A DNA stretch of 64,000 nucleotides from a virus: the IMG/VR virus record IMGVR_UViG_3300030333_004348, positions 1-64,000 of that record. One strand, 5' to 3'. Below the pieces are notes generated by a model. That model did not search any database. It was not told where the DNA came from and saw nothing but the letters and a program-made list of their open reading frames with translations. The position numbers and the translations under genes are program-made. Below are positions 1 to 64,000 of this stretch, piece after piece. Within the stretch, counting starts at the first letter, position 1. Each line of letters starts with the position of its first letter.

Positions 1-282
1 CGCTCTTGGAAAGATAGTGGCTGGCAACTTCCTAATAAATTCACCCTACGACCATTAGATATAGATAATAGTTTTACTCTAACCGCCAAAGCCAAAACAA
101 GTCAAGTAGCATTAGCTGAAGGAGACTGGCTTAAATTTCAGACTAAAAATACAAATGAAATAATGCTTTTAGTTAAGATAAAAACTTCTAAATCAGGAAC
201 TACTTATTTTGTAGAAAGAGCTATCCATAGAACAAAGATGGCAGCTTGGGACCAGACCGCTACAATATATGTTAATAAATAA
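1..282 (+). CDS. 3' end of an unidentified gene (partial)
   Basis: An open frame enters from the left edge and stops with TAA at 280-282, giving 93 residues of a C-terminus. It reads as a soluble, beta-rich sequence with Ser/Thr- and Lys-rich stretches, a segment FTLTAKAKTSQVALAEGDW and a final TATIYVNK. I see no catalytic motif. The next gene starts two bases after the stop, so it belongs to the same transcription unit. It could be the end of a virion or fibre protein, but that is a guess from context only. Confidence 0.6.
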   Translation, partial: RSWKDSGWQLPNKFTLRPLDIDNSFTLTAKAKTSQVALAEGDWLKFQTKNTNEIMLLVKIKTSKSGTTYFVERAIHRTKMAAWDQTATIYVNK

Positions 283-284
283 TT

Positions 285-1166
285 ATGAAAAGTAAATTAT
301 TTATATTTATATTAGCATTTAGTGCATTATTTATAGCAGGTAACGCAGCATTCTTCAGTGTTACTGGATTATCTCACTTATTTGCAGGAGCCTTTTGGTC
401 AGTAGTTATTATGGCTTCTTCCTTAGAATTAGGTAAATTAGTTACCGCAAGTTTCTTACATAGATACTGGACAACCTTATCTCGTTGGATTAAGATATAC
501 TTAGTCTCTGGTTGTTTAATTCTAGTAGGAATTACTTCGATAGGTATATTCGGATATCTATCAAAAGCATACCAAGGGTCCACCCTACAACTTAACGAGA
601 TAACCTTAGAATTAAATCTTTATGAAGAAGAGCTAGATAGGCTTAAGGAAAATAAAGCTTATCTTCAGGAGGAAATGGATATACAAATTAATTCATTACC
701 TGAGAATTACATTACTGCCCGTAGAAACTTAAGAAACGAGTACTACGAACAGATATCTAAAGTAACAGCTCAGATAACTACTGTAACTTCTGAAATAAGT
801 GATTTAAAAATTTCTATTCTACAGACAGGGGCAGATGTAGGACCTATACTCTACGTTGCTGATGCTTTTAATACTGATGTTGACACTGTAGTAAAATGGT
901 TAATTTTTATTCTTATATTAGTATTCGATCCTTTAGCTGTTGCTTTGGTTCTTGCTACTAATATAGCTATTACTAAATATAAAGAAGATGAGAATAAAAA
1001 AGAGACTACCTCTATAGAAAGAGAAATAGTAAGAGTTCCTGTTAAATCAATAGAAGATAATTTTAAAAAAGATAATATTAGTAAAGAACCTGCCGCAAAT
1101 AAGGTTGATAAAACTAATAAGCATATTAGCAATATTAAGCCTTCTGGCGGCTCTAAGAGTTTCTAA
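285..1166 (+). CDS. Membrane protein with central coiled coil
   Basis: A 293-residue protein with three hydrophobic segments at the N-terminus (about residues 3-25, 30-50 and 68-90). A long charged helical region follows (about 95-175, many Glu/Lys/Leu, coiled-coil-like), then a fourth hydrophobic segment (about 203-228) and a Lys/Glu-rich tail. The second segment contains SLELGKLVTASFLHRYW, and I recall similar membrane proteins in marine myoviruses, though this was not checked. The probable topology is four membrane passes with a large soluble loop. Its role is unknown; a host envelope modification or superinfection function is possible. It lies directly upstream of phoH in a compact operon. 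Confidence 0.6.
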   Translation: MKSKLFIFILAFSALFIAGNAAFFSVTGLSHLFAGAFWSVVIMASSLELGKLVTASFLHRYWTTLSRWIKIYLVSGCLILVGITSIGIFGYLSKAYQGSTLQLNEITLELNLYEEELDRLKENKAYLQEEMDIQINSLPENYITARRNLRNEYYEQISKVTAQITTVTSEISDLKISILQTGADVGPILYVADAFNTDVDTVVKWLIFILILVFDPLAVALVLATNIAITKYKEDENKKETTSIEREIVRVPVKSIEDNFKKDNISKEPAANKVDKTNKHISNIKPSGGSKSF

Positions 1167-1192
1167 TTTAAAATATAATTAGGAGAAGTCCT

Positions 1193-2050
1193 ATGTCTAG
1201 GAAACGAAAAGCAACTGGTGCTACTTCGGCGTCAGACCTACCTCAGTGTGTAAATAAACGACAAGCATTATCTCAACTTAAAAGAAGAATGAAAGAGTTT
1301 GAGTTACACTTTAGAACAAATAAACAACGTATCTTTTACAATACGATAAAAGAAAATGATTTAACGTTTTGTGCAGGGCCTGCTGGCTCAGGAAAAACAT
1401 TTATAGCAGTGGCATATGCTTTAGAATTATTAGCAAATAGAAATAATCCAATAGATGGTATAGTAATTACAAAACCATTAGTAGAAGCATCAGGAGAAAA
1501 AATAGGATTTTTACCAGGAGATGTAGATGAAAAAACAGATCCATTTATGATGTCTTATTGGTGTAATATGCAGAAACTTATTGAAAGAGAGGTACTAAAT
1601 GTATTAACTTATAGTAAAGTTATCGAAGTTATTCCTATGGCTTATATGCGCGGAGTTACATTAGATAACAAAATTGTAATCTTAGATGAAGCACAAAACG
1701 CAACTCCAGAGCAAATGAAAATGCTATTAACTAGGATTGGAGACAAAAGTCAATATATCATTTGTGGAGACATAGAACAGACTGATAGAAAAGACACTAA
1801 TGGATTATTAGATGGATTACTAAGATTTGCAAATATGGATAATGTGGGTATTTGCACATTTGATAAAGAGGATATTGTAAGGAATCCAATCATTACACAT
1901 ATATTAGATAGATATGCTATGGATATTCCAGACAGAGATATTAAACAATTTGGAGAAGTTGGAGATGGCGGAGGAGAATTATCTGCTCTGTATCAAAAAT
2001 TCATAAAACCAAAAGTTAAAAGTGACATATCTATAGTAAATAAGAGGTAA
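1193..2050 (+). CDS. phoH: PhoH-like P-loop ATPase
   Basis: A 285-residue PhoH family protein. The Walker A motif GPAGSGKT is at residues 62-69 and Walker B ILDEAQNA at 163-170, followed by the PhoH-typical TPEQMKMLLTRIG. The conserved segment VITKPLVEASGEKIGFLPGD between them is also characteristic. PhoH proteins are RNA-associated ATPases or helicases whose role in phages is unsettled; they are common in marine phages and were once linked to phosphate stress. The start is supported by AGGAG about 9 bases upstream. Length is normal for the family and all motifs look intact. Confidence 0.93.
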   Translation: MSRKRKATGATSASDLPQCVNKRQALSQLKRRMKEFELHFRTNKQRIFYNTIKENDLTFCAGPAGSGKTFIAVAYALELLANRNNPIDGIVITKPLVEASGEKIGFLPGDVDEKTDPFMMSYWCNMQKLIEREVLNVLTYSKVIEVIPMAYMRGVTLDNKIVILDEAQNATPEQMKMLLTRIGDKSQYIICGDIEQTDRKDTNGLLDGLLRFANMDNVGICTFDKEDIVRNPIITHILDRYAMDIPDRDIKQFGEVGDGGGELSALYQKFIKPKVKSDISIVNKR

Positions 2051-2055
2051 TAATA

Positions 2056-2547
2056 ATGGCAGTACTTGTAAATTTAATAACTAGAGCAGCAAAGGGAAGT
2101 CCTTTAACGCCAACAGAAATAGATCAAAATTTCTTAAATTTAAAAGAAGGAATTGAGTCTTCTGCGCCTCCTGGATTTAATTTTGTTTACAATCCATCAT
2201 CCGATATTTTATCTATTAACAATACTGTATCTGGTAGTGATTTAGATGGTGTCGAAATGTTCGCGAATCTAGGTAACGCATGGATGTCTTTTGGAGGAGC
2301 TTTAAGTCAAGTACAAGCTAATGGATCCTTTATGGTTCATAGGCCTAACACAGGTGTTGGTTATCAACATGATGGGTCAAATAGTAGTCAAACATCTATT
2401 TTTATTTTAAAAACCGGAGATGAGGAAGTTTTAAAAGTAAGAGAAGATGGTGTACTTATTATGAAATCATTTGATAATCCTCCTACAGTTGCTAAGGGCG
2501 GTTTGTATTTTGATGGGGATAATTTTTGGCAAGGAGATAGGGATTAA
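2056..2547 (+). CDS. Short tail-fibre-type structural protein
   Basis: A 163-residue protein. Its N-terminus has the pattern LITRAAKGSPLTPTEIDQNF, a motif (LT-x-x-EIDxNFxNL) common at the start of phage fibre and decoration proteins. The rest is Ser/Asn/Gly-rich and beta-like, with a C-terminal DGVLIMKSF...GGLYFDGDNFW segment reminiscent of fibre-tip proteins. No enzymatic motif is visible. It is a small virion-surface or fibre-associated protein by motif and context; its exact position in the particle is unknown. Confidence 0.55.
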   Translation: MAVLVNLITRAAKGSPLTPTEIDQNFLNLKEGIESSAPPGFNFVYNPSSDILSINNTVSGSDLDGVEMFANLGNAWMSFGGALSQVQANGSFMVHRPNTGVGYQHDGSNSSQTSIFILKTGDEEVLKVREDGVLIMKSFDNPPTVAKGGLYFDGDNFWQGDRD

Positions 2548-2548
2548 T

Positions 2549-2764
2549 ATGGGGCTTTTAAAAAGTAAAGTATCTGAACAAACTGAACACGATAAGCTAT
2601 TACAGAGATTAGGATTAAATGAAAATGATCTTGAGTTTCTTTTGTTAGCTATAAAAAATGCAATGATTTCAGGATCTGTCTTAGATCAAGCAGTTAGCAC
2701 GATAACAAAGTTACAAAATATGTACACTGCTTTGCAAAATAGTAAAAAGAAAAAGAAGAGTTAA
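2549..2764 (+). CDS. Small hypothetical protein, Lys-rich C-terminus
   Basis: A 71-residue protein, MGLLKSKVSEQ..., ending in a run of lysines. A longer frame reaches back to 2471, but ATG 2549 is preferred because AAGGAG sits at 2531-2536, the longer form would overlap the previous gene by 77 bases, and the next upstream residues look non-coding. The sequence is predicted helical (LLQRLGLNENDLEFLLLAIKN) with no recognised domain. It is the third gene of a tight cluster after phoH. The function is unknown. Confidence 0.6.
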   Translation: MGLLKSKVSEQTEHDKLLQRLGLNENDLEFLLLAIKNAMISGSVLDQAVSTITKLQNMYTALQNSKKKKKS

Positions 2765-2769
2765 AACAA

Positions 2770-3591
2770 ATGAATACTTCAACTCCTTTGAGAGATTTAA
2801 GATGCAAGTATCGTAGTGACTTTGTAGATTACGATTCTTATCTAACTATAGCAACTAATACAGTTGATAATCCAGATATAGGAAGAATTTTAAATCCTAG
2901 TTCTCATTATGAAAGTTTAAAGGCTCTCAAAGATAGTCTGTCTATGAGCCTAGAAAAACGTAAAGATAAAGATTTTTTAGTAGGACTAGCCGCTTCTCAA
3001 GTGGGAATACCAATATCAGCTGTATACTTTGAATACCAGCAAGACGGCGAAGTTAAAAACTCTCTACTTACTGACCCAGAAATAAAAGCAGTTGAAGCTG
3101 AAAATCCTCCCAAACTATTTTTAAAATTAGTTAAATGTCCTAACTCACCTTCTGTTTATCATATAGGTATTTTTAATATGAATATAGCAGTAAGTTCTAG
3201 TAACTCTCCTACTTTTACATTAAAAGTTTCTGGTAAATCTGATTACACAGGTAAAATTTCGGCTAATTTACAAAGAATTATATGGGCCTCTAAAGGATAC
3301 TTACCTGGTGATAGCGGAGAACTTCCAATGAATTACTACAACGTATCTAAAGTAGTTGAGTCTAGTTCAAAACTTAAAGATTTATTTAACTGTTGGATAC
3401 ATAAAGATGAAATTTCATTAATAGTAAATAAATTTAAAATATTAGATCAACTAGGTTTACATATAAAAGGTGCAACTTACCTTCATAATAATTTAATTCA
3501 ATTAGCATCTAGGAATATAGATAAAGATTGGATAAAAGTTCCAAATGATGATTTATTTAAAGACAATATAAATAATTTCCTTGTAACTTAA
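2770..3591 (+). CDS. Degenerate peptide-deformylase-like protein
   Basis: A 273-residue protein with a peptide deformylase-like layout. FLVGLAASQVGIP at residues 69-81 matches deformylase motif 1 (GxGLAAxQ). LLTDPEI near 99-105 matches the VLINPEL strand, and KCPNSP at 122-127 lies where motif 2 (EGCLS) should be, with one Cys kept. LQRIIWASKGYLPGD at 167-181 aligns with motif 3 (QHExDHLxGxLFxD), but both metal-binding His and the catalytic Glu are absent. If the alignment is right, it cannot bind Fe/Zn as a normal deformylase does and is probably a pseudoenzyme. A C-terminal extension of about 90 residues is not deformylase-like. The next gene encodes GroES. Confidence 0.55.
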   Translation: MNTSTPLRDLRCKYRSDFVDYDSYLTIATNTVDNPDIGRILNPSSHYESLKALKDSLSMSLEKRKDKDFLVGLAASQVGIPISAVYFEYQQDGEVKNSLLTDPEIKAVEAENPPKLFLKLVKCPNSPSVYHIGIFNMNIAVSSSNSPTFTLKVSGKSDYTGKISANLQRIIWASKGYLPGDSGELPMNYYNVSKVVESSSKLKDLFNCWIHKDEISLIVNKFKILDQLGLHIKGATYLHNNLIQLASRNIDKDWIKVPNDDLFKDNINNFLVT

Positions 3592-3634
3592 TATATTTTT
3601 TATTAATTTTAGGCACGTATAAAATGGAGATACT

Positions 3635-3931
3635 ATGAGTTTTAATTTAATACCAAAAGCAGACAGAGTTGTAATACAAGTAGACACTGTTGAAACCAAA
3701 ACAGAAGCTGGAATAATAATACCAGATAGCGCGAAAGAGAGGCCACATACAGCTGTTGTAGTTGCAGTTGGTCCAGGAGTTTGGATGAGTACAGGAGTAC
3801 AAAGAAAACCTGATGTACAGATAGGAGATAAAATCATGTTCTCTAAGTACTCAGGTACAAAGTATACTGAAAATGATCAGGAATACTTAATAATAAGAGA
3901 AGCTGATATCGTAGCATCTTTTAAGGAATAA
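3635..3931 (+). CDS. groES: GroES-type co-chaperonin
   Basis: A 98-residue protein matching Cpn10/GroES over its whole length. The N-terminal LIPKADRVVIQVDTVETKT corresponds to the first barrel strands, then comes EAGIIIPDSAKERP (the mobile loop region), VVAVGPG, IGDKIMFSKYSGTK and the C-terminal YLIIREADIVA. GroES caps the GroEL chamber and phage versions help fold the capsid protein, as T4 gp31 does, although this one looks like true GroES rather than gp31. GGAGAT lies upstream of the ATG. The 43-base gap before it contains GTATAAAAT, which could be a promoter element but is unproven. Confidence 0.93.
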   Translation: MSFNLIPKADRVVIQVDTVETKTEAGIIIPDSAKERPHTAVVVAVGPGVWMSTGVQRKPDVQIGDKIMFSKYSGTKYTENDQEYLIIREADIVASFKE

Positions 3932-3932
3932 T

Positions 3933-4253
3933 ATGCCAAAGTATAGGTGGACAGATGATAAAATAATTAAAGAGATTTTAGAATTAAAACCTCAACATAG
4001 ATATTCTACCTATGTAAAATCTTCTAATGGCGCTTTATGGAAAGCGGCAGAAAGACACTTTGGATCTTGGGGAGACGCTATACGAGCAGCTGGATTAAAT
4101 TATGAGGATATTTTAAGATGGGGTCCTAGAATTGCTCCTAACAGAGGTAAAGGGGGTTTATGCTCAAAAGCTAATTGCACAAATGTACACCATGCAGGCG
4201 GTTTATGTCAAAAGCATTATAATCGATCCCGTTACCACAAAACAAAGACATAA
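3933..4253 (+). CDS. Small DNA-binding-like protein with Cys/His cluster
   Basis: A 106-residue basic protein. The first 65 residues (YRWTDDKIIKEILEL ... HFGSWGDAIRAAGL) have the pattern of the helix-turn-helix repeats found beside phage and plastid homing endonucleases. The C-terminus has C-x(4)-C-x(7)-H...C-x(2)-H, which could bind zinc (GGLCSKANCTNVHHAGGLCQKHY). There is no clear HNH or GIY-YIG catalytic motif. It could be a DNA-binding remnant of a homing endonuclease or a small regulator. It starts two bases after the groES stop. Confidence 0.5.
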   Translation: MPKYRWTDDKIIKEILELKPQHRYSTYVKSSNGALWKAAERHFGSWGDAIRAAGLNYEDILRWGPRIAPNRGKGGLCSKANCTNVHHAGGLCQKHYNRSRYHKTKT

Positions 4254-4255
4254 CT

Positions 4256-4726
4256 ATGATAGTGGTATTACATTATGCAGACGGTGATTTTAATGCAATT
4301 CACTATGAACGTAAGAGGTTAGAGACTTACTTATCACAGCAGATAAAAAGCACAACCTATTTAGACAAGATGGATTACATTAGAATAGAATATGAAATGC
4401 ATCATGAATTAGTTATTCCAAAAGGAATTAAAGTAAATAGATTTTTGAGAAATAGATTTGATGCCTACACAGGCAGCGATGGAGGGTTAATAAGTATTCC
4501 TTGTACTATTCTTCAAATTGTAGAAGATGAAGAAAAACAAATGAATAACGCAGACCCTACAACAATAGTATACAAGGATATCATAGTATATCCATTAAAG
4601 GTGGAAAGACAATTAATAAGATTATTCGAGATATCAAGAAATGCCATATTTAAGAAGAGAGAAACTAAACCGAAGCCCAAAAGGGGTAGACGGCGACCAC
4701 AAGGTAGGAAGAAGCGAAAGCGCTAA
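4256..4726 (+). CDS. Hypothetical protein with highly basic C-terminus
   Basis: A 156-residue protein of unknown function. The first 125 residues are mixed alpha/beta (IVVLHYADGDFNAIHYERKR). The last 25 residues are almost entirely Lys/Arg/Pro, which suggests nucleic acid binding or a nucleic-acid-proximal location. It starts two bases after the previous stop with only a weak ribosome-binding site. Its 3' end overlaps the next gene by 86 bases if the longest form of that gene is used. Confidence 0.55.
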   Translation: MIVVLHYADGDFNAIHYERKRLETYLSQQIKSTTYLDKMDYIRIEYEMHHELVIPKGIKVNRFLRNRFDAYTGSDGGLISIPCTILQIVEDEEKQMNNADPTTIVYKDIIVYPLKVERQLIRLFEISRNAIFKKRETKPKPKRGRRRPQGRKKRKR

Positions 4727-5759
4727 ACCTACCCCTACGTCTGCTACATCCGATACTGCTTTAATTGAAAGTATTTATGACGACGAAGTCAGATTAAATA
4801 TGTTAGAAATGGCTGAGAAAAAAGTTTTAGAGCTAGAAGATTTAGCAGAAAATGCATTAGGTGAAATTAATTTACTTATAGATCCTGATAAAAACTTTCC
4901 TCTAGTCAAAGCAATATCTACTTTAAAGGGAGAACCAACTCTAGTACTAGATGGAGAGATTATACAAATGGCGGCAGATTTATCCATGGATGGCTTTACG
5001 CATATGAATGGATTTGATCCAGTAGCAGCTATGCTAGGAGTACACGGAGGTGAAGATAAACCAGATGTGCCTGTTCCGAGATTGTTTATGGATTGTGAAG
5101 AAATGGCTGCATTGGGTAATATTCCTTCGCCTGGAGATGAAGATTATGAAACTCAATCAGTAGAAGATGTACATGTTGAAGTAGAGCAAGTAAAAGCTAT
5201 GGATATTTATACTAAATTATGGAAATTATTTAAATATTTTCCAGGAGTTGATATTAGAAGTTTTCTTAAAAAAATTAGGAATAGATGGACTAAGCGCCCA
5301 GTTAATAGAGCAATTAGATGGGTTGAATGTCGAATGATTAATCCAGGATTGTTTTTATTAACAGGTGAAGCAAGGTCATGTAAACCAGGAGATGATGCAG
5401 ACGAAATGCCTGATCCTGGAGAAATTTACAATTTAACTGAAGAAGACTTAGAAGGAACTGGTTTAGATTGTATGGAAGCAGCTGGTATGGTTGGGCAGTA
5501 TTTAAGTAGAAATATGGATGGGGACAAAGCTATAGGTTTAATGTATTCTGCTATGGAAGAAAGAGCAATGCACGAAGCTAAAAAGTTTGGTCAGTTATCT
5601 ATTAATATAAAAAATAAAAATAGATTTAAAGATAGAATAGATAATCTATATGAAACGACAAAAAATAAACCTAGATACAAAAAAAGATTCTATGATCACA
5701 AAGATAGCTTTATTCCAACAGTAGGTAACACTAATATAATGATGAAGGCAGATATATAA
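4641..5759 (+). CDS. Hypothetical protein, acidic, possibly virion-associated
   Basis: Up to 372 residues from ATG 4641; a shorter form from ATG about 4799 would remove most of the 86-base overlap with the preceding gene. Neither start has a strong ribosome-binding site. The N-terminal 40 residues are Ser/Thr/Pro-rich and linker-like, the middle is acidic, and the C-terminus is basic (KNKNRFKDRIDNLYETTKNK...). There is a Cys-bearing central segment (VECRMINPGLFLLTGEARSC). I recognise no domain. It is followed by small genes joined by one-base stop-start overlaps, so all are probably co-translated. Confidence 0.55.
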   Translation: MPYLRREKLNRSPKGVDGDHKVGRSESAKPTPTSATSDTALIESIYDDEVRLNMLEMAEKKVLELEDLAENALGEINLLIDPDKNFPLVKAISTLKGEPTLVLDGEIIQMAADLSMDGFTHMNGFDPVAAMLGVHGGEDKPDVPVPRLFMDCEEMAALGNIPSPGDEDYETQSVEDVHVEVEQVKAMDIYTKLWKLFKYFPGVDIRSFLKKIRNRWTKRPVNRAIRWVECRMINPGLFLLTGEARSCKPGDDADEMPDPGEIYNLTEEDLEGTGLDCMEAAGMVGQYLSRNMDGDKAIGLMYSAMEERAMHEAKKFGQLSINIKNKNRFKDRIDNLYETTKNKPRYKKRFYDHKDSFIPTVGNTNIMMKADI

Positions 5760-6040
5760 TGGATTACGATACACTATACAAACATGAAATCTATTTAGGC
5801 GATTATAGAATTGATTGGTCTGATCAAAAAATTACAGTAACGTGTGGCTGTGCGCATGCTCCAGATTTAGAAATATTTTCAGATACTCCTACAGTATGTC
5901 CGTACTGTAGTAGAAGATATTCTATATTAGAACTAATTAAAATAGAAGTTCCATCCGATTTAGAAGATTATGAAACTCCTAGAGAAGATATATCCGTACA
6001 AGAAATTATAAATGAGGATAGAAGAAGGAGAGATATATAA
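5759..6040 (+). CDS. Small zinc-ribbon-like protein
   Basis: A 93-residue acidic protein with TCGCAHAPDLEIFSDTPTV followed directly by CPYC, i.e. C-x-C-x(n)-C-x(2)-C. This is compatible with one zinc site of rubredoxin or zinc-ribbon type. The ATG overlaps the previous stop by one base (TAATG), implying translational coupling. The function is unknown; small zinc-ribbon proteins in phages are often nucleic-acid or protein adaptors. Confidence 0.55.
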   Translation: MDYDTLYKHEIYLGDYRIDWSDQKITVTCGCAHAPDLEIFSDTPTVCPYCSRRYSILELIKIEVPSDLEDYETPREDISVQEIINEDRRRRDI

Positions 6041-6489
6041 TGGGTTTTATGCTTGATCAACTTAGAAAAAAGTTAAAGAAAAAACAAGAAGCTAATAATG
6101 CTGCAAAAGCATTTAAAAGAATTCCTAGAAAAGATATTACATTTTTACCGTCAGACTCAAGTGCTGCTCAGATTACGGAGTTTGTAAATAATAGAACTGT
6201 GCAGTTAATTACTTCTGTAGGAGGAGAAGATAGATTCGTAGAAGGAGATTTTTCTGTAGATTACATTGATAGAACTAGTGAAAAAGATTATAAAAGAGAA
6301 GAAACACATACTTTAGAAGCCAATATAGCAAAGCAAAATACCGGAGGATGGGGCAACAATAACGAGGAACGAGATTGGGAAACTAAAAGTGTTGAAATAA
6401 ATTCAAATATAAAAGAAGGACTAGATATCAATGCTTTACAATTTTATATGATTATTATAGAATTCACAGAACTAAAAGAAATAAATTAA
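6040..6489 (+). CDS. Hypothetical protein
   Basis: A 149-residue protein coupled to the previous gene by a one-base overlap, with GGAG about 9 bases before the ATG. The N-terminus is strongly basic and helical (LDQLRKKLKKKQEANNAAKAFKR). The remainder is mixed, with an acidic middle and a hydrophobic beta-like end (LQFYMIIIEFTELKEI). No motif is recognised. It sits immediately upstream of the ClpP-like gene. Confidence 0.5.
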   Translation: MGFMLDQLRKKLKKKQEANNAAKAFKRIPRKDITFLPSDSSAAQITEFVNNRTVQLITSVGGEDRFVEGDFSVDYIDRTSEKDYKREETHTLEANIAKQNTGGWGNNNEERDWETKSVEINSNIKEGLDINALQFYMIIIEFTELKEIN

Positions 6490-6518
6490 TAATATTAACA
6501 AAAAACCAAGGAGTTTAA

Positions 6519-7118
6519 ATGAATAGATTAATCTATGTAACAGAAGATATAAGATCTACTAGCGGTGCCTTTCAAAAAGACGATTCTTTAATTAGAAGAA
6601 TTACCGATGATATAATATACTTAAACCTTATTTCGACAAAGGATCCAATACACGTATTAGTAGATACTGATGGTGGTAATCTAAAAACTGCATTAGCCAT
6701 ATATGATGTACTTTTATCTTCTCAGGCCCCTATTTATACTTATGGTTTATCTGAAGTAAGCTCTGCAGGTGTTTTAATTTTTATAGCAGGAAAGAAAAGA
6801 TTTGCTTTTAAGCATACTCAGTTTATGACTCATGAAAGCTCCTTAGCAGTATCAGGTAGTAAAAAAGATTTTGAATCTACTTCAGCACAATGCTTAGAAC
6901 AAAATGCTCAAGTTGAAAAACTATTTAAAGAAAAGATAAAAATGGGTGCAAGAAACTTTAAAAAATTACATACTGTTAGTACGTTTATGTGGGCTGAAGA
7001 AGCTAAAAAATATAAAATAGTAACAGAGATTATGAAACAAATACCAGACTGTTTGATAGCTGGATCAATTGAGTTTGCAATGGAACCTGTAGCACTTGAG
7101 ATGAAAAGTGATAAATAA
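6519..7118 (+). CDS. ClpP-like protein lacking the catalytic Asp
   Basis: A 199-residue protein with the ClpP/crotonase fold signature: IHVLVDTDGGNLKTALAIYD (oxyanion-hole strand with GG), GLSEVSSAGVLIFIAGKKRF (nucleophile Ser, residue 82) and FKHTQFMTHESS (catalytic His, 105). In the last motif, TVSTFMWAEEAKKYKI aligns with the ClpP pattern RDxFMSAEEAxxYGLID, and the catalytic Asp position is Ser 154. The dyad may still work or the protein may be inactive. In phages, ClpP-like proteins can act as prohead proteases, but a different protease candidate lies next to the portal here. AAGGAG precedes the ATG by five bases. Confidence 0.75.
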   Translation: MNRLIYVTEDIRSTSGAFQKDDSLIRRITDDIIYLNLISTKDPIHVLVDTDGGNLKTALAIYDVLLSSQAPIYTYGLSEVSSAGVLIFIAGKKRFAFKHTQFMTHESSLAVSGSKKDFESTSAQCLEQNAQVEKLFKEKIKMGARNFKKLHTVSTFMWAEEAKKYKIVTEIMKQIPDCLIAGSIEFAMEPVALEMKSDK

Positions 7119-7452
7119 ATATATTATATATACTATTATTGTATTTTTTATTAGTAATATACTTATATGGTACCAAGTTAATAGTCAGTTAGTATGGGAC
7201 TGGGCAAAAAGCAGTAAGTCTATGTGGTTTATGGCTCTTATGGGGGTACCTATAAGTCTCCTATTTTGGTTTGGTACCAAATGGGGTTATCAGGGTTTTG
7301 GTAACTTATGGGCTGTTAGGTTTATGGGCTTTGCAACTTCAATGCTTGTATTTCCTATAATGACTTACTTATATTTAGGGGAAGCTGTAACACTAAAAAC
7401 TGCAATTACAATAGGATTAGCTGTCGTAATAATGATACTGCAATTTATTTAA
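7108..7452 (+). CDS. Small four-helix membrane protein
   Basis: 114 residues starting at GTG 7108, overlapping the end of the ClpP-like gene by 11 bases. There are four hydrophobic segments: about residues 4-23, 41-58, 66-86 and 92-113. The ending (YLYLGEAVTLKTAITIGLAVVIMILQFI) resembles half of a drug/metabolite-transporter-type domain. No charged transport residues are obvious. Related small membrane proteins of unknown role occur in marine phages; I cannot assign a substrate. Confidence 0.55.
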   Translation: MINKYIIYTIIVFFISNILIWYQVNSQLVWDWAKSSKSMWFMALMGVPISLLFWFGTKWGYQGFGNLWAVRFMGFATSMLVFPIMTYLYLGEAVTLKTAITIGLAVVIMILQFI

Positions 7453-7459
7453 GGAGCAC

Positions 7460-7834
7460 ATGATGCAAAAAGTAGAATCTATAGAAGAATTACCACATCC
7501 AGTTAGGGCAATGGCTAGAAACTTTTTAGAAAGTGACATTAATGAGCCAGAGATATATGAGGTGGTAGTAGACGAGTATGATGTTTTAGCAAGTAATCAA
7601 GACGTAGTTACTCAACTACTATATTGGAGAACAGAAAAAAAGTTTTACGCTGTATTAGCGGGGGATGCTGAACGAAAGATAGTATCTGATATAATTTATC
7701 ATGACCCATTTAAAGTTAAAAGATCAATACTAGCATTTTATGAAGTGGATTCAGCGGCTATAAAACTCTGGCAAAGTAAGTATAAAAAGAAATCACTAAA
7801 TGAAGACATACTGGAGTTTAATGAAGAAAGTTAA
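7460..7834 (+). CDS. Hypothetical protein
   Basis: A 124-residue soluble protein with AAGGAG at 7451-7456 and two adjacent ATG codons (7460, 7463); the second has slightly better spacing. The sequence is acidic with a helical N-terminus (ELPHPVRAMARNFLESDI) and no known motif. It overlaps the next small gene. Its position among pre-head genes suggests a minor virion or assembly role, but this is only inference. Confidence 0.5.
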   Translation: MMQKVESIEELPHPVRAMARNFLESDINEPEIYEVVVDEYDVLASNQDVVTQLLYWRTEKKFYAVLAGDAERKIVSDIIYHDPFKVKRSILAFYEVDSAAIKLWQSKYKKKSLNEDILEFNEES

Positions 7835-8057
7835 AGATATTAATTTAAATGCTTATAAGCCTTTTCGAAAAAAAATCTGTAAGTTAATAGATAAAGACTT
7901 ACTCTCTGAAAAAACTTTAAAACAGAAGGAAATGAATATTTTTGTTAAATTATATCGCAGTAATGGACGCAATTGCACGTATCTGTTAGCTTTATGCAAA
8001 GCTATACATAAAACTAATCCTAAACTTTATGAAAGATTAGGGCAATTAAAAGGGTAA
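7821..8057 (+). CDS. Small basic hypothetical protein
   Basis: 78 residues from ATG 7821. An in-frame ATG at 7800 exists, but the inner start has GGAG 4-5 bases away and shortens the overlap with the previous gene to 14 bases. The protein is Lys-rich and helical (KKVKDINLNAYKPFRKKICK) with two more cysteines further on. The function is not recognised. The next gene follows after one base. Confidence 0.5.
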   Translation: MKKVKDINLNAYKPFRKKICKLIDKDLLSEKTLKQKEMNIFVKLYRSNGRNCTYLLALCKAIHKTNPKLYERLGQLKG

Positions 8058-8058
8058 T

Positions 8059-8877
8059 ATGGGGAAAGAATCTGACATAACTAATAGGAACAACTATATT
8101 CCAGAAAAGCTTAGTCAAGCTCTTTCTAAGATAGAGCCTGATGAAAAGGTAAGATTATCAACTCTTCCAGCTGTTCCGGAGATAAGTAAAATATTATCTG
8201 CTTATCCCGATAAGATGAGAGATAAACTTGAGTTGTCCAGAGAACAAGTAGAGACATTAATTAAGAATGCTCAGATATCTACTTTTGGAGTAAACAACAC
8301 TCTGCCAATGGTTTGTCAAAATGATGAGTGTCCTTTTTCTTCTATTTGTTCTTTTTATAAAATGGGTATTGCTCCGAAAGGAGAAAGATGTCCCGAAGAA
8401 ATATTATATTTAGATGCAATGGTTCCTCAGTTAATAACTGATATGGGTGTTGACTTGGAAAATTATTTAGAAATAAATATGGTACAAGAATATGCAGCTA
8501 CGTTACTAGACGAAAGAAGAGCTAGAAATATGATAGCAATGGAAGGCGATGTGAAAGAAGTTGCTACTTCAGTTGTACAAGCTACAGGAACTGTTCTATA
8601 TCAGGAGCAAATTACTCCATATGTAGATATTAAAGAAAAAGCATCTAAAAGATTAAGCTTAATTAGAAAAGAATTATTAGCTACAAGAGAGCAAAGAGCT
8701 AAATATAAACTATCAGATGATAGTGATCCATCGACAAGAGCGGCTGAAATGAGAGAAAAATTTGAGATTTTAAAAAGCAGAGAAGATGAAAAAAGAAATA
8801 ATCAAAAAAAGAATTTAGATCAAGCGTTTCAAGAAGATGTTAAAATATTAGGTAACGGAGAAAACAATGGCGATTAA
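8059..8877 (+). CDS. Four-cysteine metal-binding protein, possible terminase small subunit
   Basis: A 272-residue protein with a clear four-Cys cluster at residues 86, 91, 97 and 111 (C-x4-CPFSSIC ... GERCPEE). This could hold zinc or an iron-sulfur cluster. The preceding region is helical, and the C-terminal 100 residues are strongly charged and probably coiled coil (KEKASKRLSLIRKELLATR). It lies about 3 kb upstream of the terminase large subunit, and the layout of a DNA- or metal-binding head plus helical oligomerisation would suit a small terminase subunit. That is an inference from position; the sequence does not prove it. Confidence 0.45.
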   Translation: MGKESDITNRNNYIPEKLSQALSKIEPDEKVRLSTLPAVPEISKILSAYPDKMRDKLELSREQVETLIKNAQISTFGVNNTLPMVCQNDECPFSSICSFYKMGIAPKGERCPEEILYLDAMVPQLITDMGVDLENYLEINMVQEYAATLLDERRARNMIAMEGDVKEVATSVVQATGTVLYQEQITPYVDIKEKASKRLSLIRKELLATREQRAKYKLSDDSDPSTRAAEMREKFEILKSREDEKRNNQKKNLDQAFQEDVKILGNGENNGD

Positions 8878-9604
8878 ACAAGTAGCACAAGGTGTAGGAA
8901 GCGTATTTCGTACAATGTGGCAAAACAAGGGAGTAACTCTGGGAATTACTGGAATTGGAGCTGCTGCTACTTTGCATGGGGCTCAGCAATTTACAAAAAC
9001 AGGTTTAAACATACCAATGGGTCCTGATCAGACTAATCCCTTTAATCCACAAAATTTTAAGAATGCTTCTTTTACTGAAAGACAGTCTGCAGTCGCCTCT
9101 TTAGGTATGTTTAATCATATGGCAGGAGGAGGGAGTGCTTTCTCTGCAGGTATGGGAGCTATGAAAGGGATGGCTGATTACAATGTGGCTAGAGCAAAGG
9201 ATATATATGCTACATCAGGACTACCTGGACAAGCAACTACAGAAGCTGGAGCTGCTGCTAGATGGGGAATGAAAGCAGGAGCAATAGCAGGAGGAATAGC
9301 AGGATTAGCAGTTGGAGGTCTAACAGGTATGGGTGCAGTAAGAGGTATGTTAAGTTTTGCAGGTCTGGGTGCAGTAACTGGGGGCTATAACGCTAGAAAG
9401 GTTTCTTTACAGGTTATGGAATCATTTAATCAAGCTAAAAAAAGTTCTTTAAATAGAAATAGAATGTCTAATAGGGCTAGAACAGGTGGTACTGGTTTTA
9501 GAAGCTGGACTAAAGGTTCTAGAATGGGAAGACCTGGCCATTTAGGGATGGATGGAACAGTCCCTTTTTCAATGCACAAAGCTCGACATAGGAGTACTAT
9601 TTAA
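8867..9604 (+). CDS. Gly/Ala-rich virion protein with membrane-active segment
   Basis: A 245-residue protein overlapping the previous gene by 11 bases. It has a hydrophobic Gly/Ala-rich stretch at about residues 133-170 (AGAIAGGIAGLAVGGLTGMG), typical of glycine-zipper segments that insert into membranes or pack tightly in virions. The N-terminus also has a Gly/Ala segment (GITGIGAAATLHGAQQ), and the C-terminus is Arg/Lys/Ser-rich. The composition resembles internal or ejection proteins. A second protein of similar composition follows directly. Confidence 0.5.
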   Translation: MAIKQVAQGVGSVFRTMWQNKGVTLGITGIGAAATLHGAQQFTKTGLNIPMGPDQTNPFNPQNFKNASFTERQSAVASLGMFNHMAGGGSAFSAGMGAMKGMADYNVARAKDIYATSGLPGQATTEAGAAARWGMKAGAIAGGIAGLAVGGLTGMGAVRGMLSFAGLGAVTGGYNARKVSLQVMESFNQAKKSSLNRNRMSNRARTGGTGFRSWTKGSRMGRPGHLGMDGTVPFSMHKARHRSTI

Positions 9605-10659
9605 TGCCAGCAGGAGTTGGATACGGAGCAAACACCTTTCAAGCTACATTTGGTGCCAGTGCAATAGCTAGTTCACTATATGGTGGAGCTAACTGGGGTA
9701 CCGGACAAGCTACAGGTGTAAACCCTTTAACTGGAATTACACCTTTTCCTTGGGAGGGTGCATTATTGGCTTCCTTTATAGGTAATCCATTTAGAGCAGC
9801 AGGAAATATAATCTCTGGAATTAGAGGTGGACATATGAAGCCGCCTGCCGTAAAACCAACCTGGGCTAATACAGATTTTGGATTTGGTAGAGCTTTCGAT
9901 GGTTGGATGGGAGGTAGAAGTGGTCCAGGTTATCATGGAAGAAGTACATATCATGGACCACTAGGTTGGAAAACTCTATTGTTAGGAGTAGATAGCGGAG
10001 GTATCTGGGCAAAAATGTCTATAGGTAATGTTGGTCTATCCGCGGTAGAATTAGCTGCAAATGCATTTGGAGGTATAACAGGTATAGATTCTCCTCTAGT
10101 TAACAAATTAGCAAACGCAAGAAAACTTGGAATTGCAGGTATGGCTAATATAGGAGATGGGAAAAATATAGGAATGAGAGGCCACGGTATGAACAATACA
10201 TGGCTTTATGAAATAGCAGGCGTTGATCCTGAAAATATTGGAGTTACTTCAGCAAGAAAGGCAGGAATCAGAGGTGGAGGATTTAAAAAAGCTCCAATGG
10301 TAACTAGATCAGCCGCAAGAAAAGGTATTGAATTAGTTGGCCAATCGGTAGGAGCTAGAGCTTTTCAAGTAGCATCCGGTACATTCTCTTTATACGCATG
10401 GTACGCAACTTTTAGAGATATTAGTTCTTTTGCAGGAACTATAGCTGCAGAAGGAGTTGGATCAGCAGCTAGAGCTTTATTTGATTATACAGCAGAACTA
10501 AGAAAACATGAATTTGGACATGGCAGACTGCCTGGAGCAATGTCTTCATCAGCGGCTGCAACAGAAAGACAACGAGCTATAAGAGCTAGTTATAATAATA
10601 AAATTAACCCAAGTGGTAGAATGTATGGCAATGAAGCTATGTATCACCACTCAAGATAA
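9604..10659 (+). CDS. Gly/Ala-rich virion protein
   Basis: A 351-residue Gly/Ala/Arg-rich protein whose ATG overlaps the previous stop by one base, with GGAG upstream. It contains repeated Gly-Ala patches, aromatic-Gly segments (GRSGPGYHGRSTYHGPLGW) and a helical region near residues 245-300. There is no enzymatic motif. Composition matches its upstream neighbour and parts of the giant protein at 40.2-47.6 kb, so it may be a virion-internal or membrane-interacting protein. The specific role is unknown. Confidence 0.5.
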   Translation: MPAGVGYGANTFQATFGASAIASSLYGGANWGTGQATGVNPLTGITPFPWEGALLASFIGNPFRAAGNIISGIRGGHMKPPAVKPTWANTDFGFGRAFDGWMGGRSGPGYHGRSTYHGPLGWKTLLLGVDSGGIWAKMSIGNVGLSAVELAANAFGGITGIDSPLVNKLANARKLGIAGMANIGDGKNIGMRGHGMNNTWLYEIAGVDPENIGVTSARKAGIRGGGFKKAPMVTRSAARKGIELVGQSVGARAFQVASGTFSLYAWYATFRDISSFAGTIAAEGVGSAARALFDYTAELRKHEFGHGRLPGAMSSSAAATERQRAIRASYNNKINPSGRMYGNEAMYHHSR

Positions 10660-10667
10660 GGAGTATA

Positions 10668-10844
10668 ATGGTAGTAGTTAAACCGAAGTATAAAGACGAG
10701 CCTTTTGAGCAAATGCTACGAAGATTTAAAAAGAAAGTAGATGCTTCAGGAGTCATTAAAGAGATTTACTATAGAAAATATTATAGAAAACCAAGCCTCG
10801 CTAAGAAGGAAGGTAAACCATCTCAATGGCCTCGAAAAAAATAA
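10668..10844 (+). CDS. rpsU: Ribosomal protein bS21 homologue
   Basis: A 58-residue frame easily missed because of its length. The sequence VVVKPKYKDEPFEQMLRRFK, then KKVDASGVIKEIYYRKYYRKP, matches bS21 in order: the EPF-x(3)-LRRFK core, the G-V/I-hinge-E segment and the RKYYRKPS motif. bS21 binds the 30S platform near the anti-Shine-Dalgarno end of 16S rRNA and aids translation initiation. Phage-encoded bS21 is known from aquatic phages, where it can join host ribosomes. AAGGAG is four bases before the ATG. It overlaps the next gene by 19 bases and sits just upstream of the terminase. Confidence 0.9.
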   Translation: MVVVKPKYKDEPFEQMLRRFKKKVDASGVIKEIYYRKYYRKPSLAKKEGKPSQWPRKK

Positions 10845-11575
10845 TAATAGGATCTAATCAGTTACTAATAACAGATAGTGGAGAAATAATAAAAGCAAAA
10901 AAATTATTAGACCGCTTCTATAATCTTATTCAATGGGATAAGAGTTATTCTTCAGTTAAGATTAAAAACTGCAATAAGAAAACAAGTAAATTATATAAAA
11001 TAGGAGGAGCGCAAGGTAGGACTTTAACTTGTGGAGATAATATAAGTTTGCCTGACATAAACGGAGCTTCAGTAACTATTTCTTCTTTTTTAAATAATAT
11101 GTATCAAACTAATGTTCTAAGATACTATCCACTTTTTGGTAATAAAAATCTAAGTGATACAGATATAGACCTACTTGCAGCTTCCCTAAGTAATATCCAA
11201 AACAAAAGACCTAATGCATATTTAAATCAACCAATTCCTTTATATTTGTCTAAATTAGATAAAATAAGTTTATCGAAAATAATAAAAAGAATGTTTCTAA
11301 AGGGATATATTAAGCATTTAGATCAGACTAGCAAAGACTTATTAATAATACTATTGGGTAGATTAGGAATTTATTTTGATGCTCAAGCAAAACAAAGCTC
11401 GGATAATATAACTGGTAGTATTAAATTATGTGAGTCTAAACTAGGTGTAAACTTACAAAAAACTAAAAAAGAAAATGTTCGTTTGCTAAACATAGTAGAA
11501 GAAGAAGGTATAGAAATAACTTTTGAAAATAATGTAAAACCAGTACTAGGTAGTTTTTTATGTCAAATAAATTAA
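10826..11575 (+). CDS. Hypothetical protein upstream of terminase
   Basis: 249 residues starting inside the end of the bS21 gene (19-base overlap) and ending 16 bases inside the terminase gene. It is basic and Asn/Lys/Leu-rich. A central segment (RTLTCGDNISLPDINGASVT) and a helical half follow. No domain is recognised. Its position next to terL makes a packaging accessory or small terminase subunit possible, as an alternative to the four-Cys protein at 8.1-8.9 kb. Confidence 0.5.
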   Translation: MASKKIIIGSNQLLITDSGEIIKAKKLLDRFYNLIQWDKSYSSVKIKNCNKKTSKLYKIGGAQGRTLTCGDNISLPDINGASVTISSFLNNMYQTNVLRYYPLFGNKNLSDTDIDLLAASLSNIQNKRPNAYLNQPIPLYLSKLDKISLSKIIKRMFLKGYIKHLDQTSKDLLIILLGRLGIYFDAQAKQSSDNITGSIKLCESKLGVNLQKTKKENVRLLNIVEEEGIEITFENNVKPVLGSFLCQIN

Positions 11576-13899
11576 CAGATCAAGAATTATTAGAAGCTCA
11601 GATACTGGCAGATCCAGTATATTTTGCTGAAATGTATTTAAAGTCTCCTTCAAATCCTAAGGAAGATCTTGTTTTGCGTTCATACCAGAAAGAAATTCTA
11701 AGAGATAGAACTCAAAAAAGAGTTTTAAGAATGGGGCGTCGTACTGGAAAAACTGTTACACTAGCAATAGAAGCTATATGGAAAGCCTATACACATACTA
11801 ATAGAGAAGTATTACTAGTTGCAGGTTATGACTCACAGGTGCAAACTATTTTTAATTTAATTTTTAGAATGGCACGAGATGCTGATTTTATTGCAAGTTC
11901 TATAGAAAGAACTAGGATGAGGCCTTACGAAATATGGTTTAAAAATGGTTCAGTTATAATGGGATATGTTGGTAATAATGCTGTTCGTGGTAAATGTTTT
12001 CCACCTACTACAAATGTAGTGATGTGGGATCGAACATTAAAAACTATAAAAGATTTAAAAATTGATGATGAAGTATTGTCTATAGACACTGAGTCCAAAA
12101 ATGGAGATGCAGTAAAAGGGATTGTTAGTGCAATTCATGACAATGGAGTTAAAGATATTTATAGTATAGAAACTACTAGTGAAAGAGTAATACATGCTAC
12201 AGAAAATCATAAATTTATGTTATTATATAGAGGGTGGACAGAAGTTAAAGACATGAATACCCAAGAGAAACAAGAAAACTTAGCAGATTTTGTATCAATT
12301 ATACATCCAGATGGGAAAGCATATTGGTCTAGAATAAAAACTATTAAAAAAATAGGAAAGTCACAGACTTACGATGTTACGATAGATAAATATCATGACT
12401 TAGTTGTGTTTAATGAATTTGAAGGATCCGCGAAGGGAGTTGCGGTAGGAGTTAATGTTACTTCAGGGCAAAAGGTTACTGGAGGGCATACCGGAGGGTT
12501 TTTAGCACATAATTCTGCAAATGATTTATATATTGATGAGGTAGACTCTATTCCTTTTAACTCTTTAATTGAAGCAGTTATACCGATTGAAACTACGTAT
12601 AAAGATACTACTTTAACGGTATCAGGAACTCCGACAGGTAGAAGAGAATACTTTTATCAGGTATCTACTAATAAGGAAGAACTAGGGTTTGGAGAGCACC
12701 ACTTTCCTTCCATGGTTAGTCCAGAGTGGTCAGATCAAAGAGAAAAAGAATTAAAAGTTATTACTCCTGTTTCTCAGTTTGAACATGAGTATCTTGCAGA
12801 GTTTGGTAGTGCTGCTGATGGAGTATTTAAAAACCACCATATTGATAAAAATTTATATGTATATAATTATAACGATTTAAAATATAATCCAAAAAATAAA
12901 TATATACTTGGAGTAGACTGGAATGAATCACAGTATGGAGTACAGGCTGTTATTTTAGAATATATGGTAGAAGCTGAAGAACTTATTCCATACAATGATG
13001 GAGAATGGAAATCTCCTACTGGTGAAATTATTAATCCAGTTACAGCCCAACATAAGCTTAGAGTATTCTATGCAGATAATATAGATGGGGCAGAATTTAC
13101 AAATGTTGGAGCAGTTGAATTTATATTAAAGCTTATGAAAAAATTTCATTTTACAAAATTAGTTTTTGATAGAGGACACGGAGAAGCTAATTATGAGATG
13201 TTGCGTGTTGCAATAAAGAATCAACAAGGCCCTTTAGGCACAGACTGCCAAGGATTATCAGAATATATTCAAGGGGATAAAATGATATCTTTAGATATGG
13301 GAGGAAATTCAGAAGTAATTGATCCTGTTTCTGGCACCACTACTAAAGCTCTTACTAAAAATGTAATGGTTAAAAACGCTCAATTAATGAATGAGGAAGG
13401 TCGTTATGTTATTCCTGCTGTAGACAAAAAGGGAAAAACAGTGGAAAATGACGAACTTAATTTAGTAGGACAAATGCGTGGGTATGTTGTAGCAAGATAT
13501 GGAAAGACTGGAGAAATATATGAGTCTACTGTAAGAGATGAACTTGACCACAGATTAGATGCATTTATGTTAGCAACGCATGGTTACACGCTATTAAATA
13601 ATGAATTTTATAGATGGGATTCGGATCTTGTAGCAGAACAGTCTGAAAGTCTTATTACGACTAATGTTCAACCAGGATGGAGATCTAACTTAAAAGATCA
13701 AAAAATGCCTTCAGTTGAAAAGGGGAATGGCATAACTATATATAGACACGGTAATTATGGAAATCCAGGAGAACCGGAAGAGTATGTAAGAGACAAAGAT
13801 GGAAACTTAAAAAAGTACGGAGATAAGCAAAAAGCTTCAAGTACTAGGTTTAAGCATACTGAAAGAACTTTAATTAAAAAACCTAAAAGAAGATTTTAA
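11560..13899 (+). CDS. terL: Terminase large subunit interrupted by a mini-intein
   Basis: A 779-residue precursor. The ATPase half has Walker A GRRTGKT near residues 59-65 and Walker B LYIDEVD at 323-329, followed by the coupling motif TLTVSGTPTG. The nuclease half has Asp-bearing motifs ILGVDWNES (Asp 453), LVFDRGHGE and RDELDHRLDAFM. Residues 146-318 form an intein lying just before Walker B; splicing joins AVRGK to SANDLYIDEVD and leaves a normal 606-residue terminase. The enzyme drives ATP-dependent DNA packaging into the prohead and cuts the concatemer. Context fits: portal and protease genes lie downstream. Confidence 0.93.
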   Translation: MSNKLTDQELLEAQILADPVYFAEMYLKSPSNPKEDLVLRSYQKEILRDRTQKRVLRMGRRTGKTVTLAIEAIWKAYTHTNREVLLVAGYDSQVQTIFNLIFRMARDADFIASSIERTRMRPYEIWFKNGSVIMGYVGNNAVRGKCFPPTTNVVMWDRTLKTIKDLKIDDEVLSIDTESKNGDAVKGIVSAIHDNGVKDIYSIETTSERVIHATENHKFMLLYRGWTEVKDMNTQEKQENLADFVSIIHPDGKAYWSRIKTIKKIGKSQTYDVTIDKYHDLVVFNEFEGSAKGVAVGVNVTSGQKVTGGHTGGFLAHNSANDLYIDEVDSIPFNSLIEAVIPIETTYKDTTLTVSGTPTGRREYFYQVSTNKEELGFGEHHFPSMVSPEWSDQREKELKVITPVSQFEHEYLAEFGSAADGVFKNHHIDKNLYVYNYNDLKYNPKNKYILGVDWNESQYGVQAVILEYMVEAEELIPYNDGEWKSPTGEIINPVTAQHKLRVFYADNIDGAEFTNVGAVEFILKLMKKFHFTKLVFDRGHGEANYEMLRVAIKNQQGPLGTDCQGLSEYIQGDKMISLDMGGNSEVIDPVSGTTTKALTKNVMVKNAQLMNEEGRYVIPAVDKKGKTVENDELNLVGQMRGYVVARYGKTGEIYESTVRDELDHRLDAFMLATHGYTLLNNEFYRWDSDLVAEQSESLITTNVQPGWRSNLKDQKMPSVEKGNGITIYRHGNYGNPGEPEEYVRDKDGNLKKYGDKQKASSTRFKHTERTLIKKPKRRF
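11995..12513 (+). other. Mini-intein inside terminase large subunit
   Basis: A 173-residue insertion. It begins with Cys 146 (CFPPTTNVVMWD, block A). Block B is ERVIHATENHKFM with the conserved T-x-x-H, block F is QTYDVTIDKYHDLVVF, and block G is FLAHN followed by Ser 319 as the first C-extein residue. There is no homing endonuclease domain. An extra stretch of about 29 residues (NEFEGSAKGVAVGVNVTSG onward) separates block F from block G, where most inteins have only a few residues. It interrupts the terminase directly upstream of Walker B, a highly conserved site. Confidence 0.9.
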
Positions 13900-16205
13900 T
13901 GTCAAATAATGCAGATTTATATAAGTCACTAGAAGAAATAGCTACAGCCGCTGGACAAGCAGAGCTAGATAGGCAATTAGACTATTTAAACCAAGGTCTA
14001 GATGATATTAGACGTCAGCAAGAGAGAGAAAGAAAAAATCTACCTTTAGAATTTTGTGAGGGTGCTAATGGCGAAATTCTAACACAATTTACTAATAAAG
14101 ATTCTTGTGCACAAGGAGGCGGACTCTGGACTGACAGAAGAAATGTAAGAGAAAAATTAAAGGATAAATGGGAAAAGTCAAGAGATGCGCTGCCTAATTA
14201 TTTAGATAGGGCAACTGACAAAATGAAAAAAGCCGCAGCTAGTGTAGTTGAAAGTAGTAATCCTAGAAATAAAACGGCAAGAAAAACAGGTTATATAAAT
14301 ATAGACTACGGTTCATTTAGAGAAGCGTGCGTAAATGGGGATGAATCTATAGTTTTTAAAAATTATTCGCCATCTTTAAATATTTTAAGGTTGCCTAATA
14401 AATTATGGGGAGGTAAACGTTACACTAGAAGTCTTGAATCGGTAACTTATACCGAAGATGCTAATATGTTTTTGGGCCCTACAAAGGTCAGCATACAGCG
14501 AGCTATTACTTCTGATATGCCTAATCCTGATAATCCTAAAGATCAGATTGCTGCATTTACTATGGCTATTAAAAAAATGACCTGGGAAAATACTGATCCC
14601 AATGATAAATCTGTAGGCGATTTAACTGTAGAATTTTATACAATGCCTGGAAGTCAATCTGTTTTTCCTAATAATGATTTTAGTGCCTATATTCCTTTAG
14701 AATTAACTAATTCATCTTTTGATGATCAGACTATTCAGTTTGGCAGATATGTTTTTACGGGAGCTGCTTCTGTTGATTTTATGAGTTCTTTTCATCAAGC
14801 ATGGAGATTTGACACTGTAAATAGACTTCAAGCTGATGGAATTAATTTAACCGCAAAAATTATAGATGTTGCTAATGAAGAAATATTATCTAGAGAATTT
14901 TTCTGCTGTATATTTTTTGAAATCATAGCTGCTAGTCCTGAACTAAAAGAAGTACTAGGAGAAGATCCGGGACTAGATCCAACTGATCTTGGAAAACTAA
15001 AAATTAAAGCTATTGAAAAGAAAATTAAGAAAATTAAAAAAGATGAAGAGTGGGATAGTGATCCAAATAAAGTTGCAAAAGTAAATAGCTATGAACAAAA
15101 AATAGCTTACTACGAAGAGCACGGCTATAGTGTTGAAGATTTTTTAAATCAACAAAAAGAATGGATGCTAAAATTAAAAAATATTCTTGAAATTATAGCA
15201 GGATTATTGACAGGACAAGGATTTCAATTTGGATTCCCTGCGTTTGCGTTTAATATTCTTGAGATACTAATAAATAGTGTTTATGCTGTACTAATGATTG
15301 TCTTAGAAGAAATACAAGCACATGTTCTTCAAGAATGTTATGCATGGGTAGCAGAACAAAGAAAAGAAAAAGAAGAAAGAGTAGAAGAAATTCTGGAGCA
15401 TGAAGGTGTTTGTGTAGATGGAGAGCAATACACTAGCAGAACAACATGCCAAGAAGCAGGATTTATATGGGAGCCGGGGGCTACGTGGGAAACAGCAGCA
15501 ATAAATTGTTTACCTTGGGAACAGATATTAATAGTAGTAATAGATTCTTTATTTGGAAATGATGGTTTGTTTAAGCATGTAAAGGGTTTTATAGAAAGAG
15601 TAAAAAATGATATGCTATTAAAAACTCAACAGTTAGAGTCTGATTCCTATGATATAAATGAACAATTAGAAAATAGTAAATACTTAAAATATATATTACA
15701 AGCACTTGACATACTAGATTGGTTATTAGATTTAAATGTTGATGCGCTACAATTATGTAACATGTATAATAGAAATTTATCGATGTTAGGCCCTGATCAC
15801 TACCAACAAGCAGTAGAAGATTCTTTAACAGGATCTCCAAATATGGGAGGACAGACACTTAATACGGGAGTAGATCAAGATGATCTAATAGGTAATCCAA
15901 ATATTTTACAAGGAAATGTTCCTGGAGCTGGTGGAAATCTTTCAGCAGGCGGTAGAGTGCCTTCTGACTACCAATCGTCCTCAAAGATTGACATAACTGG
16001 TAATATAGTCAACCCATTAGGTTTGCTTTTGTATCAAAATAATGATGATATTAAAAAGTTTTTTACTCAATATATGGGGCTTACTCCTGCAGAAGCAGAA
16101 GAAGCAGTGACTGGAGAAAAAAGGGGACAATGTATGAAAAAATTATCTGAGAGTGAAGCCCAACAATTAAAACAAATTCTTAATAATACGAGAATGGAGG
16201 AATAA
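13899..16205 (+). CDS. Unknown structural protein between terminase and portal
   Basis: A 768-residue protein whose ATG overlaps the terL stop by one base. The first 100 residues are charged and helical, and residues 130-340 form a beta-rich domain. About residues 424-475 are hydrophobic (LEIIAGLLTGQGFQFGF and NILEILINSVYAVLMIVLEE), and a helical domain follows. Two copies of the C...C...G.W motif described below are at residues 53-77 and 505-524. I recognise no family. The position between terL and portal and the hydrophobic centre suggest a head-vertex, internal or ejection protein. Confidence 0.6.
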   Translation: MSNNADLYKSLEEIATAAGQAELDRQLDYLNQGLDDIRRQQERERKNLPLEFCEGANGEILTQFTNKDSCAQGGGLWTDRRNVREKLKDKWEKSRDALPNYLDRATDKMKKAAASVVESSNPRNKTARKTGYINIDYGSFREACVNGDESIVFKNYSPSLNILRLPNKLWGGKRYTRSLESVTYTEDANMFLGPTKVSIQRAITSDMPNPDNPKDQIAAFTMAIKKMTWENTDPNDKSVGDLTVEFYTMPGSQSVFPNNDFSAYIPLELTNSSFDDQTIQFGRYVFTGAASVDFMSSFHQAWRFDTVNRLQADGINLTAKIIDVANEEILSREFFCCIFFEIIAASPELKEVLGEDPGLDPTDLGKLKIKAIEKKIKKIKKDEEWDSDPNKVAKVNSYEQKIAYYEEHGYSVEDFLNQQKEWMLKLKNILEIIAGLLTGQGFQFGFPAFAFNILEILINSVYAVLMIVLEEIQAHVLQECYAWVAEQRKEKEERVEEILEHEGVCVDGEQYTSRTTCQEAGFIWEPGATWETAAINCLPWEQILIVVIDSLFGNDGLFKHVKGFIERVKNDMLLKTQQLESDSYDINEQLENSKYLKYILQALDILDWLLDLNVDALQLCNMYNRNLSMLGPDHYQQAVEDSLTGSPNMGGQTLNTGVDQDDLIGNPNILQGNVPGAGGNLSAGGRVPSDYQSSSKIDITGNIVNPLGLLLYQNNDDIKKFFTQYMGLTPAEAEEAVTGEKRGQCMKKLSESEAQQLKQILNNTRMEE
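14055..14129 (+). repeat. C...C...GGxW motif copy 1
   Basis: Residues 53-77 of the protein at 13899: Cys, 16 residues, Cys, then AQGGGLW. It lies in the charged helical N-terminal part. It matches the shared pattern C-x(n)-C-x(2-12)-G-x-W seen in other virion genes. Confidence 0.7.
15411..15470 (+). repeat. C...C...GxxW motif copy 2
   Basis: Residues 505-524 of the protein at 13899: CVDGEQYTSRTTCQEAGFIW. It follows a charged helical segment. The TSRTTC-QEAG core resembles TNKDSC-AQGG of copy 1. Confidence 0.7.
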
Positions 16206-17953
16206 TGGCACAACAAAGAAGATCTATTTTTAATCCGTTTAGTTGGTTTGGGGCAAATTCTTCAAATTCTCTAGAAGATAAAATAGAAAATATAATAAAT
16301 AAAAGAAATAATGCAATCACAAAAGAGAATGGTACTAATTTTGTAAAGGATGCTAAGTCTTTCAGTGTAGCTAATATTTTAAAAACTTTAAAATCTAAAG
16401 TATTGTCCGCAATTGATGGAGGAATGAGGGGTACTTTTATAAAACCAGAGTGGGATTTTAAAAAAATACATTTAGCTTTTAGTAATGAGTCTATATTTAG
16501 AAGGGCAGTTGAAAAATATGTAGAACAAATAAGAAAGCATGAATGGGAATTTGTAGGAAATAATCCCAATACAGTTAAATATATAAGAAAAAGATTTGAT
16601 CAAATGGCTACTGTTACAAACAAACCTACATCGGAATTGTTTGATGAGATAGCATTTAATTTGGTCTTGTACAGTAATGCTTTAGTAGTTAAACAAAGAA
16701 ATAGAAAAGCTTCTGGCGGTAAAGAAAGAAAAACATTTGATGGATATAAACGAGTACCAGTAGCTGGTTATTTCTGCGTTGATCCATCTACTGTAGAAGT
16801 TGATAGAGATGAATATGGTAACGTTAGAAAATGGAAGCAATTAAGAGAAGACACAAGTATACAGAGATTTTTTAGTAAAGAATTAAATAATGATACTGAG
16901 GTAGAATGGCCTGCATATAATATGATTCATATTAAAGATAAAGGCGCTTCTCCTTCTAACTACTTTTTTGCAATGCCTATGTCCGTTCCTGTTATAGCGG
17001 ATATGCAGGCTTTAAGAGAGTTAGAAGAATTACTACTATTAGAATCAATTAAAGTAGCTGTGCCAAAACTACATGCAAAGGTAGGAAGTAAGGAACAACC
17101 TGGTACACAGGAACAAGTTGATGATCTTGCTGCTACTATTAGAAATTTAACTGGCGATGGAGTAATGATAACTACCGAACGAGTTACTATAGAAGATGTA
17201 GCAAAAGCTACAAGTGCTAATAATATATTGACTGCTGCTTTGACTTATTTTAGAGCAAGAGTACTTGCTGGTCTAGGCATGTCGGATATAGCTATGGGTC
17301 AAGGAGATACTGCAAATAGAGCAACAGCTCAAGTTATGAACTCTGAGATACAAAGTACTTCAGCTAAATTTCAAAGAATATTAAAAAAAGCTATTGAGTT
17401 TCATATAATTAGAGAATTATTATATGAGTCAGGTTATACTGAGTGGACTTTAGATGATGAAAGTATGGTTACATTATCTATACCAGAAGTAGCTTTACAA
17501 GAAAAAATTACAAGAGAAGCGCATCATTTAAACTTATATTTATCTAATGGTATTACTCACTCAGAATTAAGGAAGGAATTAGGTAAAGACTTATTAGAAG
17601 CAGTGCAGGAAGAGGATATGTATTTAAATAGAGTATCTATTCCTTTAGCCGAGGCTGGTAGTGTTTCAGACACTCCACAACAGAATGCTTCTAATAATAC
17701 AAGCAGGCCTTCTAATCAGCATGGAACTCAGCTGGCTAGGCCTAAAGTTTCAAAAGATTCTTATCACAAATTATGGAATAGTTGCCTAAATGTCAGGACG
17801 AGAAAGAAATTGTTAGACACTCTGACAAAGTCTGACTTAGACCCGTATGACATAACTATACTGCAGGTAATGATATCTAACTATTTGAATACCTACAACT
17901 TAAAAGACACAGTGAGGTTTGTCTTTACAGCTTTAGAGGATAAACTTACTTAA
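16205..17953 (+). CDS. Portal protein
   Basis: A 582-residue protein with the overall pattern of myovirus portals. Residues about 100-180 match the portal core (IFRRAVEKYVEQIRKHEWEF, then NPTNSELFDEIAFNLVLYSNA-type segments). The segment PVAGYFCVDPSTVEVDRDEYG corresponds to the wing and stem entry. A long helical stem region follows (MQALRELEELLLLESIKVA), then SANNILTAALTYFRARVLAGLGM near residue 340. A flexible Ser/Asn linker leads to an extra C-terminal helical domain. GGAGG lies just before the ATG. The portal is the dodecameric DNA gate joining the capsid vertex to the tail. Confidence 0.85.
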   Translation: MAQQRRSIFNPFSWFGANSSNSLEDKIENIINKRNNAITKENGTNFVKDAKSFSVANILKTLKSKVLSAIDGGMRGTFIKPEWDFKKIHLAFSNESIFRRAVEKYVEQIRKHEWEFVGNNPNTVKYIRKRFDQMATVTNKPTSELFDEIAFNLVLYSNALVVKQRNRKASGGKERKTFDGYKRVPVAGYFCVDPSTVEVDRDEYGNVRKWKQLREDTSIQRFFSKELNNDTEVEWPAYNMIHIKDKGASPSNYFFAMPMSVPVIADMQALRELEELLLLESIKVAVPKLHAKVGSKEQPGTQEQVDDLAATIRNLTGDGVMITTERVTIEDVAKATSANNILTAALTYFRARVLAGLGMSDIAMGQGDTANRATAQVMNSEIQSTSAKFQRILKKAIEFHIIRELLYESGYTEWTLDDESMVTLSIPEVALQEKITREAHHLNLYLSNGITHSELRKELGKDLLEAVQEEDMYLNRVSIPLAEAGSVSDTPQQNASNNTSRPSNQHGTQLARPKVSKDSYHKLWNSCLNVRTRKKLLDTLTKSDLDPYDITILQVMISNYLNTYNLKDTVRFVFTALEDKLT

Positions 17954-17965
17954 GTGGGAGTATCA

Positions 17966-18313
17966 ATGGATAAAAAAGATTACAGTGAATTTAGATGTCC
18001 ATCTTGCGGTTCTTTATTATGCAAGTATGTGGATCAAGAAACACCATATGCTGTAGAAATAAAATGCCAAAAAAGAGGATGTGGTACAGTAGCTATTAGA
18101 GCAAATGTTGTACCAACGAAGCTAGTTGAATTAAGGTGCGATCATGTTGATGAAAAAAAATCAGAAAAATGGGGAGCACCAACTATCTGTAATAAATTAT
18201 TAGCAAAAATTATACCAGGAACAGATATTGAAATTAAATGCCCTAGATGCAAAAAGATAACTTATAGTTTAGATCAATTTCCAGAGTTATTATCGGAGGA
18301 TACTTATGAGTAA
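17966..18313 (+). CDS. Com-like double zinc-finger protein
   Basis: 115 residues from ATG 17966. A GTG twelve bases upstream could add four residues, but GGGAG at 17956-17960 fits ATG 17966. Two cysteine clusters are visible. The first is CPSC...C with a second pair C-x(5)-C. The second is RCDH...C plus CNKLLAKIIPGTDIEIKCPRC, which closely resembles the Mu Com protein zinc finger (IRC...CNKLLAK...IKCPRC). Mu Com binds mom mRNA and activates its translation; whether this protein binds RNA is not shown. It is placed between portal and protease and overlaps the next start by eight bases. Confidence 0.65.
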   Translation: MDKKDYSEFRCPSCGSLLCKYVDQETPYAVEIKCQKRGCGTVAIRANVVPTKLVELRCDHVDEKKSEKWGAPTICNKLLAKIIPGTDIEIKCPRCKKITYSLDQFPELLSEDTYE

Positions 18314-19664
18314 ATTATTAGGCTCATTTTCAGATGAGCAAGTTAGTAATGCCGCTGACAACCATTTGGTTGTAAATAAAACAGGCAACGAAAAACCAGA
18401 ATCTTTAGTTATAACTATAGATGCTACCCATGCCGGGTACAAAAACAAAAATTTCTTTTACTATGATCCACAGTCTATGAAGTACGCAGTACAGCAAGAC
18501 ACGTGGACAAAACCTTTTCCCAAACCATTACTTAAGAATCATGATCTTGAATCGGAGCCTTTAGGCAGAGTTCAAGCAGCAAGATATATCGATACAATGG
18601 ATGGGAAAGGGTATACTCAACTAGATGTTAAAGTAACAGATAGTGAGGCTATTGATAAAATTTTAGACGGTAGATATTTAACCGTGTCAACTCACGGCGC
18701 TCCAATGAAGGACGCCGATTTAAAGCACAATTTTGTGCAATGTTCCATATGTGGAACTAACTTAAACCAAGATGAATGGTGTGGCCACAGTAGAGGTCAA
18801 ATGTATGAAGATGAAGATACCGGCAGAGAGATGGTATGCTTCTGGAAAGTAGGAGCTATGGATTATAAAGAAGTGTCTATAGTAAATAATCCTGCTGATA
18901 ATGATGGAACTACTGCGGCACAAATTACGGCTGTTTCAATGATCGATGGAGAAAATCCGGCGATGGGAACAGACGAAGAAAATAAAAATTCAAATTTTTT
19001 AATTTTTAAAGATTCAGATGTAGAATATGCAGATGAATCTTTTTTAAATTTAGAAGATCAACAATCAGTTGTTGCGAATATGGCTTTATGGGATTCTGTT
19101 GGTCAAGATGCTGAAAAGTATGTTGCTAACAAAGGACTTATTCTTAGTGCTAACAAGCCTTTTAAAGGTGATGCACTAAATGGCGATGCAGATGGTGATT
19201 TAGATGATGCAGCTAAAGCTGGTTATCCACCTAACTGTAACCCTGGCTATAAAGTAGGGACTGTAGATGGTAAGGAGAAATGTGTACCAAGTGATAGCAA
19301 AGCTAAATCTAAAGGTAAAAGCAAAACTGCTTCCAAAAAATCTTATGATGCTGAGACATTATTAGAAGATATTCTAAATTTAAATACATCAGAAACTGAT
19401 GCGAATACTAAATCTGTAGAGAAAAAGTCTAATTCGTCAGAGGACTCTGAAGACACTACTGCCATTACCGATCAAGAATATGATCACGATTTAACAATCT
19501 CTGATGATTCAATGACAGAGTTGTTAGAAAAAGGTGAATCATATATAGAGGTAAGCGATGGTTCTCAAAAAATGACTATATGGGTCAAGTATAATGGAAC
19601 TAAGTTTTCCGCTGATTCGGAAGAGCAGCTTCAAGCATTAAAGAGGATGTTTGAATTAGTATAG
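18306..19664 (+). CDS. Prohead maturation protease (putative)
   Basis: A 452-residue protein. The N-terminal 220 residues carry the prohead-protease-like layout: strand LVITIDATHAGYKN, KPLLKNHDLESEPLGRV with the expected His, GRYLTVSTHG with Ser, then a four-ligand CSICG...WCGHSRGQMY cluster and EVSIVNNPAD. The Cys/His cluster plus EVSxVNxPAD is a hallmark of several SPO1- and XkdF-like proteases. The C-terminal half is acidic, with CNPGYKVGTVDGKEKC, and may be a scaffold-like delta domain removed on maturation. GGAGGA is about five bases before the ATG. Confidence 0.75.
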   Translation: MSKLLGSFSDEQVSNAADNHLVVNKTGNEKPESLVITIDATHAGYKNKNFFYYDPQSMKYAVQQDTWTKPFPKPLLKNHDLESEPLGRVQAARYIDTMDGKGYTQLDVKVTDSEAIDKILDGRYLTVSTHGAPMKDADLKHNFVQCSICGTNLNQDEWCGHSRGQMYEDEDTGREMVCFWKVGAMDYKEVSIVNNPADNDGTTAAQITAVSMIDGENPAMGTDEENKNSNFLIFKDSDVEYADESFLNLEDQQSVVANMALWDSVGQDAEKYVANKGLILSANKPFKGDALNGDADGDLDDAAKAGYPPNCNPGYKVGTVDGKEKCVPSDSKAKSKGKSKTASKKSYDAETLLEDILNLNTSETDANTKSVEKKSNSSEDSEDTTAITDQEYDHDLTISDDSMTELLEKGESYIEVSDGSQKMTIWVKYNGTKFSADSEEQLQALKRMFELV

Positions 19665-19699
19665 ATTGACATAACTACAGACAAATAGGAACGTATAAT

Positions 19700-20467
19700 A
19701 TGAAACTAAATGAAAACACAATCAAAACACTAGAAGCTAAATTAGCTGAATCTAGTGATGAACAAATTGAAAGAATAAAACTTTTAATTGAAAATAATAG
19801 TGAAGTTTCTGACGATGTAAAAGAAGCATTACTTAAAGTTATATCAGATTTTGTGGCAGGTAAAGAAGAAGCCGCTAAAGAAGCTGAGGAATCTACAGAA
19901 GAGGTTGAAGAAAATTCAACTGAAGATTCAGCTCCAGCTGACTTAGTCAGAGCTTTGGAAACTCCTGGCATGAAGGAGTACTTAGACTCTGTAACTAAAG
20001 AAGCTCACGCTCTTGGGTATGCAGAAGCAAGTGCTTTATCTTCAGTAGAGAAAGTTGAAGATCCTGCAGTAAAAAAAGATGCAGAAGTATCTACAGAAGA
20101 TAGCGAAAATGATAATACTCCCAACGAGGATGTAAAAAAAGTATTAATCGACTCAATAATACAGTCAGCTACTGCTCTACGTAAACCTGAAATAGACTTA
20201 GAAAAAGTTTCGGAGTCTCAGGATAAATACAGAGAAGAGTTGGAAAGCAAAGACCATGAAGATCTTAAAGCCATATATAGCGATTTAGCTAAGTCTATGG
20301 TTGATTCTTTTGTTAATGCTCCAACGGAGAGTCTCCCTCAAGAAGCTATTTCAGAGGATGCTCCAGAAGGTTTGGAGGACAAGGAGAATGATGCTGACAA
20401 GAGCGATGCATACAGAATACTAAAAGGTTATTTTAACTCTACAAATGATAACAAAGGAGATAAATAA
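19700..20467 (+). CDS. Capsid scaffolding protein (putative)
   Basis: A 255-residue, highly acidic, Glu/Ser/Ala-rich and predicted helical protein, lying between the prohead protease and capsid genes. There is no enzymatic motif. Composition (AAKEAEESTEEVEENS and similar) and position are typical of scaffolds, which fill the prohead and are degraded. The ATG directly follows GTATAATATG, so the ribosome-binding site (TAGGA) is modest. Confidence 0.6.
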   Translation: MKLNENTIKTLEAKLAESSDEQIERIKLLIENNSEVSDDVKEALLKVISDFVAGKEEAAKEAEESTEEVEENSTEDSAPADLVRALETPGMKEYLDSVTKEAHALGYAEASALSSVEKVEDPAVKKDAEVSTEDSENDNTPNEDVKKVLIDSIIQSATALRKPEIDLEKVSESQDKYREELESKDHEDLKAIYSDLAKSMVDSFVNAPTESLPQEAISEDAPEGLEDKENDADKSDAYRILKGYFNSTNDNKGDK

Positions 20468-20469
20468 AA

Positions 20470-21492
20470 ATGGCTAAGATTAATTTTACAGCAGGCGGTG
20501 TATCAAGAAAACTAAAAGCAACTCCTGCTAAATATAGACAGTCTCCCGGTAGACCTAACATTTCACAATCAGACGGGGTAAGACCTGCATTTCCATTAAT
20601 GCCTTGGAAAGGTATGAATGGTGCTGGTTATGAAGATGTATCTACTGGAGATCAAGTTGTAATACCAAAAGGCCGAATTGTTTCTGCTATCACTGCAAAC
20701 GGTGGTGCGGATGTAATAGGCGATGGTTCTACTTATTATGGTGTAGGCAAAGGCGTTATGGGATTAATAGTTCCAGCTAACGGTGGAGCTACAAGAGACG
20801 TTTCAGCAGAGTATAATGAAGCTGGTTGCTTAGCAGCTGGTTTAGTATGGGACGGTTCAGACTGTGCTACACTTACTCTAGATGCTAACGCACCTATCGG
20901 TGTTGTTGAACACGACGTTTTCATGGACGAAGCTGATGGCGCATTAAACTACCAAAGTAGAAACAAAAACTGGGGAGTTCTTTCTCACCAGTTAATTAAA
21001 GTTCCTTACGTAGATGCAACAGCATGGAATGGTAAAAATGGATTAACAGACGACGCTGTCGATGATCCTGATTCAATGGGTACTGTAGGTGCAGTTTATA
21101 AAGCACTTGAGAAAAAATACTCATTCATGGTAAGCTCAGGTAAATCTGGTAAAGGTTTAGCTGGCGCTTTAATTGCTGCTGACAACTATGGAAACTATAA
21201 AGAAGTAACAACTGTAACAGCACAAAATGTAGGTAAACTAATGGGTGTTGATTATAGATTCAATAAGGACTTACTAGACACAGTTCAATCTAAGTGGGAA
21301 GACGACGCAGGATATAGAACAGCAGGTACAGGTACTAAAGGTATACCTCAGTTCTTATATGATTTCGTTTACGATGCATTAGTAGCAGATTCTGGTTATA
21401 CTGTTGACGCAGCTACTGTAGGTAACGATATATACACAATGTGTGTAACTGACAAGATCTTTGGTGAAGCTTGGATTTTAATTAACGTATAA
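20470..21492 (+). CDS. Capsid-associated protein, paralogue 1
   Basis: A 340-residue protein preceded by AAGGAG. It shares near-identical blocks with the next gene: RPNISQSDG, RPAFPLMP, VVIPKGRIVSAIT, YYGVGKG, RNKNWGVLS, LDTVQSKWEDDA and TKGIPQFLYDF. The pair therefore arose by tandem duplication. Location just before the major capsid protein suggests a decoration, vertex or second capsid component. It contains a Cys-loop insertion at residues 120-132 (see repeat entry) that the paralogue lacks at that site. Codon use is richer in C-ending codons than the accessory genes, as expected for high expression. Confidence 0.6.
   Translation: MAKINFTAGGVSRKLKATPAKYRQSPGRPNISQSDGVRPAFPLMPWKGMNGAGYEDVSTGDQVVIPKGRIVSAITANGGADVIGDGSTYYGVGKGVMGLIVPANGGATRDVSAEYNEAGCLAAGLVWDGSDCATLTLDANAPIGVVEHDVFMDEADGALNYQSRNKNWGVLSHQLIKVPYVDATAWNGKNGLTDDAVDDPDSMGTVGAVYKALEKKYSFMVSSGKSGKGLAGALIAADNYGNYKEVTTVTAQNVGKLMGVDYRFNKDLLDTVQSKWEDDAGYRTAGTGTKGIPQFLYDFVYDALVADSGYTVDAATVGNDIYTMCVTDKIFGEAWILINV
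20827..20865 (+). repeat. Cys-loop insertion copy 3 (variant)
   Basis: Residues 120-132: CLAAGLVWDGSDC, a shorter variant in which AAGLVW precedes the second Cys. The paralogous gene has no Cys at the aligned position (it reads DAATKEIAANSPIG), so this is an insertion in one copy. Confidence 0.6.
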
Positions 21493-21512
21493 ACTAATAG
21501 GAGAAAAGTAAA

Positions 21513-22907
21513 ATGGCAAAGATTAATTTTACAAATAATGCAGGCCCTAGTACTACTAGGAAAATGCAATCGACTCCTGCTAAATACAGAGAGTCAAAAG
21601 GTAGACCTAATATTAGTCAATCTGATGGTATTAGACCTGCTTTTCCATTAATGCCGTTCGCTCACTTACCTGTTAGTTTTACAGATGTTACTACTACAGA
21701 TGCTGTAGTAATACCTAAAGGTAGAATTGTATCTGCTATCACATCTAATGGCGGCGTTGACGCTGGCGGTGATATGGATGGATCTGTCTACTATGGTGTA
21801 GGTAAAGGCATAATGGGATTAATGGTTCCAGCTAATGGTGGTGCTGCGAGAGACGTAACTTCACCAGTTGATGCTGCAACTAAAGAGATTGCTGCTAACT
21901 CGCCTATAGGTATTGTAGAGCATGATGTCTATCAAGATATCAATGGTGACAACTTGAACTATGATATGAGAAATAAGAACTGGGGAGTTCTTTCACAACA
22001 GTTAATCAAAATACCTGCAGTAGACACTTATGAATTTGATAAATTCACAGGTGAAGTATCTGGTTTCGTACCGGTTACTGCTACAGGTACTGAAGGCACA
22101 CAAGAAAATGTAGCAGGTTCAGTTGCGGCTGAAACTGTAGCATTTAATGCTGCTGCTGGATCAACTGCAGCATTCACTCCTGCAACTGGTTATTTAGCAG
22201 GTAGTTTTGATATCGTTTCTATAACAGTAGATGGTTTCATTCAAGACGCTACAGTAATTGCAAATTCTACAATGAATGATACCGGTGATATTGATATCGT
22301 TGGTGCTGAAGGTTGTTCAGACGCTGCTGGTACAACAGAAGCTATCTGTACAGACGCAGATGGTATAAATGGTACTTGGGCTGCTTTAACAGGCAATCCT
22401 GTTAACAGAACTGTTTCAGCTACATACACATATGACTTAGATAACGTAGGAACTGCGGCACCAACTGCGGCTCTAACTGGTTCTATGGGTTATACTGAAT
22501 GTGAAAAGAAATTCTCATTTTTAACTTATAATAGTGAGGCTGGTGAAGGATTGGCAGGAATGCCAGTTGCACCAGATTTTTACGGCAATTTCAAAGAAGG
22601 CGCGGCTACTAAAGACGCTCAGACTGTAGGACTTCTAATGGGTATTGATTACCGTTTCGGTAAAGACATGTTAGATACAGTTCAGTCTAAGTGGGAAGAC
22701 GATGCTGAATTTGCTACTGCTGGAACAAGAACAAAAGGTATACCTCAGTTCTTGTATGATTTCGCTTACGCAGCTTTAAACGGCTACGTAATGAAAAAAA
22801 CCAGTACCTGGGATGCTGTATGGCCAGGTAAGGATGCTGCTGTTGTAATCAAAGATGCTGTAGATGCTGGCGTTTTTGGTGAGGCATGGATCCAAGTAAA
22901 CATCTAA
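21513..22907 (+). CDS. Capsid-associated protein, paralogue 2
   Basis: A 464-residue paralogue of the preceding protein (shared blocks RPNISQSDG, RPAFPLMP, IPKGRIVSAIT, DTVQSKWEDDA, GIPQFLYDF). It has about 110 extra residues in the middle (about 195-310) forming a Thr/Ala-rich beta-like insert. That insert itself contains a C...C...GTW motif at 268-289. GGAG is upstream of the ATG. The function is probably the same class as paralogue 1: capsid decoration or a minor capsid component. Confidence 0.6.
   Translation: MAKINFTNNAGPSTTRKMQSTPAKYRESKGRPNISQSDGIRPAFPLMPFAHLPVSFTDVTTTDAVVIPKGRIVSAITSNGGVDAGGDMDGSVYYGVGKGIMGLMVPANGGAARDVTSPVDAATKEIAANSPIGIVEHDVYQDINGDNLNYDMRNKNWGVLSQQLIKIPAVDTYEFDKFTGEVSGFVPVTATGTEGTQENVAGSVAAETVAFNAAAGSTAAFTPATGYLAGSFDIVSITVDGFIQDATVIANSTMNDTGDIDIVGAEGCSDAAGTTEAICTDADGINGTWAALTGNPVNRTVSATYTYDLDNVGTAAPTAALTGSMGYTECEKKFSFLTYNSEAGEGLAGMPVAPDFYGNFKEGAATKDAQTVGLLMGIDYRFGKDMLDTVQSKWEDDAEFATAGTRTKGIPQFLYDFAYAALNGYVMKKTSTWDAVWPGKDAAVVIKDAVDAGVFGEAWIQVNI
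22314..22379 (+). repeat. C...C...GTW motif copy 4
   Basis: Residues 268-289 of the protein at 21513: CSDAAGTTEAIC then TDADGINGTW. It sits inside the insert domain that paralogue 1 lacks, at a different position from paralogue 1's own Cys loop. Confidence 0.65.
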
Positions 22908-23051
22908 AAAAAACAATAGGACTACAAGTCCAAATGTGGTAAATTACCACAGTTATTTTAATAATGAAAGTAAAGTTATTATTAAAAGGAGAACTCCTTT
23001 AATGAGAGTCTGCTTTAGAAATGCTTTATTAATTATGGAGAACATCATAAA
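22908..23051 (+). promoter_or_regulatory. Structured leader of the major capsid gene
   Basis: This 144-base gap contains four successive inverted repeats: GGACT/AGTCC (22919-22931), TGTGGTAA-A-TTACCACA (22935-22951), TTTTAATAAT/ATTATTAAAA (22956-22987) and AAAGGA/TCCTTT (22985-23000). The last encloses the Shine-Dalgarno AAGGAG of a 17-codon leader frame and shares bases with the third, so they are mutually exclusive. This could be a terminator plus translational regulator of the capsid gene or an RNA-processing site. No poly-U terminator tail is present. Confidence 0.55.
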
Positions 23052-23055
23052 ATGA
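23002..23055 (+). CDS. 17-codon leader frame coupled to the capsid gene
   Basis: MRVCFRNALLIMENIIK. AAGGAG at 22986-22991 lies ten bases upstream. The TGA overlaps the capsid ATG as ATGA, the classical arrangement for translational coupling. It may be only a chance frame, but its Shine-Dalgarno sequence lies inside a hairpin, so translation of this peptide could open or restart at the capsid start. Confidence 0.35.
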   Translation: MRVCFRNALLIMENIIK

Positions 23056-24401
23056 AAATAAGTAAGCTAACATCAAAGCAGGCTCATGCTCAAAAACTTA
23101 TTTATGATATCTTTACGAATAATGGTGTTGTAGGTGTAGAAACCGAAGATAGAGATAAGTTAAGTCTGCAATTCGACTTTAATGACGTTTTCAAGATCGA
23201 CTCGGTCATGAAATCTGAAGGTTTAGACGAATTTAAAGACGTCTTCTTTACAGAAGACTTAACTCGTTTCATTGGTACTACAGTTACATCTATCGTTCAA
23301 GAAGCTGTCGAGCCAGAACTTCTAGTTGTTCCTAATCTTTTTAAGTCTATTGCTTATGAAGGTCCAGGAAGAACTGTGGAGATTGGCGGAGTAGGTGCAC
23401 TGCATGCTGCGGAAGTTCCTGAAGGTCAGGAATATCCAGAGGCAGATTTCTCATATGGTGATGGATACATCATCCAATTGGGAATCGCAAAACATGGACT
23501 AAAATTACGAATTACTCAAGAAGTTATCGATGATAACCTTTTCGATGTATTCGGAATGTGGTTACAAATGGCAGGTCGCGCACTCGCTAGACACAAAGAA
23601 GAATATGGTATTATGCTTCTGAACGACATGGGTATCACAGTTGCTGATAACGCACAAGCTAACGATGACACAGAACTTGGACATATGTCTGGTCGTGACA
23701 TCGCAGGTGCTTTTAACGGTACAATGACTGCTAATGATATCTTTGACATGTGGGTATATGGTTACCTACGTGGATTCAACTACGATACCTTATTGATGAA
23801 TCCTCTTGCATGGAAAGTCTTTATGAATGACGACAAAGCAAGAGAGATATTCTTCTCTAACGGAGTTATAGCTTCAAATAGACAACCTGATGGTTCAGGT
23901 GCAAGTACATTTGGTGCTGGTTTCGGTGGTTTAGGTTATAAATCAGATCCTTACGGTAATGATTATAATAATCTAGGTACTGGATTAGCTGGTCCAAATC
24001 CTTTCACACAAAATCTGAATCCTTTAGGTGCGTCTTTTAACATTGCTCCTAAGTATTTACCTTCACCATTAAAGATCATCGTTTCACCTCACGTAGGTTA
24101 CGGATCATCAACAGTTGGCGGAAAAGCTGTAAAAGTTACCGACATCATGATGGCTGATTCACAAAACGCTGGTTTATTGATGACTAAAGAAGGTATTTCA
24201 ATGGACGAATGGGCTGACCCAGAAAGAGACATCAGATCGATGAAGATAAAAGAGCGTTGGGGTATGGCACTTCTTGCTCAAGGTAAAGGTGTTGCTGTTG
24301 CGAAAAACGTTGTTATCGCTGATAACTACCAATTCGAAAATAGTAATACTGCTAATCTTGCTGCAAAAGTAGTTGATGCACCTGCTATCTCTGGATCGTA
24401 A
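23052..24401 (+). CDS. Major capsid protein (HK97 fold, putative)
   Basis: A 449-residue protein with the layout of a myovirus major capsid protein. The N-arm is charged. It is followed by FIGTTVTSIVQEAVEPELLVVPNLF-type segments (the spine helix and E-loop region), then VEIGGVGALHAAEVPEG, KHGLKLRITQEVIDD, a long helix (FGMWLQMAGRALARHKEEYG) and the beta-rich P domain with YDTLLMNPLAWKVFMND. The ending is a beta strand plus LSPHVGYGSS-type loop. Codon use is clearly enriched in C-ending codons (TTC, GAC, AAC, ATC) compared with neighbours, consistent with the most abundant virion protein. It is the first gene after the protease, scaffold and decoration genes. Confidence 0.8.
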   Translation: MKISKLTSKQAHAQKLIYDIFTNNGVVGVETEDRDKLSLQFDFNDVFKIDSVMKSEGLDEFKDVFFTEDLTRFIGTTVTSIVQEAVEPELLVVPNLFKSIAYEGPGRTVEIGGVGALHAAEVPEGQEYPEADFSYGDGYIIQLGIAKHGLKLRITQEVIDDNLFDVFGMWLQMAGRALARHKEEYGIMLLNDMGITVADNAQANDDTELGHMSGRDIAGAFNGTMTANDIFDMWVYGYLRGFNYDTLLMNPLAWKVFMNDDKAREIFFSNGVIASNRQPDGSGASTFGAGFGGLGYKSDPYGNDYNNLGTGLAGPNPFTQNLNPLGASFNIAPKYLPSPLKIIVSPHVGYGSSTVGGKAVKVTDIMMADSQNAGLLMTKEGISMDEWADPERDIRSMKIKERWGMALLAQGKGVAVAKNVVIADNYQFENSNTANLAAKVVDAPAISGS

Positions 24402-24437
24402 GAACCAGTAATAGTATAACGCATACTAATTAATTTA

Positions 24438-24461
24438 AGTGGGGGACTTTGTTCCCCCACT
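24438..24461 (+). terminator. Hairpin after the major capsid gene
   Basis: AGTGGGGGA and TCCCCCACT form a perfect nine-base-pair stem with a six-base loop (CTTTGT) in the gap between the capsid gene and the next gene. A run of Ts does not follow directly (AGATTAATTTAAAA), so it is either a weak terminator or an mRNA 3'-end stabiliser. Confidence 0.6.
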
Positions 24462-24495
24462 AGATTAATTTAAAATAATAAATAAGGAGTATAGC

Positions 24496-25170
24496 ATGGC
24501 CGAACTAAGTAGTAAAGCTAAGTATATTAGATTAGCTCCAGGAAACGCCTTTTGGCGTACAGATGATAGTGATTTTATGTTAACAGGTATTGGTGACAAA
24601 GCTAAACCTTTTGCTGAAACTTCTAGTATTCCTAAGGATATTATTCCTAAGGTAAACCAGGCAGTTAAAGCAGGAACTTTAGAGTTTGTTAAAAAAGATC
24701 CTGAAACATATGCCACTGCAAAGTCAGAGAGCAATCCTATAGTAACTGGTATAAATAAATCTAACTTAAAGTGGAGTGATGAAGGTAGAGAAAAAAGTGG
24801 TAAAGCTTTAAAGACACCATCTTTTTCTGCTTATAACTTGACTGTAGATACAGAGGATCCTGTTTATAAAAGTGCTTTTAAAATTATGTCACTACCTGCT
24901 TCTAAAGCAGTTATTGATGAAATGACAAAAGTATTAACACAGGTGACTGACAAGGCGGAACGTAAAAAACTTCTTCTTGCATGTGCATCTATAGAAACAA
25001 GTGGTAAGAATCCTGCAGCATCTGCAAGAAGTCAGGTTGTAGAATATTTATCAGATGCACTTTTTGATTTAGGTGAAAGAAACGGAATTAGTGGTATCAC
25101 TGTTACTTCCGAATCTGAAGAAGATGCTATCGTTGGAGAGGTTGTTCCTGTAAAGGTACAACAATCTTAA
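24496..25170 (+). CDS. Hypothetical head/neck protein
   Basis: A 224-residue protein with AAGGAG seven bases before the ATG. The N-terminal 80 residues are globular (YIRLAPGNAFWRTDDSDFMLTGIGD). The middle is Lys/Ser-rich, and the C-terminal part is helical (LTQVTDKAERKKLLLACASIET). There is no known motif. Position after the capsid gene suggests a head-completion or neck component. Confidence 0.5.
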   Translation: MAELSSKAKYIRLAPGNAFWRTDDSDFMLTGIGDKAKPFAETSSIPKDIIPKVNQAVKAGTLEFVKKDPETYATAKSESNPIVTGINKSNLKWSDEGREKSGKALKTPSFSAYNLTVDTEDPVYKSAFKIMSLPASKAVIDEMTKVLTQVTDKAERKKLLLACASIETSGKNPAASARSQVVEYLSDALFDLGERNGISGITVTSESEEDAIVGEVVPVKVQQS

Positions 25171-25275
25171 GTGAGTTTATTAAACCCTAAAGGTAAGGCT
25201 CTTAAACGAAAGTTAAAAAAACCTAAGAATAAAGTGGCAAAGCCGAAAGGCAAGAAGAAGGAAACAAATGAATAA
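25171..25275 (+). CDS. 34-residue lysine-rich protein
   Basis: GTG at 25171 follows the previous stop without a gap, and the stop overlaps the next ATG by one base. The protein is MSLLNPKGKALKRKLKKPKN then KVAKPKGKKKETNE, with almost half Lys/Arg. Such short, basic proteins could bind DNA or RNA inside the head. The perfect fit between two genes argues for a real gene; no homologue is recognised. Confidence 0.5.
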   Translation: MSLLNPKGKALKRKLKKPKNKVAKPKGKKKETNE

Positions 25276-26639
25276 TGGCATTTAATGTTAAAGAAGCATC
25301 ATTTTACGACGGGAGTAGTACCCCGAGTAATGCGTTATCTGCAACTGATGTACCTATTGCTTCGCCAATAGATATAACTTTTTCAGAAAACGTTGCATCT
25401 TCATCTGTGCTATCATTTTCTGTTACCTTACTTCGAACATTAGAAGATGGAGGAAGTGAAACTCCTGTTGACATTACGTTAACTCAACCACAAACTAATG
25501 TAGTTAGGATTGATCCAACAGCGGATCTAATAGAATCTGGCAATTACACTGTCTATGTTCCTCGAAGTACTTATGGTATTAAGTCTGAGGATGGTAAAAC
25601 TTTACAACAAAGTTTTTCATTTTCATTTAGTACTGTAGCTGGATCAGGCACTGCACCTGCTCCAAGTGAAACTGACATAGATATTGCTGAACAACCAGCT
25701 ATTCCTGAAGAACTATTCCTTGTAACTAGTACACCGTCGGTGGACGCAGTTATGCAATATGGCTATGGAAGCGTGATAGCTAAATTTGACGGAAGAGTTC
25801 CTTCAACAACCACAGTAGAAGTAAGTACAAGACATCCTTTAGGACATAATCTTATACATAGTTCTCTCTGGGTTGCAAACATGTTAGAGCCTATTGTTGT
25901 AGGCTCTGAGGTCTATATTTCTAGTAAAATGCTATATGCAGATTTAACCGCAGAACAAATAGAAAATTTAACAGTTGTAGGATCTGATCCTATAACTGAT
26001 GATAGTATATTAGTTCTGGATAAAACTGCAGATAATGATGGAAACATCACGCTAGATTTTGACCCAAATACGCTTTTTGAAATAACAGTAGATATTCCTG
26101 TCAATGAACAAAGTCCAACTGTAGGATTTATGGGTTTGTTATATCCATTTTTTACGACCGTACCTGAGACTAAGCTAGAAGTTGGTCCTTTTATAGAACA
26201 GTATAATGATTTTACAATTGCTTTAGCCATATATAGACATAGCATTACTGCTGGTCAATTATGGCAAGGTACTGCAATAGATCCTTATACACCTCCGACT
26301 CGCGTTGCTGAGTATGTGATGGCTAGAACTAAAAGAGATATATTATCAACATTCTACACGGATCCAGGTGGTGCTGGTGCTGGGAGTTTAGCTCTTGGAG
26401 ATTTAAAACTTTCTGGCAAGAACCTGACATCATATCTAAATGATAGTTTAAGCGCACTAGATTTAAAAATTGTAGCTTTGGAAACTATGCTTAAAAAGGG
26501 AGACACATCTAAGTCTCCTTTCACTGATCATGGACACCAAAGTCTACCAGTTCAGACATCTGGCGCAGCATTTGGAGAGAATTGGGGTACCGATTTCGGA
26601 TCAAAGGGATTTAATAGAAACCTAGATAAGAAGACTTAG
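25275..26639 (+). CDS. Neck/tail structural protein with Ig-like domain
   Basis: A 454-residue protein. The N-terminal 125 residues (SPIDITFSENVASSSVLSFSV ... GNYTVYVP, then EDGKTLQQSFSFSFST) fit a bacterial Ig-like Big_5/SbsA domain. The remainder is a separate domain with beta-rich and helical parts, ending DHGHQSLP...GENWGTDFGSKGF. Ig-like domains on virion proteins are thought to help attachment to surfaces. It overlaps the small Lys-rich gene by one base, so they are probably coupled. Confidence 0.6.
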   Translation: MAFNVKEASFYDGSSTPSNALSATDVPIASPIDITFSENVASSSVLSFSVTLLRTLEDGGSETPVDITLTQPQTNVVRIDPTADLIESGNYTVYVPRSTYGIKSEDGKTLQQSFSFSFSTVAGSGTAPAPSETDIDIAEQPAIPEELFLVTSTPSVDAVMQYGYGSVIAKFDGRVPSTTTVEVSTRHPLGHNLIHSSLWVANMLEPIVVGSEVYISSKMLYADLTAEQIENLTVVGSDPITDDSILVLDKTADNDGNITLDFDPNTLFEITVDIPVNEQSPTVGFMGLLYPFFTTVPETKLEVGPFIEQYNDFTIALAIYRHSITAGQLWQGTAIDPYTPPTRVAEYVMARTKRDILSTFYTDPGGAGAGSLALGDLKLSGKNLTSYLNDSLSALDLKIVALETMLKKGDTSKSPFTDHGHQSLPVQTSGAAFGENWGTDFGSKGFNRNLDKKT

Positions 26640-26641
26640 TC

Positions 26642-27106
26642 ATGGCTAAGATATGGGGAAGATCATCAAAAGGGTCTCCAATAAAGAGAACTTTTGATAA
26701 GATTATTGACAATTATGGACATAAGGTTCTGTATAGGCGATATAATGTAGGAGTAGAAAGTAAGTATTATGATTCTGCTACAGGAGATAGCCAAGGTGGA
26801 CCTAAATGGACATATACGGATGAAGTAATCGAAGTTAGACATGATCCCATGTCTGTTAGAGGAGCGGTAGGAACAACAATACAAGATTCGAAGATGTATA
26901 CGAAGAGTAATGTTAGACCTAAAAGAGGAGATGTTATAATTGAATTAGATTATGATTCAATTGATGATGAACCTAGCGAATCCGATTTGTACTATGCGCC
27001 TCATAGAGAAGCTTTTGAAATTACAGAAGTAGATATCAAAAGAGGATTTAAGGGCAAGACAGAATTTTATTTACTGAGAGTGGTGCCTCACTTGGGAGAT
27101 TATTAA
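26642..27106 (+). CDS. Head-tail connector protein (putative)
   Basis: A 154-residue basic protein. It has a central IVRPKRGDVIIELDYDSI-type segment (RPKRGDVIIELDYD) and a C-terminal EAFEITEVDIKRGFKGKTEFYLLRV strand typical of connector or stopper proteins in tailed phages. The order connector, terminator, sheath fits the following genes. Assignment is by layout and position, not by a firm motif. Confidence 0.5.
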   Translation: MAKIWGRSSKGSPIKRTFDKIIDNYGHKVLYRRYNVGVESKYYDSATGDSQGGPKWTYTDEVIEVRHDPMSVRGAVGTTIQDSKMYTKSNVRPKRGDVIIELDYDSIDDEPSESDLYYAPHREAFEITEVDIKRGFKGKTEFYLLRVVPHLGDY

Positions 27107-27771
27107 TGGCAAAGAATGATACAGTTGAAATAACCTTATATAACGATGGAGTCAGTGGAGCTTCAATGCCTCTCACTATTAATGGCGAGAGTATAATTGG
27201 AAATGCTGGACCTTTAGAGTATATAAGAAAACTTGAAGTAGGATTGCATTCACTAAAACCAAACCTGCAATTTAGTGCTGCATATCCTGAATGGGTAGTT
27301 AATAAGGAATCAACCATGCAAGTAGAAAACGGTATTGTTTGGAGCGTTAATAGAATGCTTCCAGTAAATTTGGGAGGTAAACCACTAACTAATCCTGAGG
27401 CAGGAACTAGAGAAGTTAAACCCCGTCTAAGAGAAGATATTATGCTAGACGATGGTACTGCTTTAAGAGTTTTAGCTCAGAGATTTACAGTCTTTTATCA
27501 GTTTGACATTTTTGCTAAAAATCCAAACGATGCAGAAGAACTAGCAGATTGGTTTCAATTTGCTTTTATGGATCACTTCGGTGGTTTGTTTGGATCTCAT
27601 TACACTGTGTTTAGGCAAAGATCTAAAGATAAAGACGTAGAGGAATTAAATCAAAACTTCAATGTGAGAAGTATTGAGTATACAGTTGACCTAGAAAGAT
27701 ATACGGCAATTCCTCAAAGCTTAATAGATATCATTACTTTCAAGGTCAATACTGACAAAAATGAAACATAA
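27106..27771 (+). CDS. Tail completion/terminator protein (putative)
   Basis: A 221-residue protein overlapping the previous stop by one base. The second half (LRVLAQRFTVFYQFDIFAKN) and DAEELADWFQFAFMDHFG suggest an alpha/beta tail-completion domain that caps the tube and joins it to the neck. No catalytic motif is visible. It lies directly before the sheath gene, the usual place for a tail terminator. Confidence 0.5.
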   Translation: MAKNDTVEITLYNDGVSGASMPLTINGESIIGNAGPLEYIRKLEVGLHSLKPNLQFSAAYPEWVVNKESTMQVENGIVWSVNRMLPVNLGGKPLTNPEAGTREVKPRLREDIMLDDGTALRVLAQRFTVFYQFDIFAKNPNDAEELADWFQFAFMDHFGGLFGSHYTVFRQRSKDKDVEELNQNFNVRSIEYTVDLERYTAIPQSLIDIITFKVNTDKNET

Positions 27772-27779
27772 CCATGAGT

Positions 27780-27787
27780 TATAAATA
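27780..27787 (+). promoter_or_regulatory. TATAAATA element, possible T4-like late promoter
   Basis: TATAAATA lies in the 57-base gap before the tail sheath gene and equals the core T4 late promoter consensus. It is the only exact copy I noticed in an intergenic stretch. In an AT-rich genome such a match can arise by chance, so the call is tentative. Confidence 0.35.
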
Positions 27788-27828
27788 CTTAAATTATTAT
27801 TAAATAATAAATATGGAGATTAATTCAA

Positions 27829-30195
27829 ATGGCAACCCCAAAAGTAACTAGAACGCTGTTCGACAATAATCTTGATCGAACAACTCCACAGGGGCCTCAG
27901 AATAGAAGTGTCGTAATACTCGGTACTGGAACTGATGGTCCTATGTACGAAGCAGTTAAAGTTACCTCAGCAGCAGATGCATCAGATGTATTTGGCGCGC
28001 TAGGTGATGGTACACTGGTTCGTGGTATTAAAGAATGTTTTGATGCTCAGGTCGGTTCTCAAGCTGCTCCTAATGTCTGGGGTATGAGAATCGGTGGGAA
28101 CAAATCGGGTAGATCTTCAATGAGTTTATCAGATAGCAACAGTAACGTTGTACTCAATGTAGAAGCACTATATGATGGAGCTACTTACAACGGTGTATTT
28201 CTAAAGAAAGCTTTAGATACACAATCAAATGCTCAAATGATATTCCTTTGGAATCCTAAAACTCAGTTGTTTTCTAAATTTTCACCAGACTTAAATGTGA
28301 ACGACTTAGCAGCCGCTATTAATTCCGATCCTAACGCAAGTTCAGTTGTATACGCTACTCCTACAGACTTTGAAGATGATTTTGAAGTAGCAATTGATAC
28401 AGGAACTTCTGAAGGTTCGCATAGTGGTAACGATATCAGAATACAATTAGCAAACCATGCTCAAGAAATTGCAGGAAACGGTATAGAATCGATTGATTCT
28501 ATATATAGCATTAGTGATAGTGCCGAAGTTACACTAGCAGCAGGACAACAAACGTTTACACCAGGAACATTTGTTAGTGGTACAGCAAACAATAGTTGGT
28601 CTGGTATTGTAGGTAATCAAGTTGTAGCTGCAGTAACCGAAACATTACTTAACGGAGCAATAACAAATCTACAATCAGGAGATGCAGATTTTGCTATATC
28701 TGTAACATTAGACGCTAATAAAAACGAACTTATAGCTGATAATGGATCTAAATCAGTAACATTAACTTTTGTTAAAGATGATGGCACTGAGGTACCTTAC
28801 ACTGTAGATGTAGCTATATCTGGTAATAGTGTCACAGGTAGTATAACTGCCGCTGACTTAATAGCAGGTGGTTTAGCTGCAGGTGATAATACAACTAGTG
28901 CAAAAATAGAGTGGAATGAAACAGTAGCTGTTACACCTAATGCTGCACCAGGTAGTGTTACTCAATTTAAAATAAATACTGCTGAAACAGCTATAGAGTT
29001 TGGAGCTACACAGCCTTATCAACTAACCTTTAAATATCATGTTAAAAAATATTATGAGTTAGGATCAAATGTGACTGTGAATGATTCAGTATCGGGTGAT
29101 TTCTCAATTGTAGACACAACAATGACATCTACAAATGCAGAAGGAACTGGCGGAGCTGAAGTAATTTACTTTGGTTTAGAATATCAGAATATAGGTAATG
29201 ACCCTAATTGGGGTACTACAGAGGCTCCTTTCCACTTAGGTGGTGGGGCTAATGGTGCAGTTCTTACTAATCAAGATTTAGTAGGAACCTTGAACGAAGC
29301 ATATGAAAACTTTGTATCTGATTTCTTTGATATAATGTGTGTAGTAGATCTAACTATGGACGCAAAACTTGCTTCTGGCGCTTATGCTGGATTCGGTCAA
29401 CAAATGTCTACTTTCCTAGATGGATTTAATGGAGAGATGATCGGTGTGATTGGTTTTGAGCCTCTAGTTGGAACTGGAGTAGGTGGAAGAGTATTAAGAG
29501 AGAATGTTAAAGACAGGGTAACCTGGTTAACATCGCCTAATTCTCAACCATCTCCTGGAAATATAGCATCTGTACTTTCTGATTTTCATCAACCATTTAT
29601 GTATGCGGTTGATATTGAAGGTATATTCTCGGCTAACGGTGTAAGATATACAGCTATTTCTACTGCAGCTGTTGCAGGTCTAATGGCCGCAATGCCTACA
29701 GAAGAAGCTATATTTAGATTCACTGTACCAGGAATTTCAGGAATGAGATACAGATATACTGAAATAGATCAGACTACTGGTTCTAGACAGATAGATTTAT
29801 TATCTGATTCTAGAATTGCTACAGGTATGATAGACGGTGGTGTAAAAATCACTGAATCAAGAACATTAGCTAAACCTGGTTCTGATTTTGAAAACTTAAT
29901 GACAGTATTAATACTTCAAGAAGTTTTACAAATATGCAGAACTGTAGCAAAAGACTTTATAGGTAAAGTATCGAGTGAGCCTTTAATTCAAGCTTTCCAA
30001 AGTACGTTGGATAAGCAATTAGGCGATGCGATGGTACCTAGAGTCTTAAGAGGATTCAAAGCACCTATTACAATGACTCCTGGCGAAAGAGTATTGGGAC
30101 AGATTACTATCCCTCTTACTTTAAGCCCTCAATTTGAGATTAGAGATGTGCACTATAATGTACAATTAACTGCTGAAGATATAACTGCAGCTTAG
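27829..30195 (+). CDS. Tail sheath protein
   Basis: A 788-residue protein. The C-terminal 250 residues have the sheath signature: an insertion region FFDIMCVVDLTMDAK, then MYAVDIEGIFSANGVRYTAI, AAVAGLMAAMPTEEAIFRF and GGVKITESRTLAKPGSDFEN. A helix TVLILQEVLQICRTVAKDF follows, with ending IPLTLSPQFEIRDVHYNVQL, as in T4 gp18-like proteins. The middle carries about 250 residues of Ig-like/decoration sequence (ISVTLDANKNELIADNGSK). A contractile sheath means a myovirus tail. TATAAATA and GGAG precede the gene; a strong terminator follows. Confidence 0.85.
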   Translation: MATPKVTRTLFDNNLDRTTPQGPQNRSVVILGTGTDGPMYEAVKVTSAADASDVFGALGDGTLVRGIKECFDAQVGSQAAPNVWGMRIGGNKSGRSSMSLSDSNSNVVLNVEALYDGATYNGVFLKKALDTQSNAQMIFLWNPKTQLFSKFSPDLNVNDLAAAINSDPNASSVVYATPTDFEDDFEVAIDTGTSEGSHSGNDIRIQLANHAQEIAGNGIESIDSIYSISDSAEVTLAAGQQTFTPGTFVSGTANNSWSGIVGNQVVAAVTETLLNGAITNLQSGDADFAISVTLDANKNELIADNGSKSVTLTFVKDDGTEVPYTVDVAISGNSVTGSITAADLIAGGLAAGDNTTSAKIEWNETVAVTPNAAPGSVTQFKINTAETAIEFGATQPYQLTFKYHVKKYYELGSNVTVNDSVSGDFSIVDTTMTSTNAEGTGGAEVIYFGLEYQNIGNDPNWGTTEAPFHLGGGANGAVLTNQDLVGTLNEAYENFVSDFFDIMCVVDLTMDAKLASGAYAGFGQQMSTFLDGFNGEMIGVIGFEPLVGTGVGGRVLRENVKDRVTWLTSPNSQPSPGNIASVLSDFHQPFMYAVDIEGIFSANGVRYTAISTAAVAGLMAAMPTEEAIFRFTVPGISGMRYRYTEIDQTTGSRQIDLLSDSRIATGMIDGGVKITESRTLAKPGSDFENLMTVLILQEVLQICRTVAKDFIGKVSSEPLIQAFQSTLDKQLGDAMVPRVLRGFKAPITMTPGERVLGQITIPLTLSPQFEIRDVHYNVQLTAEDITAA

Positions 30196-30262
30196 TGTAA
30201 GTGTGACATATCTAATATGAGTTGACTAGGAGCTAACTGCCTCTGAGTAGTCCTTATACTTT

Positions 30263-30296
30263 AAGAACCCTGTCAATGATGGGGTTCTTTTATTTT
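30263..30296 (+). terminator. Rho-independent terminator after the sheath gene
   Basis: AAGAACCC (30263-30270) and GGGTTCTT (30282-30289) form a stem with an 11-base loop and a TTTTATTTT tract. It would end transcripts reaching the sheath gene. The tube ATG at 30309 lies just beyond; an ATG at 30276 inside the hairpin belongs to a longer frame and is unlikely to be used. Confidence 0.8.
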
Positions 30297-30308
30297 GGAG
30301 AAATTGAC

Positions 30309-30902
30309 ATGTCATTTAAATCGAACGTTGATACTAACCCAGGATTAGTTACTACTTTTGCTGGATCAGATATAAAAACAGTGTTTGGTAATGTTGAAAT
30401 TGGTAATCTTCAAGGTATTTCATGGTCCATAAACAGAGAGGTTAGACCTATATTTGTTTGTGGTGATCCTAACGCGTTAGCATATTCTAAGAATAAGCGT
30501 GGTGTTGCTGGATCAATTGTTATGACTTGCTTTGATAGAGCCGCACTCCGTGACATAATGGAGCTTTCTTCAGTACATCGTACTGATCAAAGTTTTGTTC
30601 CCGGAATGACTCAGACAGCAGGAGGGACTGGTAGTCCTTTCGGAGAAGATACTAGAGTAGCTATATACTCTGATGAAATTCCACCATTCGATATTACTTT
30701 ATATGGTAAGAACGAATTTGGAAAACAAATGGTTATGAGAATTTTTGACGTAACTATTATATCAGAGGGTGCTGGTATTTCTATTGATGACGGTATTCAA
30801 GAGGCTCAATTCACGTATGTTGCAAGACATATAGATGATTGGAGATCTGTTGAAGGACCTGCAGGCGCTGCTGAGAATAGCATTGTTACTACAATCACTT
30901 AA
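30309..30902 (+). CDS. Tail tube protein
   Basis: 197 residues from ATG 30309, chosen over the upstream ATG 30276 because that codon lies inside the sheath terminator and GGAGAA is placed just before 30309. The segments ISWSINREVRPIFVCGDPN, GVAGSIVMTCFDRAALRD, IPPFDITLYGKNEFGKQM and AQFTYVARHIDDW are shared with the next protein's N-terminal domain. This beta-rich layout is typical of tail tubes of long contractile tails. It polymerises as the inner tube through which DNA passes. Confidence 0.8.
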   Translation: MSFKSNVDTNPGLVTTFAGSDIKTVFGNVEIGNLQGISWSINREVRPIFVCGDPNALAYSKNKRGVAGSIVMTCFDRAALRDIMELSSVHRTDQSFVPGMTQTAGGTGSPFGEDTRVAIYSDEIPPFDITLYGKNEFGKQMVMRIFDVTIISEGAGISIDDGIQEAQFTYVARHIDDWRSVEGPAGAAENSIVTTIT

Positions 30903-30910
30903 TATAAAAA

Positions 30911-30948
30911 TAATACTAGAGGGTATAATAAATTACCCTCTAGTATTA
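30911..30948 (+). terminator. Long hairpin between tube gene and giant tube-domain protein
   Basis: TAATACTAGAGGGTA (30911-30925) is the exact reverse complement of 30934-30948, with an 8-base loop. No poly-U run follows, so it may act as an mRNA-stabilising 3' end or processing site rather than a classical terminator. It would separate the abundant tube mRNA from the 1683-residue gene. Confidence 0.55.
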
Positions 30949-30967
30949 ACAGTTACTGGGAGAATAG

Positions 30968-33900
30968 ATGGCCAATCCTAATGAAATTATAGATCCGCAA
31001 ACGCAGGAAAACTTAAAAAATCAGCAGGCAGAAGCTGAGGAAAGATCTAATCAGAATTTCAATATTGGAGGAGGTGGCGCAGCTGGTGATGTAGACACTG
31101 GAACATTCGGTCAGACATATACTCCTGCTCCCCCTAATACTAATATTGCATACTCTGGTTCTGACTGTAAAGCTTTTATAGTTACTTATGGACAAGTAGC
31201 TAAAGACTCATTTATACCATTAAAAAACTTATCCGCTATTAGTTACTCTATTCATAGAGATAAATCTCCTGTAAGAAGTTTAGGAAGCTATGTTGCTACC
31301 GATTATACTAAAGGCACAAGAACAGTAGCTGGAAGTATAGTTATAATAAACTTTGATAGGGCTGCTTTTTTTGAGCTAGTTAGTGGAGTTGATATCTATG
31401 GAGCTGCGGGACAGAATATAGAAGTGGCAGATAATATTCCTGCATTTGATATTATGTTAGCCTTCTCTGAGGAAAATAAGGGAAGACATAGCGCTTTATG
31501 GACAGATGGGAAAATAGGTCCACCTAAGCCTGATAATGCAGCTGACTTTTCATACATGTGGATACGTAATGTGCATTTTGTTGATGAAGGCTCAGTTACT
31601 GGAACTGAAGAAGCCTATTTAGAAACTACATTCCAATACGTTGCAGAACATGTCGAGTACTTAAGACCTAATAATGTTAATATTGGAACTTCTCCTGTTG
31701 CAAATATTGCAAGTACTGTAGGAGGAAGTCCAAGTACTACAACATATAATAGAGCTACCCCTCATAGACATTATACAGAGCAAAGAGATGAATTAGCAAA
31801 CTGGGATACCGGTCAACAACAGATGAAGTTAATATTTGATAAAAAAGAAGTTGGAAATTTTGAAGCTTCTTTTGATTATACTATTAGTACTGTGTCTAAT
31901 GCTGATGCTATTAAAACAGCGGGATCAGATCCTGCTGAATGGGTAAGACCTGATACTAATCTTATTTTTGTTGACGATGACGTCCCTGCTCATATGCTAG
32001 GAAACATGTCTAGTATAACAGAATTAACTGTAACAGGAATGCCTCAAGGAGGAACTGCAGAGGGTCCTGTTAATATTGTATATGAAAGTTTTCACCCAGA
32101 TGCAGATATTAATAATAACAATATTATTCATATTACTAATGCACATTTATTTCATGATTATGAAAGAAACTGTTGGCAAAAATTATGGGGATTAAATAAA
32201 CCACCTGTATTTGGCAATAAATTCCAAGACGATCTACATAATGTAGGTAGAGCAGAGTATGAAGAATTCGAAGAAATATTATATTACGATGGTGTAACGA
32301 TGAATCCAGGTAGTGTAGAATTTACATTACAGGGTGAAGTAGATAGTAATGCTATTGTGGGATTTGCTAATGATGTAGATGAACATTATAAAGCTATAAG
32401 TAGTAAACGTCAACACCCAGTAACTTTAACTGCTGGAGTTAATCCAGGAGATCCAGGAAAAGCAACAGTAACTATTGATGAAGCAGATGTACAAGAAACT
32501 CTTACAGAGTCGTTTGAAATAGATCTTGAGCCTTATATCGAATCCTATCAAATAAGTAGATCATATATTAATAATTCTTTTGATAGAATTGATTTAGAAA
32601 TGTGGATTTTACCAGACGACGGAGATCCTTCTGCTCTTACTACAGGGGCAGCTGCAATGCCTTATCGAGCAGATTTGGTGGATCTTCAAAACTCTACGAC
32701 GGGTCCTGATACTAATCAATTACAATTTAAAGATTTTGAATTTTATACAACTCCACAGATAGCCCCGGATCATTGCGATAATGCGGGTTATACTAATCAG
32801 GTGGACTGTACTACTAATGGAGGGGCATGGACGACTGGACAGAATACTACAGGTAAGTTTACTATCTCAGTACCTCCTACTCCTTTAATAGACAAGAATG
32901 TTTCTGGTACTAGATCTGGTCCAGGAATATTAGGAGCTAATAAACAATTTATGGCAGATAAACCTGCAGCAGGACAAGATGTTATTGAAACTACATTAGG
33001 AGTAGGAGGACCTTCTTTAAATGAAGATCAAGTAGTTTTATCAGTTAAATCTCCAACAGGTGCAGATATATCTGGGTTCTTTAGTTTAACTAAACACGAC
33101 GATGTATATGATGGTGATGGAGTTTTAGTTGACACTGAAGTAGAGATTTCAGGATATGCAGCAGAAATAACTGGTTATGAAGATAAAATTGTACAACCTA
33201 GTAGCAATACAGTATCATATACTCAAGATATAGGAACATATACTTATTCATCTGAATCTAATATCCAAGATTTTGCTTTACAAGGTGATGCGGTTGATCA
33301 TCAAATATCAGAAATAACTCAATTACTTTACGATTGGTCTGATACTGCTTATTTTCATCCGGAGTTAGTCCCAGAACAGGGATACTCTATTCAATATCAA
33401 GCAGGTACTAACAACTTTCAAGTAAGCGGTACAAGAGGTTGGACCTCAAAAGAACTAAGTCATCATTTAGGAAATATGGATAGTAGTCTAGTTCCTTTGA
33501 CAGAACAATATCCTCTTGGAGCTGGTTATAGTGAGTTTTATGATTTTAAAGCAATGGGACAAAATAATGCTGTATATGTAGAAATATGCACAGTAGAGGA
33601 CTACGTGATTGCTTCGGGAGTTAAACCAGTTACTTGGAGTAATTCTGCAGCCCATGTAGACCTACAGTCTTTTGGCATGTCATATAATAATGGTGGAAAT
33701 TTTACTATAACCGACTTTAGTTATAATCCATGGATTGTATATCAAACATATAAAGTTAAAATTTATTATGAATACAAATATGTAGGAGATATTCCATTAG
33801 GAATTGATTATACTGCTGTAGATCCAGCTCCGCTGACTACAACTATAGAACTAAATAATGCCGGTAATGACTCGTCAGCTGCTAGAGTAGTAAATGAAAG

Positions 33901-36019
33901 CAGTATCGAAGTATTTGTTACTGAAGGCAACACAGTGTCTAATACTAATTTTACTACTAGCTATGATGCTGGTACCAATATATTAACTATAGGAAATTTA
34001 ACGTCCCACACTCCTTCTGAAATTATAGTAAATTATCAGTTTGAGTATATAGGACAATTTCAAACTACTATAAATTATTATAGTTTTGCTAATAATTCTT
34101 TTGATGATGCAGTCACTGTAGATTTAGGACCAGATCAGCCTGTTAATTTTAATAAGGAAACAGATGTATCTTTAAGCTGTATTGATTCTTCTGCTCAAAT
34201 AGATCCTACGCCTTTTGGAATAGTCGTAGGAGATCCGGTGCTAAACGCTACTACAAACAATTGGGAAGTTACTGTTTCTTCGATTCCCGGAATGATTATA
34301 CATTCTGCACATGATGGCTGGTTCGCTTCCTTATGGAATCTAATATTTGGGGATCCTACAATGCCCGAAGGAAATATATTAATAGATATTAATTATAAAG
34401 TTTTTGACAGCACAACTCAGTCTCAACAGGTTATACTTACATATGATGGACTAAAGGATAATCAAACAGGTGCTTGGGCTACTCATAATCAAATGGCTGG
34501 TGTAGATCCATTAGATGGTTTTACAGTAAGTAAAACGTATGCAGCAGATCAGTATGAAAAAATTCAAATAATAAATCCGGGATTATACACTGAAACTCAG
34601 TCAGCTTGTAGTGATACACAATTTACTAATGAGAATGAGTGTTTATGTGGAACAGGTGGAGTATGGAATGGAGTAGATTGTACATCAGGAACAGCTACAG
34701 CTAATACATGGACAGCAGGCTCTGGTACTCCCTTACATAGCCCCTTAAATATCACAGGCTGGCAGCAAAATGTTAATCACTCTATGAATATAACAGAGAC
34801 TACCGACTACTCTAATCTTAGTACGCCTCCTACATTAACTTTTAATGTAGATGGAATCTTAGCTAAATTACCTGGTAAAAATATTTTAGATACGGGTTTT
34901 GAGCCAGGTAACACCAAAATTACATTTGATTTAACATATGATGTACAGACAGGAGAGTTCCCTATTACTTTTACTTATTTAAGAAAAACAGGAGATACGT
35001 ATCCATCTATAGATGCTAATGTTAACTTTAAATTTGAAGCAGAAGTTCCTATTTTTAAACATGATCCGGCCGTAGATGCTACTTTAGATATTGTAGATAA
35101 AGTATATTTTTGTGGCAGTGATCCTGCTATGCCTGCGAGTGATTGCAGAAACGCAGCTCTAACATTGCCTCCTGTGGAGGTTGAAGCTATAGTACCTACT
35201 CACGATACTAGCGGAGAACCGTGTACAACTATAGATCCTAATAATGCAAGCAACAATATACCTTCAGGATGTAATCCTAATTATGGGGCTATTACAGGAC
35301 CCGACACCTTAAATATAACTGATCCTTTACAGGCATATACTTTAGTTAAAGATCCGAATACTACTAGTGGATCTCCATTTACTATAGTATTTCCTACAGG
35401 CGTAAATCCAATAGCTGATGCGAATGGAGTAAACCAGCCATTGTTAGAAACAACAGCTGATCCTTATTATATTGATGTGGATTATAGTAAATTAGTATCT
35501 TATTATCCTCCTTCTACCTATGACACTCCTGGATACTTGCTTACAGCAATACTGAATGTAACAGATCAAGACACATTCAGATTAGTCTTAGATTTAGATA
35601 ATAATAGTTTAAATTATTATAGAGGTTTAGGTTCTTGTGAAGACAGTACTATTGATAATGTCGATGATTGTATACAAGGTGGATTTGTTTGGACTGAAGA
35701 TGTTTCTCAAGATACCCAGTTGTGTGAAGCAGTTGGAGGTCAATACATCATGGAAGCACCTTTATTAGAAGATGAGGTTATACAAGGGATACTTAAACCT
35801 GCGGGTATATGTCAATTAAGTGACACAACTATAGATAAATTGATTTCAGATCAAAAATTTGTACAATTTAGCTTTATGCTTGTAGGTCCTAATACTACAG
35901 GATTTACAAATAGCAATAAACCTATATATAAAATATTTGAATCTTCAGAAAATTTTAGTACTTTAGATGCGGCTGTTTCAGCAATGCAAAGACAATACGA
36001 TGAAAAATTCGGGAAATAA
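30968..36019 (+). CDS. Giant tail-tube-domain protein with Cys motifs
   Basis: A 1683-residue protein. Residues about 55-245 are a copy of the tail tube domain (SAISYSIHRDKSPVRSL, TVAGSIVIINFDRAAFFELV, TFQYVAEHVEYL against the tube's SIVMTCFDRAAL). The rest consists of further tube-like and Ig-like beta segments, for example VNYQFEYIGQF and INYKVFDSTTQSQQV. Three C...C...G.W motifs sit at 603-621, 1214-1238 and 1557-1575. Plausible roles include a tail-tip adaptor or a capping, decorated tube protein. Its position after the tube and before the chaperones fits a tail-tip role. It overlaps the next small membrane gene. Confidence 0.65.
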   Translation: MANPNEIIDPQTQENLKNQQAEAEERSNQNFNIGGGGAAGDVDTGTFGQTYTPAPPNTNIAYSGSDCKAFIVTYGQVAKDSFIPLKNLSAISYSIHRDKSPVRSLGSYVATDYTKGTRTVAGSIVIINFDRAAFFELVSGVDIYGAAGQNIEVADNIPAFDIMLAFSEENKGRHSALWTDGKIGPPKPDNAADFSYMWIRNVHFVDEGSVTGTEEAYLETTFQYVAEHVEYLRPNNVNIGTSPVANIASTVGGSPSTTTYNRATPHRHYTEQRDELANWDTGQQQMKLIFDKKEVGNFEASFDYTISTVSNADAIKTAGSDPAEWVRPDTNLIFVDDDVPAHMLGNMSSITELTVTGMPQGGTAEGPVNIVYESFHPDADINNNNIIHITNAHLFHDYERNCWQKLWGLNKPPVFGNKFQDDLHNVGRAEYEEFEEILYYDGVTMNPGSVEFTLQGEVDSNAIVGFANDVDEHYKAISSKRQHPVTLTAGVNPGDPGKATVTIDEADVQETLTESFEIDLEPYIESYQISRSYINNSFDRIDLEMWILPDDGDPSALTTGAAAMPYRADLVDLQNSTTGPDTNQLQFKDFEFYTTPQIAPDHCDNAGYTNQVDCTTNGGAWTTGQNTTGKFTISVPPTPLIDKNVSGTRSGPGILGANKQFMADKPAAGQDVIETTLGVGGPSLNEDQVVLSVKSPTGADISGFFSLTKHDDVYDGDGVLVDTEVEISGYAAEITGYEDKIVQPSSNTVSYTQDIGTYTYSSESNIQDFALQGDAVDHQISEITQLLYDWSDTAYFHPELVPEQGYSIQYQAGTNNFQVSGTRGWTSKELSHHLGNMDSSLVPLTEQYPLGAGYSEFYDFKAMGQNNAVYVEICTVEDYVIASGVKPVTWSNSAAHVDLQSFGMSYNNGGNFTITDFSYNPWIVYQTYKVKIYYEYKYVGDIPLGIDYTAVDPAPLTTTIELNNAGNDSSAARVVNESSIEVFVTEGNTVSNTNFTTSYDAGTNILTIGNLTSHTPSEIIVNYQFEYIGQFQTTINYYSFANNSFDDAVTVDLGPDQPVNFNKETDVSLSCIDSSAQIDPTPFGIVVGDPVLNATTNNWEVTVSSIPGMIIHSAHDGWFASLWNLIFGDPTMPEGNILIDINYKVFDSTTQSQQVILTYDGLKDNQTGAWATHNQMAGVDPLDGFTVSKTYAADQYEKIQIINPGLYTETQSACSDTQFTNENECLCGTGGVWNGVDCTSGTATANTWTAGSGTPLHSPLNITGWQQNVNHSMNITETTDYSNLSTPPTLTFNVDGILAKLPGKNILDTGFEPGNTKITFDLTYDVQTGEFPITFTYLRKTGDTYPSIDANVNFKFEAEVPIFKHDPAVDATLDIVDKVYFCGSDPAMPASDCRNAALTLPPVEVEAIVPTHDTSGEPCTTIDPNNASNNIPSGCNPNYGAITGPDTLNITDPLQAYTLVKDPNTTSGSPFTIVFPTGVNPIADANGVNQPLLETTADPYYIDVDYSKLVSYYPPSTYDTPGYLLTAILNVTDQDTFRLVLDLDNNSLNYYRGLGSCEDSTIDNVDDCIQGGFVWTEDVSQDTQLCEAVGGQYIMEAPLLEDEVIQGILKPAGICQLSDTTIDKLISDQKFVQFSFMLVGPNTTGFTNSNKPIYKIFESSENFSTLDAAVSAMQRQYDEKFGK
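32774..32830 (+). repeat. C...C...GGxW motif copy 5
   Basis: Residues 603-621 of the 1683-residue protein: CDNAGYTNQVDC followed by TTNGGAW. It lies between beta-rich segments. Confidence 0.7.
34607..34681 (+). repeat. C...C.C...GGxW...C motif copy 6
   Basis: Residues 1214-1238: CSDTQFTNENEC, then LCGTGGVW, then NGVDC. It has two additional Cys. TNENEC and GTGGVW follow the general pattern. Confidence 0.7.
35636..35692 (+). repeat. C...C...GGxxW motif copy 7
   Basis: Residues 1557-1575: CEDSTIDNVDDC then IQGGFVW, closely followed by another Cys with EAVGG (residue 1587 onwards), as if two motifs were adjacent. Confidence 0.7.
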
Positions 36020-36263
36020 AAATTATAAAAAGAATGTAGATAGTATTAATGGAGGTGACGGACTGCCTGATTGGATGCAGTTTACTATTACAATTTCAAT
36101 GCTTGGCATGTTATTGTGGATATTATACCTTTTATTCCATCCCACATTAGCCCTAGATGAAACTCATAGAGACTTATTAAATATATTACTAGGGACATTT
36201 ATCGCCTCATTTGGCAAGGTAATAGATTTTTGGTTTAGACACTCTAAAAAAAAGGATAAATAA
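36000..36263 (+). CDS. Small membrane protein, possible holin
   Basis: 87 residues from ATG 36000, overlapping the end of the previous gene; an earlier ATG at 35967 would add 11 residues but has no ribosome-binding site either. There are two hydrophobic segments: FTITISMLGMLLWILYLLF at about 27-45 and LLNILLGTFIASFGKVIDFW at about 58-77. A basic tail ends in SKKKDK. The second segment resembles the glycine-containing C-terminal helix of small phage holins. The size and charge suit a holin or spanin-like protein, but no lysis cassette is evident nearby. Confidence 0.5.
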   Translation: MKNSGNKNYKKNVDSINGGDGLPDWMQFTITISMLGMLLWILYLLFHPTLALDETHRDLLNILLGTFIASFGKVIDFWFRHSKKKDK

Positions 36264-36266
36264 TAA

Positions 36267-37112
36267 ATGAAAAACATGTATGATTATAGTAAAGTAGTAA
36301 AAGCGATGAGGGATTTTTTTCAAGGTGAAAAAGGTTTTATAGAAGTGCCTGCGCAAAGCAGACAATCTATATTAGCAGCTTGTGAAGATCCAGCTACAAT
36401 TTCGCAATACATATTCAGCGGAGTTAATTGGCCGCTGCCTCAAACAGGACAGATGTGGTTAGAAAGAGATCTTCTTGATAATCCAGATGCTAAAGGTGTA
36501 TTTTGTGTAACTACAAGTTATAGAAATGAGCCTAATCCTATAGAGGGACGTCATGATAAAATATTTCCAATGTTCGAATTCGAATCTCATGGAGGTATGG
36601 AAGATATGATAAAATTAGAAATGGAATTATTAAATCACTTAGGATTTAATAACGGAAATACTAAAGAAGACTATGCGCGTATAACTTATGATGACGCTTC
36701 TGATAAGTATGGAGTATCTGAGTTAGACTACGCAGAAGAAGAAGCTTTGTGTAAAGATTTAGATCCATGTACTTTCTTAACTCATTTTCCACTTAGGACT
36801 CATCCATTTTGGAATATGAAACATGCTGGAGATGGAATTTATAATAAAGTAGACGTTATTATGCATGGTATGGAAACAATAGGATCTGCAGAAAGAGCTA
36901 CTGATGTACAGGAAATGAGAGAACAATTTCATAATATATCAGATGGTGAATATGCAAACTTATTATATAATCACTTTGGTAAAAAAAGAGTTGAAGATGA
37001 ATTAGAAGAATATCTATCATTAGAGATGTTCGAAAGATTTGGCGGTGGAATAGGAGTTACTAGAATGGTGGCTGCTATGAAAGCTGCAGGTCTATTACTG
37101 GAGAAAGTGTAA
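36267..37112 (+). CDS. Class II aminoacyl-tRNA-synthetase-like core (AsnRS/AspRS type)
   Basis: A 281-residue protein with the three class II motifs. Motif 1 is AMRDFFQGEKGFIEVPAQ at residues 13-30. Motif 2 is TSYRNEPNPIEGRHD, with Arg 86 and Glu 88, followed by FPMFEFESHG. Motif 3 is GGGIGVTRMVAAM at 259-271, with Arg 266. LPQTGQMWLE and VDVIMHGMETIGSAERATD match the adenylate and substrate regions of AsnRS/AspRS-like enzymes and archaeal asparagine synthetase. An N-terminal anticodon-binding domain is missing. It could amidate, adenylate or modify a substrate rather than charge tRNA. It is set between tail genes. Confidence 0.75.
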   Translation: MKNMYDYSKVVKAMRDFFQGEKGFIEVPAQSRQSILAACEDPATISQYIFSGVNWPLPQTGQMWLERDLLDNPDAKGVFCVTTSYRNEPNPIEGRHDKIFPMFEFESHGGMEDMIKLEMELLNHLGFNNGNTKEDYARITYDDASDKYGVSELDYAEEEALCKDLDPCTFLTHFPLRTHPFWNMKHAGDGIYNKVDVIMHGMETIGSAERATDVQEMREQFHNISDGEYANLLYNHFGKKRVEDELEEYLSLEMFERFGGGIGVTRMVAAMKAAGLLLEKV

Positions 37113-37699
37113 TGAGAAATTTACTATTATGTGCTTTAGTAAGTTTAGGATTATCAGCTGAGTGGGGTTCTTCTATTAGTGTAAGAACCCCCAACGACTC
37201 TACTAAACCTTTAGATTATGAATTGTCTATTAAGGTAGAAGAAAATGAAGGAAACTTTAAATACCTAATAAAAAAGGACTGGGAAAGAGAGCTAGGAGAA
37301 GATTATGTGGATGATTTAATTAACTTTTCTCATAATCCTTATGACGTTTTTTACTATGGAATAGATTACGTTAACAAGGAATCAAAAGATATATCTTATA
37401 TTACTTATAACTTTGGAGTTGTATGGAAGGAATATGGATTAAGTGCAGGTGTATCTGTAAAGGATTCTGTGCCTTTAGCAACAATAGGTTTTTCTAAAAA
37501 GTTAAAAAAAGATGATTTAGAGTATAATGTTTCTATTAATATGAAGAGTGACATTAACGATAACTATATTGCAAATGTTAAATCTGAAATAAAGAAATGG
37601 TTAACTTCTAGTATAAATGTATTTGGATTATACAAACATGAATACTATAATACTAAAGAAGATTTTCAATTTAAAATAGGGATTGGGATAAAAATATAA
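37112..37699 (+). CDS. Exported beta-rich protein, possible outer-membrane barrel
   Basis: A 195-residue protein whose ATG overlaps the previous stop by one base. The N-terminus MRNLLLCALVSLGLSAEWG is a signal peptide with a likely cleavage site after LSA. The mature part is a succession of alternating polar/hydrophobic strands (YITYNFGVVWKEYGLSAGV), ending FKIGIGIKI. This fits an outer-membrane beta barrel, although no barrel signature is proven. Secreted phage proteins are unusual within a tail operon. It may alter the host surface or block superinfection, or act in lysis. Confidence 0.55.
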   Translation: MRNLLLCALVSLGLSAEWGSSISVRTPNDSTKPLDYELSIKVEENEGNFKYLIKKDWERELGEDYVDDLINFSHNPYDVFYYGIDYVNKESKDISYITYNFGVVWKEYGLSAGVSVKDSVPLATIGFSKKLKKDDLEYNVSINMKSDINDNYIANVKSEIKKWLTSSINVFGLYKHEYYNTKEDFQFKIGIGIKI

Positions 37700-38232
37700 T
37701 GTATTTTAATGGTACAAATGCTAGCGTGTATATAGATGGGCTTTATGTAGCCCATGCTGTTACTTTTGAATTTAATGAATCAGTTCAAAAGTTACCTGTA
37801 TATGGCTATAAGTCTGTACTATGGGATACTGTTTTAAAAGGAAACAAAGTAGTTAACGGTGGATTTTCTATTAATATGGAAACAAATCACGATATAGAAA
37901 ATTACTTAACAAATGCGATAGATGATACTGTTGGTTCTTCGCCTATCAATGGCACAGCGGCTTTTTCAAGAGAATTTTTTGATATAAAACTAATGTATAT
38001 GAAAACAGAGTTTGAAAAGGGACTGTCTATTGCAAATACAGGAGTCAATAGTTACTCTACGGATCCTTATTTTAAAAATATGTTACAAGATGGAGAATAT
38101 GAGTATACTGCAGATGTAGGGATTATAACGATTAAACATGCATCTTTGTCAAGGGTACAGCAATCTATCGTTATGGACTCTACTCCTATTATAGAATTCT
38201 ATGAATTTGTAGCAAAGGATGTAGACTACTAA
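37699..38232 (+). CDS. Tail-tube-like protein
   Basis: A 177-residue protein overlapping the previous stop. The layout is similar to the tube domain: it begins FNGTNASVYIDGLYVAHAVT, then has KGNKVVNGGFSINMETNHDI at the position of the tube's RGVAGSIVMTCFDRAAL, ending in a strand plus EFYEFVAKDV (like FTYVARHI). It may cap or initiate the tube. It pairs with a second similar protein downstream. Confidence 0.55.
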   Translation: MYFNGTNASVYIDGLYVAHAVTFEFNESVQKLPVYGYKSVLWDTVLKGNKVVNGGFSINMETNHDIENYLTNAIDDTVGSSPINGTAAFSREFFDIKLMYMKTEFEKGLSIANTGVNSYSTDPYFKNMLQDGEYEYTADVGIITIKHASLSRVQQSIVMDSTPIIEFYEFVAKDVDY

Positions 38233-39089
38233 TGTTTTTTTCTGGATCAAATTTATTAGTAAAGTTATATGGAGGCCCTTATCCATATCCTAAAGTTACA
38301 AGTACCTTTGTATTTCCTGTTTCAAAATTACAAGTTACAATTGAACAAGGAGAGTTAAGATATTTAACAGCTGACGGTAGGGGAGTTAATAATAATCCCC
38401 AAGGATTTTGTTGGGATGATGCTACTAGCACATATACTAATAAATATTTAAACGAAGTAGATTGTAATACTGCTGGATTAATTTGGAAACCTTATGTTAC
38501 AGCTACTTCTGTTACAGATGTATCAACAGTAAAGTTAAATAATATACATCTTTCTATGGCATTACAAGAAATGTTAGATTATTATAAATCTAATAATGTT
38601 AATCGACAAGACTATGATGCATTATCTGATTGGGTAAATGAGGTTACATATCAAGCTTCTCTAAATAAAACATGGAGACCTAATGTAGGAAATCAAACCG
38701 GAGAGATATTGGATGCTGTTGCTATACAGTTTGGATCTGAGCAAGCTTCATCTCCTATATACAACCCCGGTAACATGTTAATGGATACTCAAATGAGAGG
38801 AACTACAATGATTAATGGGGTAGTTAGTCTTAATTACAAAGCAGATTGGAATAGAGATTTAATAGGGTTCGATGGTGGTCTTCCTATGAACTTAGAAGTC
38901 ATTTACAATAAAGATGAGTTTGAACTTGAGGAAAATCTAGAAGGAGCGGAGTATGAATGGGAAACAAACTCTTTTAATTACTTAATTCATGATGTTGAAT
39001 TTATCGGAAGAAGTCATTCAACTACTCCTTCTCCTGAGAACGTCATAGAAAATTACCAATTCATAGCCAGGGCCCTTACACCTAAATAA
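38232..39089 (+). CDS. Tail-tube-like protein with Cys motif
   Basis: A 285-residue protein with one-base overlap. The N-terminus FFSGSNLLVKLYGGPYPYPK is similar in style to the neighbour's start. TTMINGVVSLNYKADWNRDL matches the VNGGFSINMETN segment of the neighbour, and NYQFIARAL matches FYEFVAKDV. A C...C...GxxW motif at residues 60-85 is an insert the neighbour lacks. It is probably a tail-tip or tube-cap protein. Confidence 0.55.
   Translation: MFFSGSNLLVKLYGGPYPYPKVTSTFVFPVSKLQVTIEQGELRYLTADGRGVNNNPQGFCWDDATSTYTNKYLNEVDCNTAGLIWKPYVTATSVTDVSTVKLNNIHLSMALQEMLDYYKSNNVNRQDYDALSDWVNEVTYQASLNKTWRPNVGNQTGEILDAVAIQFGSEQASSPIYNPGNMLMDTQMRGTTMINGVVSLNYKADWNRDLIGFDGGLPMNLEVIYNKDEFELEENLEGAEYEWETNSFNYLIHDVEFIGRSHSTTPSPENVIENYQFIARALTPK
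38409..38486 (+). repeat. C...C...GxxW motif copy 8
   Basis: Residues 60-85 of the protein at 38232: Cys then a 19-residue spacer with TNKYLNEVD, Cys, and NTAGLIW. It is an insertion relative to the 177-residue paralogue upstream. Confidence 0.7.
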
Positions 39090-39150
39090 ATTCTTGCATA
39101 CCTAAATATATTATAGTAAATTATACCACTTATTAATAAGGAGAATTCTC

Positions 39151-39522
39151 ATGACAGAAAAAGAAAAAGAAAATATAATACCAGATTCGTACCCATTAGG
39201 TGCGGATGGTCCTTCTCAAAAAGAGGTTGATAAACTTAAAGAGGAACATGGGATGGTAAGAGCGTGTTTTATCGGCGGAAAACAATATGTTATCCGTATG
39301 ATGAATAGAGCGGAATACACAGACTTTCAGAATGAATTAAATGAAAGAATGCAAGCAGGTGATACATCTTTTGATGTTGATTCAGAAATATCTAAAAGAT
39401 ACACTGTATGGCCTGCAGATGTTGACTGGTCTGCAGAACCAGGAGGCGCTGTTACAGTACTTGCCCAAGAAGTATCTAAGTTTTCTGGCTTTGTAGCTGA
39501 TAGAGAAAGCGTAGAACTGTAA
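39151..39522 (+). CDS. Tail assembly chaperone, first
   Basis: A 123-residue acidic protein with AAGGAG seven bases before the ATG. It has helical and small beta segments (YVIRMMNRAEYTDFQNELNE) followed by a DVDWSAEPGGAVTVLAQEVSK-type C-terminus. Length and position fit the small chaperone that coats the tape measure protein. A strong terminator follows, so no frameshift product with the next gene is expected. Confidence 0.55.
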   Translation: MTEKEKENIIPDSYPLGADGPSQKEVDKLKEEHGMVRACFIGGKQYVIRMMNRAEYTDFQNELNERMQAGDTSFDVDSEISKRYTVWPADVDWSAEPGGAVTVLAQEVSKFSGFVADRESVEL

Positions 39523-39551
39523 AGTTCTATTCACTAGAAACTTCTATAAAG

Positions 39552-39583
39552 AAAAGGGGGGAGGGCAATTACTCCCCTTTTTT
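39552..39583 (+). terminator. Rho-independent terminator
   Basis: AAAAGGGGGGAG (39552-39563) pairs with CTCCCCTTTT (39572-39581), followed by a T run to 39583. It separates the two tail chaperone genes. The next gene starts only 17 bases later with GTG. TTGACA at 39585-39590 begins just after the hairpin and might be a promoter -35 box. Confidence 0.85.
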
Positions 39584-39600
39584 ATTGACATACCTTTAGT

Positions 39601-40203
39601 GTGAAGGATAAAATATTAGAGTGGAAAGCTGTATACGGCAATGTATACATGTATTCAATTGAAGGACAAGACATTTATTATCGAACTCTTAATGGCTGGG
39701 AAATACAGAGTGTATTAGAGCTAAAGAGTAATAATAAGGCTAGTCTAGACGTTGAGATGGCTATGTGCGTCATGGCCGTATTACATCCAGAACCTCTACC
39801 TTCCTTCTCTAGGCCAGGTAGTATTTCAACACTTTCTTCAGAAATTTGGACTAAGTCATTTCCAACTGAATCAACTTTGCCTGATTTAACTGAACAAAAT
39901 AGAAAGTGGGCAAAAGAGAATTTAGAAGCTAATTTTAATATAGCATTGTCCTCAATACTATGTAAAGTTATGCCTTCTCTTGATTTTGCTCATTTAATGG
40001 ATTTACCTCTGAGTAAGTTGGTTAAAATTGCAGCAATAGTTGAAGAAATTCTACAAACGCCTATACTGTCAAAAGACGGTAATTTTGATAATAACAATAA
40101 TGCACAAGCTGGAGCAGTAAGAGATGGCTATGGTGTTAGCCAAGAAGAAGCTAATAAAGCAAGTGCAGCATTATCAAACGCATTAAAATCTATTAAAAAA
40201 TAA
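39601..40203 (+). CDS. Tail assembly chaperone, second
   Basis: 200 residues from GTG 39601, the only start compatible with the conserved-looking N-terminus (ILEWKAVYGNVYMYSIEG). No Shine-Dalgarno is visible between the terminator and the GTG. The protein has a GQDIYYRTLNGWEIQ segment and a helical C-terminus (EEANKASAALSNALKSIKK). Its place right before the giant tail gene suggests the second tape measure chaperone. How it is transcribed after the terminator is unclear. Confidence 0.55.
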   Translation: MKDKILEWKAVYGNVYMYSIEGQDIYYRTLNGWEIQSVLELKSNNKASLDVEMAMCVMAVLHPEPLPSFSRPGSISTLSSEIWTKSFPTESTLPDLTEQNRKWAKENLEANFNIALSSILCKVMPSLDFAHLMDLPLSKLVKIAAIVEEILQTPILSKDGNFDNNNNAQAGAVRDGYGVSQEEANKASAALSNALKSIKK

Positions 40204-40218
40204 TAAGGAGTATTTCTT

Positions 40219-43200
40219 TTGAGAGAGTACGAAGAAGATTTAAATCCTAGGCAAGATCCCGGTAGTGCGATAGCTAAGTCTTTAGGACAAGCTGTAGCAA
40301 CTATGGGACTATTTGTAGGAGGAACTATTCTTGCAAATATGGGATTTAAAAGAGGTAAAAGTGCTATCTTTAAATCTATGGCTCAGCATAGCAAAGGATT
40401 TAGAGATGCGGCTAAGTACGCTCAGAAAGAAGGGGACTCTTTAACAGCTTTTTTAAGTAGAGCCAATTTCCAAAAGGGATCAGTTATGGACAGTGTGGGA
40501 GGTCTAGCTGATTGGATGCACACTGCAGCTAACAGTGCAAGATACTCATCTATAAAAGAGTCTTGGGCTGGAATGAGTAAAATAGAAAGGTATAGAAATT
40601 ATAGATCATTAGGAAGAGCGGGTAAAAGCGCAGTGCACAGTGGCATGGCTGCAAGTTACGCTAAAGAAACTGCTTTTTTCTTTCCAGTTATCTACGCCCT
40701 AGATCATAATATAGGTAAATTTGGAGGAGGACCTGATACAAGAGAAAGGCCTGCGTGGTATAATATACCTGGCCATGCTAAAGAAATGGCTAAATTTATA
40801 CCTATGTACTTAGCTGGTGATGCTATATTCAGGGGAGGAAGTAAAGTAGTTGGTGCTGGTTTTGGAATGCTAGCAGATTCTTTTGCTAAAAGTATACCTA
40901 AAGGAGTACAATCTGGAGTTGCAGAAACTATTAGTTTTTTTAATAGTGGAAAATACTTAGATCAAGAATTTATGGGAAGGCCTATAAAAGAGTGGGGATC
41001 AGAATTAAAATCAAGTATGGGCGCTTTTGCGCATGCAGTTGGACCCGGGAGAAAGAAATTAGTTACAGCTACCAAAAAAACACAGTCAGGATACGAAAGG
41101 ACTGGAAATAGTATTCGAAATATTTATAAAAGAGCAGTAGAAGATTTTCATGAAAAGAAAAGTCATCTTTATAAAGTGTCCTTAAGAAAGTATAAACAAA
41201 GAATGCAAAGAATGGATAAAAATTCTGACTTTGCAGTTAGAGATAATTTTGATGATTTTATACACTTTATGGGAACGGGTAGCGGAGAAAGTTTGTATGC
41301 AAGAATCATGGGAACTACAAACTATGCGGGTTCAGGTAGGAGTTTTGTACATAAACAATTTTATAATGAATCTGATAGAATGCCTTATATGGCAAAATTA
41401 CTAGGTTTACGAAGAGCTCGTGGATCAGATTTTAAAGACAAGGATACTCTAGGTAGTATTTATGATACTTTAAAAAAGAAGCATGGAAGAGAGGGAAAGA
41501 AAAAGCTATTAAAAGAAAATAGCAAAGATGAATTTATAGATAATTTAGTATCTAGAAATATGTTTATACATGAAGGATCAGGTAAGCTGGTGGACTTAGC
41601 TCCCATGAGCGGGAAGTATTGGTCTTCAAAAATGTTACACTCTAAGCCTTTAGTATTAGGTGGAAAATTTTCTATGGCTGACTTATTTCCGTTTAAAGTA
41701 ATGGCTGCGGATCAGCAAGCTTTTCATAGAATAATACCAATGGAAGAGTTTGCAGCTATAAACCCAGCTAATCAAACTCAAGCTTTTAAAAACAGTCCAT
41801 GGGTAACTCACTCTGGTATGGGCGGAAGATCCAAGGTTCACCCTAATATTTATAGATTTAATAAAGAGGTTGATGGACTTGGATTATTAACAAGGAAAGC
41901 AGGTGATTTAAATTATAATTTGTTTGACTATCAAGGTGGTGCATGGGATCAGATAGGAAGAGATTTAAAAGCTGGATTAGTTAGTGATTCTCCTAAGCTT
42001 GCAAACGTCTATATTCAAGGGTTAATAAGGCAGCACACTACTCCCAAAGATAGAATGTCTACTCCTAGTGATAATCCAATTGTTAGCTTCATACAAAGAA
42101 ATTTTAGTTTATTAGATAATGAAGGTATTACTCCTAGTTGGTTTGGAAAACTTAGGAAGTTTATGCCAGATAATATTAATAGCCTACTAGATAGTAAAAG
42201 TAGTTTTCCATATAGTACTGGTTTTGCAAAAAATACACTTTCTGATTTAAAATCATGGGGGAAAGGTGTCGATGATAATGTTCTTGGAAGTAAAAGTGCT
42301 TCGCATAGGATAGCAAATTTATTAGCTAGAACAAGAACTTATGGAAATAAAATGTCTAAAGAGTCTTTTAACGAAACTCTATCTGAAGATAGATTTATGG
42401 GAAGAGTTTTAGAATTTTTAGATAATCAGGGTGTGATTCAAAAGTCTTCGCAGCATGAAAGATTTGATGCTAATGCTATATTAGCAGATGATGATGCTTT
42501 AATTGGAATTGCATCAGACTTGTTTAAAAAATCAAAGGATTCTCCGATTAAAGTATTTGGAGAAGATAAGGCTATTGATCGAATAATAGAATCTGTTAAA
42601 ACAACAGGAAGAGGACTAGCAGACAGAGGGGGAGTAGAAACCCCAAAACAAAAAATTAAAAGATTTATTTATGAGTATGCAGTGCATCATTCTAATCTAA
42701 ATAGACTAGAAGAAAATCATATAGTCAGCTTATTGCGTGGTGATTTGCAACAAGCAGCTACTGAGGGAATTGTATCTTCAAAACAACTAGCAAAAGTTGA
42801 TTTTGGAATGTTTGCAGATAAATTAAGATACAGATTATCAGGAGTTGTTCCAGAAAATTTATTAGATCCTGAAGTTGGAGGAGTTTTTAGCACAGAAGCA
42901 ATTAATAGAGTAAGTAAATCTATAGGAGATAAGCACCAATCTTTTCTTAATTTAGTTAAGACTGACTTATTAGACCGAACTGCACTATCAGGAAAAGGAT
43001 CAGCTATAGATGAGTTAATGGCCCAGACAAATACTTTCGATACAGTTTATGCCGCTAATAGCTCTTTTGTTGTAGATGACGTTGTTAGAGCAGCAAATCA
43101 AGTAAGAGATGCTAATCCTTTTGTCGCTTATCCTGCTGCCCTTAAAGATCAAGCGGGACTTGGCATGGGATGGGCTCTACGTACAGTTAATAATATTACG

Positions 43201-46200
43201 AGTTTTACTGGGCTCGGATGGGATCAAGCAAAGCACCCAGGAGTAGGAGATGTCGCAGCTTTATGGGGCAAAAGATTAGGAGCTTTTGCTTTAGGAAGTA
43301 TAGCTTATAATGCTGCAGATACATTTACGGATACGTCAGGTCTTTTTGATTGGACATTTTTAGATGAAGGAATAACAGTAGGTGTCGCTGATCAAATGGT
43401 TAAAGCTAGAATGATGGCTGGCTGGGCTTATGATAAAATGGGAATAGATAATGCCGCGCGTTACATGGAAGGTCTTATGCCTGGCTCTACCAAAGTATTA
43501 CCTGGAGCAGCGGTTGGATACGCTGCTGGAGGTATTAAGGGAGCTATATTAGGTGGGTTAGCAAATGCTTATTTACAGCCTCAACTTGCAGAAGGTCCTT
43601 TATCTTTCTTAGCAGCTCTACCTCCTTTAGCACCCTTTGTTACAGATATGACTAAAGATTTTAAATCTTTACAAAATATATATGAAGGAACAGAGCTACT
43701 TCCAGTAAGAAAAGGAAGAGGTTGGACTTTAGGCCTAACTCCTATAGCTGGAGGCAGAATAGAAAGATATGAACCGGGATGGTATCCTAGATTAAAATCT
43801 CAGTTCCAAGCTGGTCCTGAGTTGTATGGATCAAAACTAGAACAATTTTTAGCTAAAGATATTCCACTAGTCGACTTTTCTTTAATGGATATAGTAGATC
43901 CACACTACTTAGAGAAAAAACAATATCAGAATAGGCCTTTCCATGAGCCTTCTACCGTATTTTCAGAAGTCCCTTTAGTTGGGCCCACTCTAGGAGCTAC
44001 AGTAGGTCGTTTGTACAATAAGCTACATCCTATGGCTTTCTCAGGAGAAATGCATGCTAATGAAGCTAGACAAGCATATATGAAGGGTCAATCTTTTAAT
44101 TGGAAGGGAGAAAGTTTAGGAACATATGGACCCCAATATATGGGCTTTATGGGGGATTTTTCAGAGCAGGGCGCTGATGGAAAAAAAGCTGTAATGTCTC
44201 AAAATAATTTAAAACCTCTAATAGGAGAACAAGTTTATAAGGGTTGGATAGAGCCTCTAGGTCTACCTGGTTTTATTACTTCAGCTATGTTATGGGGAGG
44301 AGATGAGCCCTTTACTGATATTCCAGTAGCTCAGAATGCAAATATATTAGATTCTCATGCAAGAACTTTTTGGGATCAAGGTTTTGGTGATTTAATGGGA
44401 ACTACTGAGTTATACAGAAGGGCTGTTCCTAGGCCTCGTACTAGTTTTGAATCAATTAATATTTTACAAAATCAAATGCCAGGATGGATGCCTGAAAACT
44501 TTCAACAAGGTGATCCTTATTGTTTAACTCCTGAGACTTATGTTGAAACATCTTCTGGACTAAAAAGAGCTGACTCTATAAGTGAAGGAGATTTAGTAAG
44601 AACTTTACAAGGCAGATATTTTCCTGTTTCTGCAACTAAAACTAGGAAAGTAGATGAAGATATATATGTGATTACCATAAATGGATTAGAAGACTTCCCA
44701 ATCAGAGTAACAGGTGGGCATCCATTTTATATAGATGAAGAATGGAAATTTGCAAAAGATTTAACAGAATCTGATAAAGTTACTTATCCATTACTTAATA
44801 TAGATTTACCTTCTTCTGTCTCTGTTTTAACGGATGGAAGTGTAGCTGTAACTGCTTCTTTAGCTTATTTATATGGATTATTATCTAGGTGGTCTGATCA
44901 TTCTAATCCTACAAACTTAAGATCTGATATTCCTGAAACTACTGAACTAGAAATTAAACAATATAGTGAATCATTATTAAAAAATAAAATTGATTATGAA
45001 ATGATTCACCACTTTCAAAGATATGGACCTTCTAAGCACTTTGGAGATGCGGATCTTCCAGTACTATTAAATTACTTAAAACCTTTTTTTACAGTAACTG
45101 CAGATAAAACATTAGAGTTTGCTGTTCATACAAAAAATGCTGCATACAATATATGGTCCTTGTTACTGCAAAACAAGATAGTTTCTAAAATAAAGTGTAA
45201 TAAAATTATTATTGAAGGTACTTATGCAGTAGAAGTTGCGTTCTTTATGGGCATGACTCTGAACTACAGAACTCCTGCTTCAACTCCTTGTACATTTGAT
45301 ATGAATAAAAATACAACAAAGCACGGTCCAATAGTCTACTTAGATATAGCTTCTATAACTAAAGAAAAATATAAAGGATTAGTGTATGCAATAGATGTAG
45401 GCGAAGACGCAACCTTCACAGTACCAGGAGCAGCTGTACATAATAGTAAGATAGCAAGAGGTGAATTACTTTTACCTGGAAAGTCTTTTGAAAGTTTTTT
45501 TAATCCCAAAATAACATTCCCTACTGGTGCGTCGCAGTTAGGTAATACTCCTTATGAGCAGGCATTACATATGATAGGTCTTGGGGATTTTGCTATGGGC
45601 AACAACCCTGGTACAGATGATATACTAGAAGAAGGTACTCAAATTCACGAAATGGTTCAAAGTCAATTAGTACAAGCTGGTCTAGTATCTCGGGTAGAGG
45701 CGCTGGTTGCTGATACAGAAAATAATATAAAAGGTTACGTGGATGCCATGTATAATGATCCACGGACTGGAAAAGAATTACCAATTGAGATTAAGAGTAT
45801 TGGGGGTGTAGGTTTGTATAAACTTAATGAACCCAAATGGAAACATAAAATTCAGTTAAACACTTATATGGCTATGCTAGGAGTAACTAGTGGTAAACTC
45901 TTATACGTCTCTCGAGACGATCCTTCACAAACTAAAGAGTTTACTGTACGTTTTAATCCTAACCTTTGGGAAAGTACCAAAGGAGATTTAGCCCAAGCTA
46001 GGATGCTAGCAACTGAATATTTAGAACAAGGATATGGGCATGCTATGGAAGGTTACTCTTACTTAGACAGGCTACAAGTGTTACTAAATGCATCCCCCTA
46101 CTCTAGAAAATTTAGAGAAACTCAAAAGCTCGTACAGCATCAATTAGATCAGGGATATTTATCTCCAGAAGAAGAAGAGCAGTTTACTACCTTAGGGAAA

Positions 46201-47562
46201 CAGCATCAGTCTATGCTAAGAAAATATCAAATGTACCCTAGAAGATTCCAGGTATCTGATTTATTAGACCCTGATACAGAGTACCAAAATTTATCTGATA
46301 ATGAGAACATACAACCAGCAAGTGATTATAATATTTTTGAAAGAATAGTAGGATCGGTTTGGGAAACAGCAACACACTTAAGGTCACCAATTCACACAAA
46401 ACTAATTGGCCATTATTCTCCAGAAGAAACATATGAGAATATGATGGTTAGAGGAGATTTCGCATCTTGGACTAGACCTATAGAAGGCTTTGTTAAGCCC
46501 TATGGAAGAGGCTTAAGGGCTGCAGATACACCGTTACAGGGAGCTATTTCTTATGGAATGGGAGGAGCCCTTCTAGGAGGAGGTATACCTGGTGCTATTT
46601 TTGGTACTGTATTCGGCGGAGTATATGGTAGTCTGCATGGAATGTATAGAAGTATGACTGGAACGAATTACACTCCTGATAGCTTTAAAGATAGAGTAGC
46701 AATGCAAGAGTATTTTGATAAAGTTGAATACGCAAGAGCACTTCAAATGTATAAAACTACAGGTAATAAAGAATGGAGAAGAGAAATCACTAGTAATCCA
46801 TATGGATGGATTGAAACGGGAGGAGGACAAGCTTTTAATGTTCCTATGCCTAGTGCGTCTATTGGGTACAACAGTAGAGTAGCTAATCAAGCTTATAATA
46901 CAATAGGAAGTCCAGATAGAGGATTCAGATCTCCCTATGGAGGTCAGGACTCTCAACGTAGTTTAGATTTTGATCCGGACGTTAATATGTATAGTGCATT
47001 TTCTGCATTAGCTCCGTGGGACAGACCCTTTTGGACAGCATTTATGGATACACCTGAAAACAAAAGAGCAGATGTGTTAAATGTAGTAGATAAACAAATG
47101 GGAGATATGCTACAAATATACTGGGGCAAAGGAGAAAATGTAGCAATGCCTAACATGGGAAGCTACTTTACTAATAATTATAACCCATCAAACCTACATC
47201 CATTAATGGATCCTACCGTTAATATAGAAGACTACCAAGTAGTAACTGCTGAGGATAATGGATTAAACGCACACGATTTTGGTTTAGGATGGCGTGATCA
47301 AATGAGAAGGATAGCTACTAATCCTTTTGCTATAAAACCTGTAGATATAGAAGCTCAAGGAGTTTCCCCTTCTACGATAAGAAGTAATTTAAGTCAGGGA
47401 GAAATTAGAGATACATTAAGCAAACTACTAGAAAGAATGGGATATGGGGGAGCTACAATTAATGTCAGACAGATACCGTCTAATAGCTCTGATACTACAG
47501 TAGTAATAAATGTTAAAAGAAGTTCAACTAATGACTTAATAGATCGGATGGGAGGCATTTAA
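40219..47562 (+). CDS. Giant virion protein with PD-(D/E)XK nuclease and intein
   Basis: A 2447-residue precursor starting at TTG 40219, with AAGGAG eight bases upstream. Gly/Ala-rich hydrophobic segments occur near residues 20-45, 1095-1130 and 2110-2145. A Cas4/RecB-like PD-(D/E)XK domain spans about 1800-1900: His 1810 (EGTQIHEMV), Asp 1842 (KGYVDAMY), Glu 1857 and Lys 1859 (LPIEIKS), Gln 1879 and Tyr 1883 (IQLNTYMAM). Residues 1435-1742 are an intein located just before the C-extein SKIARGELLLPG. Position after the chaperones is that of a tape measure protein, yet no continuous coiled coil is seen. It could be injected with DNA. Confidence 0.7.
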   Translation: MREYEEDLNPRQDPGSAIAKSLGQAVATMGLFVGGTILANMGFKRGKSAIFKSMAQHSKGFRDAAKYAQKEGDSLTAFLSRANFQKGSVMDSVGGLADWMHTAANSARYSSIKESWAGMSKIERYRNYRSLGRAGKSAVHSGMAASYAKETAFFFPVIYALDHNIGKFGGGPDTRERPAWYNIPGHAKEMAKFIPMYLAGDAIFRGGSKVVGAGFGMLADSFAKSIPKGVQSGVAETISFFNSGKYLDQEFMGRPIKEWGSELKSSMGAFAHAVGPGRKKLVTATKKTQSGYERTGNSIRNIYKRAVEDFHEKKSHLYKVSLRKYKQRMQRMDKNSDFAVRDNFDDFIHFMGTGSGESLYARIMGTTNYAGSGRSFVHKQFYNESDRMPYMAKLLGLRRARGSDFKDKDTLGSIYDTLKKKHGREGKKKLLKENSKDEFIDNLVSRNMFIHEGSGKLVDLAPMSGKYWSSKMLHSKPLVLGGKFSMADLFPFKVMAADQQAFHRIIPMEEFAAINPANQTQAFKNSPWVTHSGMGGRSKVHPNIYRFNKEVDGLGLLTRKAGDLNYNLFDYQGGAWDQIGRDLKAGLVSDSPKLANVYIQGLIRQHTTPKDRMSTPSDNPIVSFIQRNFSLLDNEGITPSWFGKLRKFMPDNINSLLDSKSSFPYSTGFAKNTLSDLKSWGKGVDDNVLGSKSASHRIANLLARTRTYGNKMSKESFNETLSEDRFMGRVLEFLDNQGVIQKSSQHERFDANAILADDDALIGIASDLFKKSKDSPIKVFGEDKAIDRIIESVKTTGRGLADRGGVETPKQKIKRFIYEYAVHHSNLNRLEENHIVSLLRGDLQQAATEGIVSSKQLAKVDFGMFADKLRYRLSGVVPENLLDPEVGGVFSTEAINRVSKSIGDKHQSFLNLVKTDLLDRTALSGKGSAIDELMAQTNTFDTVYAANSSFVVDDVVRAANQVRDANPFVAYPAALKDQAGLGMGWALRTVNNITSFTGLGWDQAKHPGVGDVAALWGKRLGAFALGSIAYNAADTFTDTSGLFDWTFLDEGITVGVADQMVKARMMAGWAYDKMGIDNAARYMEGLMPGSTKVLPGAAVGYAAGGIKGAILGGLANAYLQPQLAEGPLSFLAALPPLAPFVTDMTKDFKSLQNIYEGTELLPVRKGRGWTLGLTPIAGGRIERYEPGWYPRLKSQFQAGPELYGSKLEQFLAKDIPLVDFSLMDIVDPHYLEKKQYQNRPFHEPSTVFSEVPLVGPTLGATVGRLYNKLHPMAFSGEMHANEARQAYMKGQSFNWKGESLGTYGPQYMGFMGDFSEQGADGKKAVMSQNNLKPLIGEQVYKGWIEPLGLPGFITSAMLWGGDEPFTDIPVAQNANILDSHARTFWDQGFGDLMGTTELYRRAVPRPRTSFESINILQNQMPGWMPENFQQGDPYCLTPETYVETSSGLKRADSISEGDLVRTLQGRYFPVSATKTRKVDEDIYVITINGLEDFPIRVTGGHPFYIDEEWKFAKDLTESDKVTYPLLNIDLPSSVSVLTDGSVAVTASLAYLYGLLSRWSDHSNPTNLRSDIPETTELEIKQYSESLLKNKIDYEMIHHFQRYGPSKHFGDADLPVLLNYLKPFFTVTADKTLEFAVHTKNAAYNIWSLLLQNKIVSKIKCNKIIIEGTYAVEVAFFMGMTLNYRTPASTPCTFDMNKNTTKHGPIVYLDIASITKEKYKGLVYAIDVGEDATFTVPGAAVHNSKIARGELLLPGKSFESFFNPKITFPTGASQLGNTPYEQALHMIGLGDFAMGNNPGTDDILEEGTQIHEMVQSQLVQAGLVSRVEALVADTENNIKGYVDAMYNDPRTGKELPIEIKSIGGVGLYKLNEPKWKHKIQLNTYMAMLGVTSGKLLYVSRDDPSQTKEFTVRFNPNLWESTKGDLAQARMLATEYLEQGYGHAMEGYSYLDRLQVLLNASPYSRKFRETQKLVQHQLDQGYLSPEEEEQFTTLGKQHQSMLRKYQMYPRRFQVSDLLDPDTEYQNLSDNENIQPASDYNIFERIVGSVWETATHLRSPIHTKLIGHYSPEETYENMMVRGDFASWTRPIEGFVKPYGRGLRAADTPLQGAISYGMGGALLGGGIPGAIFGTVFGGVYGSLHGMYRSMTGTNYTPDSFKDRVAMQEYFDKVEYARALQMYKTTGNKEWRREITSNPYGWIETGGGQAFNVPMPSASIGYNSRVANQAYNTIGSPDRGFRSPYGGQDSQRSLDFDPDVNMYSAFSALAPWDRPFWTAFMDTPENKRADVLNVVDKQMGDMLQIYWGKGENVAMPNMGSYFTNNYNPSNLHPLMDPTVNIEDYQVVTAEDNGLNAHDFGLGWRDQMRRIATNPFAIKPVDIEAQGVSPSTIRSNLSQGEIRDTLSKLLERMGYGGATINVRQIPSNSSDTTVVINVKRSSTNDLIDRMGGI
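44521..45444 (+). other. Intein with degenerate endonuclease region
   Basis: 308 residues. Block A is CLTPETYVETSSGLKRADSI; block B is FPIRVTGGHPFYI, with the TxxH-type motif and HPF. Block F is KGLVYAIDVGEDATFTV, and block G is AAVHN, followed by Ser 1743. The central 200 residues contain LAYLYGLLSRW where a LAGLIDADG motif (block C) would be and AVEVAFFMGM where the second would be. The acidic residues are missing, so the homing endonuclease looks decayed. Splicing would join GDPY to SKIARGE. Confidence 0.85.
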
Positions 47563-50500
47563 TGGCAGAAAAATCAGATAAAAGAATTGATGAAATTTTA
47601 GATGATGCTACCAATGATAAGTCTTTAGAAAGAAGAGGAGGTAGTGCGATTGCAGCATTGATAGCGTTACCTTCAATGTTAGGAATTGTTAGTTCTCAAA
47701 GTCAATGGATTTATAACGGAGGACTTCAATCGTTTAGAGAAACTATAGCAAGAAGGCTAGGAGACTTATTTGCTGCTGCAGAGGATAATGCCATAGTAAA
47801 TTCTATGTCAGGCTCTAAGCCTATACAAGTACAAGTTAAAAATCTTAAAGAAGAACTTTTAAATAAAGCTAGAAATTCTGCAGGGGCTGAAACATTTAAG
47901 AAAGCGTCAGCTATACCAAACTGGGCTCAATCTGCGGAAGAATTAGCTAGAGACAGAGAGGCTGCTTTTCCTTCCAGAAATATGGTAAATGAAGTATCTG
48001 CTCCTGCAGAATTTCCATCTGTTAAACAGCAATTAGATTTACCTGTTAATAATGCTCAAAGAGCTTATAATATTATGACTAATAATATAGTAGGGGCAGG
48101 TTCTGGGGTAGCTGAAAATGTATTTAGAGTATCAGGCGAAATGACTTCGGATGATATATTTAAAAATATTAATGCCATGCTGGGAGACTATACAACAGGT
48201 CTTACTCCTTCTGAACTTGCAAATGGAGGCAGTAGCGCTAGTGTAATAAATGAAAGAATGGCAAGTTTAGAACAAAAGCACTTAGCAATACTAAGAGCGG
48301 CAGGACATCCAGAGTTATATGACTCTACATTTAGTCACACTGCATACGCAAAACAATTAAGTAATGGGTTATCTACTTATCAAAATCAGATTGCTGATTT
48401 AAAACAGCAAGTTAATAGATTAAATGAATTAGCTACAACAGCGTCTAATCAGAAACAAAGACGAGCAGCTAAAGCTCAACTTAACTTGCTAGCAAAAAAT
48501 GCAGGTCTTTCGCCTACTCAGTATATCCAAACTATCAACTCCATGTCTGTACGTGTAGAGTTAACTTCTATACTTAGAGGGGATATACCTTTTCCAAAAG
48601 CTACAGTTGTTATTGATATGGGAAAACATAAGTCTTCTATTAAACAATCTTTTAATATTGAAAGATTTGGAATGTTTCTTCCTCATAGAGGAGCTCAAGT
48701 ACATAATACAGCACTGCTAGTTCAAGGAACTACAAATGCTGTCACTGCGACCTTAGCTGAAATGCAAGATGCATTCTCTAATGTTACTAAACAAATTAAT
48801 GATTTATTAGATGCAGGATTAGAGGGTTATCAGATAGATCAAATGAGTGCTCATACAAGAACGGTTTATAGAGAACTAGTTGGACCTCAAACCGCTCACT
48901 TACAAGATGTAATGAGAGGATTTAAAGTAATAAGCGATGATTTTAGAAATCTAGCAGGAGAACGTCCTGACTTTTTCTATAAAATGCATGCTCTAGCTAA
49001 ACAATCTTTCTTTACTGACTCTATGACGTACAACACAGAGACACCTATAATTGCGTTTGATATGGAGTTTAATTCTCCTACCTCAAGTACTAAAGGTTCA
49101 CAGCTTCAAACTAGAGATGCACGAACTAGAGTATTTTGGATGAACTACATTGTTAAAAAGGGCGGATCAGACGAAAAAATTTATAATCATTTTATACTAC
49201 CAGAAAATTGGGAAGATGTCAGGCAGAGTGCAAGATTATTTACAGCAAGACACCAAGATCCTTCAGGCTTTCAATTATTTGAAGATTTAGTTAAAACTTT
49301 TAAAGAGGCTCAAACTGATATAGATAGTGGGGCTAGATTTGTAGATGTTAAAACTCATGGTTTAACTCGTGCAAAAGAAAGAATATGGAGTGAATGGGGT
49401 AGTATGGTGGAGATTGCTAGAAATGCATATAAATCTCCTGATGGAACAATTGCGTGGCTTGGTCACAATATTGCTAATGCAGACTTACCAATATTAAATA
49501 AAACTGTAAGCAGAGTACTAGAAAACAATAAAGACTTGCTTAGTGCAGATGAAATTAGATTATTAGAAAGATTAAAACTAGATACTAGTTCTCAGAGTTT
49601 AGCATCTAAGGGTCTAGTTATGGATACCTATGCTATGGCCAGGGCTGCTTTTTTAGATGTTGAAAGAGTACAAAGTGCTAGTCTAGAAAATAGTTTTGAA
49701 GTAATTATGAATCAATCTGTTGCAGAAATTAATCCTGAAAAAGATTACATAAAAGGAGATACGTGGACTAGGGGGTTGTCAGATGCAGTTAAAAGATCTA
49801 AGGGAAGAATTAATAATGAAGTTAATAAATATATAAATGAGCTTCCTAAAAATGTTAGATTAGGAATAAAAAACTGGATACTTCAAAATCCTGAGGATGT
49901 TATAAACACTTTTGGACAACAAGGACATCACTCTGCTCCTTTTGATACTAGAAAGTCTTTAATACTTAAAGATTTATTAAAATGGAAAATAGATAAAATT
50001 AAATCCTCTAACCCAGAGTTGTATAAGTCTATTACTCAACTAGGTAACACTGCACAACAAATCGTAGAAGGTAAACGTTTTGCATGGTATCGTAATATAG
50101 ATTTAGCTGATGCTAGTTCTTTGTATGATGTACCAGAACGACCACAGGGACCCGAAGAATTTGGTAAAAGAATTTTTTCACATTTATTTGCATTTACACC
50201 AGCAGGAGCTGCAGCAGGTAGAGGAGGACTATTTGGTCCAGAAAATTATCTACCTTTTGGACAGTATACTAATTTGCAGAAACAAATGTATCAAACTGCA
50301 AGTTCTAAAACACTATTACCTGGTCTAGAGTCTGCAGAGATAGCTGCTTCAGGCGGACAAATGCCTGTTGTACAGAAAAGTATAGATGCTACTTCAGGGG
50401 ATAGTTTATTTACTACTAGTTTACAAGCAACTATTTCAAGAAAATTTAATGAATATCAACAGCGTCTTGGAAGTTTAAATGCACCTGTTGCAAATAGATT

Positions 50501-53500
50501 TAATGTTATGACTGCCTATTTACCTGATCATAATAGTATCCTTGCTCAAGATACTGCTTTATGGGCTAATGAAAGCGCACATCAATTAGCTAGGCACTTT
50601 CCAAAAGGAGCAGAAGGAACTCATCCTGCTATTTATAGTAAAAAAGCACAAGATATTTTTACAGCTATAAGTACTAGAGGAGCAGCTTCATTTTCTCAAG
50701 ATCGTAGAACTAAAGCTAAAGCTTTCTTAAAAGATTTAGGAATAAATAAAAAAGAAACTATTACTGTCAGAGAATTTTTACATAAAGCTCACATGCCTGA
50801 AGAGATATTAAATATGGTTGATAATGAAACTATAAGTCTTGGACGCGGCAAATCTAGGATTAAAATGGGTGATCAACTATTAAAAGATGTTATCCAAATG
50901 GATGGAGATAACATGATCATGCAGCTTAGATTTCAAAACTCTTATAAAGATAGAGTAAATACTTTAATGGGTAAAAATAAAATTAATGTTCTTGAAGCAG
51001 GAAGTCCTTTATTGCTAGAAAATGAATTTAACGTTGATGGACCAAATAAAAAGTCTAGGTATGATATTAACAATCCTTTAAAATACGCAGCTATTCTTGA
51101 TCAAATAACTTTTGATTATGATAAAGGAACTTTTATCTACGATATTACTCCGTTTGAAACTCCAGGTTTTGCGAAGATAGTTGATAGTGGAAAAATATTT
51201 AAAGGAAATATACATGGTATAGGTAATAATCTTAGTTTTGGTCAAGGCATTGGTTTAGTATTAGCTGCCAAAAAACCTAATATGGCAAATATGATAGATA
51301 TTCATATGCGTAGATCTTTACTTAAAATACACCAGCAAGATCTGAGTGTTTTTGAGCAAAAAAGACAGATTAAGAATATGTTAAAAGAAGCTTTTAATGT
51401 AACTGATGAAGAGTTTCAAGCTGTATTTAATCTTACAGAAGGGAAACCTGCAGCGGGTCAAAGATTTAAAAATCCTATTGTAATGGTTGAGCTTGTAGAT
51501 AATTATAAACTAGGTTTAGGAAGTAAAGATATAATGAATAAAGTTTATAAGATGCTATCAAGTGCTGGAATAACTCATGCTGAACTTAGAAAAAACTTTA
51601 TTAAACAAAATCAAGATATTCTAAAAAAATATGGAATAGACAAAGATATAAGAAGTGAACTAGGGAGAGTGTATGATAAGGCTAGAGCTAACCAAGAAAA
51701 GGTTATATTATCTATGGCCACCAACTTTGATGCTTCTACATCAGAAGCTAATGTTATTAATGAAATGCAGAGAATAGTTAGAAAAACAGATGTAGCATTA
51801 TTTGATCCTGTTATAGGGGTAGTTGGAGATGAAATAGATGTGAATAAATTACAAACTGGAAAGCTTTATGATGCAGAAGGAAGACTAGCTGCTGGAATTA
51901 AAGTAGAAGCATTTGCTACAATTATGCAGGGAGAGTTTTCAGTAGCTGAAGACTTTATGGACATTAGAGATCCTTTAAAAAGAAGTGTTGATGCTCATGG
52001 TATTCCGCTAAACAAAACATTTAGTATTTGGCAGCAAATGATTATATATAATAATTCTAGAAATAATGAAGTATTTAGAGATGCATTTATGAGACACGCC
52101 ATGTCAACTTCTGGTAGATATGATAAAAATGTAAAGAAAGCTTTACAAGTTCATCTAGAAGCAGCAGCTGCACTACAAGATGGATATAATTTTGATAAAA
52201 TAAAATATAAAACTTTATCCTATGAAGAAATGAAAAAAGATATAAGACATTTATCAAAACTTGATTTAAGTAAATTAAATGCTGATAAGTTTACAGCTAA
52301 AAATATAGAGCAAATCTTACTAGCTAGAGGAGCTTCAGAAGCTGATGCTTCTTCTTTAGCAGCTGAATTAACAGATGATATATCTTTAAAATTATCTCAA
52401 AGCGGAGTAGTAGGAGGATTACTAACGGCAGAATCTTTCGAAAATATGAATGTATTTAGAGGATCAAGTAAATTTGATTTTGTTAAAATGGAATTGTTAT
52501 CTAAAGAAAATAAAGCAATGCTACAGAATGCTCTAGATGCATTAGGTGATTCTAGATTAGACTTAAAAAACACAATAGATGACATAAATCTAAAAGGAAG
52601 AACTAAACTAGGTGCAGAGATTAGAAATGTATTAAGAGACTTAGCAAAAAGAAATCCAGGCGAACTGAAAATGCTTGAAACAATGTTTAAACAGTTACCT
52701 GGCTCATTTATCGATCCTTTAGATGGTATATTAATGCCTCATATACCAACAAGTAATCCTATATATTTAGCAGAAGAACAAAAATATTTATTAGCAGGAA
52801 CCTCAGCTAATAAAGTTGAAATGGAAAAAATTATTACAGATTTTAATGATGAGCTTAAAAAAGTAGTAGATCCTAGAAGAGGAGGAATAACAGAAAAAGA
52901 TGTAGTAAAATTAAAAGGAATGTATGATAATCTATTTGCTGATATAGCTCCAGAAGTTGTTAAAGGTGTATACGGCGGAATAAGTAGTGGAGTATGGAAA
53001 GCTAATCAGTTATATGGAAGAGGGCAGCAGTATGCTAAAGCAGTAGATTCTGTATTATTAGCTAAGCAATCAGTTGGCGCTATGATTGCTAAATATAAAA
53101 CTGGAGATGATAGCTTTGTTAGAAGCAAGGGTTTTAAGTCTTGGCAAACGTTTTTAGATTCTCATATATCTAATTATGGATCAGGAAAATCAGATCCAAT
53201 AGTAGAAGCTCTTACTAAATTAAAAGATAAAGTAGGTATGAATCAGCTAGATGATGCTATTTCAGAAAATGCTAAAAAACTTAATTTAAGTAAAAGAGAC
53301 TATCTTAAAACTGCAGAAGGTAAACATTATCTTGATATTAGAAAAAGGTTACGCAGTGCTCCTACTTTAATTGACAGCTTAATCGATGCAACTAAGTCAA
53401 TTACGTATAGAGATGTGCTTTCTGGTATTACTACTGGAGGTAGTAGAATTGGAAATCTAGCAGAAGGAGGCTATTTAAGAGCAGCAGGGTTAGGTTTAGG

Positions 53501-55487
53501 TGAAAACTTTATTGCTTCATCTCAGCTTGCCTCTTCTATTGTAAATGGTGATCCATTTGAAATCATGATGGATTTAACTAAAGGAAATGATGCAGCAGAT
53601 CATTGGAGAAAACTGTTAACAGGTAGAACACATTTAATAGATACGTTAGCTCGTAATCCAATGTTTGAAAATAAATTAGGTTATATGTTCGCCAACACAT
53701 ACGTTTATCATGATAAGTTATTTTCAGATATGGGAGTTAAACCCGCAGAGTTAACAAAGATAGTAGCAATAAATGGATTAGAACTAATGATGATGCGTGG
53801 TGACTATGATGGTGACCTTGTTATGAGAATGATGCAAACTATTAGGCCTACTTCTAGTAATAATGATGATTTTAGCAAAGCTATATTTAAAGAAAGAATG
53901 AGAATTATAGAAAGTATGAGAATGAGAGGAATGGAAATGGGAGGAGGTGCCCTGGAATTTAGAGGACTCGATTATAAAAATATTGCAGACTTAAATGCAG
54001 GAGCTATGGGATGGAATTACGATAGACATCTAATTGGGGAACTAGGCAATGATGATGTTGAAAAAGTACTAGCAAGACAATTAAATGAAATAGTAACAGG
54101 TATAGCTACAAATCATGCAGACGAGACTTTAAAAAACAGAGGTTTAACTTACATGGTACAGCAGTTGCTAACGGGTCCTATAGGTGAGCAACAAAAACAG
54201 TGGGATTTGATGTACAATGGAAATACTTCATCCCTTAAAACTGATGTTGTTGACTTTTTAAAATTAAAACTTACAGATCCTACAATGGATGAAGATAGTG
54301 TGAGAGGTCTTTTGATTGATTTAGGATATAATGAAGCTTCTATGGATGGCGCAGACTTAAAAAGAATTGGAGATAGGGCTGTAAGGCAAGCTGATGATGC
54401 TTGGAAAATATTAAATTTACAAGCTGACTTTAAAACTTTTAATCCAATTACAAAAGAATTTACACCAACTCAAGCATATAGAAATGTAGATTTACTAACA
54501 GATTGGATAAGGTTATTTACTCATGAAGTTCCTATTGAGAAAGCTAAAGGTGCAGGCATGATTCCTGATATTATGGCTACTGTAGCAACTAAGATGCAGT
54601 TTCATGCGGGTAGTATTAGTGAAGATCAAAGTAGACAAATAGCTTTAAACATTTATGATGGATTAGGTATTAGTGGAGCAAACTTTGCAAATCTTTATAT
54701 CGATCCTAGCTCCGATATTTTTTCTGGCGGGTCTATGCAAGAAGCTAAATTACAGGCATCTAGTATAAAAGAACAATTTGTAGCGAGTGTGCAAGCATCT
54801 ATGCATTTAAATAAAGTGCATAATACATTAGTAGGAAGTGGTATGAAGGTAGGAAATATTAATGCTACACTAGCTAGTAGAAATCCTAGAGGAGCCATTT
54901 ATGGAGCATTGCTTGGAACAATGGGTGAAGGAGCAGATAGATGGATAGGGAATGAATTAAGTCAAATAATGTCCCAACAAGATCTTTCTATGATATCGAC
55001 CGTAGATGACTTTGCCAGTATTGCGTCTCACGAAATGGCTAGTCAATTACCAAAAATGGCTCAAAGGTCAGGATTAGAAACTTTATCAAAATTTGGAAAG
55101 GGAATGATAGAAGGTATATCACATTCTAAGTGGACAAAAAGAACTGCAGTAGGTTTATTAGCTTTTTCAATAATGGATCCCAATACAAATTCTTTACTGC
55201 TTCCAGATCAGAGAGGGCAAGGAGAAGAAAATGACATACCTTCATTAGCAGAAATTAGTAGAGGGTATCGAAGTCGAGAGGTTTCTATGAAAACAACCTC
55301 CCCTGTTTTAATAGACAGGCTTCGCCAAGCAGCTGGATTACCTACATATATGGGATCCACAGGAGTGAGGAGTGGTTATGTTCCGCCTCCGCCCTCAAAT
55401 ACTATTAGACATAATAGACAGCTTAGAAGAAATAATCCTGCTAATCTTCATGAGTTTTCTAGACAAATTGGAGGTGTAATGAAATAG
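47562..55487 (+). CDS. Giant virion protein with DEDDh exonuclease and RNAP-like motif
   Basis: A 2641-residue protein overlapping the previous stop by one base. The DEDDh exonuclease motifs are FDMEFNSP (Asp 500, Glu 502), WLGHNIANADLPIL (Asp 641) and HHSAPFDTRKS (His 790, Asp 795). Towards the C-terminus are ARNPMF (Arg 2031) and MRGDYDGDLVM, with Asp 2081, 2083 and 2085. These fit the R-x-P and D-x-D-G-D signatures of the double-psi beta barrel in two-barrel RNA polymerases (YonO, QDE-1, crAss-like virion RNA polymerase). I could not identify the second barrel's lysines. It is probably virion-packaged. The intervening parts are helical, without other known motifs. Confidence 0.6.
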   Translation: MAEKSDKRIDEILDDATNDKSLERRGGSAIAALIALPSMLGIVSSQSQWIYNGGLQSFRETIARRLGDLFAAAEDNAIVNSMSGSKPIQVQVKNLKEELLNKARNSAGAETFKKASAIPNWAQSAEELARDREAAFPSRNMVNEVSAPAEFPSVKQQLDLPVNNAQRAYNIMTNNIVGAGSGVAENVFRVSGEMTSDDIFKNINAMLGDYTTGLTPSELANGGSSASVINERMASLEQKHLAILRAAGHPELYDSTFSHTAYAKQLSNGLSTYQNQIADLKQQVNRLNELATTASNQKQRRAAKAQLNLLAKNAGLSPTQYIQTINSMSVRVELTSILRGDIPFPKATVVIDMGKHKSSIKQSFNIERFGMFLPHRGAQVHNTALLVQGTTNAVTATLAEMQDAFSNVTKQINDLLDAGLEGYQIDQMSAHTRTVYRELVGPQTAHLQDVMRGFKVISDDFRNLAGERPDFFYKMHALAKQSFFTDSMTYNTETPIIAFDMEFNSPTSSTKGSQLQTRDARTRVFWMNYIVKKGGSDEKIYNHFILPENWEDVRQSARLFTARHQDPSGFQLFEDLVKTFKEAQTDIDSGARFVDVKTHGLTRAKERIWSEWGSMVEIARNAYKSPDGTIAWLGHNIANADLPILNKTVSRVLENNKDLLSADEIRLLERLKLDTSSQSLASKGLVMDTYAMARAAFLDVERVQSASLENSFEVIMNQSVAEINPEKDYIKGDTWTRGLSDAVKRSKGRINNEVNKYINELPKNVRLGIKNWILQNPEDVINTFGQQGHHSAPFDTRKSLILKDLLKWKIDKIKSSNPELYKSITQLGNTAQQIVEGKRFAWYRNIDLADASSLYDVPERPQGPEEFGKRIFSHLFAFTPAGAAAGRGGLFGPENYLPFGQYTNLQKQMYQTASSKTLLPGLESAEIAASGGQMPVVQKSIDATSGDSLFTTSLQATISRKFNEYQQRLGSLNAPVANRFNVMTAYLPDHNSILAQDTALWANESAHQLARHFPKGAEGTHPAIYSKKAQDIFTAISTRGAASFSQDRRTKAKAFLKDLGINKKETITVREFLHKAHMPEEILNMVDNETISLGRGKSRIKMGDQLLKDVIQMDGDNMIMQLRFQNSYKDRVNTLMGKNKINVLEAGSPLLLENEFNVDGPNKKSRYDINNPLKYAAILDQITFDYDKGTFIYDITPFETPGFAKIVDSGKIFKGNIHGIGNNLSFGQGIGLVLAAKKPNMANMIDIHMRRSLLKIHQQDLSVFEQKRQIKNMLKEAFNVTDEEFQAVFNLTEGKPAAGQRFKNPIVMVELVDNYKLGLGSKDIMNKVYKMLSSAGITHAELRKNFIKQNQDILKKYGIDKDIRSELGRVYDKARANQEKVILSMATNFDASTSEANVINEMQRIVRKTDVALFDPVIGVVGDEIDVNKLQTGKLYDAEGRLAAGIKVEAFATIMQGEFSVAEDFMDIRDPLKRSVDAHGIPLNKTFSIWQQMIIYNNSRNNEVFRDAFMRHAMSTSGRYDKNVKKALQVHLEAAAALQDGYNFDKIKYKTLSYEEMKKDIRHLSKLDLSKLNADKFTAKNIEQILLARGASEADASSLAAELTDDISLKLSQSGVVGGLLTAESFENMNVFRGSSKFDFVKMELLSKENKAMLQNALDALGDSRLDLKNTIDDINLKGRTKLGAEIRNVLRDLAKRNPGELKMLETMFKQLPGSFIDPLDGILMPHIPTSNPIYLAEEQKYLLAGTSANKVEMEKIITDFNDELKKVVDPRRGGITEKDVVKLKGMYDNLFADIAPEVVKGVYGGISSGVWKANQLYGRGQQYAKAVDSVLLAKQSVGAMIAKYKTGDDSFVRSKGFKSWQTFLDSHISNYGSGKSDPIVEALTKLKDKVGMNQLDDAISENAKKLNLSKRDYLKTAEGKHYLDIRKRLRSAPTLIDSLIDATKSITYRDVLSGITTGGSRIGNLAEGGYLRAAGLGLGENFIASSQLASSIVNGDPFEIMMDLTKGNDAADHWRKLLTGRTHLIDTLARNPMFENKLGYMFANTYVYHDKLFSDMGVKPAELTKIVAINGLELMMMRGDYDGDLVMRMMQTIRPTSSNNDDFSKAIFKERMRIIESMRMRGMEMGGGALEFRGLDYKNIADLNAGAMGWNYDRHLIGELGNDDVEKVLARQLNEIVTGIATNHADETLKNRGLTYMVQQLLTGPIGEQQKQWDLMYNGNTSSLKTDVVDFLKLKLTDPTMDEDSVRGLLIDLGYNEASMDGADLKRIGDRAVRQADDAWKILNLQADFKTFNPITKEFTPTQAYRNVDLLTDWIRLFTHEVPIEKAKGAGMIPDIMATVATKMQFHAGSISEDQSRQIALNIYDGLGISGANFANLYIDPSSDIFSGGSMQEAKLQASSIKEQFVASVQASMHLNKVHNTLVGSGMKVGNINATLASRNPRGAIYGALLGTMGEGADRWIGNELSQIMSQQDLSMISTVDDFASIASHEMASQLPKMAQRSGLETLSKFGKGMIEGISHSKWTKRTAVGLLAFSIMDPNTNSLLLPDQRGQGEENDIPSLAEISRGYRSREVSMKTTSPVLIDRLRQAAGLPTYMGSTGVRSGYVPPPPSNTIRHNRQLRRNNPANLHEFSRQIGGVMK

Positions 55488-55831
55488 TGAAGACTATTAT
55501 TGAAATTACTCTACAACCCTTGCCATATGAACACAATGTTGTTAATCTAGCTGGCTACCTACAGGCTGTTATTTCAGAAATAACAAATTCTGCAACAATA
55601 GTCGATATAAATGACTTTGATTTTACAGATAAAATGTCTATATTTAGGTCTATGCGTCAAGCATCTCCTACACATCAGAACTCAAGTTTGTCTAGATCTG
55701 GAATCACTATAGGTGGATCAAATTCTATGTCTCCTCACTATCAAGCTTCTAGCTTGGTAAACACAGCCGCTGCACACAGAGGACATGGTTTTCCAATGAA
55801 TACAAACAATAATCAAGGAAATAGAAATTAA
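55487..55831 (+). CDS. Small protein between giant virion proteins
   Basis: 114 residues from GTG 55487, which overlaps the previous TAG; GGAGG lies about 12-17 bases upstream. The N-terminal half is alpha/beta (TIIEITLQPLPYEHNVVNLA). The C-terminal half is Ser/Asn/His-rich and likely disordered. It overlaps the next gene by one base. The role is unknown. Confidence 0.5.
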   Translation: MKTIIEITLQPLPYEHNVVNLAGYLQAVISEITNSATIVDINDFDFTDKMSIFRSMRQASPTHQNSSLSRSGITIGGSNSMSPHYQASSLVNTAAAHRGHGFPMNTNNNQGNRN

Positions 55832-58800
55832 TGGCTGTTAATTTAAATACAAATTCTTTACTTGATTATTTAAAATCTATACCTGGGTTTAAAGATGCAT
55901 GTTCTACCGCTACCTGTTTTGAAGAAAGAAAAGAACTCTATGAACAATATTGTGATGACCTAGGATATCATAGTTGTGCAGATCCTAATGGGCAATACTA
56001 CTACACAGGCCTAGCTTGGCAGAATACAAAACTTTTAGATTTATTAAAAACTCAAAGTCCTCCTTTTCATGAGACGTTTAAGTCTACTTCTAATTCGTCT
56101 AGTGCACAAGGAAATACTAGACATAAAAATGTATCCCCTTCTCAATTTACTAAAGAAGATTTATTTATTACATTGAGAAATTATATTGCAAATTCAGAAG
56201 GAGGTCCGGGAAGGTACGGAGGAGTAGATCAAACTTATAACGATGGTAATATTATAGATGATTATCACTTAGGATATTTTCAAATATCTGGCAAAAATAT
56301 AAATACTTATTTGAGATATTTGCAAAAATATATTGTCCAACCTGGAGCTACGCCTTCTCCTCAAGATATAAAATATCAAGAAGCTATTGATGAATGGCAT
56401 AGTTTAATTTTTGAAAATGCATATGAAGAGCTTAAATTTTCTATGGATGGAAATAAGGAGTGTTCTTTATTTCCAACAGTACTAAATGTACCTGAACAAA
56501 CTTTTTTACACTGCCTACATATAGCAGATGCTGTACATGGTAAACCTTCTCACACTTTTGAAAATTTAGTTTTACAAAATATAACTGGAAAACATGGCTA
56601 TTTGGGATCGAAAGGATCAGTACAACCCTGGTCTTTATCAAATATTCATACTAATATATATGTAAATAATCCAAATTTAAAAGCAGTAACTGCTTTCGAT
56701 TATTTACAATGGTCAGGAATAGATACTATTCCTAAAAAATGCACTACTCAAGAAGAATTTGATAAGATTTTTACTACAGGAGTAACTAGGAAAGCAGTAT
56801 ATGAAAGTGTAATATACCATGCCAAAAAAGCGTATAACGACACACAAAGCAGATTACATAAGTACTTTCCTGAATCTGCTATTGATAATTATTTTTCACA
56901 AAAAAATCTAAATGATTTATATTTATGTTCTGAAAAATATCAAATATATGGAATAGATACTTTATTTTCTAACATTAATCAAAATAATACAACATTAGCT
57001 ACAGTAAATAATGTTGTTCCTTCTGCGAGCACAAGTTCATACAGCTCTCCGAATAAAGTAACCGCTGCAGCTCTAAGCACTGTTGTTAATGCAGATGTAC
57101 AAAAAAGATATAGCGAAGTATCAGTAGATCCATTATTATATAAATATGGAATAGGAGCGGAAGAAACCGGCTTAACTTATATCGGGGATATTCTAATGGC
57201 AGTACCTCCCGTATCTTTAAGATACTCAGAGCACAACCAAAGTACAGCTATAGATACATTAAGAACGTCAGGTGATCCATTATTTACTTATAATAATACA
57301 ATACCTAGAATTGATATGACATTAATGTTTAATGGAGCTAGGGCTATAAATGAACAACTGAGACCTTTAGTTGCTATGTTTCATCGCATGCCTTTTTCTA
57401 CTATACAAAATCATAGTGTGTGGGATATGTGGATTGGTAGAAGAGAATCCTTTAATACAGATTTAAAAACTAATCCTGCTGGAAGTTTATTAAATAGATT
57501 TGCTCCTATACCAGTATATCTAGAAAGTATAAATGTATCTACTATTCCAGGATTTCCGAATAGTGTTCAAGCACATATTTCGGTGGTAAGAATGAATAGA
57601 TCGCCATATGGTGTTTCTGCTAGAATGTGGAAGTATTGGGAAGACGCTATGGCAGAGACTAAACTAAAAACGGTAAGAACTGCTAGAGATTCTACTATTT
57701 GGAGTACAGATAGAGATGAAAAAAACGAAGTAGATAAAATTTATATTGTAGATTCGGCTATGAAAAACCATATAATTGAGCTAGAAGATGGAGCTAGCAC
57801 AGGAAATAAAAATATGGATGAAACATTAACTACAAAATATCCGCAAGAATCTGTTCCTTACAAATATCAATATAGAAACTTACTATGGGATGATGGATAT
57901 CCTAATAATCTAGTTCTTTCAGGAAGTAATACTTTAGGTAAAAATATATATGGAAATAATAAAGACCCATTAATACATTGGCCTGTGTATAGAGAAGAGC
58001 ATAATAGAGATTTATTTTTAACGTATAAAAGTGCTAGAAAATTTTCAGATAAACTTAGTATATTCAAACAAAGACTAAAGGAGTTAACTGAAAACTATAG
58101 AAAAATACAAACTCTAAGTGCTCAAATTAGCACTATGAGTCTAACTGATCTTTTAGATGTGTATAAACCTATAACAGAAATGACTTTAAAGGATACTTCT
58201 CAACTATTAATTGATAGTATGTCCGCAGTTAAAGTTGGAAAAGACTTTTCAGATAATATAAATGCTGCATTTAAGAATATAGCTTTAGAATTAACTCAGG
58301 ATAGTGCAGGAAATCAACTTCCTATATTTACAGATATTGTTAATTATTGTGATAAATATCTAGACAGCAATGGTAATGTTATTAAAGATGAACAAACTTG
58401 TGCTGCTGAAGGTGGAACTTGGCAAACAAGCGGTACGCCTGGTTTTAGAAGTCCGGTTCCTCCCTATGATTTTATTCCAGTACCCTTAGCCTCAACAGAT
58501 GAAAATGATTTTATTTATGTGGATGCTAACGGAGAAATAACAAATTCTTTTGAAGTATTTTTAGACTGGTTAAACGATGCTAATAGAGCAGTTGGTATCT
58601 GTGAAGAAGATCCTACCTATGTTACTAAAAAATCATGTAAAGATGCAAAGTATACTTGGAATGCTCAACCAAATAGTGACGAAAAACGAATAGCTTTATG
58701 GGAAAAAAATAATGCTATATACAGCGCATTTTATGATAATATGGTAAATGATCCTCTAGGTTTGTTAGGCTTAGAAGATATAGGATCTAAATGGAACTAT

Positions 58801-61800
58801 GATACCGCAGGAATACAGTTATCTTGGATAACAGATACAGATGACTTACTTAGTTATAAAGAAGACATAGATTCTTTAGTAAAAGATGATCAGCATAAAC
58901 CTACTAAAAACAATAGGGCATCGTTTCCGTATTTTTATCATTTTCAATCCGTAGTACAATCAGTAAATTATAGTTTTACAAATCAAGTTGTTCCTTTATT
59001 TACTGCCTCTTCAAATCTGCCAAGTTATCAACATATGGGTATTTCAAATCCTACTGTAAGTATTGTTTTAAGGACTAGGGATGAAAGAATACACAAAGCT
59101 TTAACAGATATGAGAGAAACCGTACAAGAAATAGGAAATCAAACATTAGCAGGAAATACAAAACTAGTTGGGTTGGGAACTGTAGATGTTAGCGGAAATA
59201 TATTAGGACATTCTTCAGATAGAAAAGATAAACGAAATCAAGCTTTAAATTTACCAGGAAGTTCCGGGTCTCTTTCTGGAAATTTATTAAATTCTTTAGG
59301 ATTTAGCCAAAGTAGTGTCCAGAACTTAACCTCAAGAACTTTAGAAGGTTTTCCCGGTTGGTGGGAAATAAGTTTAGATTTAATAGCTGACACTCAAAAT
59401 ATTAGAATTATAGAAAATTTAAGTGCTGTTACTGTAGAAAAAATACCAGATGGAATAAACAGTTTAATGGACTCTGTATTTCCAGCTTATAAAGCAAATT
59501 GGGGATTACTTACACTGTATCAAAATGCTGCAAATAAAGAAGAATTTTTAAAAGATAAGCTAAAGAGACTAGATGAAATAAAAGCAGAACGTGAAGCTGT
59601 TGAAAAACGAGTAGAGGACCTTCCTAACACTATTTGGTATAAGTACACAGATTTAGGAATCTGTCAAGATTGGGGCAGAGCAGCTAGGGGATGGAATTAC
59701 GACTCAGACTTTGATGAGCAACCAGTTAGAGATGACTACTACAATGGCTCAAGAATAATAGATAAAATAACTAAAGAAGAATACAATGCATGTGCTAAAG
59801 AAGGAATTAATTGTGAAGGATTAAACCTAGGTCAATCTTGTGATGCAATGGATTATAACTGCCAGAGAACAATGCATGAAGCATTGGAAATGCCTGGATT
59901 AACTATAGACTGGGATGCATATGATAGAGCAATTGAAAATAGGGAAGATCCTAATCAACCATACGCTCCAAGCCCTTGGTTAGTGGCAGCAAAGTTTGAT
60001 GACTCACCTGAAGATGCAGGAGGTGAACCTAGTTACTGTGCTGCAACAGACGAATATGGTGTTGGTTTTTTTGAATGTTCGATGGCAGGTAGAATACATC
60101 ATCCAGAAGGAGATAATGATACTGATGCATGTCACGCTATAAAAGATCAATATATGCAAATAGATGCGACAACAGATCCTATTCGTAATAAAGATACTTT
60201 TGATTTTATGGAAGTAGACCTGTGGGATGTATGTAAAGATAAAAGCGGAAACGAAGTTACAGATGGATTTCGGTGGTTACATAATGGATCTAAACTAGGT
60301 AATTACTATCCAAACGGTATATGTTGGGGAGGAGATGTAAATGGTTGGGCTGGAGATACACCAACAGAATGCGAAAGCGGCGATGGAAGTAAGTACTGGG
60401 TAGGAACGAGTACTTTAGTGCATGATCCTAATGAGCCAGATAAAGGCTCATCTGGAGGGTATAAACTTGTTTGCCCTAATGGAGATAAAATAAGTACTTT
60501 TTTTGAGCCTCAGCTCATACGTCAGATTGATATAACAGGATTTCCAATAATACAAAGTCAAGCTATATGTGAAGATCCATGGCAAGATGGAAGTGGAAGA
60601 GACGCTGGTCTGTGGATTCCTGCTTCGACTCCTGGAATATGTACTCTTGACAAGTTAGAAGATGTTGCAATTAAATATACTGAAGACGATAATAATTGGG
60701 GCAATTTCCAAGCGTATACCTATCATAACTTTAGTAGCTTGACTCCTTTAGTAGGAGTTAATAGTTTTACTGAATGCTGTCAAGCGAATAACAGTACTAA
60801 TTCAGCCAAAGAAGCCGGAAAATGTTATGCTTACTTTAATACTTATACAGAACGAAAAGCACCAGAAACTATTTTTCCTATGACCCAGACTAAAATTACT
60901 GATGAGATGGCAGAAAAGCAAAGAAAAACCTGCCTAGAATGGATAGGATTAGGAGTTGATGCTAAGGTTGGAACAGGGCCTAAACCTAATAGAAAATTAA
61001 TTAATAATGAATGGACACAAGAGTGGTTCGAATGGGGAACTTCTCACAACGATTCTCTATTCTACAGTAAACCGGATTATATAACTGTTGATAGAGGGGA
61101 TGTTGCCTTAAAACAAGAACTAGAAAACAGTTTAAGAGATTTAACTGAAGAAGAAGTAGCAGTTAATGCAGATATAAATGCTATAAACCAACAAGTATCA
61201 AGTATAGTTGATCATTTAATTCTAGGAGAAGGGGAAGCATTAGTTATTTATATAAATCCAGAATTAGATGATATATTAATACAAATAACTGGTAATAAGT
61301 TAACTTCTGCTCAGCTTTACGGTATAGCAGAAGATAGAGGAGATTTATATCAAAAATTATTCCAACCTGTATTAGATGAAATGGTTCTTTGGCTACAAAG
61401 ATTAAAGGGTTGGGAACTCGATAAAATGAAAAATTATCCTAACTGGACAGATGAACATCCTAGAGAGTTTCAATTAACAGCTACTTTAGCTACGTATTAT
61501 ATAGACTTTTTAAAAAATTGTATCTATACTATTTCGGGAATAGCTAACAGTGACTATGGAAAAGATTTATTAACAACTCCAGGAAAAGCGGTTTCTTTAT
61601 TTCCAGGTTACTCTAGAGCAGCTGTAGAAGCTCAAAAGCTTGCAGTAGATCAACCTAGTGTTATACTACAAAGTATAATTCTAGGCAGTCAGCTACGTGT
61701 AGTATTCTATAATCTATTAAGAAGATCCGATTTTAGAACGTTCTTAGATGAGCAGGTAGTACCAAGAAATAAAGCTATAAAAACATTGAAAGACGCACTT

Positions 61801-64000
61801 AAAAGAGAGCTACTTTCAATACAAGTTGGAACAGCTCAAATTGTATATAATGTTAGTGCGCCAAATGTAGAAGAAGCTAAAAAATCTATAGAAAATGCGA
61901 TTTACTTGATAGAAAATAGTGAAGAGTTTTTAGACACTTCAAATGTTTCAACTAGTAATGAGTATCAAGATTTTATTAAGAATTTAAATTCAAAGATACA
62001 GGTAAATCATCCTGATCTAGGCTTGCCTAGAGAGTATCTAAATGAAACAGGCCACGCAGCAGTTGGTCCAGGCTATCCTTTTGTTGATGATGACTTAGAT
62101 CTAGAATTGATTGAAATGTCAAAGATGGCTGATAATGTTAAAATGCAAACCTTCTCACAACTTGCGGCCATTACTTCTGGAAAATTTTCAGATTACTATC
62201 TGGATTTAGTGCAATATCTAGGGCACTATAAGGGTACTTGCTACATAAGTAATATTACTGCTGAATCATGTGCTTCAATGATAGATGGAACTCATAAAGA
62301 TGTTCAAGAAGGTGGTAAATGGGATATGTTCGCGTCAGGTAGGTGGGACGGTTCTAGAGACGATGGAGTCCAAGATACTCCGGGATGGTGCATAGTAGAA
62401 ACATTAGTAGACCAAGAACCTTTAAATCATTTTTCTTGTGAGATTGCCGGATGGCAATTTGATTATGACTCCTTTGTTCCCAAAGGAGATGGGAAGGATG
62501 TTAATAACTTAAATAAATTATTAAAAGGAAGCTTTACAGGAGATGATAACTTAGACTTTGTATTGCCGGCAGCAATAAGTAATGCAGATCGGAATGCTCT
62601 GGATATTCCAAAAATGCTAATGTCTTTTAAAGAACTAGCAAAAAGAGAAAAAGAAATAGCTGCAAATTTACCAAAGGGAGCTGACACGTTTGCAGGAAGC
62701 ACCCAAGCTGCTCCAACTAAAAAAGCTATAATGGATTTAATGGCGACTACTGCTATGCTGGATTATTTATTGATGCTTATGTTCGGTGCTGCTTATATGG
62801 AAAATTTAAATCTTGATCCAGAAAATAAAACATTCCCTTCTAATCAATTAGAAATTGATATTAAAAATTTAGCTGAAAAAACCTTAAAGGAAATGAAGAA
62901 TTTAAAAATGGATACTACAAAGTATTCAACTTTATTAGCGCAGACTATGGCTCTTCCTTATTCTGAAGATTTAGATATGAGTGCAAAAGGACACGATGTA
63001 GCAGTAGCTTTATCTCAACAAATATTAGAGAAAAGAAAAGCTGCTGCGGATATTGCAACAATTTCAGCAACAGGAAACTATCAGGCATTTTTAAATTATT
63101 TTGGAATAGGGAATATAGAAAGTGTTCAAAGATCTTATGAATTAAAAAGTAAATTTAATAATTATTTACAAAACAAAGACAGAGCATCTATGGATAGAGC
63201 ATTTCCTGCTTATAAGCTTTTCTTTATTGAACAAGATCAATATTCTTGGCAAGCTTTTGATGACTTTTATACTTATGATGCTGTAAATGAAATAACTATT
63301 GTAGACAGTAAACATGCTGCTAGTAAGACTGCGTCTATTAAATTATCAAATGTTACTAATAAACTAACAAATGATATAGGTATAGGTATTATGAATGAAG
63401 GGGCTGCAATAACTCCTGGAGCATTATTAAGATTAAAAGTTGGCACTCCCGTAATGCTAATGATTGGATATGGAGCAGATTATAGGCAATTAAGAATGGT
63501 ATTTAGAGGAGCCGTTACAGAAATGAAAACAGGTCCTATCCTTGAGTTAACTTGCCAATCTTGGGGAGCAGGTTTACTAAATTCTGTAGGGGCAGGAGAA
63601 GGAGTTGCGTATAGCACTTTCTCAGGTCCTACTACGTTAGGAGCTTCTGTTATTGATATATTAGCACAGACTCCCGGCTTGAGTGGATTAGGAAGATGGG
63701 AAATGAGGGATGAAAGCTTAAATAATCCTAATAATATAGCTGAAAGTACTTTAAAAAATGCATGGTGGGCTAGGGCGTTAAATACATTTAGTGGAACAAT
63801 GGGTGATTATATTAAACTAGATAATAATATAAGTGATATTATTGGTACTTTTTCTGGAGATAGTGGATTGCCTACTACAGCAGATGATATAGCAGAAGGA
63901 ATAAGAGAAAATAATGTAATATATAAATCTGTTGGTAATTCTTTGTTTGACAATATTATTATTAATGATAAAAATCCTAATGGTTATGGGTTCTATAACT
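55831..64000 (+). CDS. Giant baseplate protein, open at the window end (partial)
   Basis: An open frame of at least 2723 residues with no stop up to 64000. Residues about 110-160 (SEGGPGRYGGV...DYHLGYFQISG, Glu 123 and GYFQI 148-152) resemble a lysozyme/SLT or GH108 muramidase. Residues about 445-560 carry LRTSGDPLF...IPRIDMTLMFNGARAIN...LRPLVAMF, a baseplate-like domain. About 2470-2590 resemble a baseplate hub/late-control protein (ASIKLSNVTNKL, PVMLMIGYGADYRQ, MVFRGAVTEMKTGPILELTC). Many cysteines lie at about 1280-1705 and in several C...C...G.W motifs. It is a multidomain baseplate fusion with cell-wall-degrading potential. Confidence 0.7.
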   Translation, partial: MAVNLNTNSLLDYLKSIPGFKDACSTATCFEERKELYEQYCDDLGYHSCADPNGQYYYTGLAWQNTKLLDLLKTQSPPFHETFKSTSNSSSAQGNTRHKNVSPSQFTKEDLFITLRNYIANSEGGPGRYGGVDQTYNDGNIIDDYHLGYFQISGKNINTYLRYLQKYIVQPGATPSPQDIKYQEAIDEWHSLIFENAYEELKFSMDGNKECSLFPTVLNVPEQTFLHCLHIADAVHGKPSHTFENLVLQNITGKHGYLGSKGSVQPWSLSNIHTNIYVNNPNLKAVTAFDYLQWSGIDTIPKKCTTQEEFDKIFTTGVTRKAVYESVIYHAKKAYNDTQSRLHKYFPESAIDNYFSQKNLNDLYLCSEKYQIYGIDTLFSNINQNNTTLATVNNVVPSASTSSYSSPNKVTAAALSTVVNADVQKRYSEVSVDPLLYKYGIGAEETGLTYIGDILMAVPPVSLRYSEHNQSTAIDTLRTSGDPLFTYNNTIPRIDMTLMFNGARAINEQLRPLVAMFHRMPFSTIQNHSVWDMWIGRRESFNTDLKTNPAGSLLNRFAPIPVYLESINVSTIPGFPNSVQAHISVVRMNRSPYGVSARMWKYWEDAMAETKLKTVRTARDSTIWSTDRDEKNEVDKIYIVDSAMKNHIIELEDGASTGNKNMDETLTTKYPQESVPYKYQYRNLLWDDGYPNNLVLSGSNTLGKNIYGNNKDPLIHWPVYREEHNRDLFLTYKSARKFSDKLSIFKQRLKELTENYRKIQTLSAQISTMSLTDLLDVYKPITEMTLKDTSQLLIDSMSAVKVGKDFSDNINAAFKNIALELTQDSAGNQLPIFTDIVNYCDKYLDSNGNVIKDEQTCAAEGGTWQTSGTPGFRSPVPPYDFIPVPLASTDENDFIYVDANGEITNSFEVFLDWLNDANRAVGICEEDPTYVTKKSCKDAKYTWNAQPNSDEKRIALWEKNNAIYSAFYDNMVNDPLGLLGLEDIGSKWNYDTAGIQLSWITDTDDLLSYKEDIDSLVKDDQHKPTKNNRASFPYFYHFQSVVQSVNYSFTNQVVPLFTASSNLPSYQHMGISNPTVSIVLRTRDERIHKALTDMRETVQEIGNQTLAGNTKLVGLGTVDVSGNILGHSSDRKDKRNQALNLPGSSGSLSGNLLNSLGFSQSSVQNLTSRTLEGFPGWWEISLDLIADTQNIRIIENLSAVTVEKIPDGINSLMDSVFPAYKANWGLLTLYQNAANKEEFLKDKLKRLDEIKAEREAVEKRVEDLPNTIWYKYTDLGICQDWGRAARGWNYDSDFDEQPVRDDYYNGSRIIDKITKEEYNACAKEGINCEGLNLGQSCDAMDYNCQRTMHEALEMPGLTIDWDAYDRAIENREDPNQPYAPSPWLVAAKFDDSPEDAGGEPSYCAATDEYGVGFFECSMAGRIHHPEGDNDTDACHAIKDQYMQIDATTDPIRNKDTFDFMEVDLWDVCKDKSGNEVTDGFRWLHNGSKLGNYYPNGICWGGDVNGWAGDTPTECESGDGSKYWVGTSTLVHDPNEPDKGSSGGYKLVCPNGDKISTFFEPQLIRQIDITGFPIIQSQAICEDPWQDGSGRDAGLWIPASTPGICTLDKLEDVAIKYTEDDNNWGNFQAYTYHNFSSLTPLVGVNSFTECCQANNSTNSAKEAGKCYAYFNTYTERKAPETIFPMTQTKITDEMAEKQRKTCLEWIGLGVDAKVGTGPKPNRKLINNEWTQEWFEWGTSHNDSLFYSKPDYITVDRGDVALKQELENSLRDLTEEEVAVNADINAINQQVSSIVDHLILGEGEALVIYINPELDDILIQITGNKLTSAQLYGIAEDRGDLYQKLFQPVLDEMVLWLQRLKGWELDKMKNYPNWTDEHPREFQLTATLATYYIDFLKNCIYTISGIANSDYGKDLLTTPGKAVSLFPGYSRAAVEAQKLAVDQPSVILQSIILGSQLRVVFYNLLRRSDFRTFLDEQVVPRNKAIKTLKDALKRELLSIQVGTAQIVYNVSAPNVEEAKKSIENAIYLIENSEEFLDTSNVSTSNEYQDFIKNLNSKIQVNHPDLGLPREYLNETGHAAVGPGYPFVDDDLDLELIEMSKMADNVKMQTFSQLAAITSGKFSDYYLDLVQYLGHYKGTCYISNITAESCASMIDGTHKDVQEGGKWDMFASGRWDGSRDDGVQDTPGWCIVETLVDQEPLNHFSCEIAGWQFDYDSFVPKGDGKDVNNLNKLLKGSFTGDDNLDFVLPAAISNADRNALDIPKMLMSFKELAKREKEIAANLPKGADTFAGSTQAAPTKKAIMDLMATTAMLDYLLMLMFGAAYMENLNLDPENKTFPSNQLEIDIKNLAEKTLKEMKNLKMDTTKYSTLLAQTMALPYSEDLDMSAKGHDVAVALSQQILEKRKAAADIATISATGNYQAFLNYFGIGNIESVQRSYELKSKFNNYLQNKDRASMDRAFPAYKLFFIEQDQYSWQAFDDFYTYDAVNEITIVDSKHAASKTASIKLSNVTNKLTNDIGIGIMNEGAAITPGALLRLKVGTPVMLMIGYGADYRQLRMVFRGAVTEMKTGPILELTCQSWGAGLLNSVGAGEGVAYSTFSGPTTLGASVIDILAQTPGLSGLGRWEMRDESLNNPNNIAESTLKNAWWARALNTFSGTMGDYIKLDNNISDIIGTFSGDSGLPTTADDIAEGIRENNVIYKSVGNSLFDNIIINDKNPNGYGFYN
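58348..58422 (+). repeat. C...C...GGxW motif copy 9
   Basis: Residues 840-864 of the giant baseplate protein: CDKYLDSNGNVIKDEQTC then AAEGGTW. Note the match of the second half to copies 1 and 5 (AQGGGLW, TTNGGAW). Confidence 0.75.
58600..58659 (+). repeat. C...C...W motif copy 10
   Basis: Residues 924-943: CEEDPTYVTKKSCKDAKYTW. It lacks the Gly pair but keeps the Cys spacing, TKKSC and the Trp. Confidence 0.55.
62239..62322 (+). repeat. C...C...GGxW motif copy 11
   Basis: Residues 2137-2164: CYISNITAESC then a longer ASMIDGTHKDVQ spacer and EGGKW. Confidence 0.6.
62389..62454 (+). repeat. C...C...GxW motif copy 12
   Basis: Residues 2187-2208: Cys, 16 residues, Cys, EIAGW. It is 22 residues after copy 11, so the two form a local pair. 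Confidence 0.6.

Follow-up and report, generated by a model that had tools for sequence, protein, structure and literature searches.

Gene order and the tape measure position

The window analysed here covers bases 1-64,000 of a virus record that is 68,136 bases long. Profile searches of the window place genes for PhoH, terminase, portal, major head protein and tail sheath ahead of three giant genes in succession, of which the second (giant B) is the subject of this work:

40219..47562, + strand: giant A, 2447 aa, upstream partner; Cas4-like PD-(D/E)XK nuclease domain and intein; conserved across the lineage
47562..55487, + strand: giant B, 2641 aa, ATG start; highly likely tape measure position; exonuclease and polymerase-like motifs
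55831..64000 (continuing to about 67644 of the record), + strand: giant C, 3940 aa, downstream partner, hub-like

By its portal and sheath, the phage groups with Moorella phage MTATph1 and Bacillus phage vB_BauM_KLEB27-3 (the nearest portal relatives being metagenomic contigs of IMG/VR), and the A-B-C gene order is shared by those related records that are long enough to show it. BLAST aligns giants A and C throughout the lineage, giant B being the fastest-evolving of the three.

Giant B is located directly upstream of the baseplate-hub gene (giant C) and downstream of the sheath and tube genes. Giant C matches gp147 of Bacillus phage 0305phi8-36 (E 7.5e-12), in which orf147 is a gp27-like hub and the gene just ahead of it, orf146, has been assigned as the tape measure (PMC2147016). 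That assignment was based on position and tail length, with no direct test, and a homologue of orf146 was recognisable over the last 60 residues only (PMC2147016). Since giant C is a homologue of gp147 and orf146 precedes orf147, it is highly likely that giant B occupies the tape measure position, and the carrier of the exonuclease and polymerase motifs described below is then probably the tape measure protein. This position speaks for packaging in the virion, as the original prediction had proposed.

Record G007 (218,948 bases) is 0305phi8-36 by our own identification, based on its giant C, which has NlpC/P60 and M23 domains as in gp147, and on an RdRP-like gene that matches orf99. The 0305phi8-36 tape measure comes from the same contractile-tailed lineage, though only distantly related, and has the same position ahead of a gp27-like hub gene (PMC2147016), but it is without the polymerase motif, its RdRP-like polymerase being a separate gene (orf99). 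In G007 this stand-alone polymerase is found at 209484-211064 (L098; PF05183, E 4e-18), with none in the tape measure; a PF05183 search of the other 12 records found no RdRP-like gene.

Exonuclease and polymerase motifs in giant B

The original prediction had described the open reading frame 47562-55487 as a candidate two-barrel RNA polymerase fused to a DEDDh exonuclease, and both motif sets were recovered at the positions it gave. The full DEDDh set consists of D500, E502, D641, H790 and D795, while R2031-N-P2033 precedes the single D.DGD of the protein, i.e. DYDGD at 2081-2085 (D2081, D2083 and D2085). Only the spacing needs a small correction, from the predicted 48 or so residues counted from ARNPMF to 50 residues when measured from R to D. 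The features, with G030 being a relative introduced below, are as follows:

48999..49991, + strand: predicted DEDDh exonuclease region, residues ~480-810; motifs, conservation and best position of the relatives' exonuclease profile
49059..49067, + strand: exonuclease motif I, D500-M-E502; invariant in three sequences
49464..49484, + strand: exonuclease motif II, HNIANAD (D641); D641 invariant; aligned with GYNVHNFD of KLEB27-3
49929..49946, + strand: exonuclease motif III, H790-x4-D795; invariant
51114..51314, + strand: candidate second barrel (DPBB-B) with K1237-K1238, residues 1185-1251; 58% identity to G030
53604..53861, + strand: candidate catalytic barrel (DPBB-A), residues 2015-2100; 52% identity to G030
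53652..53660, + strand: RxP motif (R2031-N-P2033), from motif search; kept in G030
53802..53816, + strand: DYDGD, putative Mg-binding aspartate triad, from motif search; kept in G030
54135..54200, + strand: NRGLTYMVQQLLTGPIGEQQKQ block past the catalytic barrel; conserved with G030

In shuffled copies of giant B, D.DGD arises in 5.4% of cases, and D.DGD together with an RxP 30-65 residues upstream in 0.35%. The paired motif was sought in 626 open reading frames of at least 200 aa from related phage DNA and is confined to giant B and its same-position counterparts.

Relatives within the window family

Two relatives of giant B were found. The first, in record G004, is 39% identical to it and keeps all five DEDDh residues, the contig stopping at window residue 1829. 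The second was discovered by searching viral contigs for DNA that could encode [x]GDYDGD[LF], which gave 13 loci, one of which (L100) reads LARQPMFENK...GGDYDGDLVQRM; its record, G030, holds a full-length homologue of 2997 aa (L116) with giants of similar size as neighbours. Over the three main aligned stretches this homologue is 34%, 45% and 32% identical to giant B, and 31% overall (over window residues), with the identity rising to 58% at 1185-1255, 52% at 2015-2100 and 52% around motif III; 1185-1251 holds the highest-conserved 60-residue window of the pair. R2031, P2033, DYDGD and all five DEDDh residues are retained in G030. Given that about 23% of columns are three-way invariant, the rough probability of finding five out of five DEDDh residues invariant by chance is ~6e-4.

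No further relatives turned up when the giant B protein, or that of G030, was used as a tblastn query on 50,697 phage records. Scans of viral contigs, run with a single protein or with two sequences, returned G004 as the sole match, and a scan of genome contigs for giant B relatives found none.

D-x-D-x-D patterns are also known from calcium-binding loops, and D.DGD alone arises in some 5% of shuffled sequences; GDYDGD could thus be a surface calcium loop with a coincidental RxP. EF-hand-like loops, however, require G at position 6, where giant B has L. Moreover, R-x-PMFENK and GDYDGDLV are conserved together in G030 at a fixed spacing of 50 residues, and the same-position proteins of other phages match Pfam Rpb1_2, below its cut-off (see below). 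A calcium loop is judged very unlikely.

Same-position proteins in other phages

Both motif sets are found in six counterparts of giant B, namely gp34 of the Bacillus phage KLEB27-3 and the proteins of five metagenomic records (L091 (= G011), L092, L093, L096 and G015), with open-frame lengths of 2434-2531 aa. Gp34 (UNY39803.1) is annotated as 'structural protein', and no published analysis of it was found in the literature searched. All six have an N-terminal DEDDh set, as well as RYP followed by D-x-D-x-D at ~79-81% of the length. The latter occurs as DYDGD, DNDGD or DYDTD, so that the x and G positions vary while the three aspartates never do, which fits a metal site.

At the motif segment, KLEB27-3 and three of the four other counterparts scanned match Pfam RNA_pol_Rpb1_2, below the Pfam cut-off (E 0.015, at best 0.0011). 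A profile of four counterparts has as its sole PDB hits the largest subunit of the African swine fever virus RNA polymerase (E ~0.9), the alignment falling on RQP...ADFDGD. In addition, the KLEB27-3-type counterparts contain a trigger-loop-like segment, [TS]Q-x-x-I-S-S-K-(H/K), 140-183 residues past DxDxD, which resembles the start of the bacterial trigger loop (TQLTMRTFH); it was sought in giant B and in G030 and not found there.

The exonuclease is the more widespread of the two. RxP with DxDxD is absent from the giant B of MTATph1, G013, G008, G010, G009 and 0305phi8-36, and in MTATph1, G013 and G008 the exonuclease is kept all the same. Pfam RNase_T matches G013 (E 5.2e-8, above the cut-off) and also MTATph1, with giant B itself unmatched. 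As the set is invariant in the relatives, and the counterparts have either an RNase_T match or canonical motifs, the predicted DEDDh exonuclease of giant B is very probably real. On the portal tree the records with and without the polymerase motif are scattered, requiring 3 changes, a number that is also reached in 142 of 500 shuffles. The G010 counterpart (L071, 6848-10582) is only 1245 aa long and is without the polymerase motif, the C-terminal segment of the lineage being retained.

The counterparts that have an exonuclease without DxDxD also raise the question whether giant B is an exonuclease-only protein at the tape measure position, its polymerase-like region being decayed or unrelated and without catalysis. 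The lack of significant polymerase-profile matches in the window family points the same way. However, at 31% overall identity the RxP and DYDGD block is among the best-conserved parts and all three aspartates are kept, which decay would not predict. An exonuclease-only protein is therefore considered rather unlikely, though it is the strongest of the alternatives, and a predicted two-barrel RNA polymerase in giant B remains the likely reading of the C-terminal motifs.

Profile and structure comparisons

No link between the window family and that of KLEB27-3 was recovered by BLAST or by whole-length HHalign; MAFFT misaligned the two when they were aligned jointly, and this alignment has been excluded. 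Shorter profiles of the counterparts were slid along giant B instead. The catalytic-barrel profile has its best score out of 127 positions at 2001-2161 (25.1 versus 21.6 for the next site), a weak signal, and of 116 positions the exonuclease profile fits best on motif II. The motif itself accounts for part of this signal, so these scans are not independent of the motif search. The DPBB-B profile gave nothing sensible and did not pick out the K1237-K1238 block. The second barrel with its lysines, missing from the original prediction, thus has a conserved candidate that the counterparts' profile does not match; furthermore, K1237 and D2081 lie 844 residues apart, an unusually long distance.

None of the Pfam, PHROG and PDB profiles calls giant B, or its homologues in G004 and G030, a polymerase or an exonuclease. 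The predicted relationship to RNA polymerases was thus not borne out by profile comparison for the window family, which matches none of these profiles, and for the counterparts it is limited to the sub-threshold Rpb1_2 matches and the PDB hits at E ~0.9. A PHROG 'transcriptional regulator' match to residues 201-286 of giant B (E 2.5e-4) falls where conservation is poor and was taken as chance. In an alignment with known polymerases anchored on the motifs, giant B did no better than shuffled sequence outside of them; as the KLEB27-3 family was negative as well, the test is insensitive. AlphaFold models of giant B residues 1165-2364 (pLDDT 37.1) and of the L093 family (pLDDT 40.7) were unusable, there being too few sequences. 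The predicted catalytic barrel nevertheless finds support in the motif order, the conservation peak, the Rpb1_2 matches of the counterparts and the resemblance to F-RNP-VM...DFDGD of P23-45 gp96.

Comparison with known systems

The motifs of the positive controls, taken from their records, are FRNPVM...DFDGD in P23-45 gp96, NRRPDL...DYDGD in gp64 and YRIPNQ...DFDID in phi14:2. P23-45 and phages closely related to it are already known to have an RNA polymerase fused to the tape measure, a fusion that was termed previously unsuspected (PMC10770324). Gp96 is the closest known system, being a giant single chain at the tape measure with the same order of RNP and DxDGD (PMC10770324). Its polymerase, however, is N-terminal (DFDGD at 779 of 5002), whereas the motif of giant B lies at 79% of the chain; P23-45 has a non-contractile tail, and gp96 has a metallopeptidase and no reported exonuclease, whereas giant B has a predicted DEDDh exonuclease ahead of the motif. 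The word exonuclease does not occur in the main text of PMC10770324, and no paper on an exonuclease-polymerase layout was found in the literature searched. New with respect to the original prediction are the carrier of both, which is probably the tape measure protein, and the presence of the exonuclease also where the polymerase motif is absent.

Gp66 of phi14:2, a short-tailed crAss-like phage, is likewise a giant virion RNA polymerase with RxP...DxDxD (RIP...DFDID), but no exonuclease has been reported for it and beyond the motif no sequence similarity to giant B was detected. The single-chain two-barrel RNA polymerases YonO and QDE-1 have the R-x-P ... D-x-DGD order of giant B; they are not known from virions and have no exonuclease, and library searches gave no match between them and giant B. 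KLEB27-3 gp34 has the position, the N-terminal DEDDh exonuclease and RYP...DYDGD at 79% of the length in common with giant B, but is too divergent for a BLAST alignment with it.

Proposed role

Following these results, it seems that giant B, in a phage with a contractile tail, encodes the virion protein at the tape measure position, and that this protein combines a DEDDh 3'-5' exonuclease with a single-chain two-barrel RNA polymerase, a reading to which we give a probability of roughly 0.6, with fold, packaging, ejection and both activities predicted from motifs, conservation and gene position. The predicted exonuclease is in the N-terminal half, the predicted polymerase nearer the C-terminus. 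The protein would lie in the tail tube and enter the host ahead of, or together with, the genome, whereupon the polymerase could transcribe early phage genes on the incoming DNA, in the way that has been proposed for P23-45 gp96. Without being tied to transcription, the exonuclease may act during entry on either DNA or RNA.

The combination of a catalytic motif with a 3'-5' exonuclease on a single chain, found in at least seven same-position proteins, could also indicate a two-barrel DNA polymerase or a nuclease-coupled (proofreading) polymerase, comparable to archaeal PolD and its exonuclease subunit. However, relatives that have no polymerase motif still retain the exonuclease, the exonuclease is of the DEDDh type (which that of PolD is not), and all virion two-barrel enzymes known are RNA polymerases, so that a PolD-like enzyme is very unlikely. 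For the first of these reasons the exonuclease is probably not a proofreading domain, genome entry or the processing of host nucleic acid being likelier. Somewhat less improbable than a PolD-like enzyme, though still doubtful, is a tape measure that acts as an ejected multi-enzyme, with the exonuclease in most members and the two-barrel polymerase gained or lost between them, the two possibly cooperating on the incoming genome as a nuclease-coupled or proofreading polymerase of the RNA or DNA type.

If the combined RNA polymerase and exonuclease reading is true, this marine phage may deliver a transcription enzyme of its own into the host along with its DNA. The arrangement of P23-45 would then recur in a distant lineage with contractile tails, which would suggest that loading a polymerase into the tail ruler is a recurring answer to early transcription. 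Retention of the exonuclease even without the polymerase motif suggests that the tape measure protein, once ejected, has a part in processing DNA or RNA. The same layout occurs in KLEB27-3, a Bacillus phage in culture, which makes the idea directly testable.

Other features of the window

The intein of giant A (44521-45444, residues 1435-1742) lies just ahead of the Cas4-like PD-(D/E)XK domain (phrog_1706, E 5e-17), and the giant A of G004 likewise holds a similar intein. The large terminase gene (11560-13899) is probably intein-interrupted too, given a Hint/intein-like match at residues 139-234 (phrog_21587). Within the tail gene block, 36267-37112 encodes a 281-aa class II aminoacyl-tRNA-synthetase-like protein (PF00152, E 6e-20). 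The N-terminal part of a 1683-aa protein encoded at 30968-36019 matches PHROG 'major head protein' families, yet its gene sits past the tail sheath.
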